The position numbers and the translations under genes are program-made. The notes under the pieces were generated by a model. It ran no database searches. It was given only the letters and a program-made list of their open reading frames with translations, and was not told where the DNA came from. 64,000 bases of DNA from Selaginella tamariscina (lineage: Eukaryota > Streptophyta > Lycopodiopsida > Selaginellales > Selaginellaceae): positions 15,001 to 79,000 of the forward strand of contig PUQB01000702.1 in the NCBI GenBank assembly GCA_003024785.1. Reading direction: 5' to 3'. Position 1 is the first letter of the stretch, and each line of letters starts with the position of its first letter. Below are positions 1 through 64,000 of the stretch, piece by piece.

Positions 1-479
1 TACGAGTGTGCGCGTGTGCGAGAGATAGAGAAATTATATTATTAAGATACACACATATAAATATATATGTGAATAAAAATAAATAAATAAACTCAGAGGA
101 GTGCATGAGAGAGTGAGAGATCTCACATGTGTGAGAGAGAGAAGGAGATTTCACCGCCGCCGCCGCCTTACAAACCCTAGGAATATACTTAAACCTTAAA
201 AGGAATAAAAATATATTAACCCTAATCGAATATTCCTTCTAAGAATATACTTATACCCTAAAAGATTAAACTAGTGATTCGCCCTAAACGAATATTCTTT
301 CATTATATTATCAGCGTGTGCGTGTGCGTGGGTGTATCACATACACCCCAAGAATAAATATCATGCAGGGGTTTAACACGTGTGTGTCCATGAGAGTGTT
401 AAAGTTTCACGTGCAGCGATACATATATATATACATAGTATATATACATAGACATACATACTATTAGTACATATTTATT
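1..479. other. AT-rich spacer, no gene
   Basis: No supported coding sequence. The stretch holds GA/GT-rich microsatellite-like runs, a short GCCGCC run near 152-166, and several AGAATATTC-type motifs (near 227, 241 and 290). Confidence 0.6.
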
Positions 480-1175
480 AAGAGAAAGTACAGGATCATG
501 TATGGTGTGTATGTATGAGAGAAGAGTGACAATACATATTATGGATCATGCATGGTGTGTATGTTTAAGAGAAAGAGGACAGTACATATTATATGGATCA
601 TGCATGGTGTGTATGTATGAGAGAAGAGTGAGAGTGTTAACAAATTAAATTCATACACATTGGATATATTAGTACACACATATACATACACACGTGTATA
701 CACACAGACATACATACATATTACATGTGTAAATTCAATGTTTACATAGGGTTTAGGGTTAGGATGGATCATGCATGGTGTTTATGTATAAGAGGAGTGA
801 GTGTTATACACAAATATACATTATACATATTACATAATATTGTAACATCAGTACATATTATGGATCATGCATGGTGTGTATGTATGAGAGAAGAGACAGG
901 CTACATATTATGGATCATGATCATGCATGGTGTGTATGTATGACAGAAGGGATTATGCATGGTGACACTGTGTATGTATGAGAAAAGAGATAAAGTGTTA
1001 ACAAATGAAAATCGTACACATTGCATATATTATATTAGTACACATATATATATACACATGTGTATACACACAGACATACATATATATTACATGTGTAAAT
1101 TCAATGTGTTTACATACACACACACTGAGTACATATAGATCATACATGCGTTAAACATGATGTTTTTCAATAAAG
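480..1175. repeat. Iterated GGATCATGCATGGTGTG array with CA/TA microsatellites
   Basis: The phrase GGATCATGCATGGTGTGTA, followed by TGTATGAGAGAAGAG, recurs with variation near 493, 542, 595, 763, 861 and 915. A second, longer phrase with ACACAGACATACATA and TTACATGTGTAAATTCAATG occurs twice, near 700-745 and 1067-1110. The second phrase and its continuation (GTACATATAGAT, CATACATGCGTT, AACATGATG) reappear at about 54985-55090, so this is a dispersed repeat. Short open frames here are low-complexity and not genes. Confidence 0.7.
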
Positions 1176-2329
1176 AAGCAACATATAATTTCTCAAGTTT
1201 GGTTTAAGGCAATGTGCATGTGTGTGCATATGTGTCTCTATAAGTGCTTCTAATGCGTGTGCACATGTATATATAAATTTATAATTGTGTTTATATATAT
1301 GTGCAAAACAAACATCGAATAATTAAGAAAATAATATTAATATACACATTATGAACATATTTTAAATTATAATAATATATGATTTTATCTAATATATAGC
1401 CATATAGTTTTAATAATATATATTAATTTAATATTGTAATAAGGTTTAACACTAGAATATTCTTGAAATAATAACAAATTAATTGAGAAAATCCCATTAA
1501 TATATACAATGTAGAATAATTACTGAGATAATTAAGAATAAGACTAATTTAATTATGATAATCATGTTTAATATTGGAATATTGAATATTAAGAAAATAA
1601 CAAAGAATATCCCATTAATAGTAGGAAATGTAAATTAATTACTCGAGTAATTAAGAAAATAATAATAATAAACAGACTATGAATATATTTAAATGATACA
1701 TAATAATATATCAATTTATTGTATTAGTGTATATATATATATAATAAACTTAATAATATATACTTGAATATTAAGAATGTAGAATAATTACAAAAAATTT
1801 CGTAATATTAAACAGCTTGAAGCACTTGAATGACATTAAATGCAATTTTAAAACACTCATTGGAATTGGAGAGTATATATGTCAGACTGTCAGTTATTTG
1901 TTTCAACTCATCTTAAATTTTCTTTTCTGTTATTTCAAAAATTTCGAATTTCTGACATAAGTATTATCGGTCTGACATGTAAATTTGAAAATGCATTTAA
2001 TTTCCCATTCAAATTCAGATCTGGTTCTTTCTCCGGCAAGGGTTTTTTTATTTCTTTATTTTTCACTCTTCAGATTTTCTTTTTTCTTCTTAGTGATCAG
2101 CTCAGAAGCGACATTAAATTGGGTGCGCTATTGTTTATAAGAAAGCATGGCGCCTTCAGTGCTGTTTACAAGTAAGTATTATAAACAAATTTAAATATAT
2201 TTATAAAGATTCACCTCTTACATTCTCTCTTAAATTTTAGAATTTAGGGATTTAGGAATGCATTAGGATAATATATTCTGTTAGGGATTTATCCTGTTTA
2301 AATATACTTCTAACTTAATATTTTCGGTT
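1176..2329. other. AT-rich spacer, no gene
   Basis: Very AT-rich with long A/T runs. A 98-codon open frame at 1879-2175 is low-complexity (Phe/Leu/Ser-rich) with no recognisable motif, and I do not call it a gene. Confidence 0.6.
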
Positions 2330-2965
2330 AGTCGGGCGGCAGAATTAATCCGGCCATTTTTTTTTCGCCTCTTCGAAAGAGGTGGCGGGATTAATCCGCC
2401 ACCATCTCTTTGATAGCTATGACAGAATTAGTCCGGGCAATGCTTCTCCGCTTCTAAGAAGAGCGGCAGGATTAATCCCGCTAATAACTCTCTCAACTGA
2501 TAAAGAGATACTTGAATTTATTAAAAAGAGTTATCTACGGGATTAATCTCGCCATCCATTTTAAGAGGCAAAGAAGGTGTGGCGGGATTAATCTCGCCAT
2601 CACATTCCTATTTTAAATATTTGTGGGCAGGATTCATCCCGAATTTCTTTAAAATCATAATTTCGGAGAGAATTGTGGGCGGGATTAATCCCACTGCTTA
2701 TTCCCGTCGTCAGAGTTGTGGGCGGGATTAATCCCGCCGCCTATTCTCCTTCGTCAGTGTTGTGGCGGGATTAATCCCGCCGGTACTTCCTCGTCGGAGG
2801 AGTCCACGACGGGATTAATCCTGCTGCCTCTGTCAGACGAGGAAGTACCGTCGGCGGGATTAATCCTGCCGCCGATTCCCTCCCGCGAGGAAGAATCGGC
2901 GGGATTAATCCTGCCCATCGTTCCTTGTCGGATGGAGTCGTGGGCGGAATTAATCCGCCATTAGT
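2330..2965. repeat. Array of near-palindromic GGCGGGATTAATCCCGCC units
   Basis: About fourteen copies of an 18-bp near-perfect palindrome with core GGGATTAATCCC occur at irregular spacing of roughly 35-60 bp. Spacers are unrelated or only weakly similar. The best copies are at about 2722-2739 and 2764-2781. The GC-rich palindromes stand out from the AT-rich surroundings. Because of the palindrome, both strands yield short Gly/Leu/Ile/Pro-rich open frames, which are artefacts of the repeat. Confidence 0.85.
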
Positions 2966-3096
2966 TGTATTAATAAAGCATGAGATATTATCTTTATACA
3001 TAATTATGTATTATTGCACTGCATATTATTAAGCAACCGCAGTTATTTCTTAAAAATATTGCATAAACAGATATCATAAATAAACACAAATTTTAT

Positions 3097-6000
3097 GTGC
3101 AGGACAATATGTATAATACTGGAGATAAAATATGTCTTCTTCGGAACAATGAGATAGTTGGCACTGGAATTGTAGAAGTTCGAGATGATAATGCATCATG
3201 TCACAATATTGCCCAAGGATCTTGTGTGTACGTATGGGTGAACACCATTTTCAAGCATGTTGAGGTTCCGGGAATGGAATTTGAGGAGGTTCTCCTGTAT
3301 TGTGGAATTTGGATGAAGTCAAGGCTGACATAGAATATACAGAGTCACAAACAAACAGTAGCACGAGTTTTTCAGATGATAGCTTGCCTGCTGTGATGGA
3401 TGAGGTGATTCTCTTTTTTCATGAGATTGAGGTTAGGAGAGGCATCATCACAGCTATAAATCCAATGGAAGCAGTGTCAGAAGAGAAACTAGGGTCCGAC
3501 TTCGTGGGTGTAGTTGTGATAGAGGTTTCACCTAATGGCACTTTGCATCCTGGATCCCTCGTGAGGTGGCGAACATCTGAATTAAGACGGGAAGATGGTT
3601 CAACATATTCTGGGTTGAATTCAATAATAACAACCCGGAAGAACAACTCATATTTGAAGAGGTTCCTTGCATTGGTCCTATTGTAAGAAAAAGGCGATTC
3701 ATGGGTTGCAGATCTTCCCCTGCAAGTTTCAGCAAGAGGGTCAAGATGGATCCTACATCTTCCGAAAGTGTTATGAGCATTTTTACGATTGATTGCTGCA
3801 AGAAGAAGTGTTGTCAGATGGCAGTCCGGAATGAAATTACCCAATGTAGACATGTCTTTCGTACGCTCACCCAAAGCAAAGGCATGAGTTTGTATATGCC
3901 AGCACTAACTAGGTGTATTGATGGAATGACCTCAGACATAGGTTATCAGAGTACATCCATGGTATTTAATAAGGTGGCCATTGCTTCAAAGCTTGGTACA
4001 GTATATACGGGATCCCAAAGACCACTTCTACCGTCGGAGGGATGAGTGGCTAGATGGAGCGCGAACCTCAGTACATGGGAACACTGCTTGGTCAAAACCC
4101 GCTCTCACATTATGCAGCCATAGAGATACTCAAGGCTTTTGTGGAAGCAAATGCAGACAGGATGCCTCACAAATGCCGAACCACAAATGCAGGGATCAGG
4201 GAAAATCTCAAGGTTTTGCCTTCAATCTACACTCAATTGAAGCTGTGTGAACATGTGAACAAGTGCCTCAATTTGATGGGTCTGCAAGCAATCTGCACTG
4301 GTACCTTCAACAACATATGGAATACTCATTTTAAGGATGTGAGATTGCAAAACACTCTAGCTTTTCCAAGTGTGACACTTGTACATCATTGAAGGCTGCA
4401 GAGGCTTGTGCAAAAACCTTGGTGGAGATCACTGCCATTCAAAAGAAGATGGAGGCCCACATGATTGCACAACAAACTTGCCATCTAGTACTATGCACAC
4501 CGCATGCTTTCTGTGTCACGCCCATCAGAGTACCTGTGCTTGATCCATGACAAGATGGATCATTCAAAGACCAGCATTCCAAAGCTCGTTGCAACACCAA
4601 AGTGCCTTGGAAATGTCATGAAACTTCCGATTTCATTGACATGTGCTAACACATGGACACGGTTGTGAGTCATATGGACACTTTTCACTTCCACATTGGT
4701 CTAGTGACTCCAATTTCACTATTGGGTCGTTGGCCATGTGTTTCAGAAACCTTGAAGCCCACTCACAGAACACGTCCTATCAGTGATCTCAAAGTGAAGA
4801 AACAACACCTTCAACCTTTACATAATGCTCTCATGAACACGTCTGCACTTGAGGCTACTTGGGAATATGAGAGGCATTGTCAGCAGCCTGCACAAAAAAC
4901 AGATGGCCCTGTTGAGAGTTCAGGTTCAGTGGAGGGATCTAGCTCAAATAGTGTACATGTGTCCTCAACATCAAATAAGCTTCCTCATCATTTGCTTTTA
5001 CAGATGGATAATTGTGCAGGCGAGAACAAAAATAGGTAAATCATTTTACTTAAGGGTTTCTCAAGCTCATACTTACTTTTATTATTTTCTAGATATGTGC
5101 TAGCATACTTGTCAATGCTTGTTGCCAAAGGTGTGTTTGAGACAATCACGCTCAGTTTTCTTATGGTTGGTCACATCATGAAGATATTGATGCGTTCTTC
5201 AGCAAGGTCTCCAACTCTACAAAAAGGACAAGTGCACTTACCTTACCGCATATGATGAATCTTTTTAAAACTGCATCTCCAAAAAAAGTTGTGCTTTGCT
5301 TGTGACTGAGGTGCCAGACTTCAAAAAATTTCTCAAGGAGTATATAAAAGAGGGAGTGATTCTTTAGTTGGTCACCTTGTGCCGCTACAATTCTTTTTCT
5401 CTATACGAGATGGTATACCTATTATGCAGTACAAGTTACGGCCATCAGAGCATGAGTGGTTACCAAAAGAGGGGTTAATGCTCTTCAAAAGTGGAGAGAA
5501 TGGAAAGCCACTTCTCCCAGAAGGACAACCAGACCCTATTCCATTGAGTGCCCAGCTCAAGGAACAAGAGGTTATTATTGATGGCATCAAAAAATATGTG
5601 GCATGGGTTCAAAAATCGATGCCAAAGAATTTGATAAGGCAACTGGTTACTCAGAATATATAAGCATGTGGTCGACTATTGGGAGACTGTTGTTCGAGAG
5701 TTGGAAGGGCCTACTGTCACAAGTACAGAATTGCAACACCCTTTTTGGCCTAAAACAAGGTGGCGAGAGGAGATTGAAATGACATCACTGAGCAGACGAC
5801 ATAGAAGCCAGTAGTGATGTGGAAGTGCAAACCCACACTTTGTTGGACAAAGGAACCAAAAACCTAAAGCATACTTTGATTGTTGCCAGGATCTTCAAAA
5901 ACTAATGATGGTTCTCATTACTCTAGATGCGTCATATAATCAGCCTATTTGGATGGGTCAAATTATCGAACACCTGAAGTAATCACAAAAAATAGTATTG

Positions 6001-6162
6001 TTAAGGTTGCATGGTTCAAACCACAAAAAAGGCGACACGAGAAGGAGAGCGAAAGATATAATGGATGCCTAGAGAAAACATGGTCTCCCAATCAAAAAGA
6101 CCCAGCATGTTTTATAAATGTTAAATCCATTCGATATGGTGGATGTCAAGAAGCGTTATAAA
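3097..6162 (+). pseudogene. Decayed transposase-like gene of the DUF7869 type
   Basis: The plus strand carries a chain of open frames (3097-3333, 3300-3686, 3701-4045, 4054-4392, 4653-5035, 5379-5663, 5949-6161) that look like one long gene broken by frameshifts. The diagnostic block is QMDNCAGENKNR at about 5002-5035. It continues, after a likely 57-nt GT-AG intron at 5036-5092, as YVLAYLSMLVAKGVFE and then a GHTHEDID-like motif that has lost one base near 5171. This acidic DN...E, GHTH-D pattern is typical of the plant/metazoan DUF7869 family, thought to be RNase H-fold transposase-like. The N-terminal frames (VGTGIVEVRDD and RRGIITAINPMEAV) resemble plant transposon-associated domains, but I am not sure of that. 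No terminal inverted repeats were found. It is clearly non-functional. Confidence 0.65.
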
Positions 6163-8025
6163 GTCACAATTAACAAAACTGCAAGGGAATGTATGTTTTC
6201 TGAAGCTTAAAGCAATTACAAAATTATAAAATATCATATATTTAATATTCATAATTATTATAAACTCTTTAATAATAGTACCAAACTGTTTACTTAACTA
6301 TATAAATTTAAAAAATGATATGGAAGATTGACTATATTATTATAGGATTTTATATATATATTACTACTACAAATTTTTAATTAATAATGTTATATTTAAA
6401 TATTAATATTTTAATAACAACATCAATATTTATATAATGTACCTTTTATGCTCTTCCTTAATTGTTATATTAGGCAATATATTATATAATTTAATACCTT
6501 CTACTTTTATAATGTTATTAATTTTTAAATGAATGCTATAATTTATTAAAGGGTAGAATACAAAATAGAATATTCTAAAGAATATTCTGTTTTCAAACAT
6601 ATATTCTAAAGAATATTCTTTTAATATTAGAAAATTAATTAAATAGCTAAAATTACTAATTATTAAGAAATGGGACTATAGCCATGCCCATTTTAATTAC
6701 AACATGCATCTATACATGTTGGTGCCTAACAATGTATCAATAGTTGTGTCTAAAAAAGATTTACCTGTATTGTGCAACCTATGCAACTGCTTCTTCCATA
6801 TACATCATGTTGTCAAAATATATGGTGCCAAGTCAGTCCCCTCCAATTCAAGATCTTCTACCCCAGCTTCAATTCAAACCTGCAACTTATAACACAAACT
6901 TTATTGATATAATACACAACAAAAACATTAGTTAACAGCTTCACCTTATCTAACAGCTTCTGCAAATGATCTTTCTTCCTCTGAATTATCAAGTCTCTCC
7001 GCAATCAGAGCTTACAGTTTCGCCTTACTTGTGCTGGTTTATCAAATGGGCCAGCCCCACCATCATGTACAACCCACCATGGCCTTGCTGCGGGCTGCCA
7101 TTTGTGGGGAACACGTCCAGATGCATGCAAAATAATGACTGCCTTGTCCACAGCCCTTCATTCTGCCAGGGTTTCTAAAAGGACCTAGTAAGGAAAGGGC
7201 ATAAGAAACTTTACATTCTATAACACACACACAAAAGTGCATAATTACATATTTAGAGCTATAGTATTTGGTATAACATTCATAAATAAACCTTGTCTCT
7301 TCCATCACGCCAGTTCTTCGGCCATCCGAGTAGCATGGTTCGTTTCAAAAACTAAGTCCAGAAGATTGAATTGCATAAGTCTTGCAGTCGAGAGGTATGA
7401 TGGAGCCACAAACACCCCTCAGGAACATGTAACTCCGGCTGATTGCATCGAGAGCTCAAACACCAACTGTTTTCAGAATAGGAATTTCGTACTTTAAACT
7501 CGTACTACTAGTTGCCTTCAGACATGTTCGATCTAGTATTTCATATTCATTTGTTTTCTCAACTTAGTATTCATATTCATTTGTTTTCTCACCGTACACT
7601 CTCTGCTGTTATTTGTGGCATCATCTCCTCTAGGATGACACTCACCACGCATAGACCTTTTCCCTGTTACAGTTTAATCAAGTTATTACTTTTTAACTTT
7701 CTAAATCAAATGTGTTGCTTACTCTAGTTCATAAAGCATAATATCTTCCTATGGTAAGGACAAAATGAAAGGAGCTCGTGTCCCGCGTGATCAACGGGGC
7801 TTGGAAAGGCATAACAATTGTATAGCGTGCCTCATGACCCACAGAGAGAATGCGCCAGCTGCAACCTCAACCCTCCTAACCCCAACCTCAACCTAAACAA
7901 AGAACAATAAGAAAACTATAAACAACCACAGACACAGAGAGACACCATATACTTGTCAATAATCAATGTGTTCTTTATTGTTTGGTACTATGCTCTAGCT
8001 GAAATGGTCGTGGTCGATCTCATCT
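6163..8025. other. AT-rich spacer with no supported gene
   Basis: 6163-6660 is extremely AT-rich and includes paired AGAATATTCT motifs near 6565-6620. 6660-8025 is less AT-rich and holds only short unsupported open frames (for example 7237-7497), with no recognisable domain. The similarity between the two duplicated segments does not reach this far left. Confidence 0.5.
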
Positions 8026-8079
8026 ATGGTAGAAGTGATATGGGCCTCCAACATACCATTTAACTTTATACCCAAAACA

Positions 8080-9055
8080 AATTTACACACCGAAAGTATT
8101 AAGGGCAGCATACCAAGTAAGAAAGCATATGGATACAAGAGGTGCAATCTTGTCCAAGCTTTCTATCATAGCCGGTGCCATGCAGTGAAAATCAAAGTTT
8201 TCCGTGGCACTCCCCTTTCTGTTGTGACACCTAGAAGATTCAGGAAAAGGAATTATCTGGTCGCCTGCAAACACACACTGCTCAGGGAAAGAATTGTAGA
8301 TGTCCCTCGGAACCACAAACACCATCTCCTACTTGATGACCGCGTCTCCCCTGCACCACTTTTCAGCCGCTCCATAGCTCCTCAATGGTGGCGTCCCATT
8401 TCACTGGGTAACGCACATTAGAAATATTCGTATAAGTGACCTTTGGCATCGGCCCCTGACTCGTAAACTCAGTCTGAAAGGCATCCCACGAATTTTGATT
8501 ACTAACCACGGGCAGCACGTATTCATTGCCTCCAATGTTGAGCAGGCTGGTTTTTGAGTCCGAGTAGAGTTGCCAGTTGTATACAGTGACCACCTTCCCT
8601 GGCTTGATTTCCACTTGTCATTCTGCTTCAGCTCCTTCATCCTGAACAGACCTTCCGGCCTAGGCGGCTATGTGCGGACTGCTCAAACTTCCATCCTCTA
8701 AACCCTGCAGCCTTTGGAATATCTGCGGTTTCTCTCAGCCACCTGTCCCGCTGTGCTTCACTATCGACCTTGAACAGTTCATCACATTTCTGCCAATGGT
8801 TGATTTGAAGTTAGACAAAAGGGCATAATCATCTGATACCTGCAAAAAGAATGACGATAGCATAGGAGAGAAATTCGCACGTGGAACAATTTATCGCAAA
8901 ACTTATTTGATGCATCAGGATTCCTCAAGATAGCCAGATCGCTTATATGCGCAAAGCTGGAGTCGATAAGTGTGTGAGAGAAGCCCATCTAAAATATATG
9001 TTTGGGGACTCCTCCGCGGATTGGCTTGTCTTGATAGAAGAGTTTTTGCATCCTG
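8080..9055 (-). pseudogene. Remnant of an unidentified gene, copy A, divergent to PPR copy A
   Basis: I do not recognise this protein. Reading leftwards on the minus strand there are blocks shared with copy B (35763-36038 and 44523-44880): an N-terminal KLFYQDKPIRGGVPKHIF, a middle NPDASNKFCDKL, then DELFKV, and a C-terminal VYNWQLYSDSKTSLLNIGG followed by AFQTEFTSQGPMPKV. A possible downstream exon at 8083-8325 begins MVFVVPRDIYNSF. Stops and frame changes separate the blocks. A TTTTTGCAG/GTATCAG step near 8835 suggests at least one intron. It sits head-to-head with the PPR remnant in both copies. It could be a lineage-specific plant gene or an older transposon gene. Position 8742-8750 is the empty target site of the Mutator-like element. 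Confidence 0.4.
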
Positions 9056-11915
9056 TCTTCAGTGTTTTGATTAATACAGTAATATGAGCCCCTGGTACTT
9101 TGCATGGCCACAGGTGCGATGTGAGGGAATTGGCAGTAGCTGGAGAACTGGCCATGGGCACGGGTCGTTTCGAGTGTTCTCCATGCGGCATGATGCGTTG
9201 ATTTTGGACAGCACAGAGGCAAGCACATCAATCAGGTTGATAATGGCTATTTGGAATGGATGGTCAACAAAGTTGATGCCTTAAAAAGGAGGGGGGAACT
9301 GAAGCGGCAACAATCAGCAATCAGAAATGTTCATTTCCATAATCTCCTTTCCGACTTGAAGTACTGTACCAGGAAAAAGGACCTGCACATGGGGAACGAG
9401 TCCATGCAAAGGCAGTGGAAACTGGGAACGAGTTGAACATGTATGTTGCAGCAACACTCATCAACATGTACGCCAAGTCCGGTAGCATGGTAGACGCATG
9501 GACAGTGTTTGACAGTATCCAGGAGCCGGACGTGGTGTTCCTGGACTGCTGTGATCCTGGGATATGCGGATAGTGCACAAGGTCTTGATGCCCTGGACTT
9601 GTTTTCGAGGATGAAGGACGAGTGCAAATGTCCACCCGATTCCACGACTTACCTTGCTGCCTCAAGGCCTGCACGTCACTGGCAGCAGATGGAGATGAAA
9701 GTGGAAAGAAAAGGTGTATGGAACGAGGTAGAGAGATACATTTGGAGATTGGTTGCCATATGGATCAGTTTGTACAGAGCACGCTCATTGACATGTATGC
9801 CAAGTGTGGGAGCATGGTAGACGCTAGGAGCGTGTTTGACAGTATCCAAGAGCCGGACGTGGTGTCTTGGAATGCTGTGATCCTGGGTTATGCGAACGAT
9901 GGGCAGGGTCTTGTTGCCCTGGACTGCTTCTCCAAAATGAAAGAGAAGTGCAGATGTGCGCCCAATCGCGTGACTTATCTTGCTGCCCTCAAGGCCTGCA
10001 CATCACTGGCAGCAGATGGAGATGAAACTGGAAAGAAAAGGTGTCTGCAACGAGGTAGAGAGATACATTTGGAGATTGGTTGCCATATGAGTCAGTCCGT
10101 GCAGAACACGCTCATAGACATGTATGCCAAGTGTGACAGCATGGTAGAGCTAGGAGCGTGTTTGACAGTATTCAGGAGCCGGACTTGGTGTCCTGGACTG
10201 CTCTGATCCTAGGCTATGCGGAGGATGGGCAGGGTCTTGTTGGCTTGGACTGCTTCTCCAGAATGAAAGAGGAGTGCAGATGTGCACCTGATTCCATGAC
10301 ATATGTTGCTGCCCTGAAGGCTTGCATGTCACTGGCAGTAGATGGAGATGAAAGTGGAAAGAAAGGTGTTTGAAACGAGGTAGAGAGATACATTTGGAGA
10401 TTGGTTGCCATATGAATCAGATCGTGCAAAACACTCTGATAAACATGTATGCCAAGTGTGGCAGCATGGTAGATGCTAGGAGTGTGTTTGACAGTATTCA
10501 GGAGCCAGATGTGTTGTCCTGGAATGCTCTGATCCTAGGCTATGCGGATGATGGTCAGGGTCTTGTTGCCTTGGACTGTGTCTCCAGAATGAAAGTGGAG
10601 CGTAGATGTGTGCTCAATTGCGTGACAATATGTTGCTGCTCTCAAGGCTTGTGGGTTGAATGGGGCCTTGGCCACTGGACGGAGGATCCATTCAGAAATA
10701 AAAGAATTTAATGCTCATGTAGTAACATCTTTAGTAGACTTTTATGCGAAATGTGGAAGCATGGAAGAAGCTCGTGAGGTATTTGATTTGCACCCACGAG
10801 TAAGAGATGTATCAACATGGAATGCACTTTTAGCAGGTTATGGTAAATTTGGGAACACTAGTTCTGTCTTTAATCTTTTTGAGGTAATGCAAGATCAAAA
10901 TTTTCGACCAAATGCTATTACATTTTTATGTGTGCTTGGATGTTGTAGCCATGCAGGTTTGGTAAAGAAGGCATGGGAGTACTTTGATATAATGCTTATG
11001 CAATATGAACTCATTCCCAATGTAATGCATTACACCTGCATGATTGACCTTTTAGGTCGCATAAACAAGTTAGACGAGGCTATGACTTTATTACAAAAAA
11101 TGCCTTGTAATCCTAATGTAGTGACATGGATGACGCTTTTGTGGCTTGTCGTAAATGGGAAAATGTTGAGATAGGGAGGATGGTTTTTAAATCTTTAGTA
11201 AATTTAGATCAGAAAAATGCATCTGCTTATATACTCATGTCTGAGATATATAGTAGTAGGGGTATGTGGGAAGAACAAGAAGAGTGTTAGAAACAAAAAT
11301 GAAATCTGGTGTTTGGAAACTACATGAACAAGCTTATGTTATGGACGAGTTGGAAAGGATGGTTATATTTGTGGGTGGGGAGAAGTCTCCTACATATATT
11401 GAAGACAAATTAAACAATATCTCAAACACATACAAGAACATGGAATATTATATTAACCATATAGTATAAGTCATTATATAATGGATAATGAGAATGAGAA
11501 AGCACTATGTGGACATAGTGAGAGACGTGCAGTTGTTTATGGCATCTTAAATATATTTTATGGAAAGGTCATTAGAGTTGTTAAAAACATGAGAATGTGT
11601 AACAATTGTCATTGGGTGATTAAGATGATTTCTAAACTCTCTGAGAGAGTTATAATAGTAAAAGATGAGAGTCGGTTTCACGTTATGGAAAATGGTAATT
11701 GTTCATGTGGAGATTATTGGTGATAAAATTTATAAGTTGTAAAATTAATTACAATTAAAATTAATTTCTTAATTACACATAAATCTTATTTCTTTTACTT
11801 TTCATGATTGCATTAGTGAGACCGTTAATGTATTCAACAAGGAGAATGTTTTATCTTAAAAACATTTGATTTTTGCCTAGCATATAGGTGCATGATCACT
11901 TGTATATCAATTAAG
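8447..11915. repeat. Segmental duplication copy A (unknown gene + PPR)
   Basis: This segment matches 35763-47402 in the same orientation. It spans the minus-strand remnant, the PPR-DYW pseudogene and about 190 bp beyond the DYW stop (shared phrases include TAAATCTTATTTCTTTT and AATGTATTCAA). Copy B is interrupted by an 8.5-kb transposon that copy A lacks. Confidence 0.85.
9251..11723 (+). pseudogene. PPR-DYW RNA-editing factor, broken copy A
   Basis: PLS-type pentatricopeptide proteins with a DYW cytidine-deaminase domain act in organelles, where each binds a specific transcript and edits C to U. PPR repeats run from about 9430 to 11160 with the family signature LIDMYAKCGSMVDARSVFDS and LKACTSLA. 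E/E+ motifs follow at about 11170-11460. The DYW domain lies at 11481-11723: zinc ligands CGHSE (with the catalytic Glu) and CNNCH, ending GNCSCGDYW. Compared with copy B I see lesions near 9398 (base lost), 9540 (base gained), 9661 (C lost, shared with B), 10147 (C lost), 10367 (A lost), 10627 (base gained) and 11140 (base lost), plus a stop at about 11468. It is therefore a pseudogene. PPR-DYW genes usually lack introns, so splicing is unlikely to repair these breaks. Confidence 0.9.
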
Positions 11916-13479
11916 GCATTAGTAAACACAAGAACTTCTATATTATTAGAATAGTAAGAATGGGTACAATTGTGTTTGACATAGATGTTTAATAAACTAT
12001 GTAAATTGTACCATATGTACAACAACTCTCGAGGTGGCATTTAGGATTCAAGTAAAATCTAATATGTAAATTTCACAACAACACAAAGGATCAAGAAAGC
12101 TCAAATGTTTTAAAATAACATTTTACTTGGATTTTGCCATTTGTTATAACAACTACTCTTAAATAAATAATATATAAATATAAAGATTCATCCTTACTAT
12201 TGAAAAAAATTAAAAAGTTTGTGTGGATAAAGTGGCAAGAGTTACTTTATTACTATGTATATATAATATAATTATTAATAATTATGAAATTATTAAATTA
12301 ACCAACTTTAACAATTCACACAATGCTTGATGCTTGTGACTGTGTGTAATGAAGTATATAAGATTCACCTTTTGTTTATAATTTAATAATTATGCAAGGA
12401 TTTTTACATGTGTGTGCTTGTAATTATAATATAGCTTATTTAAAATTTTACTTATATCATTTTTAGAAACATGTAGATAGTAAATGGTTTTTTCCATTGA
12501 ACATATTAGAATAATTATTATTATGTTTCTTAAATGCATAATAAATTTTAAACATTAACCATACTTAAGATTATTGTGGAGGATTTGAGCAATTGCAAAA
12601 ATATTAATATAGATGGTACAAAAGTTTAAAAAATAACTCTTTATTTTTGTTTATTCATTGACATATTTATTTTAGAAGCATTATCAATTGTTATATAACA
12701 ATATCATAATTACATTTATATTAAAAGTGTTATTAATTGTTATATAATAATATCATTATATTAATAAGATGTCAAATAAATTATTGTTTTACCACATTGA
12801 AAACCCTAAATTGAACTTAAAAGACGAGATGTATTAATTACTATTTTAACCTATAATAAGGGTTTTAAATATATTAATAGAATTGCATAGCTTCATTAAT
12901 AATAACCATGGATTAGAGTGGCATTATTTTTACTTATGCATGTTAATGTTATATACAATTCATATATATTCTATATGATGAACTTCTATTTGGATATATG
13001 ATATACATATATGCATGTTGCTATTATGTTATATGCATCATGTAAAATACAAATGGATGAATGCATTTGCCTACGTAGATATTATTATACACCCAAAATG
13101 ATTTGATATGTAAAGTAATATATTACATCTATATTCATATTGCTGTTAACTTTGTTTCAATGTATATCTCTATGTAACCTCTACAACCGTTAATTGTGTA
13201 AAGACAATTTTAGAGTCCAACTTAATTTTGTTCTATTTTTCTTTATCCAACAATTCAAAATCTTTTGACTTTACTAATTCCATATATAATTGCTTGCGGT
13301 ATAGAGTGAGCACATGACACAAAGCTTTTGCAACAACCCATATTAATCTAACTAATGTCGTATTCATATGTAAGTATATCATTAACTCCATATGCATTAA
13401 CGTTTCTATACATATGTAATGTCATAGTTTTTACTATGATTCGACCTTTTACTTTTGGAGGTTGATTATTGTTACCTAC
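11724..13479. other. AT-rich spacer, no gene
   Basis: The first 190 bp belong to the segmental duplication. The rest is AT-rich with no supported coding frame or structured repeat. Confidence 0.6.
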
Positions 13480-13654
13480 TGTACTATGTTGACGGACCTT
13501 ATATGTAATGAGAAACCCCCACTTAGTGCACTTAGGTGTTTAAGGTGGTCCGGCCGGCTATCTTTAGACATCGTGAGAAACTCTAAACGAGTAGCACTTA
13601 CCTGCTAGAAAATCCACCCTCAATTTTGATGTCCTAGTTAAGATGAGTTTGGCT

Positions 13655-13752
13655 GTTAAATAGGGTTAGGAACACCCCTAGGGTTAGGGTTTCCCTAACC
13701 CACGCCCTAAAACCCCCACCCCCTTGGTTAGGGTTTAGGGTAGGGGTTAGTG
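13655..13752. repeat. Degenerate interstitial telomere-like block
   Basis: TAGGGTT/TTAGGG words occur in both orientations (AGGGTTAGGGTTTCCCTAAC, then GGTTAGGGTTTAGGGTAGGG). This resembles a short, scrambled plant-type telomeric repeat. It is followed at 13815-13847 by a purine run with four to five G tracts of four or more Gs, a potential G-quadruplex or polypurine tract. Confidence 0.6.
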
Positions 13753-15010
13753 TGCAAACTCATCTCATTAACTAAGGGGCTGCCATTTAATGCCAGCCCA
13801 CTTACACATACAGGAAAAGAGGGGAGGGGGGAGGGGGGGGAGGGGGTCCGTCACATAAATAAGGAAGAGTATGTAGGAGTGAGGGTTCCTGGGTTCATGA
13901 CTAAGCTCGTTACTCTTCTCCTAGTGCAAGCTTTAGCTTGTGTCGTCAAGGCACAACCCTCTGTTATGCCACCCTAACTTCCAGATGACGGGGGTACGTC
14001 CCACCTTCGGAGTAGCCTACCTTAACGTTGGTGAATTCATGTCTGGGAGGTCTTGTCAGATTGGATGTTCTAAGAGGAAGAGGTAGAGGCTTGTCTCCAG
14101 CCTCCTCCTCCACGTCAAGCTAGGTGTAACACTCATGGCCAAGCAAGGCACATCTGTGTCCTTGTCCAACTGTGGGCGTGGGATCTTGTTTGACAGGTTC
14201 ACATTACCTAGTTCTTGAGGGTTCACTGAGGGTTCTAGAGTTGGCATTTAGGAGCCATGTTTGTGGCACTTAGTGCAACTCTTGAATCTAAGTGCTATGG
14301 CATGATAGCCCACATTGGGGAAGACAGTGTCATATGGAGATGTGACACTAGACTAAACATCACACAGTACAATGCCCGAGCACGCCCTTTGGGTTATGTC
14401 ATGGCTTGTCGCCAAGGGGTTGGATACTCTAGCAAACAAACATGCTTGTGCTCATGCTAGGGTGTTAAGCCTTGGGTATCTGCTAAGGGAGGGTCTTGTA
14501 ACTAGGTGTACTTAGGCACACTTGGTTAGGGGAGTGTCCTCCTTAGAATCCAGGGGTTAAACAATCTAAGCTTGTTAGCAGAAGCCTTTTAGTGAAGCAC
14601 TCTCAGGTCATGTACTTAGGGTATTCCAAACCTAGCCTTAGGGAGTTTGCTTTAGTAGACACCTCGTGTCCACCTACGGCACACACTTATGTCTCACTAA
14701 GTATAGCCCTAGGTCTAGGGTATGACTTGGCCACCAAACCCTGAGGGGTTAGTCGTGTGGTTCAGGGTACCCCTTGTCGCTCTAAAGGGTTGTACTCCGG
14801 ATGAGAGTGATTCCTCAAGGGGTAAGTGACAATGCTTAGCTTTGTCACGGGGGTATGTGTGAGACACATCTCCTTTGTGGGTTAGGGCATGAGCTTTTCT
14901 ATGTCTACGGGACAGGATCCTAAAGTCTACTTGGGTTATCCTCTAGGGTTCAGGGGATGGCATTTCTAGGGGACTTAGGGTAGGACTCAAATCTTTTGCC
15001 TAATTGGGCC

Positions 15011-15142
15011 AAGTGGCCATTCGGTGTCATCACCCTATGTGAGCAACGCTAAGCTAATTAGGCCTCTGAGTCAGACTCTTAAGGTTATCTTGGAAGACTT
15101 AGCGTTGTTCACACAGGGTGATGACGTCGAATGGCCATTGGC
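15011..15142. repeat. Fold-back inverted repeat (two 43-bp arms)
   Basis: The left arm at about 15011-15053 (GGCCATTCGGTGTCATCACC, then TATGTGAGCAACGCTAAG) is the reverse complement, with few mismatches, of the right arm at about 15099-15142. The loop is about 45 nt. A single arm recurs inserted inside a retrotransposon LTR at about 57066-57118, so this looks like the end sequence of a small mobile or fold-back element. Confidence 0.75.
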
Positions 15143-15182
15143 AGCCACGTGTTGACCCTTGGGTTAAAACTCTGACATGTAG

Positions 15183-16661
15183 GGTTATTCACACAAACCT
15201 TATTGTTGACTAAAGGTTTGAGGTGATTTGTTTTTCCATCAACTCTTAATTTAACCTTAAATAAATGAATATATTCACACCAACCCCTAAATGCAATAGT
15301 AAAAACCCAAGCGGAATTATTAAAGAACATAATTGACTTTAATATTATTAATTGTTAAGTAGTCTGAAAATGCTTAAATTGGCTTTGAATCAACATAAAT
15401 ACATACATACACATATATATATAGGGTTCCTATATATGTAATCACATCACACATGTAGGCTTGTGAGTGTATGTGTTTGTTAATGCATTTAATGTGTCTA
15501 CGAGAGAGATGAACACATTGCTAACATTATCACTCATGACACATGGAGTGGAAACATTGTAATTAATTATTTTTTCTTGAATGAACTGAGAATTATCATT
15601 AATTAAATATTACAATACCTATATACACCATGTACAAAACATAAATACACAAGTGTGTGTTCACACAATATCTTAGAAAATGAATACGACAATGACATGT
15701 GTAGTACATGGGAAGAGTGTGTGTAATCCTCCATCTATTTACAACCATCTGAGCAATGCTAACTCCATTGTATGTAACATGATATCAATTTCAAAAGATA
15801 GTTTTTATCCATGAGCTAACCTTTTTGGAATTGTCTTGCAGGATGGCAATGCAAGCTCCAACAAAATGAACAACAACAAGCTAGCACATGAAGGTGTTTC
15901 AAACTTGATAATTTAAACCCCAATCCTAAATCCTCAAACTTGTGTGTTAAATGTAAATATGAACATAATGCACATGTGTCTTATTTTACGATTGTTTTAC
16001 ACATTGGTACTATCAGACATAGAGGATGAGAGGGCTTTTAATAATGTTACACCAAAACATCTAGTACTTAATTGCCATATGGACCTCGACAGTATGCTCC
16101 CCTCGTTCATCGTATACTTATGAATATCCTCATGTTCCCCAACACCCATCTTTTCCTCTGCTTCAAGCATCCCCACACCATTTTGCAGACAACAAAAGCA
16201 TCCCCACACCATCCCCACATTTGTGTTGTTGTTCACCAGCCCGCTCATGTAAATGTTCCCCACCCCACTCAACCAGCTGTGCTAATAAATCATCCCTTTA
16301 TTTACACACACACATCTTTATAATTTAGCTCCATTTGCTTAACACATTCATCTACTGTCATTTGTCTTGATTATAGTTTCTTCTAGTTTTTAAGTTACAA
16401 GTACATAAATTTAAGTAAGATGTTTAAGAGTATAAGGCTCAACCTCAAACTTGTATGGTATCTAACTTATATATATAATATATATATAATAAATATAATG
16501 CCATGGATATGGACCGAGCATCATGATAAAGCCCAGTGTCATGTTCATAAATATGTATTAATGGTGTGTTGTGTTCTACTTAACATAAATTTGGACTGAG
16601 CACCACATGTTAGCATGAGCATGTGTAATTGCATTAACAGATCTTGTCCATGGTCTCCTCC
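15183..16661. other. AT-rich spacer, no gene
   Basis: Contains TA and CA microsatellite stretches and no frame with recognisable protein features. A CCCCACACCAT phrase is directly repeated near 16170 and 16203. Confidence 0.6.
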
Positions 16662-16666
16662 TAGGG

Positions 16667-16875
16667 TGTTATGACCCGTATAACGAATCAAAGAATATTC
16701 CCAGAAAGATATAAGCCAGAATATTCCTAAAGAGCTATACCTAGATCTAAGAGAATTAAGGGCACGCTAATATTGGAAGCCTTTTTGGAGAACAACGTGT
16801 GGAGACTAGAGACATCTCGGGGGAGGTTGGGTGGTTTGGTGAGGGTCTCTAGTTTGTACATAGTGGTGCCTAACA
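16667..16875 (+). repeat. 5' LTR of N0
   Basis: 209 bp, TGTTATGACCC to GGTGCCTAACA. It matches the 3' LTR (26407-26602). By eye the substitutions are all transitions, plus a short deletion in the 3' copy. Confidence 0.93.
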
Positions 16876-16877
16876 AT

Positions 16878-16889
16878 TGGTATCGGAGC
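16878..16889 (+). other. Primer binding site of N0 (tRNA-iMet type)
   Basis: TGGTATCGGAGC lies 2 bp after the 5' LTR. It differs by one base from the common plant retrotransposon primer site TGGTATCAGAGC, complementary to the 3' end of initiator tRNA-Met. Confidence 0.85.
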
Positions 16890-17187
16890 AAGGTTTGAGA
16901 TGAGTGCCTAGTGGGAAGGAGAAGATAATACCACCTAGGTGGAGATGTTGGACACTAAAAGGCAAATTGTCCAAAAAGGGTTTCATTAGTGGCAAGGACA
17001 AGTAAACGCCTAAGAAGCTTCAGGAGATGGAGCATGGAGAGGAGCATAAAGGAGACTTCTCTAAACCACAAGGTAAATTTTTGTTTGTGTTCTTGCTCAA
17101 CATGTAAACTACATGACATGGGAGGAGCCACACATATGTGCTATTGTGGTGGAGGGACGACTTGGTGAGCGTCTAGTGTGAGTCCTT

Positions 17188-17800
17188 GTGAATAGCATGA
17201 GTAGCGATAACTTTGTGTTAACAAAGTTAGTGGAGGAGTGTAGCTTGCCCACAAAGACTGTGCCTCAATATGAATTTAAGGGTTCAGTTATCACACAGAG
17301 CTACAGTGCTTGTGTGGAGGAGTTACAGCTGGAGGTTGGCAAAACCCAGTTGGTGGAGCTGCATGAAGAGCCTCAATACAAGATTGAGGGCTCAGCTATC
17401 ACACATAGCTACAGTGCTTGTGTGGAGGAGTTACAGCTGGAGGTTGGCAAAACCCAGATGGTGGAGCTGCACGAAGATTGTGCCTCAATATGAGATTGAG
17501 GGCTCAGCTATCACACAGAGCTACAGTGCTTGTGTGGAGGAGTTATAGCTGTAGGTTGGCAAAACCCAGCTAGTGGAGCTGCATGAAGACTGTGCCTCAA
17601 TACGAGATTGAGGGCTCAGATGCCACACATAGCAAAAGTGCTTGTGTGGAGGAGTTACAGCTGGAGGTTGGTAAAACCAGCTGGTGGAGATGTGCGAAGA
17701 CTGTGCCTCAATACGGGATTGAAGGCTCAGTTGTCACACAGAGCTAAATTGCTTGTGTGGAGAGTTACAGCTGGAGGTTGGTAAAACCCAACTTGTGTAG
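17188..17800 (+). repeat. Five tandem ~110-bp repeats in the N0 leader/gag position
   Basis: The phrase CCTCAATA begins units at about 17263, 17371, 17483, 17595 and 17706, a period of 108-112 bp. The first units stay open as protein: SYSACVEELQLEVGKTQ followed by VELHE repeats twice in the frame 17188-17493. Later units carry frame changes because 112 and 110 are not multiples of three. The repeats occupy the place where gag should start. They may be an expansion of part of gag or pol, or a captured host sequence. I do not recognise the peptide. Confidence 0.85.
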
Positions 17801-17819
17801 ATTTTCTTTCTTGCGGAGC

Positions 17820-18265
17820 TAATGCGTGGGACCTCATCCTTGGTATGAGTTAAGTGGAGCAATGGCCAATTCCTAGCAATGTACAAGAGTTATGGAGTTT
17901 TTCTTGGGCATGGCTGGTTATTACCGGCGGTATGTCAAGGATTATGCCAGAAAGCTTCTCCATTAACTAGGTTGCTGAGGAAGGACGTTCCCTTTGTATG
18001 AAGTGCTTCAGAGAAGAGCAGTTTGCAAGCTTTGAAAACAAGCTTTGGTACGTGCACCAGTTTTATGTATTGCAGATTCCTCTAAGCCTTATGAGGTATC
18101 GTGTGATGCAAGTGGAGTGGCCATTGGAGTTGTACTTATGCAAGAGGGAAGGCCTATTACTTATAAGAGTCGTACTTGAATCCTGCAGAGCAACAGTACT
18201 CAACATATGAGCAAGAACTACTTGCTATTGTTAAATGCATTATGAGTTTGGAGGGCATTATCTTT
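17820..18265 (+). pseudogene. N0 pol fragment: RT tail to RNase H start
   Basis: Broken frames spell conserved Ty3 pol blocks: FLGMAGYYRRYVKDYA at about 17900-17950 (connection domain after reverse transcriptase), then CDASGVAIGVVLMQEGR and NPAEQQYSTYEQELLAIVKC, typical of the Ty3 RNase H N-terminus. The catalytic YxDD part is absent, so an internal deletion joined the tandem-repeat region to the RT tail. The frame stops at the nested insertion of N1 (target duplication TCTTT at 18261-18265) and resumes at 25226. Confidence 0.85.
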
Positions 18266-18834
18266 TATCACAACCCAATACAGGATACAGGATTCCGGAT
18301 ACAGGATACGGGTTGTAGGATTTTCCTACAAGATATTCCTACAGGGATTCCGGATACATGATACGGTTGCAGGATATTCCTACAGGATATGCCACAGGAT
18401 ATGCCTAGAGGATAAGGGACATGTGGACTCATCTTAGCCTCTACATGCATGCAACCACTTTTAGCACTCATGCCTAGATTAGCTCTTGGAGTTGTGAGGA
18501 TAAAAAGCTCCGACCTAATTGTTATACAATCAGTTACTATCAACACCAGTCTTACTACGATCAATCTTGTCTTGTCTTGTTCTTGTCCTGTTCCTTATTC
18601 CTTGTTCTCTCCTTATCTTGCTCCCGGATCCTGTCTTGTTCCTGTCTGTTCCTGGATCCTGTCCTGCACCTTCCTGTCTTGCTCCCGGATCTTATTTAGT
18701 TCCAGTCTTACTCCTGGGTCCTGTCCTGCGCCTGGTCTTGCTCCTGAGTTCCTAGTTCCTGTCCTATTCTTGAATCAAGCCTTCTTGTTCTTGGAATCCT
18801 GCTCTTTTCCTGGTTCCTGGATCGTGGCTTGACA
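18266..18834 (+). repeat. 5' LTR of N1
   Basis: 569 bp ending TGGCTTGACA; the start TATCACAACCC is a mutated TGTCACGACCC. The 5' part is a string of GGATAC/GGATATTCC-like words. The 3' part is pyrimidine-rich with repeated TTCCTGTC and CTTGTTC words. GCATAAAAGCTCCGACC in related LTRs suggests the TATA/transcription start zone; here it reads GGATAAAAAGCTCCGACC near 18498. Confidence 0.93.
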
Positions 18835-18929
18835 GTTTAATAGTAACTGCTTTCATAGCTCTCCGTTTTCTAGCTACTTTTTTTTTCTTAATTCTTTTCC
18901 TTCGTTTCCTCCTTTTCTTTCATAGATCA

Positions 18930-19901
18930 TGGCTGATTTTGAGCACTTTTAACACGAGCACCAAATGTTACTTCATGAGCTGGCCACTTTGTGCCAAGTG
19001 GTCACCGATCTGCAAGGTTCCACCAATGCGGCACATGCAGCTGCTAATGCATCCTCCAAGGCTGCTGCACAGGCTCTCTCTCAGGCATCGGTGGTTCCCT
19101 CTTCATCAAACTTTTCTTCGGAGCCGAAGGTTAGCATGCCAGAAAAGTTCAGTGGCAATCGTGCCGATTTCCAAGGTTTCTGAATCAGATCCGGCTCTTG
19201 ATCCGCATGCAACCACGCCGCTACTCGACTGATGCACAAAAGGTTGGCCTTTTGGCATCCTTACTAAGTGGGTCTCCACAGGCTTGGGTTGCCCCCTTGC
19301 TGGACTTGACGACCCATTGATGGAAGACTTTGAAGGTTTCGTGGCTGCCTTTGAAGCTGCTTTGGAGATCCTGATAAGTACCATTCCGCATGCACAAAAT
19401 TATGAAAGCTCACTCAAGGATCCCGCCAGCTTCCGTTTATGTATCCAAATTTCAGCAACTTTGCACGAACATTCCATGGGACGAGACTACATTGATCAAA
19501 CACTTCCGTTTTGGGTTGAAGGATGACGTGAAGGACCTTCTCCTTATGTTATCGGATGCCCAAACATTAGCGGAGATCATGCAACAAGCTGTTCGTTACG
19601 ACAACCGTTTGTTCGAGCGTCATCAGGAAAGATTTCGTCAACAGTTCCTGCAACCAATCCTGCAGCTGTGGTACATGTTCCTGCACCACCTTCTAGAGTA
19701 GTTCCTATGGAGGTTGAGAAATCCAAACGTGGCTCTCTTTCCGCTGTTGAGAAGCAACGTCACCGCAATGAGAACCTATGCTTTTATTGTGGTGAAGCAG
19801 GACACAAGGTGGCAGAATGTCCTATTAAAGCCAAGAAGTTCAAGACGCGTGAAGTTGAAGCTGAAATTCAGTCGGAAAACTTCAATGTCCACTTCGTCTA
19901 G
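18930..19901 (+). pseudogene. N1 gag (capsid and zinc knuckle), frameshifted
   Basis: Gag forms the cytoplasmic virus-like particle that packages element RNA. Overlapping frames (18965-19183, 19284-19526, 19390-19701, 19668-19901) give one gag. Its N-terminal part starts MLLHELATLCQVVTDLQGST, followed by MPEKFSGNRADFQGF (a common gag start block), a capsid part with YVSKFQQLC and IPWDETTLIKHFRFGL, and a CCHC zinc knuckle CFYCGEAGHKVAEC at about 19779-19820. At least three frameshifts separate these, near 19183, 19370 and 19660. A stop just downstream of the ATG at 18929 shows a further lesion. Confidence 0.9.
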
Positions 19902-19912
19902 GAGCCGCAAAG

Positions 19913-20293
19913 TTGGACGTAGGTGCAGGCTTCATTGGTGCTGCTCATACCATTCCATCACTCAAGTTTCCTGTACACATTCATTTTAATAATCGAAAGC
20001 TCAAGGAGTTTGCCCTGTTAAACACTGGTGCAAATGCATGCTTCATGGATGACACTTTTGCAACTCAACATGGCATTTCAATGGTGAAGTTGAAGCGTGC
20101 AGTTCCTATAGAGGTGGCCGATGGGCGTCTAATTGCTTCTGGCAGTTACCCATGCTATCGAACCTCTCTCCTGCAGTCATGGCACATTCAACTGTTCAAT
20201 TTCCTTCAACTTGATCAAGACTCGGTCGACTCCCATCATTTTGGGCATGCCATGGTTCATTGTTGCAAATCCGCAAATCGACTGGAGGTCTAG
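19913..20293 (+). pseudogene. N1 aspartic protease, degraded
   Basis: Retroviral-type aspartic protease that would process Gag-Pol. The active-site triplet, normally DTGA, reads NTGA within LLNTGANACFMDD at about 20016-20055, so the catalytic aspartate is lost. The downstream ILGMPWF-type flap/C-terminal block is present but frameshifted at about 20240. In the related copy at 48728-49750 the motif reads DNGA. From 20300 to 21040 a long Ser/Pro/Thr-rich spacer with TACAGGATTC-type words leads to reverse transcriptase. Confidence 0.85.
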
Positions 20294-21045
20294 GACACTC
20301 ACGTTTTCCTTTCCGGCAATTAGAATCAATCTGTACTTCCTGTGTGCAGGATACATCCTTAGTATCTGAGGCAGTACAAGCTACAGGATTGACCGTGCCT
20401 GTTCCTATATCAGTGTTGTCACAGGATTCACCTCATGTCAGTTTCACACTCCGCAGGCTCTCTCCACTCCTATGTAAGTTTGCGTTTTCCTGTACAGGGT
20501 TCTTCCAATCCTGTATCAGTGTCGAAGGTTCCTCCTCAACAGGATCCACCTCCTGTTGGTTCGTTAGCATATTCACAGGCTTTCCCCACTCCTGTGCAAC
20601 CACGGACTCTTGTACATGATTCTTCCAATCTGTACACTCGTCAACATCCACACAGGTTTCTTCCAATTGCCTCTTTCTGTTACTCTGCTTCTGTTCCCCC
20701 CCAAGATCCTTCCTCTTTTTCATCACAGCTCCCTCCTTCTCCTCTCCGAGTTCTTACCACTACCATGCATGAACTCGCCACTGATCCTGCTCCTTTCCAC
20801 CTTTTTGCCTTTCAAGTAACTCCTACGTCCTCTTCTACCTTTCCTGTATCTGACTCTCCTGTTTTTCAATTTTCCTCTCCTTCTCCTCTCTTCTCTTCTC
20901 CTCCTTCTTCCTACCATCCAAGTATCACGCCTTTAAGGACGTTTTTGACAAGCACAAGGCTGCAGTTCTTCCTGTTCACAGGTCCTACGACTGTCCTATT
21001 GATCTTGCGGAAGGAAAGACTCCACCGTTCGGACCGATTTATGCA

Positions 21046-22330
21046 TTGTCACCCACAGAGTTGGAGGTTCTTCGTCAGTACATCGAGGACAACTTGGCAT
21101 CCGGCTTCATTCGTCACTCAAAGTCCCCTGCAGGAGCTATCTTCTTTGTCAAGAAGAAGGATGGGAGTTTACGTTTGGTTGTGGACTACAGGGGTTTGAA
21201 TCAAGTCACCATTCGGAATCGGTACCCGTTGCCATTGATCCCGGAACTTCTCGATCGGCTGCGAGGAGCAAAGGTGTTCACGAAGATCGACTTAGGGGCC
21301 TACAACCTTGTACGGATTCGTAGGCGATGAGTGGAAGACTGCCTTTCGTACAAGGTATGGACACTTCGAGTACACGGTGATGCCTTCGGCCTTACCAATG
21401 CCCCAGCCGTGTTCCAACACATGGTGAACGACATCTTTCGTGACTTCTTGGACCAGTTTGTGGTGATCTACCTCGACGACATTTTGATTTTCTCCAAGGA
21501 CCAGGCGGCACATGACAAGCATGTACGATTTAGCGGCTTCGTGAGCATGGCCTGTATGCGAAGTTGGAGAAGTGTTTTTTCGATAGGGATTCTGTGGAGT
21601 TCTTGGGCTACATCGTCTCTCCTGCTGGCGTTTCCATGGACATGCACAAGGTGAAGACCATCGTGGAGTGGGAGAGGCCCAAGTCTGTACGAGATGTACA
21701 ATGTTTCCTTGGCTTTGCAAACTTCTACAGGCGGTTCATACAGGACTTCTCCAAGCGTGTACTTCCACTCACGGAACTCACCAAGCGCACAGGGTTTTCT
21801 CTTGGTCCGACAAGGGAACATGCATTCACAACACTCAAGGACGCCTTCACGACAGCTCCGATTTTAGCACATCCTGACCCTTCTCGTCTTTCTTCGTTGA
21901 AGCAGATGCCTCGGATTTTGCAGTAGGATCCGTCCTATCACAAGTTGGAGAAGACAAGTTGCTTCATCCTGTAGCTTTTCACTCTCGTAAGTTCCTTTCG
22001 GCGGAGATCAATTACGAGATTCATGACAAGGAACTCAAGGCCATTGTGGATTCGTTGAGGAGTGGCGGCATTTCCTGGAAGGTGCTGCACATCCTGTACA
22101 AGTTCTTACGGATCACAAGAACCTGGAGTATTTTCAAACGGCTCGAGTTCTCAGTCGGCGACAGGCTAGGTGGGCGGAGTTCCTATCACGTTTTGATTTC
22201 GTCATCGTCTAGGCCCGGTTTTGGAATGGCAAGGCGGACGCATTGTCTAGGCGCTCTTACCTTGCACCAATCCCGGGCGATCCTGCATATGACTGTCAAA
22301 ACAAGTGTTGTTGGGTCCTGATCGTTTCGG
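21046..22330 (+). pseudogene. N1 reverse transcriptase and RNase H, frameshifted
   Basis: The RT starts with [20 protein letters not shown], then [20 protein letters not shown] and [15 protein letters not shown]. The KVFTKIDL motif follows, with a base lost after ID-L in the GAYNL step near 21298. The polymerase motif [10 protein letters not shown] is intact at about 21471-21500 in the frame 21331-21654. The connection region FLGFANFYRRFIQDFSKRV and the RNase H blocks ([20 protein letters not shown], then DKELKAIV) follow to about 22060, with more breaks after that. The domain order fits Ty3/gypsy. The enzyme cannot be made from this copy. Confidence 0.92.
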
Positions 22331-22539
22331 CTTGCGGCACTACAGGTTCATCAGGCTCCAGCAAATTCAACACTCCTACAGGACATCCGTTCGCAGTTGG
22401 CTACAGACGACTTGGCAAAGAATGTGTTCTCACACATTCATCCTGACATTGCAAGTTCCTCTTCCTCCAGTTCCCGTTCAGACTACAAGTTTTCGCCATA
22501 CAGGATGGACTCCTGTACCGGGAAGGTCTCCTGTACGTT

Positions 22540-23273
22540 CCTGTTGGTATTTCCAGGACTCGTGTGGTACAGGATTGTCATGATACCCGGCTACAGGACA
22601 TTTTGGTGTGGCCAAGACAGTGGAGTTGGTGACTCGCAACTATTGGTGGCCTGGGTTGCAGGTTTTGTGGAAAGGTTTGTACGGAGTTGTGACACTTGTA
22701 ACAGGTCGAAGATGCCTCATCATGCACCCTCTGGTCTTCTTCGTCCTCTTCCTGTTCCTTCTGCTCCTTGGAGATCCATTTCTATGGATTTCCTCACAGA
22801 TCTTCCTCCTTCTCGTGGATTCGATGCAGTTCTTGTGGTGGTTGACCGTTTCACCAAGCAGGCTCATTTCCTACCCTGCAACAAGACAGCTACAGGTCAG
22901 ACAACTGCTGAGTTGGTGATCCGTGAAGTGTTCCGACATCATGGTCTTCCTGAGAGCATTGTTTCCGATCGAGGTCCACAATTCATGTCCAAGTTTTGGC
23001 GAGAGCTTCTCCGAGTCTACAGGTTAAAGTGATCTTTCTTCAGGATATCACCCGCAAACTGATGGGTAGTCAGAACGACAATTCAAACCTTGGAGCAATA
23101 TCTTCGCTGCTTCATCAGTTACCAAGATAATTGGTTGGACCTTCTTCCAATGGCGGAGTTTGCCTACAACAACTCCGTTCACGCATTACAGGACAGACAC
23201 CTTTCTTTGCTCTTACAAGCCACCATCCACGTTTTGACTTTGCTCCTCCCACTTCTCCTTCTTTCCGCTCCCT
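22540..23273 (+). pseudogene. N1 integrase (zinc finger and DDE core), frameshifted and interrupted
   Basis: Integrase inserts the cDNA copy into the genome. The His-Cys zinc-binding region ends SCDTCNRSKMPHHAPSGLLR at about 22689-22745. The catalytic core shows SISMDFLTDLPPS (first Asp), VVVDRFTKQAHFLPC, and [13 protein letters not shown] (second Asp) at about 22963-23000. The region with the third catalytic residue is frameshifted after 23030. The frame [12 protein letters not shown] follows at 23149-23185, and the gene is broken at 23273 by a DNA-type insertion, resuming at 24082. Confidence 0.9.
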
Positions 23274-23781
23274 CATAGTTACGAACACGGCCGGGATCCC
23301 GGCCGTGTTCACCGTGTCTCGCGAACACGGCCATGGGTCGTGTTCCCACGGCCGTGTTTGTAAATAATGTTTTATGTTACGAACACGGGCCGTGATTCCG
23401 GCGACCACGACCGGGATCACAGCTCGTGTTCGTAACCTAGAATATTCTTGCCGAATATACTCATAAAATATTTTTTTAGGGCGCACAGTGTCACACAGCA
23501 ATTCAGGGCGCACGCAGCAATCGGCAGTCAAGGCACAACGGCGCAACAATTCAGCATCATATTCAGTCACGAGTAGACGAATTCGGATTCATATGCATGT
23601 TTTAATAATGTATGGTTTTATGTGACAGTCCGAATGGAGCAGCAAACTAAGTTGTAACAAGAGAGGTACTATTAAACACATCACCTATTTTCTTTTTCTT
23701 TTATTTTAGTTTATGTTTATGAACTTGCTGCTTAACATAAATATCAAAGCTTAAAACAGGGTTTTTAATTAAAACACACAG

Positions 23782-23812
<31 letters not shown>

Positions 23813-24081
23813 TATATATATAGCAGAACATAATATTGAAACTAGACATAGTTTAGTTATTTGAGTAGTTTATAGGTGTGAAGTAGTTTATGTGCAAATA
23901 AAAATACTAAGAATAATATTAAAAAATAACATTTTTAGAATAATATAATTTAAAAATAGCATATTTTTAGAATATTTATTAGAATATTCGTGAGCCAACG
24001 TGAGCCGTGATCATGTTCCGTGGTCGGGTTCTTGAAATCTAATGCTCGTGTTCGTGTTTCGTGTTCGTGTTCGTAACTATG
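23274..24081. mobile_element. 808-bp palindrome-rich nonautonomous DNA element
   Basis: Comparison with the homologous uninterrupted site near 60786-60795 shows this block is an insertion in N1 integrase. Its ends are inverted repeats (CATAGTTACGAACACG at 23274-23289 and its reverse complement ending at 24081). Both ends carry many GAACACG/CGTGTTC subterminal repeats. A perfect 28-bp palindrome lies at 23282-23309. No coding frame of its own is evident; a CA/CG/TA microsatellite sits at about 23776-23822. Subterminal repeats suggest a hAT-like nonautonomous element, but no clean target duplication is visible, so the superfamily is uncertain. Confidence 0.8.
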
Positions 24082-24600
24082 CTTGCAGTACAGGATCGTC
24101 TCCAGCATCTTCGTCAGGTACAGGATGATCTCCGGGTTCATCTTCAGCAAGCACAGAAATGATACAAGCATCATGCTGATGCTCACCGTTAATCGGCACC
24201 TGCATACAAGATTGGTGATCTCGTATGGCTTCTTCATCGACATATTCGCACTAACAGGCCTTCTTCTAAGTTGGATTTTCAACGATTGGGCCCTTACAGG
24301 ATTGTGGCGGAGGTCAATCCTGTAGCTTTCCAATTCGAGTTACCATCTACGGTGAAACTTCATCATGTGTTTCAAACCTCCTTGTTGGAGCCGTATCATC
24401 CCTCTTCTCTTTCCGGTCGTGCTTCTTCTCCTCCCCCTCCTGTGGTCATTGACACTGAACTTGAGTACAAAGTTGCAGCCATCCTCGATTCTCGTTTTCA
24501 TCGCTGCCAACTCCAATACTTAGTGGATTGGAAAGGTTATTTGCCTACTGATCGCACTTGGAACCTGCATCCAACTTACTCCATGCTTCTTCCATAGTTG
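24082..24600 (+). pseudogene. N1 integrase C-terminus with chromodomain
   Basis: After the insertion the integrase C-terminal domain continues (DFQRLGPYRIVAEVNPVAFQ, then LPSTVKLHHVFQTSLLEPYH at about 24340-24400). A chromodomain follows, with VAAILDSR and LQYLVDWKGYLP at about 24472-24546 and a closing TW block (DRTWNLHPTY). This VxxIL...YLVKWKGY...TWEP pattern is that of chromovirus integrases, which bind modified histones. There is an upstream frame break near 24130-24270. Confidence 0.9.
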
Positions 24601-24674
24601 CTGCCTTCCATCGGCATTATCCTGCTAAACCAGGTCCCAAAACTCGTGGAAACTCATTTTTAGGGAGGAGGTGC

Positions 24675-25225
24675 TTCACGACCCGATACAGGATACAGGA
24701 TTCCAGATATAGGATACATGTTGCAGGATTTTCCTACAGGGATTCCGGATACAGGATATGGTTGCAGGATATTCCTACAGATATGCCACAAGATATGCCT
24801 AGAGGATAAGGGACATGTGGACTCATCTTAGCCTCTACATGCATGCAACCACTTTTAGCACTCATGCCTAGATTAGCTCTTGGAGTTGTGAGCATAAAAG
24901 CTCCGACCTAATTGTTGTACAATCAGTTACTATCAACACCAGTCTTACTGATCAATCTTGTCTTGTCTTGTTCTTGTCCTGTTCCTTGTTCCTTGTTCTC
25001 TCGTTATCTTGCTCCGGATCCTGTCTTGTTCCTGTCCTGTTCCTGGATCCTGTCCTGCACCTTCCTGTCTTGCTCCCGGATCTTATTTAGTTCCAGTCTT
25101 ACTCCTGGGTCCTGTCCTGCGCCTGGTTTTGCTCCTGAGTTCCTAGTTCCTGTCCTATTCTTGAGTCAAGCCTTCTTGTTCTTGGAATCCTGCTCTCTTC
25201 CTGGTTCCTGGATCTTGGCTTGACA
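24675..25225 (+). repeat. 3' LTR of N1
   Basis: 551 bp, beginning TTCACGACCC right after the purine-rich tract GGGAGGAGGTGC and ending TTGGCTTGACA. It differs from the 5' LTR by few changes. Confidence 0.93.
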
Positions 25226-26280
25226 TCTTTTATGGTGCAAGTTTCAAAGTGTTTACAGATCATAAAACTTTGGTGTATCTGTTCAAACAAAAAGAGTTAA
25301 ACTCTCAGCAAGCTCGATGGAGGATGCTCAGTTTGGCAAATTTCCTATTAAGCATCACGCGGGAAAGGCTAACTCTGGTGGCAGATGCTTTGTCACGCAT
25401 TAGGAGAGCCACAATATGGGAGAATTCCAAACACGCTTGTGTAATGCATTAACAAGGACGGTTAGTGAGTTTAGCCATGTAGTTCAACATGCTCAAGCAC
25501 AAGACGCTAAGGTGCAGGAGCTCAGAGGACAACTAGAGCCACCATTCTTATTTCAGGATGGAGTTTTGTACTACAATGGCCGTGTGTATCTTCCTTGTGT
25601 GGACCATTTGATCAACCAAGTACTATATTTTCATCATGGTGCCCGGAGATTGGTCATTTTGGGAGAGGAAAATGTATGAGTTGATCAAAAGGAGGTTCTA
25701 TTGGAGGAATATGAAAGCTGATATCATAAAGTACTGCAAGACTTATGAAAAGTGTCAGCAAGTAAAGGTGCCCAGGGAGAAACCAGGTGGGCTATTAGTA
25801 CCATTGCCTATTCTGGACAGGCGATGGGGCAGTATCTCTATGGACTTCGTCACCATTACAAGGGCACAGTGGCATTGGAATGAGTCCATACTATGCTATG
25901 TTTGGATGGCATCCCAAGACAGCTTTTGAGCTAGGTTAACAAGTAAGAAAGCTCAAGGCAACATGGATGAGGAAGCTAAAGATTTGTGTTGAACTGGAAA
26001 CATTTCTGTACAAGCAGCTCAGAGCTGAGCTATCAAGTTTGTTAATGAGCACAAAAGCTTCCAAGAGTTCCAGGTGGGAGATTATGTATATCTCCGAGTG
26101 CTATTTGTCACACATGTAAGGCGGAACACTGTTGTGGCCTTATGGAAGGGACGCAATGATAAGTTGTCTCCTAGGTACTTAGGTCCTTATGAGATTCTGG
26201 AGCATATTGATAAGCTGACATATCAACTACGGCTGCCAGAAGGTGTGAGGGTGCACCAGTGTTTCAAGTTAGCCAGTTAA
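25226..26280 (+). pseudogene. N0 pol fragment: RNase H end and partial integrase
   Basis: The frame interrupted at 18265 resumes with YGASFKVFTDHKTLVYLF and ALSRI (RNase H C-terminus, 25231-25405). Next come an integrase zinc-finger block (FYWRNMKADIIKYCKTYEKC at about 25695-25755), PLPILDRRWGSISMDFVT with the first catalytic Asp, and then an abrupt jump that drops the rest of the DDE core. The C-terminal GDYVYLRV and KLSPRYLGPYEILEHI block runs at 26074-26280. Several frameshifts are present. No chromodomain follows, so N0 belongs to a lineage different from N1. Confidence 0.88.
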
Positions 26281-26391
26281 AGAGAGTACTCACAAGGAAT
26301 AAATCCCGGGTAGATTCTTTGTGGATGTACGAGGCTAATGATACAGGACCAATTGGAGTAAGTTATATTGTCCTTGAGGACAAGGACTTGC

Positions 26392-26406
26392 TAATGGGGG
26401 GAGGAT
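26392..26406 (+). other. Polypurine tract of N0
   Basis: The purine-rich run ATGGGGGGAGGAT directly before the 3' LTR start TGTTA is the expected plus-strand priming site. Confidence 0.85.
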
Positions 26407-26602
26407 TGTTACGACCCATATAACGAATCAAAGAACATTCCTCAGAAAGGTATAAGCCAAAATATTCCTAAAGAGCTATACCTAGATCTAAGAGAATTAA
26501 GGGCATACTAATATTGGAAGCCTTTTTGGAAAGCAGCGTGTGGAGACTAGAGATCGGGTGGTTTGGTGAGGGTCTCTAGTTTGTACATAGTGGTGCCTAA
26601 CA
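26407..26602 (+). repeat. 3' LTR of N0
   Basis: 196 bp, TGTTACGACCC to GGTGCCTAACA, followed by the target duplication TAGGG. Confidence 0.93.
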
Positions 26603-26607
26603 TAGGG

Positions 26608-28080
26608 GGTCACTCTTAAGAAGTCGTATTTACCACGATTGTGTACGGCTTGGTTTTTTTTACCTAGTTCAAACGTTAACATTAGATTTTTAAATAAGCC
26701 CACATTTATGGCTTAGGGTACGGCCTAGGGCTACTCGAGATATAATTGTCCATCGCTTGCAAGATGAGAGATGAGAATGTGGTTGGATTCGTCAGAGTTT
26801 AGCCAATTTAACCTACACCCAAATCCGCAAGGAGATCGATGAGGACGAATTACCATGTTTGATTGGTAATAGCTGGGTCCAGCGAATCTCCCCATCACTC
26901 AGAAGCATGAGCGCTATTCTTACCGTGATAATGAGGTTCTTGTGCGGGTGGAGCAGCTGCAAGCTACAATAGGGCCGGGAATATGGGACTCGGGAGCTGA
27001 GAGTGTTGTTGCTACATGCACAAATACCTTGGAGGAAATGAGAGAGTTTTTTCATGTCGGCTTGTACTCCAAGCTGGCAACTCCCAAACTCATCCATGAG
27101 TGGAAGAAATCATTCCGGCTCAACAAGAAAAGCTGGAAGATGATCAGTTTGAACTCTTTCTTACAATAAAAATGGTGAAGCAGTTTTGGAGTCTTATGCC
27201 ATGCATGTAACATGGTTTATGGAAAGGGCTTGAAGGACACATGCTACAACTTGTGGCAAGACATTGCATTGGAGGAGGCATGAGGAGAATCTAAAAAAGA
27301 GAAAAGGCATGGACTTGGAGCTAGAGTTGACAGGGTTTGGAGGAGAGGGAGAAGAACTCTAGGTTGCAACCCCCACAAGAGCCCCCATAGAAGCTCCTGA
27401 TTTTATAAAGGATTCATTGAGTCTAGAGTCGGATGAGGGATGGTTGAGGATGCGGCTGATGAGGTTCTAGAAGTAGATTGTGATGATGAAATGAACTTGC
27501 AGAGTTAAATGTGGACCAAGAGATGGTGGATAGGAGTGAGCTTCGGCACACCTTTGATTTTATCTTGGACAATCGTGAGGAAGCTAATGAGACAAACACA
27601 CGTTAATAATTTTTTTTATATTTTCTTTTTGATTTTATTGAAATTTTCATATCTTTGGTAGGAAGAAAGGTTTCAAACAATGTGCTAGTGGATGGGAAAG
27701 AGGTTTGTAAATCAACTTTGGTGAGCAAGCTAAATGGAAACCCATAGCTCTCAAAAAGATAGATTGACCCGAGTGAAAAATATTCTTATGGAGGTTGAGT
27801 GGCAAGGAAACTTAAACGGAACAACTACTCTGAACACAAGTTCAGATTGCTTCTTGTGGTTTAAGGAAGACGTTGCAACCTCTAGAGGATCAAGAAGCAA
27901 GAAACACAAATCAAAATGTGATTAGCATGGGAAAAAGGTTGGAAACTCCTAGAGAGATACTCCGAGAGCATCAACTTGGAGGACCTTCCCAACTTTGCAA
28001 AAGAAGGACATATGAGTTTCTTTCACCTATTACCAGTGAAGTGGATGATTTTGGGACTTGGTCTTCATGATGATGTAAGA
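26608..28080. other. Decayed coding-like sequence, unidentified
   Basis: Base composition is closer to coding than the flanks. Short plus-strand frames occur at 26942-27169 (FFHVGLYSKLATPKLIHEW) and 27734-28070 (LMEVEWQGNLNGTTTLN). I recognise no domain. It may be the relic of a DNA transposon or of a host gene. Confidence 0.35.
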
Positions 28081-28538
28081 GTTGGGATTAGAAGTCTAAT
28101 CAGCTTGGTTACCTATGAGCCCGGGTAACTAAGCCTGCACGAGAGCTTTATTTTTTAGAAAGTAGCATAAGATCAAAACTAGACAAATTTATAAAAAATA
28201 ATAAATAAATAATATTATTTTAAGGTTTTATTTAAATAATTAACAAAAAAGTTAAGGTTAGGGGTTTATTTTCATGAAGTTTTTAAAACGTTAGGGCTCA
28301 TAAATAAAAATATGATTTATTCAAATATGTAAGTTAAGGGTTAGTTCAACATGGTTTACCTATATACTGGGTTAAATTTAAAGTCTGTGTACAATCATGG
28401 TGTATAAGGTTAATGGTAGGTGAACCCCCCACTTGTAGCAAAACTTTAAATGTATGTATATGTATATTGCCTTAAGAACATTATATGATTATATTTAAGT
28501 TTTATGTCACTAAAGCTGGACAATCAAAATTAGAGTCT

Positions 28539-28578
<40 letters not shown>

Positions 28579-29869
28579 AACAAAAACACATATATATTAC
28601 ATTTATAGAAACGTAAATAGGTGACATAGCAAATGACAAAAACACACACACTGGTCTACCTACATGCATATAACATAAAACATTCAAAATTCAAAAGTTT
28701 CAAAAAGTCAGTATCAAGGTCTAAATTTAAATGTTGCTTGAGGGTTTTATGGTTCGAATATGATGTTTATTAACTTGTAAAATTGTAATTTTATCTTTAT
28801 TTAATAAAAATATGTGCATGTATACCACTCTGAATCATAACTTCCAATAACACGATTATACCATAATATGCAACATTTATAAGAGTGTATTCATTTTATT
28901 TTAATTAAAGGGTCTCTGATTTATACTTACATTTAATGTAAGACATAATAGCATTATGCAAACATCTAAATTATTGTTATACTAGAGGAAGATAAATGTA
29001 AAAACTATTTCACTTTGCGTGGGGCGTTGTAAACAAATGTAGAATGCCCTACCATTAAATTTAAACTATCCAATTCATTTAAGTATAGATACTTACGAAA
29101 AATTCCATCATCGAATTTTAAACGTTTTCAATCTCCCCTAAGCATGAAATAATAAATCAAAAGTCTTAAGGGAATAATATTTATAATTTTCCATTTGTTA
29201 CTAATTAATTCTATTAAAAGATTAAAAGAATGTTGCGCAAAATAATCTTCTGCTTATTATCATAAAAGTAAATTTGGGTCTACATTCATATTATAGAAAG
29301 TAAAGTTTTGGCTTTATCATGGGTCGACAAGCTTTTAAATGTTTCAAAGACAACTATGAGATTTCCATTTTCGTTTAAGGCTGCTTATAAAGAGAGAAAA
29401 GAATATTTTTTAGGTAAGAAAAAGATTACCTTTCAATAGTTACAACATTTCCTCCTCTTACCATTTTGATGTGTGTACTCACATTCTCATGCTCCTCACA
29501 ATCCTCTGTTTTTGCCGTCAAAAACCCTATTTACTGCCATGTTTAAACCCTAATCTTATTGTGATTTCTATTGTTCTTGTTAAAATTAAATTAAATTTAA
29601 CATAATTGAGTTTCGTGGGAGGGATACTTAATTAAGGGAATCTTGTTAAGTTTTGAGTTAATTTATTAAATTTTAACTTATAAGAATTTAGTTAAATTAA
29701 CTTTAACTTGATAAAACTAACTAGTGGTGGAAGTGGCCCATAAGAACAATATAATAGAGATTCATCCCAAATAAGAGAATAAATAGAAAAGTGAGATTTT
29801 ATTATGCTTGGTATATAAACAATAAGTATTATAATTTTTATTATGATTGCTTTTTATTTTAAAAGTTAA
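28081..29869. other. AT-rich spacer with TA microsatellite, no gene
   Basis: Very AT-rich; a perfect TA run lies at about 28543-28571. No supported coding frame. Confidence 0.6.
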
Positions 29870-30950
29870 TTATTGTTACCTTTTGATAAACTCATATGTA
29901 AAAGAAATAGGTCTGTTGAGTGCACTTAAGTATTTAATGATGGGTTTGATTGGTATTTATAAAAAAAAGCTAGCCTTTTCATTTAAAAAACTTTTTCCTT
30001 ATTGTTTCTGCCATTCTTAGTTGGTTTAATTTTAATAATTAACTTAACCTCATGTTAAGGTTTATGGATCAACAGGTTATTAAGTTAAAAACTCATACAT
30101 AAAGTATTATTTTCATTAAGAATAAGATTGCATGTCAAACCACTATATAAAATTAAAAAAATAGGAGGAAGACTCCATCATATAAATTATAAATTAAGTA
30201 GAGTAAGTGTGAGAAAAACATGTTAAGATTGAGAGTGTTTGGATCATTTCTCCTTGCAGCATAAGCCTAGTTTATGTCATTAAGGTACATTATTTTGCCA
30301 CCCTAACTTCTAGCTTGTAAAGGTACGTCACACTCTTAAATTAGCTTACTCTTAGTATTAGCCTACTCTTAGTGTTGTAGATCCACACTGTTGTGCTTGG
30401 GTATGTCACATTCAAGAGGGAACTAATTCCTTTCATCTGTCAACTTAATTACACACATGGGAGATCTTGTCAGAGTACATGTTTTATTAATTATAGGTTA
30501 AAGTTTGTCTTCAGCCTCTGCGCCAAACTAAAAGCAACACCTACAACCAGCAAGGCATGCATAATGTGAACATTGTTGTTGACAATATCCAACTCTAAAC
30601 ATGGGATCTTATCTCATTACTATGTTTTAGAAGGTTCATAAAGAGAGGTTCTATGGTTGATATATGTAAGGTGAGGCATGTTCATGACACCAAGTGTAAT
30701 TCTTGAATTTGAAGAGCTATGGTGAGATAATTTACATCTTTGGAAACAATGTTACATGAACACGTGACACTAAGCTAGCCCAAGACACACCTTTTGGGGT
30801 TGTGTCACAAATTTAATGCCTTGATCATATGTCCAAGGCTTAAGACTTTGATACGAGCACAAACACACCTACTTATCAAGATATCTAGCCCTTGGGTACT
30901 AGGTAAACCCCCTGAGATTAAATTTGGGCAACCCTAAGTATGTGACCACG
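29870..30950. repeat. Noncoding dispersed repeat, family R, copy 2
   Basis: A diverged, AT-shifted copy of 13480-14800 in the same orientation, with matching phrases in the same order (ATTATTGTTACCT, AGTGCACTTAAGTATTTAA, GCCACCCTAACTTC, GATCTTGTCAGA, GCAAGGCAT, GGGATCTTAT). Many differences read as C-to-T or G-to-A relative to copy 1. The chromovirus N2 abuts its right edge. Confidence 0.6.
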
Positions 30951-30954
30951 CGAG

Positions 30955-31431
30955 TGTCAAGCCACGATCCAGGAACAAGGAAGTGAGCAGGATTCGAGAA
31001 CAAAGAAGCTTGACTTAGAAGACAAGTAGCAGGACATGAACTAGGAACCAGGAACAAGACAAGAACAGGAGGCAAGGAGCAAGACAAGACAAGACAAGAT
31101 TGATTGTAGAAAGACTGGTGTTGATAGTAACTGATTGTACAATAATTAGGTCAGAGCTTTTATACTCATAACTCCAAGCTAATCTGGTCATAAGTCTAAT
31201 TTGGTCATGAGCTAAAAATAGTGACCCTTATCCTTTAGGCATATCCTATAGTATATCCTATAGGAATATCATGTAGAATATCTTGCAGGCATATCCTGTA
31301 GGTATATCCTATAGGCATATCCTGTAAGAATATCTGTAGGTATATCCTGCAGGCATATCCTGTAGGTATATCTTATAGGCATATCCTGTAACCCATATCT
31401 TGTATCCTGCATCCTGTATCGGATCGTGACA
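30955..31431 (-). repeat. 3' LTR of N2 with expanded short repeat
   Basis: 477 bp. The part at 31238-31400 is an array of about a dozen 14-bp-scale words of the form ATATCCTGTAGGC/T, more copies than in the N1 or N3 LTRs, where the same words occur as GGATATTCC and GGATATGCC. Confidence 0.88.
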
Positions 31432-31539
31432 ACACCTCTTCCCTAAGGACGAGTTCCATGAGTCTTGGAACCTGGTTTAGCAGGATAACGCCAATGGAAA
31501 ACAGCAACTTCCAAAGTTTGGTGGTGATGAAGACGAGAA

Positions 31540-32560
31540 TCAAGGATGCTGCAACTTTGTACTCAGGTTCACGTCAATGACCACATGAGGGGGAGAAGAA
31601 AAAGCACGACCAGGAAGAGAAGAAGGATGATACGGCTCCAACAAAGAGGTGTGAAACATAGGATGAAGTTTCACCATAGATGGTAACTCGAGTCGGAAAA
31701 CTATAGAGTTGACCTCAGCCGCAATCTTGTAAGGACCCAATCATTGAAAATCCAACTTAAAAGAATGCATGTTGATGCAAATATGCCGACGAAGAAGCCA
31801 CACAAGATCACCAATCTTGTATGCAGGTGCTGGTTGACGATGAGCATCAGCATGACGCTTGTACTGTTCATGTGCATGCTAAAGATGAACCTGAAGATCT
31901 TCATGTACCTGACAAAGATGCTGGAGATGATCCTGTACTGCAGGAGCGGAAGAAGGAGAAGCAGGAGGAGCAAAGTCAAAACATGAATGGTAGCCTGTAA
32001 GAGCAAAGAAAGGTGTCTAGCCTGTAGATGTGTGAACGGAGTTGTTGTAGGCAAACTCCACCATTTGGAAGAAGGTCCAACCAGTTGTCCTGTTATAACT
32101 GATGAAGCAGCGAAGATATTGCTCCAAGGTCTGAATCGTGTGTTCTGATTGCCCATCAGTTTGTGGATTGGTATCCTGAAGAAAGATCCGCTTTAACCTG
32201 TAGATTTGGAGAAGTTCTTGCTAAAACTTGACATGAATTGTGGGCCGCGATCGGAACAATGCTCTCAAGAGACCATGGTGTCGAAATACTTCGTGGATCA
32301 CCAACTCAGCGGTTGTTTGGCTGTAGCAGTCTTGTGACATGGTAGGAAATGAATCTGTTTGGTGAAACGATCAACCACCACAAGAACTGCATCAAATCCA
32401 CAGGAAGATCTATGAGAAATCCATAGAAATGGATTTCCAAGGAGCAGAAGGAACATGAAGAGGACGAAGAAGACCAGAGGGCATGTGACGAGGCATCTTC
32501 GACCTATTGTAGGTGTCACAACTCCATACAAACTTGTCCACAAAACCTCGCAACCCAGGC
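31540..32560 (-). pseudogene. N2 integrase and partial chromodomain
   Basis: Minus-strand frames hold the integrase zinc-finger/core remnants (32298-32543: FVLFMFLLLLGNPF is a frame-shifted read of the core start, followed by AVLVVVDRFTKQIHFLPC in frame). They also hold the C-terminal domain (31540-31740: GPYKIAAEVNSIVFRLELPS and LHPMFHTSLLEPYHPSS). The chromodomain is cut short after VVIDVNLSTKLQ by a deletion of its YLVDWKGY half, judged against N1 and N3. Several frameshifts. Confidence 0.85.
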
Positions 32561-32584
32561 CACTAATAGTTGCGAGTCACCAAC

Positions 32585-34150
32585 TCAACTATCATGGCCA
32601 CACCAAAATGTCATGTAGCTGGGTATCATGACAATCCTGTACCACATGAGTCCGCAAACACCAACATGAACGTACAAGAGACCTTCTCGGTACAGGAGTT
32701 CGTTCTGTATGACAAACAACTTGTAGTCTATACGGGAACTGGAGAAAGAGGAACTTGCGATGTTAGGACTAATGTGTGAAAACACATTTCTTGCCAAGTC
32801 GTCTGTAGCCAACTGCAAACGGATGTCCTGTAGGAGTGTGGAATCTGCTAGAGTCTGATGAACTTGTAGTGTTACAAGCCGAAGTCGATCAGGACCCAAC
32901 AACACTTGCTTTTAACAGTCATATGCAGGATCGCTTGGGGTCGGTGCAAGGTAAGAGCCTAGACAATGCACTGCCTTGCCATTTTGAAAACCAGGCCTGT
33001 AGATGATGACAAAATTAAAATGTGATAGGAACTCCGCCCAGCTAGCCTGTCGCCGACTGAGAACTCGAGCCGTTTGAAAATACTCCAGGTTCTTGTGATC
33101 GTAAAAACTTATACAGGATGCACAGCACCTCCAGGAAATGCCACCCTCCTCGAACGAATCCACAATGGCCTTGAGTTTCTTGTCATGAATCTCATAATTG
33201 ATCTCCGCCGAAAGAAACTTACGAGAGTGAAAAGCTACAGGATGAAGTAACTTATCTTCTCTAACTTGTGATAGAACAGATCCTACTGCAAAATCCGAGG
33301 CATCTGCTTCAACAAAGAAGGAATGAGAAGAATCAGGATGTGCTAAAATCAGAGCTATCGTGAAGGCGTCCTTGAGTGTTGTGAATGCATGTTCTACCTT
33401 GTGGACCAAGAGAACACTCATGTGCGCTTGGTGAGTTCGTGAGTAGAAGTACACGCTTGGAGAAGTCCTGTATGAAACGCTTGTAGAAGTTTGCAAAGCC
33501 AAGGAAACATTGTACGTCTTGTATAGACTTGGCCTCTCCCACTCCGCGATAGTCTTCACCTTGTGCATGTCTATGGAAATGCCAGCAGGAGAGACGATGT
33601 AGCCCAAGAACTCCACAGTATCCCTGTCAAAGAAACACTTCTCAACTTCGCATACAGGCCATGCTCGCGAAGCTTTTGTAGAACTAGTCGTACATGCTTG
33701 TCATGAGCCGCCTGGTCCTTGGAGAAAATCAAAATGTCATCGAGGTAGATTACCACAAACTGGTCTAAGAAGTCATGAAAGATGTCGTTTCACATGTGTT
33801 GGAACATGGCTGGGGCATTAATAAGTCCGAAAGGCATCACCGTGTACTCGAAGTATCCATACCTGTACAAAAGGCAGTCTTCCACTCATCGCCTAGACGA
33901 ATCCGTACAAGATTGTAAGCCCCTCGTAAGTCGATCTTTGTGAACATCTTTGCTCCTTGCCATCGATCGAGAAGTTCCGGGATCAATGGCAACGGGTACC
34001 GGTTCCGAATAGTGATTTGATTCAAACCTCTGTAGTCCACAACCAAACGTAAACTCCCATCTTTCTTCTTGACAAAGAAGATAGGTGCTCCTGCAAGGAC
34101 TTTGAGTGACGAATGAAGCCGGATGCCAAGTTTTCCTCATGTACTAACGA
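32585..34150 (-). pseudogene. N2 reverse transcriptase and RNase H
   Basis: Minus-strand frames carry RT blocks [20 protein letters not shown] (34046 leftwards) and [20 protein letters not shown], then [20 protein letters not shown] (33756 leftwards). RNase H follows with [20 protein letters not shown] and [20 protein letters not shown] (33330-33130). Unlike N1, the KIDLRGAYN step is intact here. Frameshifts occur near 33840, 33600 and 33120. Confidence 0.9.
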
Positions 34151-34658
34151 AGAACCTCCAATTCTGTAGGGACAGTGCATAAATCGGTCCAAACGGTGGA
34201 GTCTTTTCTTTCCACAAGATCGTTAAGACAGTCGTAGGACCTGTGAACAGGAAGAATTGCAGCTTTGTGCTTGTCAAAAAACGTTTTGAAAAGAGTGATA
34301 CTTGGATGGCAGGGAAGAAGGAGAAGAAGAAGGAACAGGAAAGGAGATTGAAAAATAAGGGAGTCAGATACAGGAAAGGTGAAAGAGGATGTAGGAGTTA
34401 CTTGGAAGGCAAAAAGATGAAAAAAGACAGGATCAGTGGCAAGTTCATGCATGGTAGTGGTAAGAACTCGGAGAGGAGAAGGAGGGAGCTGTGATTGAAA
34501 AAGAGGAAGGATCTTGGGGGGTGGAACAGAAGAAGAGTAATGAAAAAGAGGCAGACATGTATGGATGTTGACAAGTGTACAGGATTGGAAGAATCCTGTA
34601 CAGAAGTCTGTGGATGCACAGGAGTGAGGAGACTGTGAGTGTGCTGACGAACCAATAG

Positions 34659-34897
34659 CACTCTCTCATTGGTCTGCTGCCATGGGACAGAGTCTTGTCT
34701 TTCACATTTATGCACCTCCCTCACGCGTGTTCCTGAGCACCCTTGGTAGCTGATCAGATGATCGGATCTACGCCAGGTTAGCCGCCGCCTAACAGTTATT
34801 TTCATCAGTCCGTACCTGCAGTACCTTCCTTTTCGGTGCTTCGTCTCATCGCTCGTCCACTCCGGCTAACGTTGATAATGGTCAACCCACCATCAAC
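34659..34897 (-). repeat. LTR (U3) fragment of element family E3
   Basis: Matches 56262-56503 in the same plus-strand orientation (shared TTTATGCACCTCCCTCACGC, ACCTGCAGTAC, CACCATCAACCA). By comparison with the E3 LTR at 49755 it represents the U3 end of that LTR in inverted orientation. Confidence 0.75.
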
Positions 34898-35762
34898 CAA
34901 ATTGTAAAAAGTATTAATGCTATAACACTTGGTAGTAAATTTAACTTAAATTTGATTCCCATTGAGAATAAAGTTATGTTAATGAACATCAAGTGGATAA
35001 GTTAATATAAAGTTAGCATGACCTTGTTGTATACATGTTATAGCCATGTGCCTTTATGATCACCTATAGCCAGATTAATATGTTTACAAAGAACAAGGTT
35101 TTATCAATAGTACTCTTGTATTGGAAAAGAACTTGATTCCGATAAAAGTCTCATACCTAATCTAGCATAGCTATATACTAACAAGAGATAGGTATAGTAG
35201 CAGACCTTATGTAAAGTGGTTATGAGGAACACTGAGGGATGCAAAAATGTGGCTATAATACCATAACATGCGGAAATGTAGAACAATTAGAAACTTAAAG
35301 AAACAAGAAGGTGTTTGGTCAGTCATTTGAGATTAACTTAAACTTTGTTGTGTGCTAAATGACAAAGGTCGTTAATAACGTTTAATATTAAGGAATAAAG
35401 CAAACCTTTATTTTTTAAACCAAGAGGGCCGACAACAACATTAACTATAGACTTTAAGTAAAGAAATTAACTATTGTGTTGTGTATGTCAGGTGAAAGAC
35501 TTTACAAATGTGCAAAGGGTCTACATGTAACTTCATATTATAATGGTGCCTCAGGCAACTAGGTTTATGACTCAGTGAACAATGGTTCTAAAGTACTTGG
35601 TTTTAAGTAATGCAAAGGGTAATAAGGTTAGTTGTGAACAGTAAATGTCACTAACAAAAGATGTAAAATCCGTCATAATTCACGATTTTTTAGTTCCATA
35701 TCATGTCAATTTGCCATGCATTTATTAAGGATTCTCCACATTCCCCGAAATCTCCATGAAGA
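34898..35762. other. AT-rich spacer, no gene
   Basis: No supported coding frame and no recognisable repeat structure. Confidence 0.55.
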
Positions 35763-36038
35763 ACATCGGCCGCTGACTCCGTAATACCCCAGTCTGAAAG
35801 GCGTCCCACGACTTTGATTGTTAACAACAGGCCACACATCTTGTCCCAATTCTCGACGGTTTGCTGCCAATGTTGAGCAGGCTGGTCACTGAGTCCGAGT
35901 AGAGTTGCCATTCTATACAGTGATCAGTTTCACGGCTTGATTTCCACCTGCATTCTGCTTCTCCTGAACAGACCTTCCCGCCTAGGCGGCTATGTGCTAA
36001 ACCCTGCAGCATCTGGAATATCTGCGATTTCTTAGCCA
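35763..36038 (-). pseudogene. Unidentified gene remnant, copy B, part 1 (C-terminal side)
   Basis: Homologous to 8447-8741. The minus strand reads AHSRLGGKVCSGEAECRW and EWQLYSDSVTSLLNIGS, matching copy A (AHSRLGRKVCSG, NWQLYSDSKTSLLNIGG). The Mutator-like transposon inserted directly upstream in gene orientation and separates it from part 2 at 44523-44880. I do not recognise the family. Confidence 0.45.
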
Positions 36039-36047
36039 CTTGTACCG
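36039..36047. repeat. 9-bp target site duplication, left (CTTGTACCG)
   Basis: Identical to 44514-44522. The paralogous uninterrupted site at 8742-8750 reads CCTGTCCCG, once only, and continues into the sequence found to the right of the transposon. Confidence 0.92.
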
Positions 36048-36086
36048 GAGTGTCGCCATTTTGGAGGCTTGGGGCCCAGGAGGCCT
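36048..36086 (+). repeat. Left terminal inverted repeat of the Mutator-like element
   Basis: Begins GAGTGTCGCCATTTTGGAGG. It matches the reverse complement of 44476-44513 at most positions, the longest identical block being GGAGGCT, then CAGGAGGC. An AGAATATTC-rich subterminal zone follows (36091-36131). Confidence 0.88.
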
Positions 36087-36242
36087 GGGCTCGAATATTC
36101 AAGAATATTCTAGAATATTTTGGAATATTCTTTCTGGTCGGCAGTATTGGCCTCAGTCGGCAAAAAAGAATTCTATTAAAACTGTTGTATTTTTTTTAAT
36201 TTTTTTTTATATTAGCTTAATTTATTACTCAATATACATTAG

Positions 36243-39200
36243 CTAAAGTTTCTTCTTCATCTTAAGTAAAGCTGCAGTTCTCGAACCACCAGTTACGCTT
36301 GGACGTGGAGGTGTTTGAGTAGGTAACTCTTCTGGTCTAATGTTCTCTGCAAGCTTGTTTGTTGCCAACCTAGAGAGTTCGAAACTCTTCTCGGTTCCTA
36401 TAATATTCCTTCCGAGCTCGACGGCAGCTAACAATGATGACCCGGTTCCGGAACCAATATCCCAGACTAGGTCGCCAGGTCTACTGAGACGCTCGATCAA
36501 AAGCTGCATGAGTCGAACACTCTTCGGTTGAATCATAATCCTGCACAATCTTCCATTAGGATAAACATAGCAAAGCACTTCCTTACCAAGCCTCCTGATA
36601 ACGGTCGGCAGTGTCGACGAGGATCGTGTTCGTCAACGCCAGAGGGTTTGGCCTCTTCGACTTCTTCTCAGAGCTTTGCAGCACCAAGAGAACTAACAAG
36701 TTATCCTGCCACATAGACCAAGTTAAACTTGAACTTGAATAGCTAGCTTACCTTAATTTTGTCACGGTATCCCAGCCTCGTGCACGGTAGACGCTGTAAG
36801 TCCCTGCAACCTCCAAGTTGATTACTGCAGCCGCCTGAATCACCGCCGAAACAGAAGGAGAACTCGCGAAGACGACCATGAAACCACTCGCTGCCAAGTG
36901 CATTCCACTGAACTGCAAGGCCTCCTCAAACTTCACCGGATCTAGCTGCACAATGTCCTTGTTGATGCTAGCACCTCCATATACAAGCTCATTGGGCAAG
37001 TCGAGGATGATGAGGTTGAAGCCGTATTCACCTACCACTTCCTGGAACAACGTTTGTGACTCAACCGTATGTAGTCTGTCAACCTGTTCTCGGAGCTTGG
37101 TGTACACCTCTGTCTGGGAAGCACCTGGCTCGAAGAAAGACCTGCTCATCTCCTCCATGTCGCACACAGCTAGGTCGTAGGATCCACGGGATGCAGCCAG
37201 GGTCGGGATGAAGGTCATCAGGTCGTCCTTGATGTCCAAACTAGCTACAAGTGGCTGTACCTCATTGATTGTAAAGTCGAATGCTGGCGGAGGTGCTGTA
37301 GAAGAGCTTGGTCCCGCTCCCGATCCCTTTGCAGGTGTAGTTGTCTTCCGCACCGTCTTCTTCATCTTGCTCTTCTTGATAGCCTCTACTTCTTCTGGCT
37401 CCCAAAGAATCGCTGGTAGATCATTGGCGTGCATGTCGAATAGTGTGCTCTCCCAAGCTGGTGGCTGTTGCGACGGACAGTCGAGCCAGAATGGAACATG
37501 CTCCCGTTCGAACGGTGTTAGAGCTCCTCTGCTCTTCGACCACATGTGAGGCTCGCTTGTATGATCTGTCCACAGCTTCATCGTATGGGACGGTGTCATT
37601 TGCTTCGCCAGTATGAACCTGCAACACAAAGTCAGACAGTAGCAATGCTGGATTGAAAGCTTACCTCCATATCATCCGACGCGCAGATTCCTCACGCTCC
37701 AGAAACTCATTCGGCTCCATCGAATAAGTGAACCGTATGCAGTCATGGAAGGGCTGAAAGACCAGGCACTTGCTCCGAATTCTCATCTCGTCAAACCAGC
37801 TCATGAAGTCGACATCCGTTCCAACTTCTTCACCATCCTCTCGCAACCCCTTAAGGATCTGAATGGCTTCCTCGCGCACAGCCTTCCAATATAAGTCCAA
37901 GGTGAACCACTTGATCCACTCTTTGTCCTGCATGCCCGGTAGCCCAAGTGTCTGTTGTTCTGCCTTGGATTCGAGACGGGTGAGCTTGTTGAGGTATCGG
38001 AGTCGCAGCATGTTTGGAATCTTCGCCCTTGACATCGCATACAGCTTCTCAATGCCCATCCAGCGACACTGCTTATGAGAGATGTTTGTCACCTTCTGGA
38101 ACCACTCCTCCCCCAAGTCTGGGTCTATGATGGAGAGGAACTTGTGCATACGCTTGTCATGCTTCTTGTATACTAGCTGCTTCAGGTTCACCTCAACCTG
38201 TGGATTGCCCTTAGCACTGGTGACTGCTCTGTCGAGATCATCGTCGATCTCGTTCTGCACATAGAACAAGTTAAAAATTTCTTTCCTATAAATTAAATCG
38301 GAGGTTACCTTGAAAAGTATCTTTGCGCAGATCAGGTTCGGAAGAGGATGCCAAGCCGTCTTTCCTGATGAACTCTCCTTCCACTTCCGCACCTCAAGAC
38401 GATCAACCTCCGTGAGTGACTCGAGGATTTTCTGAGTTCCTTCTGTACTAGTGCAGACCGCCTTTACAGCGAGGAGAATATGTGGTAGCGTTGTTTCCAC
38501 AGATGTTGCTGAAGATCTGTTCAACGAAACTGTAAGTCTAAACTCTTAACAAAAAGAAAAGAAAATACTCACATGTTAATCGATTGGAACATCGAAACCA
38601 ATTGAAGAATGTCGAGGTTCTCCGTGGAGATGAAACTCGATCGAACGCGAATAGCCCATCGCTGGTTGTCCTCTGCATCCTCTCGGTACAGCTTCTGCAA
38701 AGCCTGTAGCCTATGGTTCCCGTCCCAACAGCTAAACTTCCTGTTTGAGAGCCTTGAAGCCCACTGTTTGTACTCCGGCTGAGTAAGAGCTTGCTCGAAA
38801 GACCGGTGCTGCTCGTACTGAATCGTGTCCTTCGACAGCTCCGATAGCTCCTCAGCAGTGAGTCGATCTCCGATGGACAGAATGAACATGGCCGTGTTGC
38901 GTAGATAACCAGCCTTCTTCAACGATGACACCAGCCTGTCCAAGTCCCCTGGGTTCACTCGTCGAACCACCTCGTTGGAATGTATTCTGCAGATGGGCAC
39001 ATCAGGAGGATCACCAAGTCCCTTGATAGTAATTTTGTCGAGCAGGTTTGCTGAGCTCTCCAAATGCAGGCTCGCCGGTATGCTGTATAACTCCTTCGGC
39101 TCCTTATCGCTCTTCGCCTTCTTGCCTTTTGAATCAGCTTTCCCGCGGCTCTCTTTTTGCTGACTGCCTCCTCCAAGTCGTCCTCGCTAGCTTCAGCTGC

Positions 39201-39467
39201 CTCTGTCATCTGCACTTGCTCGTTCAGGACTGCAACCTCAGCGGATGAAGGAGGCAACTGCGACGAGCTCTCCGGGAAATCTGTGATTGTTGGTGGAGGC
39301 TGTTCTTGCTCAACTGCTACTACTCCAGACTGAGTCACTGGAGGATCCTCCTTTGGTACATTAGATGGTTCTCCTCTCTTGCCTCGCTTCTGCTTCGATA
39401 TCCTCTTCTCTTCCCGTGGCTCTTCATCAGGCGCAGTCTCTAGTAGACGTTTTGAAGCTCTCACCAT
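36243..39467 (-). pseudogene. ParB-like domain + DNA methyltransferase, transposon cargo gene
   Basis: Predicted DNA-modification protein. The start at 39467 (MVRASKRLLE) is followed by a Lys/Arg/Glu-rich tail. A ParB-like domain (about 39000-38580) shows ICRIHSNEVVRRVNPGDLDR and CWDGNHRLQAL, the GxxR-type motif. Two middle exons without known domain follow, then a permuted methyltransferase with motif IV-like LIILDLPN at about 36991-37011 before motif I DIGSGTGSSLLAA at about 36423-36462, the beta-class order seen in N4-cytosine/N6-adenine enzymes. Likely introns: 38530-38572, 38255-38308 (in-frame), 37619-37664, 36716-36761, 36541-36586; three are exactly 46 nt. An A-run at 39154-39158 appears one base short, and exon phases at the first and fourth introns are off by one. 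Either small lesions exist or my splice choices are wrong. DLPN departs from the usual DPPY. Confidence 0.72.
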
Positions 39468-41136
39468 TTTGGGAACTCTGGAAAGTAAACACACAAGTCA
39501 ATTGATGAGGAGTCAAAATAAAAAAACAAACAAAGATGACTAACCTTGTGGCTGCCGACTCAAGCTAGATGCTGCCGACCCTCTCAGTCGGCAGAGAGAT
39601 GTAGAAGAAAAAACCTGCCGACTGAGATAGTTTGTGCCGACTCTGTCAGACGGCACAGAAGAGATAATGGTGCCGACTGAGATAGGATGGTGCCGTCCCT
39701 CTCAGACGGCACAAATGGGAAGACCCATTAACTGTTTTAAAAGAAATACTTGAGACGCAAAGAAAAAAAAACTAATTCAAAATACCTTGTGGCTGCCGAC
39801 TGAAGAAGGATGGTGCCGTCACTCTCAGTCGGCACAAATGGGAAGACACTATAACTCTGAAAAAAAACATTGTTATACGGATACTTGAGCCGCAGAGCAA
39901 AATATAAACAAATTCAAAATACCTTGTGGCTGCCGACTGAAGAAGGATGGTGCCGTCACTCTCAGTCGGCACAAATGGGAAGACACATAACTCTGAAAAA
40001 AAACATTGTATACGGATACTTGATCCAGAGCAAAAATAAACAAATTCAAAATACCTTGTGGCTGCCGACTGAAGAAGGATGGTGCCGTCACTCTCAGTCG
40101 GCACAAATGAGAAGACACATTAACTCTGAAAAAAAACAATGTGATACGAATATGATCCAGAAAGCAAAAAATAAATATATCGAACATACCTTGTGGCTGC
40201 CGACTGAACTAGGATGGTGCCGTCACTCTCAGTCGGCACAAATGGGAAGACCCATTAACTCTGAAAAAAAAACCTTGTGATACGAATACTTGAGCCAGAA
40301 AGCAAAAAAAAACAAATCGAAAATACCTTGTTTTTGCCGACTGAACCAGGATGGTGCCGTCACTCTCAGTCGGCACAAATGGAAAGACCCATTAACTCTG
40401 AAAAAAAACATTGTGACACGTATACTTGAGCCGCAAGGAAAAAAATAAATAAATCGACGATACCTTGTGTTTGCCGACTGAACCAGGATGGTGCCGTTGC
40501 TCTCAGTCGGCACAAATAAGAAGACCCTATATCTCTGGAAAAAGAAATACTTTGAGCAGCAAATCATAAAATACAGAAATTACACATACCTTGTGGCCGC
40601 CGGCTGAGCAGGATGGTGCCGAGAATCTAAATCGGCACAGAAATCTCCATTGTTATACTTGGGCGCTGCACGAATCGAGTCGAAATGGATGGCGCCGCAG
40701 TGGAAACCGTAACTCTGAGATCTGAGATTAAAGAAACCCTCTGGATCTACCGCAGTGGAAACAGATCTGAGATTGAAAGAACCCTAGCCGCAATGGAAAC
40801 AGTAAACCCTATCTACCAAAAAACCCTAGCCGCAATGAAAACAGTGAACCCTACGGAATAAATGTGACATTAATATTTAGGGTTTATTTTAAAATATGTG
40901 AATAATTGGTAAATGTGAAGATATTTCAAATCATAAAAGGTAGAAATTAAATTAAATCGGTGATACTAGAGAGGACATCATTAAGAACACTGTGAACTGG
41001 GCAGCATAGAATTAATTATATACAAACGTGTATTCACGTTTATTGTTAACGATTGTAATTTTTTTTTGGTAAGAGAAAGTGTGTTTAATCTTTTGCTTTG
41101 CTTTCCTAAACCACCGAGCTTTCTCCTTGCGTTGTC
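39468..41136. promoter_or_regulatory. Shared intergenic region of the two divergent transposon genes
   Basis: The start codons of the methyltransferase gene (39467, minus) and transposase gene (41137, plus) face away from each other across this 1.67-kb stretch, which holds the GCCGAC repeat array. At about 40745-40850 two or three copies of an ACCCTAGCCGCAATG-like phrase follow. A bidirectional promoter is inferred from the arrangement only. Confidence 0.5.
39544..40650. repeat. Central array of ~135-bp repeats with GCCGAC inverted repeats
   Basis: Seven regular units start with CCTTGTGGCTGCCGACTGA or a variant at 39785, 39922, 40054, 40189, 40326, 40463 and 40589 (period 126-137 bp). Three shorter irregular units precede them (39544-39720). 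Each unit has TGCCGACTGA, about 20 nt, then TCAGTCGGCA, able to form a hairpin. The array lies between the two divergent genes, where their promoters should be. Both strands show open frames only because the unit lacks stops in some phases. Confidence 0.92.
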
Positions 41137-44100
41137 ATGGCCAGAGTTACCTATGAAGGCATTGACAAAGATTTCCCAGTCGATGAAGATGGAAATGCTT
41201 TTGTGTTTGAACATGATCTTCACATTGCTTTCAACATTCCTTGTTGGTTCAGTATACATGTGGTTCAATTGATGTCAGTTTCTGCGAGTTCTGGAGAAGA
41301 TGTGGAGTTGTTACCAGAAGGCAATGCATCAAACCAGTTTGTCTTTTACACATTGTGCCCGGCAAAGGGCCCGTTGTTCAGGTTGCGGACAGAGGAGCGT
41401 GAGGAATCCATGCTGGTGTGTCTTCTAAGAGCAGACAAATGTAGGATAGGGAAGGATCTCATTGGTTCGTCTGAAGTTAAACGAGTCTCTGAACTACCGC
41501 AGATATACAATGGAAATGTCATTTTCGAACTTCCCCCTAAGACAGAAAGCACAGAGAAGTACTCGGGGATGAATCGCAAGGATGGCTGCTACCATTGGAC
41601 ACACCCGAGCACAACACACTGGCATGTTCCGGCGCGAGTCAGTCGAAGTTCATGTGTCGGACATCTCCAATGCATCAATCCTACTTGCCCCTACTTGGCT
41701 TTTGAGAAGAAAGCAAATGAATGTCACTTCAAGGGTGCTGTGGAGAAGGCAAAGACAACTGAGACAGGCAAAGTAATAGGCATAAAATGTAAGCATTGTG
41801 GAGAGGAGCCATTGCTGGTGCACACTTGTCCGGCTTATGTGTACTACATTCTGCCAGACGACATTTCTTTTACAAGGTTGTTCATTCACAGAGGTGTTCA
41901 TCAGCATCCAGTCAGCCCCTCAGTGTCAGCTTCAAACGTTCAGCGAGCCAGATCTAGTGTCAGCAACGTGGTAAAGAGCAGTCCGCGAACCAATCAACGA
42001 GTGATTGAGTTTCAAGCCGCGCGTGAGCTCATCTTTGAAGAACTTTTCAAGGAAGAAGGAGAAGTCTCGTACACTGGTTTACTCTCAAAACTTGAACCTC
42101 TAACAAACCATCGAAGGTATTTTTTTAGATCTCTACACACTGACGTGACCTTTTCTTTAGGACTCGGGACTGGATTACACAATCAAGACAGAAGGAGACA
42201 CACTTTAGAGAGGGTTACGAGGGTCTTCTGGAGCTGAAGACAAAGCTGCCAATACCTTTCATTCACGTCATACATGTTCCAGGGATGGAACTGCATGGTG
42301 CTGAGGAGCAGCCTCTGATCTTCAAAATGACAGTTGAGGGACCGGGTTCAGGAGTTGAGTACATCAGAAGGTGTCAAAGTGGAGGAGACCTTCATGATCA
42401 ATGGGTTGTTCTGGACCACACGCACCGCATACCAGACTGGGCGACAATTGGAATACACCTTTATGACCCATTGTAAGTTGTAAAACTCTTCATAACACTT
42501 TCTAATCTTCGTTATCTAACGCTCTCTTGCAGTGTCAGATCCATGGTGACTATAGCTTACGCAGATATGTGCCGCGAAGATAATGTTGCAGTGCTGAAGT
42601 TCTTGAACACAATGCTAGAGGTTTGTAAGAAGCAGGGTTTGGAGAATGTCAACTTTGCTGGTTTCATGTCGGATGAGGCTGGAGCGATATGGATAGCCTT
42701 GCGCCAAGTATTCAACAACGGAGCAAAGATGAAAGGGAGGGAAAGAAGCTGTCTGTTTCACTTTATGCAATCTGTGCGTCAGGTGACAAAGAAATGGATC
42801 GCAGAAGAACATCGCGAAGAACACATGAAGCTTGCTCGTGCCTGGCCTGCAGCACTGAATGAACAATCTAAGAAAGAACAACTGGCAATTCTCGAGTCTT
42901 TTGGGAAGGACGAGCGTCAAACATTCGAGCTTTGAAGACATGGCTGTCTTGGTGGATCAGGCATGAGGACCACATCTCCATGGCGGAACTGGGAGACATG
43001 ACAGAAGAAGGACTCGCGAGCGTTCCAACTACAAACAATGCTGAAGTGATTCACGCTAGAGCAAGAAGAGCAAGATTGGCCAAAAGAGTACCACTGCTGG
43101 AGGCGACAATGTTAGACCTCACCGATGCAGTTATGCAGAGTGCGAAGGTGAAAGCGGCAATAGAAGGGAGGTATACAGGGTCAGGGCCTTCGAAGGAAAC
43201 TCTGTTGAAACGAGTGCAACGCAAACTCTCTGAGGGGAAAAGTGTATCTCCATCAACAATTATTAATCTGGTGGAAGGCGAGGAACACTTGACCAGCCCG
43301 GAGTTCACGTGTACCACTAACGTTCGAGTGCAAACTGTTAGGAGAACAGTCACAGGAACAGAACAGTCTGATGCTCGACGTTCACACAGACATGATGTAG
43401 AGTACACAAGCGGGTGGTCCAAAACAACAGGAGAAAGAGGTTAAGGTTCGAAGAGGTTTCGGAGAGAGAGATTGCTCAAACAGAGTGGGCCATCAGACGA
43501 ATCGGAGCATCAGTAAGGTTAAGTGTTTGGGGATGAATCAGGAAGGAACTGCTCTGTGTGGAAAACCAATCGGTTATCCAAGCAGAGTGCCAGCACCAGG
43601 ATTCTATGGAAAACGAATGTACATTGATGCCTTGGGGAATGAGGAGTATGTACAACAGATGATGTGGTTCTGCCCAAAAGATTCAGGGTGTTTCACGCGG
43701 CCAAACGGCAAAATTCTTCGGTCACGTATTCCAACACCACCAACGGTTTGGCCTGTGCTCAAGGAAACGAAGCTGACAAGTGAGGAGGTCAGAGAACTAC
43801 AGGATGCAGGCTTTGTTCTGGAAGGTTTACAGGGGATGGCAGGAAGAGTAGATGAGGGTCAGAAGGACAAAACACCATCGCCACCACGTGGAGCTGGATC
43901 TACAACAATTCCACCTTTCGAAGGACGTATGGTTCGGACTCCAACAAAAATGTCTAAGGAACAAGAGAAGAATTTCCGCAAGGCCAAGACGTTTTTAGGT
44001 TGTGTGCGAAATGTTGAAGTGACAGCTAGAGGACGGAAGGAGGCTTTCGTTGTGTCGGCAGGAAATGACTCTGCAAAGGTGACTATTAATACTTATCCTT

Positions 44101-44297
44101 CATGCAGTTGTTCTACATTTCAGAAGAGCAAAAGTTGGAGCCCATGTGTACACATGTACTTCGTCTATAGCCGTGTGCTTGGCTTGAACCCGGAAGTCAC
44201 ATATTTTCTACAAAGGCGATCGCTCAGTGACATGGAGGTCCACCGTTTGCTGGTGAATTGCAACAGAGTTCATGACCCACCGGTGCTACAAGGATAA
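41137..44297 (+). pseudogene. Mutator-like (MULE) transposase with SWIM zinc finger, frameshifted
   Basis: Catalyses cut-and-paste of the element in the nucleus. Exon 1 (41137-42116, MARVTYEGIDKDFP) has a Cys/His-rich DNA-binding region: CVGHLQCINPTCPYLAFEKK, then KCKHCG and HTCP. It resembles the FLYWCH/WRKY-like fingers of MULE proteins. Introns 42117-42160 (44 nt) and 42473-42532 (60 nt) have GT-AG ends and keep frame. The DDE core shows LDHTHRIPDW (first Asp, about 42412), MSDEAGAIW (second Asp, about 42667), CLFHFMQSV (the MULE CxxH), and TTNNAEVIHARARR (Glu, about 43029). A SWIM finger, CSCSTFQKSKSWSPCVHMYF, lies at about 44101-44160. One-base breaks near 42905-42931 and 43405 disrupt the frame, so this copy should not make full transposase. 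A run of 8 Ts opens intron 1. Confidence 0.88.
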
Positions 44298-44329
44298 ATG
44301 GTTTAGGGTTTAGGATAATGTCTTATTAA

Positions 44330-44384
44330 GCCAGTGGGCATATATTAAGCCAGTCGGCGTATATTAAACCAGTCGGCATATTAA
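44330..44384. repeat. Right subterminal AGTCGGCA-like repeats
   Basis: Three direct copies of TTAAGCCAGTCGGCATA (variants GTGGGCATA, GTCGGCGTA, GTCGGCATA), about 21 bp apart, immediately after the transposase stop. A matching pair, GGTCGGCAGTA and CAGTCGGCAAA, lies at 36134-36161 near the left end. The core equals that of the central array. Confidence 0.85.
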
Positions 44385-44475
44385 AAAAACTTATATATTC
44401 TAGAATATTCTTGAGAATATGCTAGAATATGCTAGAATAACCCTAGAATATCCGCGAATATACTAGAATAATATG

Positions 44476-44513
44476 AAGCCTCCTGAGCCGGAGCCTCCTT
44501 TTCGCCGAGACCC
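44476..44513 (-). repeat. Right terminal inverted repeat of the Mutator-like element
   Basis: The reverse complement begins GGGTCTCGGCGAAAAGGAGG and pairs with 36048-36086. An AGAATATTC/AGAATATGC-rich zone (44394-44470) precedes it, mirroring the left end. Confidence 0.88.
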
Positions 44514-44522
44514 CTTGTACCG
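44514..44522. repeat. 9-bp target site duplication, right (CTTGTACCG)
   Basis: Identical to 36039-36047; see the left copy. Confidence 0.92.
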
Positions 44523-44880
44523 CTGGCTTCAATAACGACCTTGAAAAGTTCATCACATTTCTGCTCAACATACACAGAAGCAGGAACAATCCGCTTTGCG
44601 AATGGTTGATTTGAAGCTGACACAAGGGCAAAATCATCTGGATACCTGCAAAAAGAATGACCATAGCATAGGAGAGAAATTTCGCACAATTTATCGCAAA
44701 ACTTATTTGATGCATCAGGATTCTTTAAGATATTCATGAAGGGATATGCGCAAAACCTGGAGTCGATAAGTCGCTTGAGCTCCCTTGAACGCACGTAAAA
44801 TATATGTTTGGGGACTCCTCCGCAGATTGGCATGTCTTGATAGAAGAGTTTTTGCATCCTTTATTGAGGTTTTGAGTAAT
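44523..44880 (-). pseudogene. Unidentified gene remnant, copy B, part 2 (N-terminal side)
   Basis: The minus-strand frame starts MQKLFYQDMPICGGVPKHIF at 44857 and continues ELKRLIDSRFCAYPFMNILK, NPDASNKFCDKL, then PDDFALVSASNQPFAKRIVP and EQKCDELFKVVIEAS up to the transposon. It is better preserved than copy A (8751-9055). The TTTTTGCAG near 44650 may be a splice acceptor. Function unknown. It is separated from its 3' part (35763-36038) by the Mutator-like element. Confidence 0.45.
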
Positions 44881-44998
44881 ACAGTAATATGAGCACCTGG
44901 AGTAGTCGCGATAATTGGTACTTTGCATGGCCACAGGTGCGATGTGAGGGAATTGGCAGTACCTGGAGAACTGGTCATAGGCATGGGTCGTTTCGAGG

Positions 44999-47230
44999 GT
45001 ACTCCATGCGGCGAGATGCGTTTGATTTTGGAAAGCACAGAGGCAAGCACATCAATCAGGTTGATAATGGCTATTTGAAATGGATGGTCACCAGCTTCCA
45101 AGCAGTTGATGCCTTGACAAGGAGGGGGAAAATGAAGCGGCAACAATCAGCAATCAGAAATGTTCATGTCCATGATCTCCTTTTTGACTTAAAGTCCTGT
45201 ACCAGGAAAAAAGACCTGCACAAGGGGAAACGAGCCCATGCAAAGGCAGTGGAAACTGGGAACGAGTCGAACATGTATGTTGCAGCAACACTCATCAACA
45301 TGTACGCCAAGTGTGGTAGCATGGTAGACGCTCGGACAGTGTTTGACAGTATCCAGGAGCCGGACGTGGTGTCCTGGACTGCTGTGATCCTGGGATATGC
45401 GGATAGTGCACAAGGTCTTGCTGCCCTGGACTTGTTTTTAAGGATGAAGGACGAGAGAAGTTGTCGGCCAGATTCCATGATTTATCTTGCTGCCTCAAGG
45501 CCTGCACGTCACTGGCAGCGGATGGAGATGAAAGTGGAAAGAAAAGGTGTCTAGAACAAGGTAGAAATATACATTTGGAGATTGGTTGCCATATGGATCA
45601 ATTCGTGCAGAACATGCTCATAGACATGTATGCCAAGTGTGGCAGCATGGTAGACGCTAGGAGCGTGTTTGACAGTATCCAGGAGCCGGACGTGGTGTCC
45701 TGGAATGCTGTGATCCTGGGCTATGCGGACGATGGACAAGGTCTTGTTGCCCTGGACTGCTTCTCCAGAATGAAAGAGAAGTGCAGATGTGCGCCCAATT
45801 GCGTGACTTATCTTGCTGCCCTCAAGGCTTGCACGTCACTGGCAGAAGATGGAGATGAAACTGGAAAGAAAAGGTGTATGGAACGAGGTAGAGAGATACA
45901 TTTGGAAATTGGTTGCCATATGAGTCAGTTCGTCCAGAACACGCTCATAAACATGTATGCCAAGTGTGGCAGCATGGTAGACGCTAGGAGCGTGTTTGAC
46001 AGTATCCAGGAGCTGGACTTGGTGTCTTGGACTGCTCTAATCTTGGGCTATGCGGAGGATGGGCAGGGTCTTGTTGCCATGGACTTGTTCTCCATAATGA
46101 AAGAGGAGTGTAGATGTGCGCCTGATTCTGTGACATATGTTGCTGCTCTCAAGGCTTGTGGTTTGAATGGGGCCTTGGCCATTGGACGAAGGTTACATTT
46201 AGAAATAAAAGAATTTAATGTTCATATAATAACATCTTTGGTAGACTTTTATGCAAAATGTGGGAGCATGGAAGAAGCTCGTGAAGTATTTGATTTGCAC
46301 CCACGAGTAAGAGATGTATCAACATGGAATGCACTTTTAGCAGGTTATGGTAAATTTGGGAACACTAGTTATGTCTTTAACCTTTTTGAGTCAATGCAAG
46401 ATCAAGATTTTCGACCAAATGATGTCACATTTTTGTGCATACTTGGATGTTGTAGTCATGCAGGTCTAGTAGAAAAGGCATGGGAGTACCTTGAAGTAAT
46501 GCTTATGCAGTATAGACTCACCCCTAATGTGATGCATTACACCTGCATGGTTGACCTTTTGGGTCGCATAAATAAGTTAGATGAGGCTGTTACTTTATTA
46601 CAGAAAATGCCTTGTGATCCTAATGCAGTGACTTGGATGACACTTTTAAGTGCTTGTCATAAATGGAAAAATGTTGAGATAGGGAAAATGGCTTTCAAAT
46701 CTTTGGTGAATTTGGATCAAAAAAGGCATCTGCCTATATACTTATGTCTGAAATATATGTAGTAAGGGTATGTGGGAGGAGCAAGAGAAGGTGTTGAAAA
46801 TAAAGATGAAGTCTGATGTTTGGAAACTACATGAGCAAGCTTATGTTATGGATGGGTTGGGAAGGATGGTTAAATTTGTGGTTGGGAGGAATCTCCTACA
46901 TATATTAAAAATAAATTGAAACAATTTCTTAAAAAGATGCAAGAACATGAATATGTTGCTAAATCATATAACATGAGTTGTTTTAGAATGGATGATGAAA
47001 ATAAGAAAGCACTATGTGGACATAGTGAAATGCATGCTGTTATTTATGGCATCTTGAATACACTTCATGGAGAGGTTGTTAGAGTTGTTAAAAATATAAG
47101 AATGTGTAACAATTGTCATTATACAACTAAGATGATTTCAAAGCTTTCCAAGAGAATTATAATGGTAAGGGATGAAAGTCAGTTTCATGTTATGAAAAAT
47201 GGCAATTGTTCATGTGGAGATTATTGGTGA
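44999..47230 (+). pseudogene. PPR-DYW RNA-editing factor, broken copy B
   Basis: The better-preserved partner of 9251-11723. The N-terminal part is open from 44889; a likely start is MRRDAFDFGKHRG at 45007. PPR repeats with LINMYAKCGSMVDARTVFDS run from 45280, and a 433-codon frame at 45461-46762 holds most of the array and E motifs (MHYTCMVDLLGRINKLDEAV). DYW deaminase at 46916-47230: CGHSEMHAV (His/Glu), CNNCH, final CSCGDYW. Lesions: a missing C near 45493 (also missing in copy A at 9661), a lost base near 46725, and a frame change/stop near 46885. A plastid or mitochondrial C-to-U editing role is the family function; this copy is unlikely to be active. The internal units are near-identical to one another, with KKRC and GREIHLEIGCHM linkers. 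Confidence 0.9.
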
Positions 47231-48239
47231 TAAAATTGTAAATTAGTTTTGTCCACCATTGTCTCTATTCATACGTAAATCTTATTTCTTTTGCTAATGT
47301 ATTCAAAAAGGAGAACATTTTATTTATAAAAAGCATATGATTCTTGCCTGGCAATGAACAAAAGAGATATGAGTGTATAATCACTTGTAGCATCAATTAA
47401 GGTGGTACTCCAACTTGACTATGACAATTTAACTACGTCACATGGATATGGATAATGACCACTAGAACTTTGAAGTCCAAGATATAAATACAGATATGAA
47501 TAAGAATTACTAAAGTTAGCCAAGTTTAAGATAAGGATATAATATGGATAAGGGTCACTAAAATTTATTAAGTCCATATTTGACTTTCTTTATAATATAG
47601 GCAAATGTGATCATGATTAAGCATTTTGGTTCAATGTCAATTTAGAAGTTAAACCTCTTGTCTTGTTCTAATTTTTGTAATCCAGTTTGTTTCTTGTCTT
47701 CTCAGCCTGGTTCTTAACAATTTGAATTGAAATATTTCTCCATTCTTTGCTTTCGAGTTTTCAAATTTCTCAACATGTCTTTTATCAATGCAAAACTCTT
47801 TGCACAACATTTCAGCAGTTACATTTTGAGAATCAGTGACTGCGATGGGATCTATAGCGACAATCATCATCATCACGGGTTTTAGAATCAAAAGTTAGCC
47901 TACCAGCCAAGTTTGATGGCTCAAGGTCATAATTTCAGAGTTTCATGAATCAAGTTCAGCTAGTCTTTCGGTTACACCAACACTAGTACCCTACAGTTAT
48001 AACACAAGTGGGTCTTGTAGGCACCTCATTGGTGTAGCTTTGAAGTGTTTCAAACGTTTACTTAAGAAGGCGTCACCACTCTTAAAATTAATGAGATACA
48101 TTTTTCCAAGCCTTTGAAGCTACCTTCAATGATTTTGATTGTGAGTGCACAGTAGTAACCAAGCTTTGACAACTATGGTAAGGTTTTGGTGTAGCGTCCA
48201 AATATGTTTCTAATTTCCAATTACTTTCATGCAAAATCA
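47231..48239. other. Spacer, no supported gene
   Basis: 47231-47402 still matches copy A of the duplication. Beyond that I see no domain. An 80-codon minus frame at 47649-47891 has no recognisable motif. Confidence 0.5.
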
Positions 48240-48600
48240 ATTGGGACATCAATTGGTGTTAAGGATCTCCTACTCACTCTCAAGGACATAGATTCTCTAG
48301 ACAAAGCTATTGCTCAAACAGTTTGTTTCAACAATTGACTTTTTGAGCGACATCAAGAGAAACGTTCCCGATAAGTATTTTGTACCTTAACTTTAATAAT
48401 GCAAGAGCCATCGACCACTCTATCTTTTGATGCCAAACCGATGTAAGTCGATGTTTTTCGACCACGATGGACACTGACACAAGCTGAGCAACAATGACAT
48501 CTTCAAGCAAACTTGTGTTTATATTATGGTAAGGATAAACATCGAATTGTTAAGTGCCAAAATCAACAATGAATTTAAGCTAAGGTGTGGATGGTCCCTC
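48240..48600 (+). pseudogene. Relic of a diverged gag (capsid end and zinc knuckle)
   Basis: Broken plus-strand reading gives DKAIAQTVCFNN, then LFERHQEK, resembling the N-family gag block AVRYDNRLFERHQERF. A degraded zinc-knuckle-like stretch CLYYGKDKHRIVKC follows at about 48516-48557 (second Cys replaced by Tyr). It is a more diverged relative of the N gag lying just before N4. Confidence 0.55.
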
Positions 48601-48727
48601 GGCCGAGTCAAGAAATGAGGAAATCCAATTCGAATAGAAGTATTCTGATTGGACCACTGCAAGTCTATTTTAAATATCTCTTCTTCAACAGTAGTTCTAT
48701 ACGTGATGAGTAATCCAATGCTTACGT

Positions 48728-49754
48728 GAAGGACCTTCTCCTTACATTACTGGATGCCCAAACATTAGCAGAAATCATGCAACAGGCCATTCGTTGCGTT
48801 TGTTTGAGCGTCGTTAGGAAAAATCCCGTCAGCAGTTCCTGCAAACCAATCCTGCAGTTGTGGTACATACTCCTATGACACCTTCTGGAGTAGTTCCTAT
48901 GGAGGTTGAAAAATACAAGCGTGGCTCACTTTCTGCTGCTGAGAAGCAACGTCGCCGCAGTGAGAATCTATGTTTGTATTGTGATGAAGCATAACACAAG
49001 GCGGCGGAATGTCCTATTAAAGCCAAGAAGTTCAAGATGCATGAAGTTGAAGCTGAAGTTCAGTCGGAAAACTTCAATATTCACTTCGTTTAGGAGCCGC
49101 GAAGTTGGACGTAGGTGCAGCTCAATTGGTGCTACTCATACCATTTCATCACTCAAGTTTCCTGTACACATTCATCTCAATAATCGAGAGCTCAAGGAGT
49201 TTGCCCTATTAGACAATGGTGCAAATGCATATTTCATGGATGACACTTTTGCAACTTAACATGGCATTTTAGTGGTGAAGTTGAAGCGTGCAGTTCATGT
49301 AGAGGTGGCCGATGGTCGTTTGATTGCTTTTGGCGCAATTACCCATGCTACCAAACCTCTCTCTTACAGTCATGGCGCATTCAACTGTTTGATTTTCTTC
49401 AACTTGATCAAGACTCGGTTGACTCCCATCATTTTGGGCATGCCATGGTTCGTTGTTGCAAATCCTCAAATCGACTGGAGGTCTAGGACGCTCACGTTTT
49501 TCTTTTCGGCAACTAGGATCAATCCTGTACCTTCCTGTGTGCAGGATACATCCTTAGTGTCTGAGGCAGTACAAGCTACAGAATTGACCATGCATGTTCC
49601 TGTATCAGTGTTGAAGACTCTCCTCGACAGGATTCACCTCATGTTAGTTCCTCAGCACATCTGCAGGCTCTCTCCACTCTTGTAAGTTCGCAGATTCCTG
49701 TACAAGGTTCTTCCAATCCTGTATTAGTGTCAAAGGGTTCCTCCTCAACAGGAT
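48728..49754 (+). mobile_element. N-family fragment N4 (gag end, protease)
   Basis: Homologous to 19525-20560 of N1. The gag C-terminus (VKDLLLTLLDAQTLAEIMQQ-like, KSKRGSLSAAEKQRRR-like) has a damaged zinc knuckle: the final GH is lost to a stop at about 48992. A protease region follows with LLDNGANAYFMDDTFAT, where DTGA reads DNGA, then ILGMPWFVVANPQIDWRSR at about 49432-49485. Several stops. The fragment ends where the E3 LTR piece begins. Confidence 0.88.
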
Positions 49755-51597
49755 TCACCTCATCTAGCACTAGGTGACCCACTATATAAGCAAGAAGGCT
49801 GGTAGTGGGTTGGGTCCTTCTAGTGGAGTTTTCGTCTTGTATCTTGCTCCACCTTCCTGAGGTAGTTTGTACTCAGACAGGCACCATATATAAATACATG
49901 TTCTTTCTGATCACCATCTCTCCAATGATTCTTCTCTTGCTCCGCTCCTAGGCCCAACAACATACTCTGCCACCAAGTGGTGGCATTGCTCCAGGAGAAC
50001 TTCCCCCACCCCTGTACATAGACCCTTGCGGCATCTAGGTAGAGGCCATTCAGCACCTTCTAGTGCTCCCGAGGTAAGGCCGGCTTACCAGTGCGGACCC
50101 TCGGGATTGGATGCTATTCACATGGCGACCACTAAGGCTTCATAAGAAGCACCACATTTGGCCTGTGGAGTCCCCAACGACCATTTATGGTGACCACAGA
50201 GGGATAAATAGTATACATGGATGGAGTTCACAGTAACAAGCAAAGTTGCAACCTAGAGGAGAGCCAAGATTAACTCATTTGAACAACTAGAGATCAACAA
50301 GCATCAGCTGGCCAAGAGGATGCGTCGGGCCGGCCGAGGTAGGTTAATGAAAGGCAGAGAGGCACCCTGGTTGCCACAATCGGCCCCTCCCTCGCCTACC
50401 CAAGGAAATGATGCAAATACCACATGGCCGAATTTCCAAGAAGCGGTAAACCCGACACAGTAGCAGTTGAGGCGGTTGCAAGCCATCGACGATGAAGAAG
50501 GATATGAAGAACCCAGCATGTCTAGACGCTATTCCAAGTATAGGAGCGTGCGGGAATGACCAGCACCTAGATGGGCGACCTCGCCTGACAATGATCTATG
50601 ATGCATAGTGGGATGGATGGCAGGACGATGGAAGCCTTCCACCCCCTCTTGACATAGGCAAAAGTGACGGCTACAATGAGCCCCCACACCAAAGAGTAGA
50701 ACCTGTGCTCGACGAGTACCCTCGAAGGAGGAAACCCCGCACAGGAGAACCCCAGGAAAGGGAAGGCCTGCGCTGAAGGCAAGAATCTCGAGGTGGCGAA
50801 AGCAGCATGGATAGCGACAGGGGATGAGAGCCGGAGGTCCAGAGTGGCCAGCGCCACAAGGAATGTAAGGTAGGAAACCCAAGGTTGCCGTCACCCACTA
50901 GGGTAAGGCAGGGGGCCTGTGGCTGCCAAAAAAGAGGGGAGGAAGAGCCTCATCCGGAAGGCCCCCACAGGGAGGGGCATTGATTACCAATAAGGCAACC
51001 TTTGCACTAGGAGTTCAGCTAATCGGATGACCCAGCATGCTAGGGTGGTTACCAAGATGAGAACCCAAGGCTTCAGAAGGCTGGGGTACACATGGGACGG
51101 CCACCTACGCGAAGGCGACTAGACGTCGATGAACTGACAGACTGGGAGGAGGTACCAGTAAGGGGGGCCACATAGTGGCCACTCTAGGCAAGGGACGAGG
51201 AGATTCCATCCAGGGGCGGGAAAAATCCGCTTGAGCAACCAACATCGTGTCAGCCCCGTGAGGGAAATCCGCCAAGGCACATGATAGAGCTGCAATTACC
51301 ACAAGATGAGAGGATACCGTCTCAGGTCGAGGAGGATTTGCCTTGTCAACCACAACCGTCTAGACGCCACGAGGGGATTCCATGCACGATCCTACAAAGC
51401 CACCATTAGATGAGAGAATATCGTCCAGCTGAGGTAAGCTGCACCATCAGGCGTCAGGTTGGTCTCGTAGAGGGGACCCCTGAGGGATAGCCAAGAGGAG
51501 CCCGTCCTCGTCACCCACCCTCAACCGAAGGGCAAGGGCGCGAGGGAGGAGAAAGGTACTCGCAGAATACCGGGACGTCGACTGCACAACATCCGAA

Positions 51598-52200
51598 ATG
51601 GGGTCCAGATCGGAGCACTTCTCAGGCTCACGGGACGCCATGGGAATCGATCCGGTAACCTTACTAGCCCGCATGCTCAATCGGATGCAGGAGAACACCG
51701 TAACAGTGCCCTTACCTGCATTCCGTGGAGCAAAGGGTGAAGACGAAGACCAACACGTATACAAGTTCAAACAAGTATGCGAATTGAAGAGCATAGACAA
51801 CAACCACAAGAAGCTGAGTGCATTTGTATGCACCAAGGATAAAAAGGCACATGCCTGGTGGATGCGATTCCACGAGGCCAACGAAGGAGCTCGATGGAAA
51901 ACCACACAGAAGGCATTTCTGGACACCTTCTGAGAGGAAAAGAGCGAGGAAGAGGTGATCCACAAGCTAATGAACTTGAAATAAAAAGTGGGAGAGTCGG
52001 TTGATGAATACACGGTCTGCATGTTAGGGTACATCGCCCGGCTAAGGGAGGCCCCAGTCGACTTGACCAAGAAAATGTGGTACCAAAAAGGACTGCGGCC
52101 AGAGATCCACAAGTGGATCGGCCTAGATGATGACTAGATGTTCGACAAGCTACTCTGGTATGCTAAGAAGGCTGAGAAGCGGGAAGCCGAAAGACGCTAG
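51598..52200 (+). pseudogene. E3 gag capsid region
   Basis: The frame 51598-51933 includes VPLPAFRGAKGEDEDQHVYK and KDKKAHAWWMRFHEANEGAR, then TTQKAFLDTF before a stop. After that, out-of-frame blocks continue the capsid (EESVDEYTVCMLGYIARL-like). This is the retrotransposon gag pattern with an AWWMRF core. A Cys-rich block CKVCNVQGSHNTNDCY at about 52432-52477 could be a variant zinc knuckle (C-x2-C-x9-C). Frames are broken repeatedly. Confidence 0.7.
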
Positions 52201-53320
52201 GAGAGAAAGACATGGGACAAATCAGACTCCAAGGGGGCAAATGACACCACCACGGACGAGGAGAACCTCTCAGACGTTCCAAAACTGGCCCAGAAGGAGG
52301 GACGGGTGGGAACCATGAAGCACGAGCAATCACAACGAAGGGAGACCCACAAGGTGGTAGCACGGCATGAGGACCTAATGACGACTCTTGCTTAATTAGG
52401 ATACACTGCACATAGGAATAAATATTGCAAAGTGTGTAATGTCCAGGGATCTCACAACACGAATGATTGTTACCAGCTAACCAAGCTCTTAAGCGACATG
52501 CTACCCTAGACTGGCACTTGGGCCGTTGAGCGACAGGAGGCAGACCACCGAGGAGACCAACGGTATGGGGTGGCCAACCCCGCCAAAGATTGCAATCAGG
52601 AGACCACAACTAGAGGTCGCACTCCTAGGAGCGCCAACAGAATCGACCAAGGTATGACGACAGGAACAGACGGCCAGAACGCCATTAGCTGATTTGCACG
52701 CTGTGCAGGGACACCATCCACTATACTAATGCTCTTGGATCGCAATTTTCAAGCCTATGCTAGAAGCGCACGTACGAAAGGCCATAGGGGTGGCCAAGGG
52801 ACCAGCCCCAGCCACGGTAACACCAGGTCCAGCACCATAGGTCCACCATGTAGAATTGTCACCCCAAGCTGCAATGTGGGGCAATCACGAGGTCACAAGC
52901 CCACAGACGAGACAACCCATTGACTTGGAGGAGGAAGACAACGGGGAGTCCAGTGAGGAGGAAGTGGCAGCCAAACTCAAAGAATTGGGTCAGTGGGAGC
53001 GAAGGCACGCCGAGGTGGAGATGGCTATGGAAATGTGAGACTGGCACAGGGTCCAGGGGCCATTGGCATGACGGGAATGTGCGAGGCCCTCGCCGGGAAG
53101 GTGCGAGAAACCCAGGTGTCAATAACTTTAGGAGAGCTACTATGGTTATCTGCAGGGCTTTATAAAGTCCTCACCAGAGAGCTGCACGGGCCCACAGTAG
53201 CACCCCAAGGGTCGCAACAACAACAATAGACTTTGTGGACGATGTACCAGCCATACCCGTCCAAGTGGCAAGCTGCACAGTCCACAACGTGATCATAGAT
53301 GGGGATCAGACGTAAATATC

Positions 53321-53704
53321 ATGTCCATGGAGCTCCATCAGGAGTTGGAAATGCTGCCCTCGGAGCCCTCACCCTTCCTCATACGTATGGCGAACCAAGC
53401 CAAGGTGGCACCTAAGGGCATCATGAAGAAGGTAGGTATCAGGATCAAGAGCATTAAGTTTCTGATAAACGTGGTTGTTCTCGACATGCATGCAAAATGG
53501 GGATTCGACTTACTCCTGGGCCGGCCGTGGCTCCAGGCACAAGGGTACAATATGACTAGGAGAAGCAGCAAGTCTGTTTCCCTCAAGGGGGACTCATATC
53601 TGTTACGACGAAACAAGTCCCGACCACCATCAGAATCCCGACCCCAGGAATACCACCTCCCAAATTGGGAGAGGGATTGGATGATGAGGAAGAAGCAGCC
53701 CTAG
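53321..53704 (+). pseudogene. E3 protease region
   Basis: The frame encodes VVLDMHAKWGFDLLLGRPWL, the C-terminal block of retrotransposon aspartic proteases (ILGxPWL type). The upstream active-site triplet is not evident: the region before it reads VIIDGDQT, where DGGA/DTGS is expected, so the enzyme is probably dead or the site is in a broken frame. Confidence 0.65.
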
Positions 53705-54059
53705 CATGCTTGCTAGAGTTATTCATCCTAGGAGAGGTGGACCCTAGGTAAGGAAGTACGGAGTTTGCCGCCGCGTACCTAATTACTTGGCTAGAGGCCA
53801 GTAGACACCTCAAAAGCTCAAATCCCAAGGTGGCCCGTTCTGTGGAAGGAAATGCGGAGTGTAGCTTCGTTGGCCAAGAAGAGTACCGCAGCAAGCCAAT
53901 GTATGGGTGGGACATGACTCCCGAATTAGTGATCAGGCAAGTCAACATAGGCACCAGCTAGTCAATGTTAATGCTCACATGGAATCAGAGCTAAGAGAGC
54001 AGATTACCAATTGCCTTCATAAGTATAGAGAGGTATTTGCTTGAACCTACTGCGACCTA

Positions 54060-54950
54060 AGGGGAGTTCCGCCGGAGTTGTGCCAGCACAAAATTAAGCT
54101 GAAACCTGACATCCAACCCAGCCGTCAACAATGGTACCGCATCAACCCAAACTACACCCAAAAAGCTAAACAAGAGATTGACAAGTGGCTCAAAGCGATC
54201 GAGAACCCAGAATGGATGTCACCAATCGTCACTGTACCTAAGAAGGACGGCCGGCTGAGAATCTGCATAGACTCCGGCGATTGAATGTCACCATGGAGAA
54301 GGACCCGTTTTCCATCCATTTCATGGAGGCCATTCTAGAAAATGTAGTGGGTCATGAGATGTACTCATTCATGGACGGCTTTAGTGAATACAACCAGGTG
54401 ACGATCACAATGGAAGACCAAGCCAAAACTGCATTCATCACAAATTGGAGAGCATACACATTCAGAGATTGGTCCAGCGTGAATTCCTGGACAACCTCAC
54501 GGATTTTGTCCGAGCATTCCTAGACAACTTCACAGCTTATGGACCAACGGAGGACCACGTGGCATGCATGGAATGGGTGTTCCGGCGCAGCTAGGAATAC
54601 AGGATATCTTTTAACCCCTCAAAGTGTGTGTTTGGCATGACTGCGGGAAAGTTGTTAGGGCACACCATCTCCTGGGAAGGCATCATGGTGGACCCAGGAT
54701 CAGTACGGGCATTGGCCAAGATGTCACCCCCACAAAATGTCACGAAACTCCGGCGGTTCCTAGGGAAAGCAGGGTTTTACTGCAAGTTTATCCGATAGTA
54801 TGCCGATAGGACCAAGCCTATGACCGAATTACTCACCAAAGAGACACCGTATGAATGGACCACCCACCGAAAGGGTGCCTTCGAGGACATAAAGCACTAG
54901 CTGATGGAAGCACCTATCCTCATTCCACCAGATTGGAATTGACAGCTCCA
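54060..54950 (+). pseudogene. E3 reverse transcriptase, frameshifted
   Basis: RT blocks appear in successive frames: HKIKLKPDIQPSRQQWYRIN, WMSPIVTVPKKDGRLRICID, SFMDGFSEYNQVTI and DQAKTAFITNW, then a connection region with LRRFLGKAGFYCKFI near 54745-54795. The YxDD region falls in a disrupted stretch (54480-54600). The sequence stops after the start of the tethering region. Ty3/gypsy-type order. Confidence 0.85.
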
Positions 54951-54979
54951 CTTACAAATGGATGGCTCCAGCGTAGCGG

Positions 54980-55645
54980 CAGGTATATACATACATACAT
55001 GTATACACATATATACATACATATTACATGTGTGAATGTGTTACATACACACAGTACATATAGATTATACATGCGTTTAACATGATGCTTTTTATAAAGA
55101 ACCCTCGAGCTAGGCCTAGTGGCCCAACGATGATCATTCCCAATCAATCATTTATCTTAGTAAGTAAGCTAATATGTAAGTCACCTTTGCTGTAGTCCCT
55201 TGACCCTAAACACTAAGCCCTACACCTCGATAAATGTTTAAACCCTACACTTAGTGTGTGTGTGTATATATTAGGGTTTAAGCCCAATGCCAGTATTTTA
55301 TTATTAAATTTTAATATTTGTATAAAATTTTATTATTCATATAAAAATACACAAGAAAACATGCATAAAGAATTGTTCACAGTCAAGTAACTATTAATAT
55401 TACAAATCATTCTAGTGATTTATGAATTATTTTAAAAAATGCAAATTATAATTTGCCCATACATTAAAATTGCATACATATATTTGAATTTTACCCTATT
55501 GTATTTTAAAATGACAAAGTGATAATAAAACATATTTTAATGCAATCATAGCATATAACATATATAATGTATAGTGTATAATCTTTAAGACATAGAAATT
55601 AAATCCATGCACATTTATACAAATATTTAATTTACATTTACTCTA
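54980..55645. other. Microsatellite-rich dispersed repeat and AT-rich spacer
   Basis: 54985-55090 matches the repeat at 1080-1170 (ATTACATGTGTGAA, GTACATATAGAT, ATACATGCGTTTAACATGAT). The remainder is AT-rich with no gene; a TAGGGTTTAAGCCC and CTAAACACTAAGCCC pair of telomere-like words lies near 55205-55290. Confidence 0.6.
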
Positions 55646-55797
55646 TGTCAAGCCACGATCCAAGAGCAGGATAAGAACAAGGAACAAAACAAAAATGATC
55701 GTAAAATGACTAGTGTTGATAATAACTTCTTATACAAAAATTAGGTCGGAGCTTTTATATTAAGAACTAATATAGGCATAAGTTAAAAATGATATTC
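55646..55797 (-). repeat. Truncated N-family LTR fragment N5
   Basis: Begins TGTCAAGCCACGATCC, as does the N2 LTR on plus. It continues with AGTGTTGATAATAACTTCTT and TTAGGTCGGAGCTTTTATA, matching the reverse complement of the N LTR 3' half, and is cut by the inverted E3 LTR. Confidence 0.85.
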
Positions 55798-56503
55798 CAA
55801 GAGCTAATGGTCATCAGGGACTCCGCAGGCCAGATGTGGTGCTTCTTAGGAAGTTTCGGTGGTCGCTAGGATGCTATGGATAATGTCCAACCCCACGGGT
55901 CTGAGCCAACAAGCCGGCCTTACCTTGGGAGTACTAGAAGGTGTTGAATGGCCTCTACTTAGACGCCACGAGGGTCCATGTACAGGGATGGGGGGAGTTC
56001 TCCTGGGATACCATTGTGTCGATTAGCAGAGTGCATTATTGGGCCTAGGAGCAGAGCAAGAGGAGCATCATCGATAAGATGGTGAACAAAAGGAGCATAT
56101 GGTTATATATATATATAGTGCATGATTGAGTACAAACTACCTCCAATAGGGGAGTAAGACACAAGACGCAGACTTCCTAACCCAAATAGACCCCATCCAA
56201 CTACCAGCCTTTCTACTTATATAGTGGGTCACCTAGCGCTAGACCCTAGGTACAAGTGGCACTTTCTACCGCCCTATGATAGAGTCCTGTCTGTCTCATT
56301 TATGCACCTCCCTCACGCGTGTTGTCCTGCATACCCTGGGTAGTTGATCTGGACGATCGGATCTATGCCTGATTATGCTGTCACCTGACATCTGTTGCCA
56401 TCAATCTGTACCTGCAGTACTTTCCTTACTCGGCGCTTTGTCTCGTCGCTCGTCCATGCCGGCTGGTAGTTTGACAGTGTCAGACCACCATCAACCAGAT
56501 GCT
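55798..56503 (-). repeat. E3-type LTR, inverted
   Basis: The reverse complement starts TGGTTGATGGTGGTCTGACA, passes a CACTATATAAG TATA box (about 56215 on plus) and continues through the same R/U5 sequence as 49755-50130. The U3 part also occurs at 34659-34897. A TA microsatellite interrupts it near 56105. Confidence 0.75.
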
Positions 56504-56869
56504 TGGACTTATTTGTTGGCATGTCCTTGGGCCATGTACTCCCTCCCCCTATGCTATGCCCAAGTGGTTTCGGTAGATAGCGGCTTCATTTTCCACGGCG
56601 GCTAGCTTCTACTTCAGGGATGCGATCGTTGCCTCCTGTAGCTTGGTAGTTTTTTGTAGCTCCCTTTGGAACCCCACCTTCTGCTGTTCTTGCACGTGTT
56701 TTACCTAAGCCTCCAGCCCCGGACTCGCTTGCACGAGTGCTATAACTCTTGTTCCCTTGTTGTGAGTAGTTGGGCTTGTTGTCAAGCATGCTCCCTCAAC
56801 CCTGAGGCAGTGATTTGTGGTGGGTTCTATTTCCTGGTTGAGCCATGCTCATGTCTTGTACTTGACAGT
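56504..56869 (-). pseudogene. Coiled-coil coding remnant beside the E3-type LTR
   Basis: The minus strand reads a Gln/Lys/Glu-rich stretch, VGFQRELQKTTKLQEATIAS followed by KLAAVENEAAIYRNHLG after a stop. It has heptad-like character and lies directly upstream of the inverted LTR in that orientation, so it may be the 3' internal part of an E3-type element. No catalytic motif seen. Confidence 0.45.
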
Positions 56870-57401
56870 TGTCATGACCCAATACAGGATACAAGATTTC
56901 AAATACAGGATTCCGGATACAGGATACAGAATACGGGATACAGGATATGCATGCAGGATATTCCTAAAGGATATGCCTACAGGATATTCCTATAGGATAT
57001 ACTACAGGATATGCCTAGAGGATAAGGGACATGTGGACTCATTTTAAAGCTTGTTAGAGTTTTAACTCGAAGGGCCAACACGTGGCAACATGTGGCCATT
57101 TGACATCATCACCCTGTGTGAGCCACTTTTAGATGCATGCAACCACTTTTAGCACTCATGCTTAGATTAGCTCTTGGAGTTGTGAGCATAAAAGCTCCGA
57201 CCTAATTGTTGTACAATCAATTACTATCAACACCAGTCATTCTACGATCATTCTTGTTCTTGTCTTGTTCGTGTCTTGCTCCTTGCCTCCTACTCTTGTC
57301 TTGTTCCTGGTTCCTGTCCTACTCCCTGTCTTGCTCCTGAGTCAAGCCTTTTTGTTTTTGGAACCCTGCTCTCTTCCTGGTTCCTGGATCGTGGCTTGAC
57401 A
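56870..57401 (+). repeat. 5' LTR of N3 carrying a fold-back fragment
   Basis: 532 bp. About 75 bp at 57048-57123 has no counterpart in the N1 LTR. It contains GCCAACACGTGGC and TTTGACATCATCACCCTGTG, matching the reverse complement of 15100-15180, so a small repeat has inserted here. Confidence 0.88.
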
Positions 57402-58545
57402 GTTTGATAGTAAATGCTTTCATAGCTCTCCGATTCCTAGTTACTTTTTTTTTCTTTGGTTTTTCTCCTTCGTTTTCCTCTTTTTGTTTTTCCTTTCATA
57501 GATCATGACCGATTTTGAGCACTTTTAACGTGAGCACCAAATGTTACTTTATAAGCTGGCCACTTTGCGCCAAGTGGTCATAGATCTGCACGGTTCCACC
57601 AGTAGAGGTGGCCGATGGTCGTCTAATTGCTTCTGGCATAGTTACCCATGCTACCAAACCTCTCTTGTAATCATGGAGCATTCAACTGTTCAATTTCCTT
57701 CAACTTGATCAAGACTCGGTCGACTCCATCATTTTGGGCATGCCATGGTTCGTTGTTGCAAATCCACAGATCGACTGGAGGTCTAGGACGCTCACGTTTT
57801 CCTCTCCGGCAGTCAGGATCAATTCTATACCTTCCTGCGTGCAGGATACATCCTTAGTATCTGAGGCAGTACAAGCTACAAGATTGACCATGCCTGTTCC
57901 TATATCAGTGTTGAAGACTCCTCCTCGATAGGGTTCACCTCATGTCAGTTCCTCAGCACATCCGCAGGCTCTCTCCACTCCTGTAAGTTTGCAAATTCCT
58001 ATACAGGGTTTTTCCAATCTTATATCAGTGTCGAAGGTTCCTCCTTAACAGGATCCACCTCTTGTTGGTTTGTTAGCACACTCGCATGCTTTCCTCATTC
58101 CTATGCAACCACGGACTTCTGTACAGGATTATTTTAATCCTGTACACTCGTCAACATCCACACAGATTTTTCCCAATCCTACCTCTTTTTGTTACTCTGC
58201 TTCTGTTCCACCCCCAAGATCCTTCCTCTTTTTCAGTCACAGCTCTCTCCTTCTCCTCTCTGAGTTCTTACCACTACCATGCATGAACTTCCCACTGATC
58301 CTACTCCTTTCCATCTTTTTGCTTTTCAAGTAACTCCTATGTCCTCTTTTACCTTTCCTATATTTGACTCTCCTGTTTTTCAATCTCCTTCTCCTGCTCC
58401 TTCTCCTCCTTCTTCCTTACCATCCAAGTATCACTCCTTTTAGGACGTTTTTAACAAGCACAAGGCTGCAGTTCTTCTTATTCACAGGTCCTACGACTGT
58501 CCTATTGATCTTGCGAAAGGAAAGACTCCACCGTTCGACTGATCT

Positions 58546-59660
58546 ATGCATGTCACCCACAGAGTTGGAGGTTCTTCGTCAGTACATCGAGGACAACTTG
58601 GCATCCGGCTTCATTCGTCACTCAAAGTCCCCTGCAGGAGCACCTATCTTCTTTGTCAAGAAGAAGGATGGGAGTTTACGTTTGGTTGTGGACTACAGGG
58701 GTTTGAATCAAGTCACCATTCGGAATCGGTACCCTTGCCATTGATCCCGAACTTCTCGATCGGCTGCGAGGAGCAAAGGTGTTCACGAAGATCGACTTAC
58801 GAGGGGCCTACAACTTGTACGGATTCGTCCAGGCGATGAGTGGAAGACTGCCTTTCGTACAAGGTATGGACACTTCGAGTACACGGTGATGCCTTTCGGC
58901 CTTACCAATGCCCCAGCCGTGTTCCAACACATGGTGAACGACATCTTTCGTGACTTCTTGGACCAGTTTGTGGTGATCTACCTCGACGACATTTTGATTT
59001 TCTCCAAGGACCAGGCGGCACATGACAAGCATGTACGATTGTTCTACAGCGGCTTTGCGAGCATGGCCTGTATGCGAAGTTGGAGAAGTGTTTTTTCGAT
59101 AGGGATTCTTGGAGTTCTTGGGCTACATCGTCTTCCTGCTGGCGTTTCCATGGACATGCACAAGGTGAAGACCATCGTGGAGTGGGAGAGGCCCAAGTCT
59201 GTACGAGATACAATGTTTCCTTGCTTTGCAAACTTCTACAGGCGTTCATATAGGACTTTTCCAAGCGTGTACTTCCACTCACGGAACTCACCAAGCCCAC
59301 AGGGGTTTTCTCTTGGTCCGACAAGGTGGAACATGCATTCACAGCACTCAAGAACGCCTTCATGACAACTCCGATCTTAGTACATCTTGATCCTTCTCGT
59401 CCCTTCTTCGTTGAAGTAGATGCTTTGAATTTTGCAGTAGGTTCTATCCTATCACAAGTTGGAGAAGACAAGTTACTCCATTCTGTAGCCTTTCACCCTT
59501 GTAAGTTCCTTTCGGCAGAGATCAATTATGAGATTCATGACAAGGAACTCAAGGCCATTGTGGATTTGTTCGAGTGGCTGCACTTCCTAGAAGGTGTTGC
59601 GCATCCTGTACAAGTCCTTACAGATCACAAGAACCTGGAGTTTTTTTAAACGGCTCGAGT
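58546..59660 (+). pseudogene. N3 reverse transcriptase and RNase H
   Basis: RT motifs [20 protein letters not shown] (frame ending 58744), then [20 protein letters not shown] and [20 protein letters not shown] (58886-59040), with breaks near 58733, 58815 and 59100-59220. RNase H follows with [40 protein letters not shown] and [20 protein letters not shown] (59326-59649). Cytosolic reverse transcription enzyme of the element; broken here. Confidence 0.92.
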
Positions 59661-60009
59661 TTCTCAGTCGACACAGGCTAGGTGGGCGGAATTCCTAACA
59701 CGTTTTGATTTTTATCATCATTTACAGACCTGGTTTTCGAATGACAAAGCAGATGCATTGTCTAGGCGCTCTTACCTTGCACCAACCTTGGGCGATCTTG
59801 CATATGACAGTCAAAAGCAAGTGTTGTTGGGTCCTAATTGATTTTGGCTTGCAACACTACAGATTCATCAGGCTCCAACAAATTCAACACTTCTATAGGA
59901 CATCCGTTTGCATTGGCTATAGACGACTTGGTAAGGAATATGTTCTCACACATTAGTCCTGACATCACAAGCTCCTCTTCCTCTAGTTCCCGTACAGACT
60001 ACAAGTTGT

Positions 60010-61330
60010 TTGTCATACAGGACGGACTCCTGTCGGGAAGGTCTTCTGTACGTTCCTGTTGGTGTTTGCAGGACTCGTGTGGTACAGGATCGTCATGATA
60101 CCCCAGCTACAAAATATTTTGGTGTCGCCAAGACAGTTGAGTTGGTGACTCGCAACTATGGTGGCCTGGGTTGCAGATTTTGTGGACAAGTGTACGGAGT
60201 TGTGACACCTGCAATAGGTCGAAGATGCCTCATCACATGCCCTCTGGTCTTCTTCATCCTCTTCCTGTTCCTTCTACTCCTTGAAGATCCATTTATATGG
60301 ATTTCCTCATAGATCTTCTTCCTTCTCATGAATTTGATGCAGTTCTTGTGGTGGTTGACCGTTTCCAAACAGGCTCACTTCTTACCATGTAACAAGACTG
60401 CTATAGGCTAGACAACTACTGAGTTAGTGATCCATGAAGTGTTTCGATACCATGGCCTTCCTGAGAGCATTGTTTTTGATCGAGGTCCACAATTCATGTC
60501 CAAGTTTTAGCGAGAGTTTCTTTGGAGTCTACAGGTTAAAGTGGATCTTTCTTCAGGATATCGTCCGCAAACTGATGGGCAGTCAGAATGCACAATTCAA
60601 CCTTGGAACCGTATCTTCGTTGCTTCATCAGTTACCAACAGGACAACTGGTTAGACCTTCTTCCAATGATGGAGTTTGCCTACAACAACTCCGTTCACGC
60701 ATCTACAGGCCAAACACCTTTCATTGCTCTTACAGGTTACCATCCACATTTTGACTTTGCTCCTCCTGCTTTTCCTTCTTCCGCTCCTGCAGTATAGGAT
60801 CGTCTCCAACATCTTTGTCAGGTACAAGAGGATCTCCGGGTTCATCTTCAGCAGGCACAGAAATGGTACAAGCGTCATGCTAATGCTCATCGTCAGCCGA
60901 CACTTGCATACAAGATTGGTGATCTCGTGTGGCTTCTTCGTCAACATATTTGCACCAATAGGCCTTCTTCTAAGTTGGATTTTCAACGATTGGGCCTTTA
61001 TAGGATTGCGGTGGAGGTCAATCCTGTAGCTTTCAGACTCGAGTTACCATCTACAGTGAAACTTCATCCTGTGTTTCACACCTCTTTGTTGGAGCCATAT
61101 CATCCTTCTTCTCTTCTTGGTCGTGCTTCTTCTCCTCCCCTCCTGTGGTAATAGATGATGAACGTAAGTACGAAGTTGCAACCATCCTTGATTCTCGTCT
61201 TCATCGTCGCCAACTTCAATACTTGGTGGATTGGAAAAGTTATTTGCCTATTGATCGCACTTGGGAACCTACATCCAACTTACTCCATGCTTCTTTCAAA
61301 GTTGCTGCTTTCCATCGGCATTATCCTTAA
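60010..61330 (+). pseudogene. N3 integrase with chromodomain
   Basis: Integrase core and C-terminal blocks run in broken frames: [20 protein letters not shown] at about 60666-60725, LDFQRLGLYRIAVEVNPVAF and LHPVFHTSLLEPYHPSSL at 60975-61110. A chromodomain lies at 61145-61330 (VATILDSRLHRRQLQYLVDW, then TWEPTSNLLHASFKVAAFHR). The chromodomain is the best preserved part of N3. Frameshifts near 60370, 60520, 60790 and 61135. Confidence 0.9.
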
Positions 61331-61375
61331 ACCAGGTCCCAAAACTCATGGAAATCGTCTTTAGGGAGGAGGTGC

Positions 61376-61607
61376 TGTCACGACCCAATACCGGATATAG
61401 GATTTCGGATACAGGATACAGGATATGCCTGCAGGATATTCCTAGAGGATATGCCTATAGGATATTCCTACAAGATATACTACAGGATATGCCTAGAGGA
61501 TAAGGGACATGTGGACTCGTTTTAGCCTCTGCATGCATATAGTCACTTTTAGATGCATGTAACCACTTTTAGCACTCATGCCTAGATTAGCTCTTGGAGT
61601 TGTAAGC
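61376..61607 (+). repeat. 3' LTR of N3, truncated by E4
   Basis: Starts TGTCACGACCC after the purine tract GGGAGGAGGTGC and ends at GAGTTGTAAGC, where E4 begins. The missing remainder should lie beyond the window, to the right of E4. Confidence 0.9.
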
Positions 61608-62144
61608 TGTTAGAGGCCAAAAATATAGCATGTAGGAACTGCATACATAGGACTTTCCTACGGTGGAAGAATAACTTATAGGAAAGTAGTAGTAGGAAAT
61701 ATCTGTGTACAAAAAAATCCTACAGTAGTAGGAAAAATCCTACGGGGTAGGAAGGATCCTGGTTGCAGGAAGCAGACAGTTATGACGGTTGGAGGAGGAC
61801 AGGATTCGGTTAGGGCAAGCTAGGGCAAGAGGGGAGAGAGACTATGAAGGCTATGAAGGCTATGGAGAGCAATGCATGAGAGAGAGTATCTTTGGGAGAG
61901 AAGTAAGTCTCCACACTTGCTATCTCTTTGTATTCATATAGTAATGCAAGTGCATATTTATGGTGTATTGTGAATGCTTATACATGGCAATGGCCAAAGC
62001 AAAATCCTATCCTTGACCTTAGAGACGAGATAAGTACATATATAGAGCTCTCTATTGGACGAAATCCCTACACTTTAACTTGCAAAGCTTTTCCTGCGCT
62101 GTGAACAGTGTTTTCTGCACACAGGAAAGTTTTGTATGTTAACA
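61608..62144 (+). repeat. 5' LTR of E4
   Basis: 537 bp, TGTTA to TAACA. Contains repeated GTAGGAAA and AATCCTAC words at 61630-61760 and a triplicated CTATGAAGG phrase at about 61842-61865. Confidence 0.88.
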
Positions 62145-62247
62145 CATGGCGACCATGGAGGGATTTGCCATTGTTGTGGAGGAATTTGTTGAATTCCTAA
62201 GTGAGAAGTGATAGCTCTGAGAGAAGTAGAGCTTAAGTGAAAAAGAA

Positions 62248-63920
62248 GTGTGTATATATATGATGATGGATGGAGCCTTGGAGGCACATAATCCTAACTC
62301 GTCTCTAGCAAGAGAGAGAGATAATAGGCAGGCCGAGAGAGAGGCTGCCCGAGCTGAGCAAATAGAGCTTGCTAATAGGCAAGAAGCTCTTATAAAACTC
62401 ATTGATCAGATAGGAGAAAGTGCTGCTAAAGGTGTGGAGGATATACAATACGGTGACTATCAAACTGCAGGAGAAGAGGAGTTGGAAGGAACTCCTCGGA
62501 GAACAGGATTTCCTATTAGACCAGGAGGAGTATCTCCTGGAAATTCCCCTCTTGGTGAGGAGGAAGGTGGTAGAGAAAACCCACCGAGTATGTCTAATAT
62601 GACACTTTTCCCCGGAATGTTGGGAGGCACATTGATGTTCCCAATATTTTCCGCAGGAAAGAAGGAAAATCCTAAAAGACATTTATTGCAGTTTGAGGAA
62701 GTTGTGAAGTTGTATAAAGTAAGCAATGCAGATAAGTTGCTTATATTTCCACACACATTAAAAGGAAATGCATCTGATTGGTATTATGAGTTGGAGAAAG
62801 ATGTGAAAGAGGATTATGAGAAAGTTACAGAAGCTTTTAAAGAATACTTTAAAAAGGAAGAGTTGCCTGAAGAGCACTTAGAGAAGCTCAGAAATATCCT
62901 ACAAGGAAAAACTGAAACTCTAAGGAATATACACACCGTTTTAAAAAGCATGAAAAGAAATGCTCACTATATGTTAAGGAAGAAGCTTTGCTTCAATGGT
63001 ATAAGCAAGGATTGCAGAAGCCATATAGGCATTATGCAATGACAATTGAGGAAGTAGACAGGAAAGATCTTGTAAAGCATCTTAAAGATTATGAGAAGAA
63101 GAGAGACAAATAGAAAACATAGCAGAAGGAAAGATAAAATCCTCAAGGAGAAAGGAGGATAGTTCAGATGATGAGGATGAACCTATCAAAGTTCGGGATT
63201 ATAAGGCTGATGAGAGAATGTTATTACAGCTAGTTAAGTCCTTAAAAGGTAATCCTGTGTATAAGGAATTAGATGCCAAAGTATGGTGTGCCAAGTGTAA
63301 AAATCCTGGACATACTAAGGATGAGTGTAGACTACAGTTGCCAAAATGTCAAATATGTGATAAAGAAGGACATTCGGCAAAAGACTGTAAGTATTTTATT
63401 AATCAAAATGTGGCACGTGTGGAAAAAGAAAGGAGAAAGAAGGAAGAAAGGAAGGCTGGTATAATAGGCCGTTTCCTGTGAGACAACCACCTGTTACCAC
63501 ATTCCCATCTCGGAATAGGAAGCTCTATTATGAGGAACAGCCTGGGAGTTGGGAAGAAGGAAGAAATAGGAATCCTTTTGATAACATAAGGAATGTTCCT
63601 TATACAGGAGGAGATGATAGGCTGTATGAGGGGAATCAAACTAGATATGCTCCACCATATAAGCCTAATATGGGAAGGAAGGAGACGTCCTATAGAGGAC
63701 CAGAAAGATATCCAAGAAAAGAAAGTTATGAATCAAAATAACTATAGACAAAGACAAGTACAAGGAAGGAATTTATTAATCTTACTTGTTATACATGTGG
63801 AGAGAAAGGACATATTTCTCCAAATTGTCCTAAGAATCAGCCTTCTACTCAAACAATGCTCCCAAGAGAGAACTTGGAGCTAGGTTCATTGATGTGGATG
63901 AGAATGAGCTGGAAAACCAT
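62248..63920 (+). pseudogene. E4 gag (capsid and zinc knuckles), frameshifted
   Basis: The frame 62248-63042 holds a charged coiled-coil-like N-terminus (RERDNRQAEREAARAEQIEL) and a capsid with MFPIFSAGKKENPKRHLLQF and FPHTLKGNASDWYYELEKDV, the plant retrotransposon gag pattern (LKGxAxxWY). The frame shifts near 62965. The frame 63218-63481 carries paired CCHC knuckles, CAKCKNPGHTKDEC and CQICDKEGHSAKDC (about 63289-63390). A third, CYTCGEKGHISPNC, is in another frame at about 63788-63830. The start at 62248 or the inner Met at 62260 is a guess. Protease and pol should follow beyond 64000. Confidence 0.82.
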
Positions 63921-64000
63921 CCTGCCGTGAGAGCATAATCTGTACAAAAAGAAATATATATTAGAAACAGGAATACCTTCCAGCAAAAGAAGGAAATTCT

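What the first reader, a model, noticed from the sequence alone, without database searches (positions are those of the whole stretch)
36243..39467. Transposon-borne ParB-like/DNA methyltransferase: a possible self-modifying plant transposon
The minus-strand gene joins a ParB-like domain (RRVNPGDLDRL, CWDGNHRLQAL) to a methyltransferase whose motif IV-like block precedes motif I (DIGSGTGSS). ParB plus beta-class DNA methylase in one protein is a familiar bacterial and phage architecture. As spliced cargo inside a plant Mutator-like element it would be very unusual. Inferred role: methylating the element's own repeats to affect transposase binding, silencing or replication timing.
Basis: partly seen in the sequence, partly recalled or inferred. 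Interest (0 to 1): 0.9.

Follow-up and report, generated by a model that had tools for sequence, protein, structure and literature searches.

The report
Jumping gene carrying a DNA-methyltransferase-like gene
A recently active plant jumping gene, probably from a spikemoss, carries beside its transposase a conserved second gene that looks like a bacterial-type DNA-marking enzyme, and the two genes flank a repeat array built on one short DNA word, so the element may chemically mark or unlock its own DNA.

Summary
The gene is real and belongs to the transposon. The element is window 36048-44513 with a perfect 9-bp target duplication. Its minus-strand gene has six exons and encodes 992 aa in intact copies (9 of 20 fetched); the window copy carries two 1-nt deletions. 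At least 37 near-identical full-length copies exist in the genome. A second family, 56% identical in this protein and 63% in the transposase, has the same divergent two-gene layout. The methylase is therefore a conserved element gene, not casual cargo. Its C-terminus is the SAM-binding half of a permuted (beta-class) N6/N4 amino-methyltransferase, above Pfam's cut-off. The ParB label rests on weak evidence. The presumed catalytic motif is DLPN, not DPPY/SPPY, in both families, so activity and target base are open. New here: the families' tandem arrays between the genes differ but share the 9-mer CAGTCGGCA (17 and 25 copies in the two elements read; none in the other 55.5 kb of the window). This resembles the motif arrays of Arabidopsis VANDAL/VANC anti-silencing. 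Best reading: a Mutator-like element whose second gene acts on its own arrays as a sequence-directed epigenetic factor. Binding and chemistry are unproven.

The parts
36048..44513 (.). whole transposon (8466 bp); ends GAGTGTCGCC... and ...GGCGAGACCC form a short imperfect terminal inverted repeat
   Evidence: flanks diverge at these points among fetched copies; ends and target duplications
36039..36047 (.). left target-site duplication CTTGTACCG
44514..44522 (.). right target-site duplication CTTGTACCG
38573..39467 (-). MTase gene exon 1: charged N-terminus and the ParB-like region; carries one of the two 1-nt deletions of this copy
38309..38516 (-). MTase gene exon 2
37665..38254 (-). MTase gene exon 3 (middle region of unknown fold)
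36752..37618 (-). MTase gene exon 4: middle region, then presumed motif IV (DLPN); carries the second 1-nt deletion
36587..36705 (-). MTase gene exon 5
36243..36540 (-). MTase gene exon 6: SAM-binding motif I (DIGSGTGSS) and C-terminus
39553..40639 (.). intergenic tandem array (TRF 39745-40543, 137-nt unit, 5.9 copies) holding 15 of the element's 17 copies of CAGTCGGCA/TGCCGACTG
41137..44297 (+). divergent transposase gene (about 1019 aa after two inferred introns; open in copy L013): D..D..CxxH..TNNxE signature read by eye, C-terminal SWIM-like zinc finger
   Evidence: this copy has 4 gaps and no mismatch against L013
36154..36162 (-). left subterminal copy of the 9-mer
44324..44381 (.). right subterminal 19-nt repeats; the last holds the 9-mer at 44370
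36093..36131 (.). GAATATTC-like decamer tract at the left end
44395..44471 (.). GAATATTC-like tract at the right end

Best explanation
This is a young two-gene Mutator-like DNA transposon of a lycophyte-like plant. Gene 1 is the transposase. Gene 2, transcribed the other way, encodes a protein with a ParB-like N-terminal region, a long middle region, and a C-terminal permuted beta-class amino-methyltransferase domain. Shown: the element has moved recently, gene 2 is intact in 9 of 20 fetched copies, gene 2 has been kept by purifying selection between two families, and both families carry between the genes a tandem array that preserves one 9-mer. Inferred: gene 2's product (alone or with the transposase) recognises the 9-mer arrays and acts on the element's own DNA or chromatin, by adding 6mA or 4mC or by SAM-dependent or non-catalytic binding. 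This would keep the promoter region open or mark it for transposition, as VANC proteins do for VANDAL elements. Confidence below is for the whole statement. That gene 2 is a conserved, functional element gene with a SAM-binding MTase domain is about 0.9; that it works on the arrays is about 0.5; that it methylates DNA is about 0.4.
For: Mobility: of 20 fetched copies, 18 had both ends found; 11 of those 18 have perfect, mutually different 9-bp duplications and 13 of 18 match at 8/9 or better, against 0.9% of random pairs under the same offset search. 37 of 41 matched stretches are full length at 99-100%. 11 of 23 compared copies differ from the reference copy by no substitution in the codons compared. 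Conserved partner gene: a second family keeps both genes in the same divergent layout. Between the families dN is 0.38 overall (ParB-like 0.34, middle 0.31, MTase 0.36), while 145 of 205 four-fold sites differ, so synonymous change is near saturation. Transposases are 635/1008 identical. MTase: Pfam N6_N4_Mtase above cut-off; phrog_67 DNA methyltransferase E 5.9e-11; best PDB matches MboIIA, DpnA, CcrM. Motif I lies 71 residues from the C-terminus, so the catalytic half must be upstream, as in the permuted beta class. Array: the 9-mer occurs 17 times in the element (all noncoding) and 0 times in the other 55.5 kb of the window; it is the top shared 9-mer of the two families' noncoding DNA (17 and 25; maximum 4 in 100 mononucleotide shuffles of one side). 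Whole array units are gained and lost (13, 15, 17 or 19 copies) among copies with near-identical genes. The family-2 palindrome occurs 1135 times genome-wide against 0 for the reversed control; 6 of the 8 clusters in the truncated listing sit 3.15-3.17 kb from a methylase end listed. VANC precedent: passages and abstract read.
Against: No binding, methylation or expression data exist here. The presumed motif IV is DLPN, lacking the aromatic residue, and the upstream half does not score above shuffles with a phage MTase profile (393 and 206 of 3000 shuffles as good), so its catalytic competence and even the exact motif are by position only. The 9-mer also lies singly near both ends, so the transposase may be its reader. 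The top NCBIfam match of the domain, far below its cut-off, is a corrinoid-associated methyltransferase (E 2.5e-5), just ahead of a DNA methyltransferase model (2.7e-5). The single-sequence structure model of the ParB-like exon was useless (mean pLDDT 33.5). No Pfam MULE model matched the transposase. The family-2 transposase of L039 could be aligned only with 14 frameshifts.
Confidence: 0.45

Rival explanations
1. Gene 2 is a transposition co-factor (MuDR mudrB-like): the 9-mers are transposase/co-factor binding sites, and the methylase fold serves as a SAM-binding or DNA-binding scaffold with no methylation of biological consequence.
For: The 9-mer also sits near both termini of the window element and near the methylase-side end of L039 and L040; the motif IV position reads DLPN in both families; antisense extra genes are listed for several plant MULE groups (PMC6446971, passages).
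Against: The SAM motif DIGSGTGSS is invariant between families, and the array, not the ends, holds 15 of 17 copies.
Confidence: 0.3
2. Gene 2 methylates DNA as 6mA or 4mC so as to silence or time the element (self-restraint), as bdelloid N4CMT marks transposons, rather than to open it.
For: Bdelloid N4CMT is an N6_N4_Mtase-type enzyme that marks transposons and tandem repeats (PMC8885841, passages); same broad domain class here.
Against: N4CMT has SPPY, and its change to APPA abolished activity; here the motif is DLPN. A self-silencing gene would not obviously be kept in a bursting family.
Confidence: 0.15
3. The gene is passively captured cargo (Pack-MULE type) with no element function.
For: MULEs tend to acquire host gene fragments (PMC6446971, start of abstract).
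Against: Two families at 56% protein identity keep it with matching intron positions, layout and purifying selection.
Confidence: 0.05
4. The C-terminal domain is a non-DNA Rossmann methyltransferase (RNA, protein or small molecule).
For: Weaker matches to L11 methyltransferase and PRMT7 appear below the DNA enzymes in the PDB; a corrinoid-associated methyltransferase is the top NCBIfam match, below cut-off.
Against: The best hits in Pfam, PHROGs and PDB are DNA amino-MTases, and motif I near the C-terminus demands the permuted order. MT-A70-type RNA enzymes share that order (recalled), but no MT-A70 model matched.
Confidence: 0.05

Closest known systems
Arabidopsis VANDAL elements and their VANC anti-silencing proteins (PMC5735166 passages, PMC10398659 abstract)
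   Same: Mutator-like element with an extra gene; 8-9-bp motifs amplified in noncoding tandem arrays that expand and contract.
   Different: No methyltransferase domain is mentioned for VANC in the passages read; Pfam found only PF01555 in the protein here; the arrays here lie between two divergent genes.
Retrotransposons encoding DNA methyltransferases (dinoflagellate and charophyte DNMT elements; DIRS elements with Dam-like enzymes), and DNA transposons with a DNMT in marine viruses (PMC5890265 passages)
   Same: A mobile element carrying its own DNA methyltransferase gene.
   Different: Those carry C5 or Dam-like enzymes; here a plant DNA transposon with a permuted N6/N4 enzyme fold and a ParB-like region. 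The marine-virus elements are known to me only from one sentence of that paper.
Fungal DNA transposons encoding TET/JBP dioxygenases (PMC12730594 passages, which also mention SET genes in oomycete MuDR elements)
   Same: DNA transposons carrying a gene for an enzyme that edits epigenetic marks.
   Different: Different enzyme class and different hosts.
Phage and bacterial ParB-methyltransferase proteins (12 phage proteins; relatives)
   Same: Order ParB-like motif, then presumed motif IV, then motif I; 150 residues from IV to I here, 151 in the phage protein L042.
   Different: The 12 phage proteins carry DPPY at 404-444 aa, and 119 of the 120 relatives listed are annotated with PF02195; here 992 aa, DLPN, no PF02195 match, a long middle region and introns.
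Bdelloid rotifer N4CMT (PMC8885841 passages)
   Same: N6_N4_Mtase-type enzyme in a eukaryote linked to transposons.
   Different: A host gene with a chromodomain and SPPY; not carried by the element.

Membership tests
Mutator-like elements (MULE) | 8-11-bp target-site duplication (PMC6446971) | tested here: met
   9 bp; perfect in 11 of 18 copies with both ends (of 20 fetched), window copy included
Mutator-like elements (MULE) | DDE transposase matched by a MULE-type profile | tested here: inconclusive
   No Pfam MULE match; D..D..CxxH..TNNxE read by eye and conserved between families; SWIM E 0.004 with one ORF, below cut-off
Mutator-like elements (MULE) | terminal inverted repeats | tested here: met
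   Short imperfect repeat of about 20 bp; the MULE table lists TIRs from none to hundreds of bp
beta-class N6/N4 DNA amino-methyltransferase | SAM-binding motif I region of PF01555 | tested here: met
   35.8 bits against 26.7
beta-class N6/N4 DNA amino-methyltransferase | catalytic motif IV [DNS]PP[YFW] upstream of motif I | tested here: not met
   DLPN at the expected place in both families; upstream half not above shuffles. Hence filed as MTase-fold and beta-like, not as a proven enzyme
beta-class N6/N4 DNA amino-methyltransferase | methyl transfer to DNA | not testable with these tools
   needs biochemistry
ParB/Srx-fold N-terminal domain (PF02195) | profile match | tested here: not met
   No ParB match. 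Weak local resemblance only: hhalign probability 25%, E 7.5e-4, mismatched controls 0.0065 and 0.063; 0 and 13 of 3000 shuffles as good for the two families
ParB/Srx-fold N-terminal domain (PF02195) | fold | tested here: inconclusive
   single-sequence model pLDDT 33.5
VANC anti-silencing system | motif-dense noncoding tandem arrays in the element | tested here: met
VANC anti-silencing system | second-gene protein binds the motif and lowers DNA methylation | not testable with these tools
   needs ChIP or binding assay and methylomes
VANC anti-silencing system | homology to VANC proteins | not tested
   no VANC sequence was compared directly; Pfam scan of the protein gave only PF01555

The most novel reading that the evidence does not exclude
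A lineage of DNA transposons that writes its own non-canonical base mark: each element encodes a ParB-like/amino-methyltransferase that recognises CAGTCGGCA arrays between its two genes and deposits 6mA or 4mC there, making the element self-distinguishing from host chromatin and resistant to 5mC silencing. This would be an element-specific epigenetic code in a land plant, written by an enzyme whose catalytic loop (DLPN) is not among the motif IV variants I met in the calls or recall.
Probability: 0.25. Interest if true: 0.92.

Novelty: new variant of a known kind. Interest (0 to 1): 0.72.

Why it matters
Whether 6mA or 4mC are real, enzyme-written marks in plants is disputed (recalled; one listed title, PMC6547475, concerns artefacts in such measurements). 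A young, high-copy element with an intact candidate writer and a defined 9-mer array offers a direct test in one plant. It also suggests that motif-array-directed control of Mutator-like elements, known from Arabidopsis VANDALs, may have a counterpart with a different protein in an early vascular plant lineage.

Tried and rejected
Protein-database searches with the full protein and with the MTase domain found no relative at E <= 0.01. Scans of viral and prokaryotic contigs found none, so no donor or wider phylogeny could be built. Single-sequence folding of the ParB-like exon gave a meaningless model, and no fold search was run on it. The intact spliced protein could not be sent to structure prediction under that tool's input rule, so I did not send it. 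An intron does not convincingly explain the first frameshift: many GT/AG combinations would restore the frame, but intact copies show a plain 1-nt difference. An extra 42-nt intron proposed by my spliced alignment for family 2 was dropped because that exon is open without it. The inverted-duplication copy in C531 was first taken as a second architecture and then set aside as aberrant after canonical copies were read. CpG observed/expected (0.64-0.86 in the element's parts; 0.34-0.82 over 4-kb bins of the window) was not informative, since youth explains it equally. Two further methylase-end hits (C1016, C586) proved to be decayed family-1 relatives, not new families. The species name was not established: 300.7 Mb in 1391 contigs with 46-56-nt introns fits a Selaginella genome in my recollection, and one search did not verify it. 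None of the ten paper searches showed such an element; not all ten aimed at that question, two returned no paper, and most subscription journals, Repbase reports and preprint servers are outside that library.
Full report
What is there. The window lies in a 300.7-Mb, 1391-contig genome. Short introns and two PPR ORFs point to a lycophyte such as Selaginella; the species is my inference and was not verified. The finding lies inside a transposon at 36048-44513, flanked by the perfect 9-bp duplication CTTGTACCG. Two genes diverge from a central region: a minus-strand methylase-like gene (36243-39467) and a plus-strand transposase gene (41137-44297), which is open in copy L013 if two inferred introns are removed.

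The minus-strand gene. Six exons with five GT-AG introns of 46-56 nt give one protein. I fetched 20 copies from the genome. Nine of the 20 read as an uninterrupted 992-aa protein (three distinct sequences, seven identical), nine hit a stop, and two could not be spliced with the fixed boundaries. The window copy is one of the broken ones: two single-base deletions and no substitution against the reference copy L013. Across 23 copies compared with L013 (19 fetched and four others), 11 show no substitution; five of those 11 are identical in the coding sequence and six differ by indels alone (1-19 nt in total). This suggests uncorrected long-read errors, although real damage cannot be excluded.

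Copy number and age. A DNA search found 41 matched stretches, 37 of them full length at 99-100% identity; only 40 of 886 candidates were scored, so this is a lower bound. Of the 20 fetched copies, 18 had both ends found. Eleven of those 18 have perfect 9-bp duplications and 13 match at 8/9 or better, each with a different sequence; five match poorly (4 to 7 of 9). Random pairs reach 8/9 in 0.9% under the same offset search. Older decayed relatives also exist (L024 at 94% identity with six stops; L053 and L054). The family has a past and has recently burst.

A second family with the same plan. A PF01555 search of the genome listed 150 scored matches out of 739 candidates, all over the cut-off; 109 of the 150 show a 106-aa open frame. 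Three copies with that frame which I fetched (L033, L039, L040), and L032 with 113 aa, belong to another family; the rest are assigned to it by inference only. Two fetched stretches (L039, L040) have a related transposase and a related methylase gene, again divergent, with an array between them. The methylase gene of L039 is open over 1015 aa, with introns at the five matching places. Its transposase could be aligned only with 14 frameshifts. Between families the methylase proteins are 56% identical and the transposases 635/1008 identical. dN is 0.38 while 145 of 205 four-fold sites differ. The gene has therefore been kept by selection for protein function, in the ParB-like (0.34), middle (0.31) and MTase (0.36) parts alike; the N-terminus is looser (0.76). 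This speaks strongly against casual cargo.

The methyltransferase domain. Residues 898-953 match PF01555 at 35.8 bits against a cut-off of 26.7. PHROG 67 (DNA methyltransferase) matches at E 5.9e-11. A two-family profile finds MboIIA, DpnA and CcrM first in the PDB at E 1.5e-4 to 1.8e-3, with ribosomal L11 and arginine methyltransferases weaker. In NCBIfam, where all matches are far below cut-off, a corrinoid-associated methyltransferase (E 2.5e-5) stands level with a DNA methyltransferase (2.7e-5). Motif I (DIGSGTGSS, residue 921) is 71 residues from the C-terminus, which leaves no room for a catalytic half downstream; the fold must be permuted, as in beta-class enzymes. Upstream by 150 residues lies FNLIILDLPNE / FNLVIFDLPNG, against 151 residues from DPPY to motif I in the phage protein L042. 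Results against this reading: the upstream half alone does not score above shuffled sequence (393 and 206 of 3000 shuffles as good), and DLPN lacks the aromatic residue of DPPY/SPPY. Bdelloid N4CMT loses activity when its SPPY is changed to APPA (PMC8885841, passages). Either this is a divergent catalytic loop or the domain binds SAM or DNA without methylating.

The ParB-like region. No library model for ParB matches it, nor any solved structure of a ParB by sequence, nor anything in six frames of the genome at E <= 10. Against a profile of 12 phage ParB-methylases, the DGNHRLxAL core aligns with GGHQRLKVL (hhalign probability 25%, E 7.5e-4; mismatched domain pairs as controls 0.0065 and 0.063). 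Family 1 beats all 3000 shuffles (10.0 bits; best shuffle 8.3), while family 2 is matched by 13 of 3000 (4.6 bits; best shuffle 10.5). The order ParB-like, motif IV, motif I is the same as in the phage proteins. I call it ParB-like by resemblance, not ParB by membership. The structure prediction of that exon alone failed.

The array. The two families' intergenic arrays are different repeats (137-nt units and 39-nt units). Their noncoding DNA nevertheless shares one dominant 9-mer, CAGTCGGCA: 17 copies in the window element, all outside coding sequence and none in the other 55.5 kb, 25 copies in the L039 locus and 13 in L040; shuffles of one side share at most 4 (100 mononucleotide shuffles). 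In family 1 the 9-mers form inverted pairs whose starts are 32 nt apart. In family 2 they abut as the palindrome CAGTCGGCATGCCGACTG, which occurs 1135 times genome-wide against 0 for the reversed control. Of the eight clusters visible in that truncated listing, six lie 3.15-3.17 kb from a methylase end listed; the other two contigs (C1, C13) are not in that capped list. In family 1 the array gains and loses whole units: 13 nine-mers in 6 copies, 15 in 10, 17 in 2, 19 in 1, with one copy unanchored (19 of 20 scored). Single 9-mers also sit near both ends of the window element.

How it probably works. Arabidopsis VANDAL elements, also Mutator-like, amplify an 8-9-bp motif in noncoding tandem arrays that their VANC protein binds, removing silencing marks (PMC5735166 passages; PMC10398659 abstract). 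The element here has the same logic with a different protein: a conserved second gene, a conserved short word, and arrays that evolve by unit gain and loss. The likeliest role of gene 2 is therefore a sequence-directed epigenetic factor for its own element, possibly through 6mA or 4mC. Steps shown: anatomy, recent mobility, conservation, motif sharing. Steps inferred: binding to the 9-mer, methyl transfer, anti-silencing. The main rival is a transposition co-factor whose methylase fold is a scaffold.

Relation to known things. The MULE group table seen in passages lists zinc fingers, FAR1, PMD, SET and an ovarian-tumour-type gene among extras but no DNA methyltransferase; the terms methyltransferase, methylase and ParB are absent from that paper's main text (PMC6446971). 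Retrotransposons with DNMTs or Dam-like enzymes are known, and one sentence of the same paper mentions DNA transposons with a DNMT in marine viruses (PMC5890265, passages). Fungal DNA transposons with TET/JBP genes are known (PMC12730594, passages). None of my ten paper searches, named in Tried and rejected, showed a DNA transposon with a permuted N6/N4 methyltransferase. It is a new variant of a known kind: an element-encoded DNA-modification gene in a Mutator-like transposon.

Noticed in passing
36093-36131 and 44395-44471; also near both ends of the elements in L039 and L040: Element ends in both families carry several GAATATTC words about 10 or 20 bp apart; GAAnnTTC repeats have the spacing of heat-shock elements (recalled), so they could be stress-responsive or transposase-binding sites.
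   Followed up: partly
L038+L032+L037 (G000:C531, about 71764-79202): One family-2 copy is a head-to-head inverted duplication of the methylase half with both copies of the same end but no transposase match and no target duplication seen: aberrant transposition product, hairpin source or misassembly.
   Followed up: partly
copies L009-L034: Six of 23 copies compared differ from the reference only by small indels with no substitution, suggesting uncorrected long-read errors; frameshifts in this assembly should be read with caution.
   Followed up: yes
44880-46762: PPR gene beside the insertion with a 327-nt tandem duplication of PPR units (2.7 copies); a second PPR ORF lies at 9589-10206.
   Followed up: partly
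22322-23032, 32912-33700 (minus), 53201-53704, 58745-59365, 62230-63042: Pieces of LTR retroelements (integrase, RT RNase H, protease, reverse transcriptase, gag) lie across the window (ten ORFs scanned of 64 listed).
   Followed up: partly
residues 301-690 of the 992-aa protein (exons 2-4): The long middle region is the best conserved part between families (dN 0.31) yet has no Pfam match; an unknown domain may hide there.
   Followed up: no
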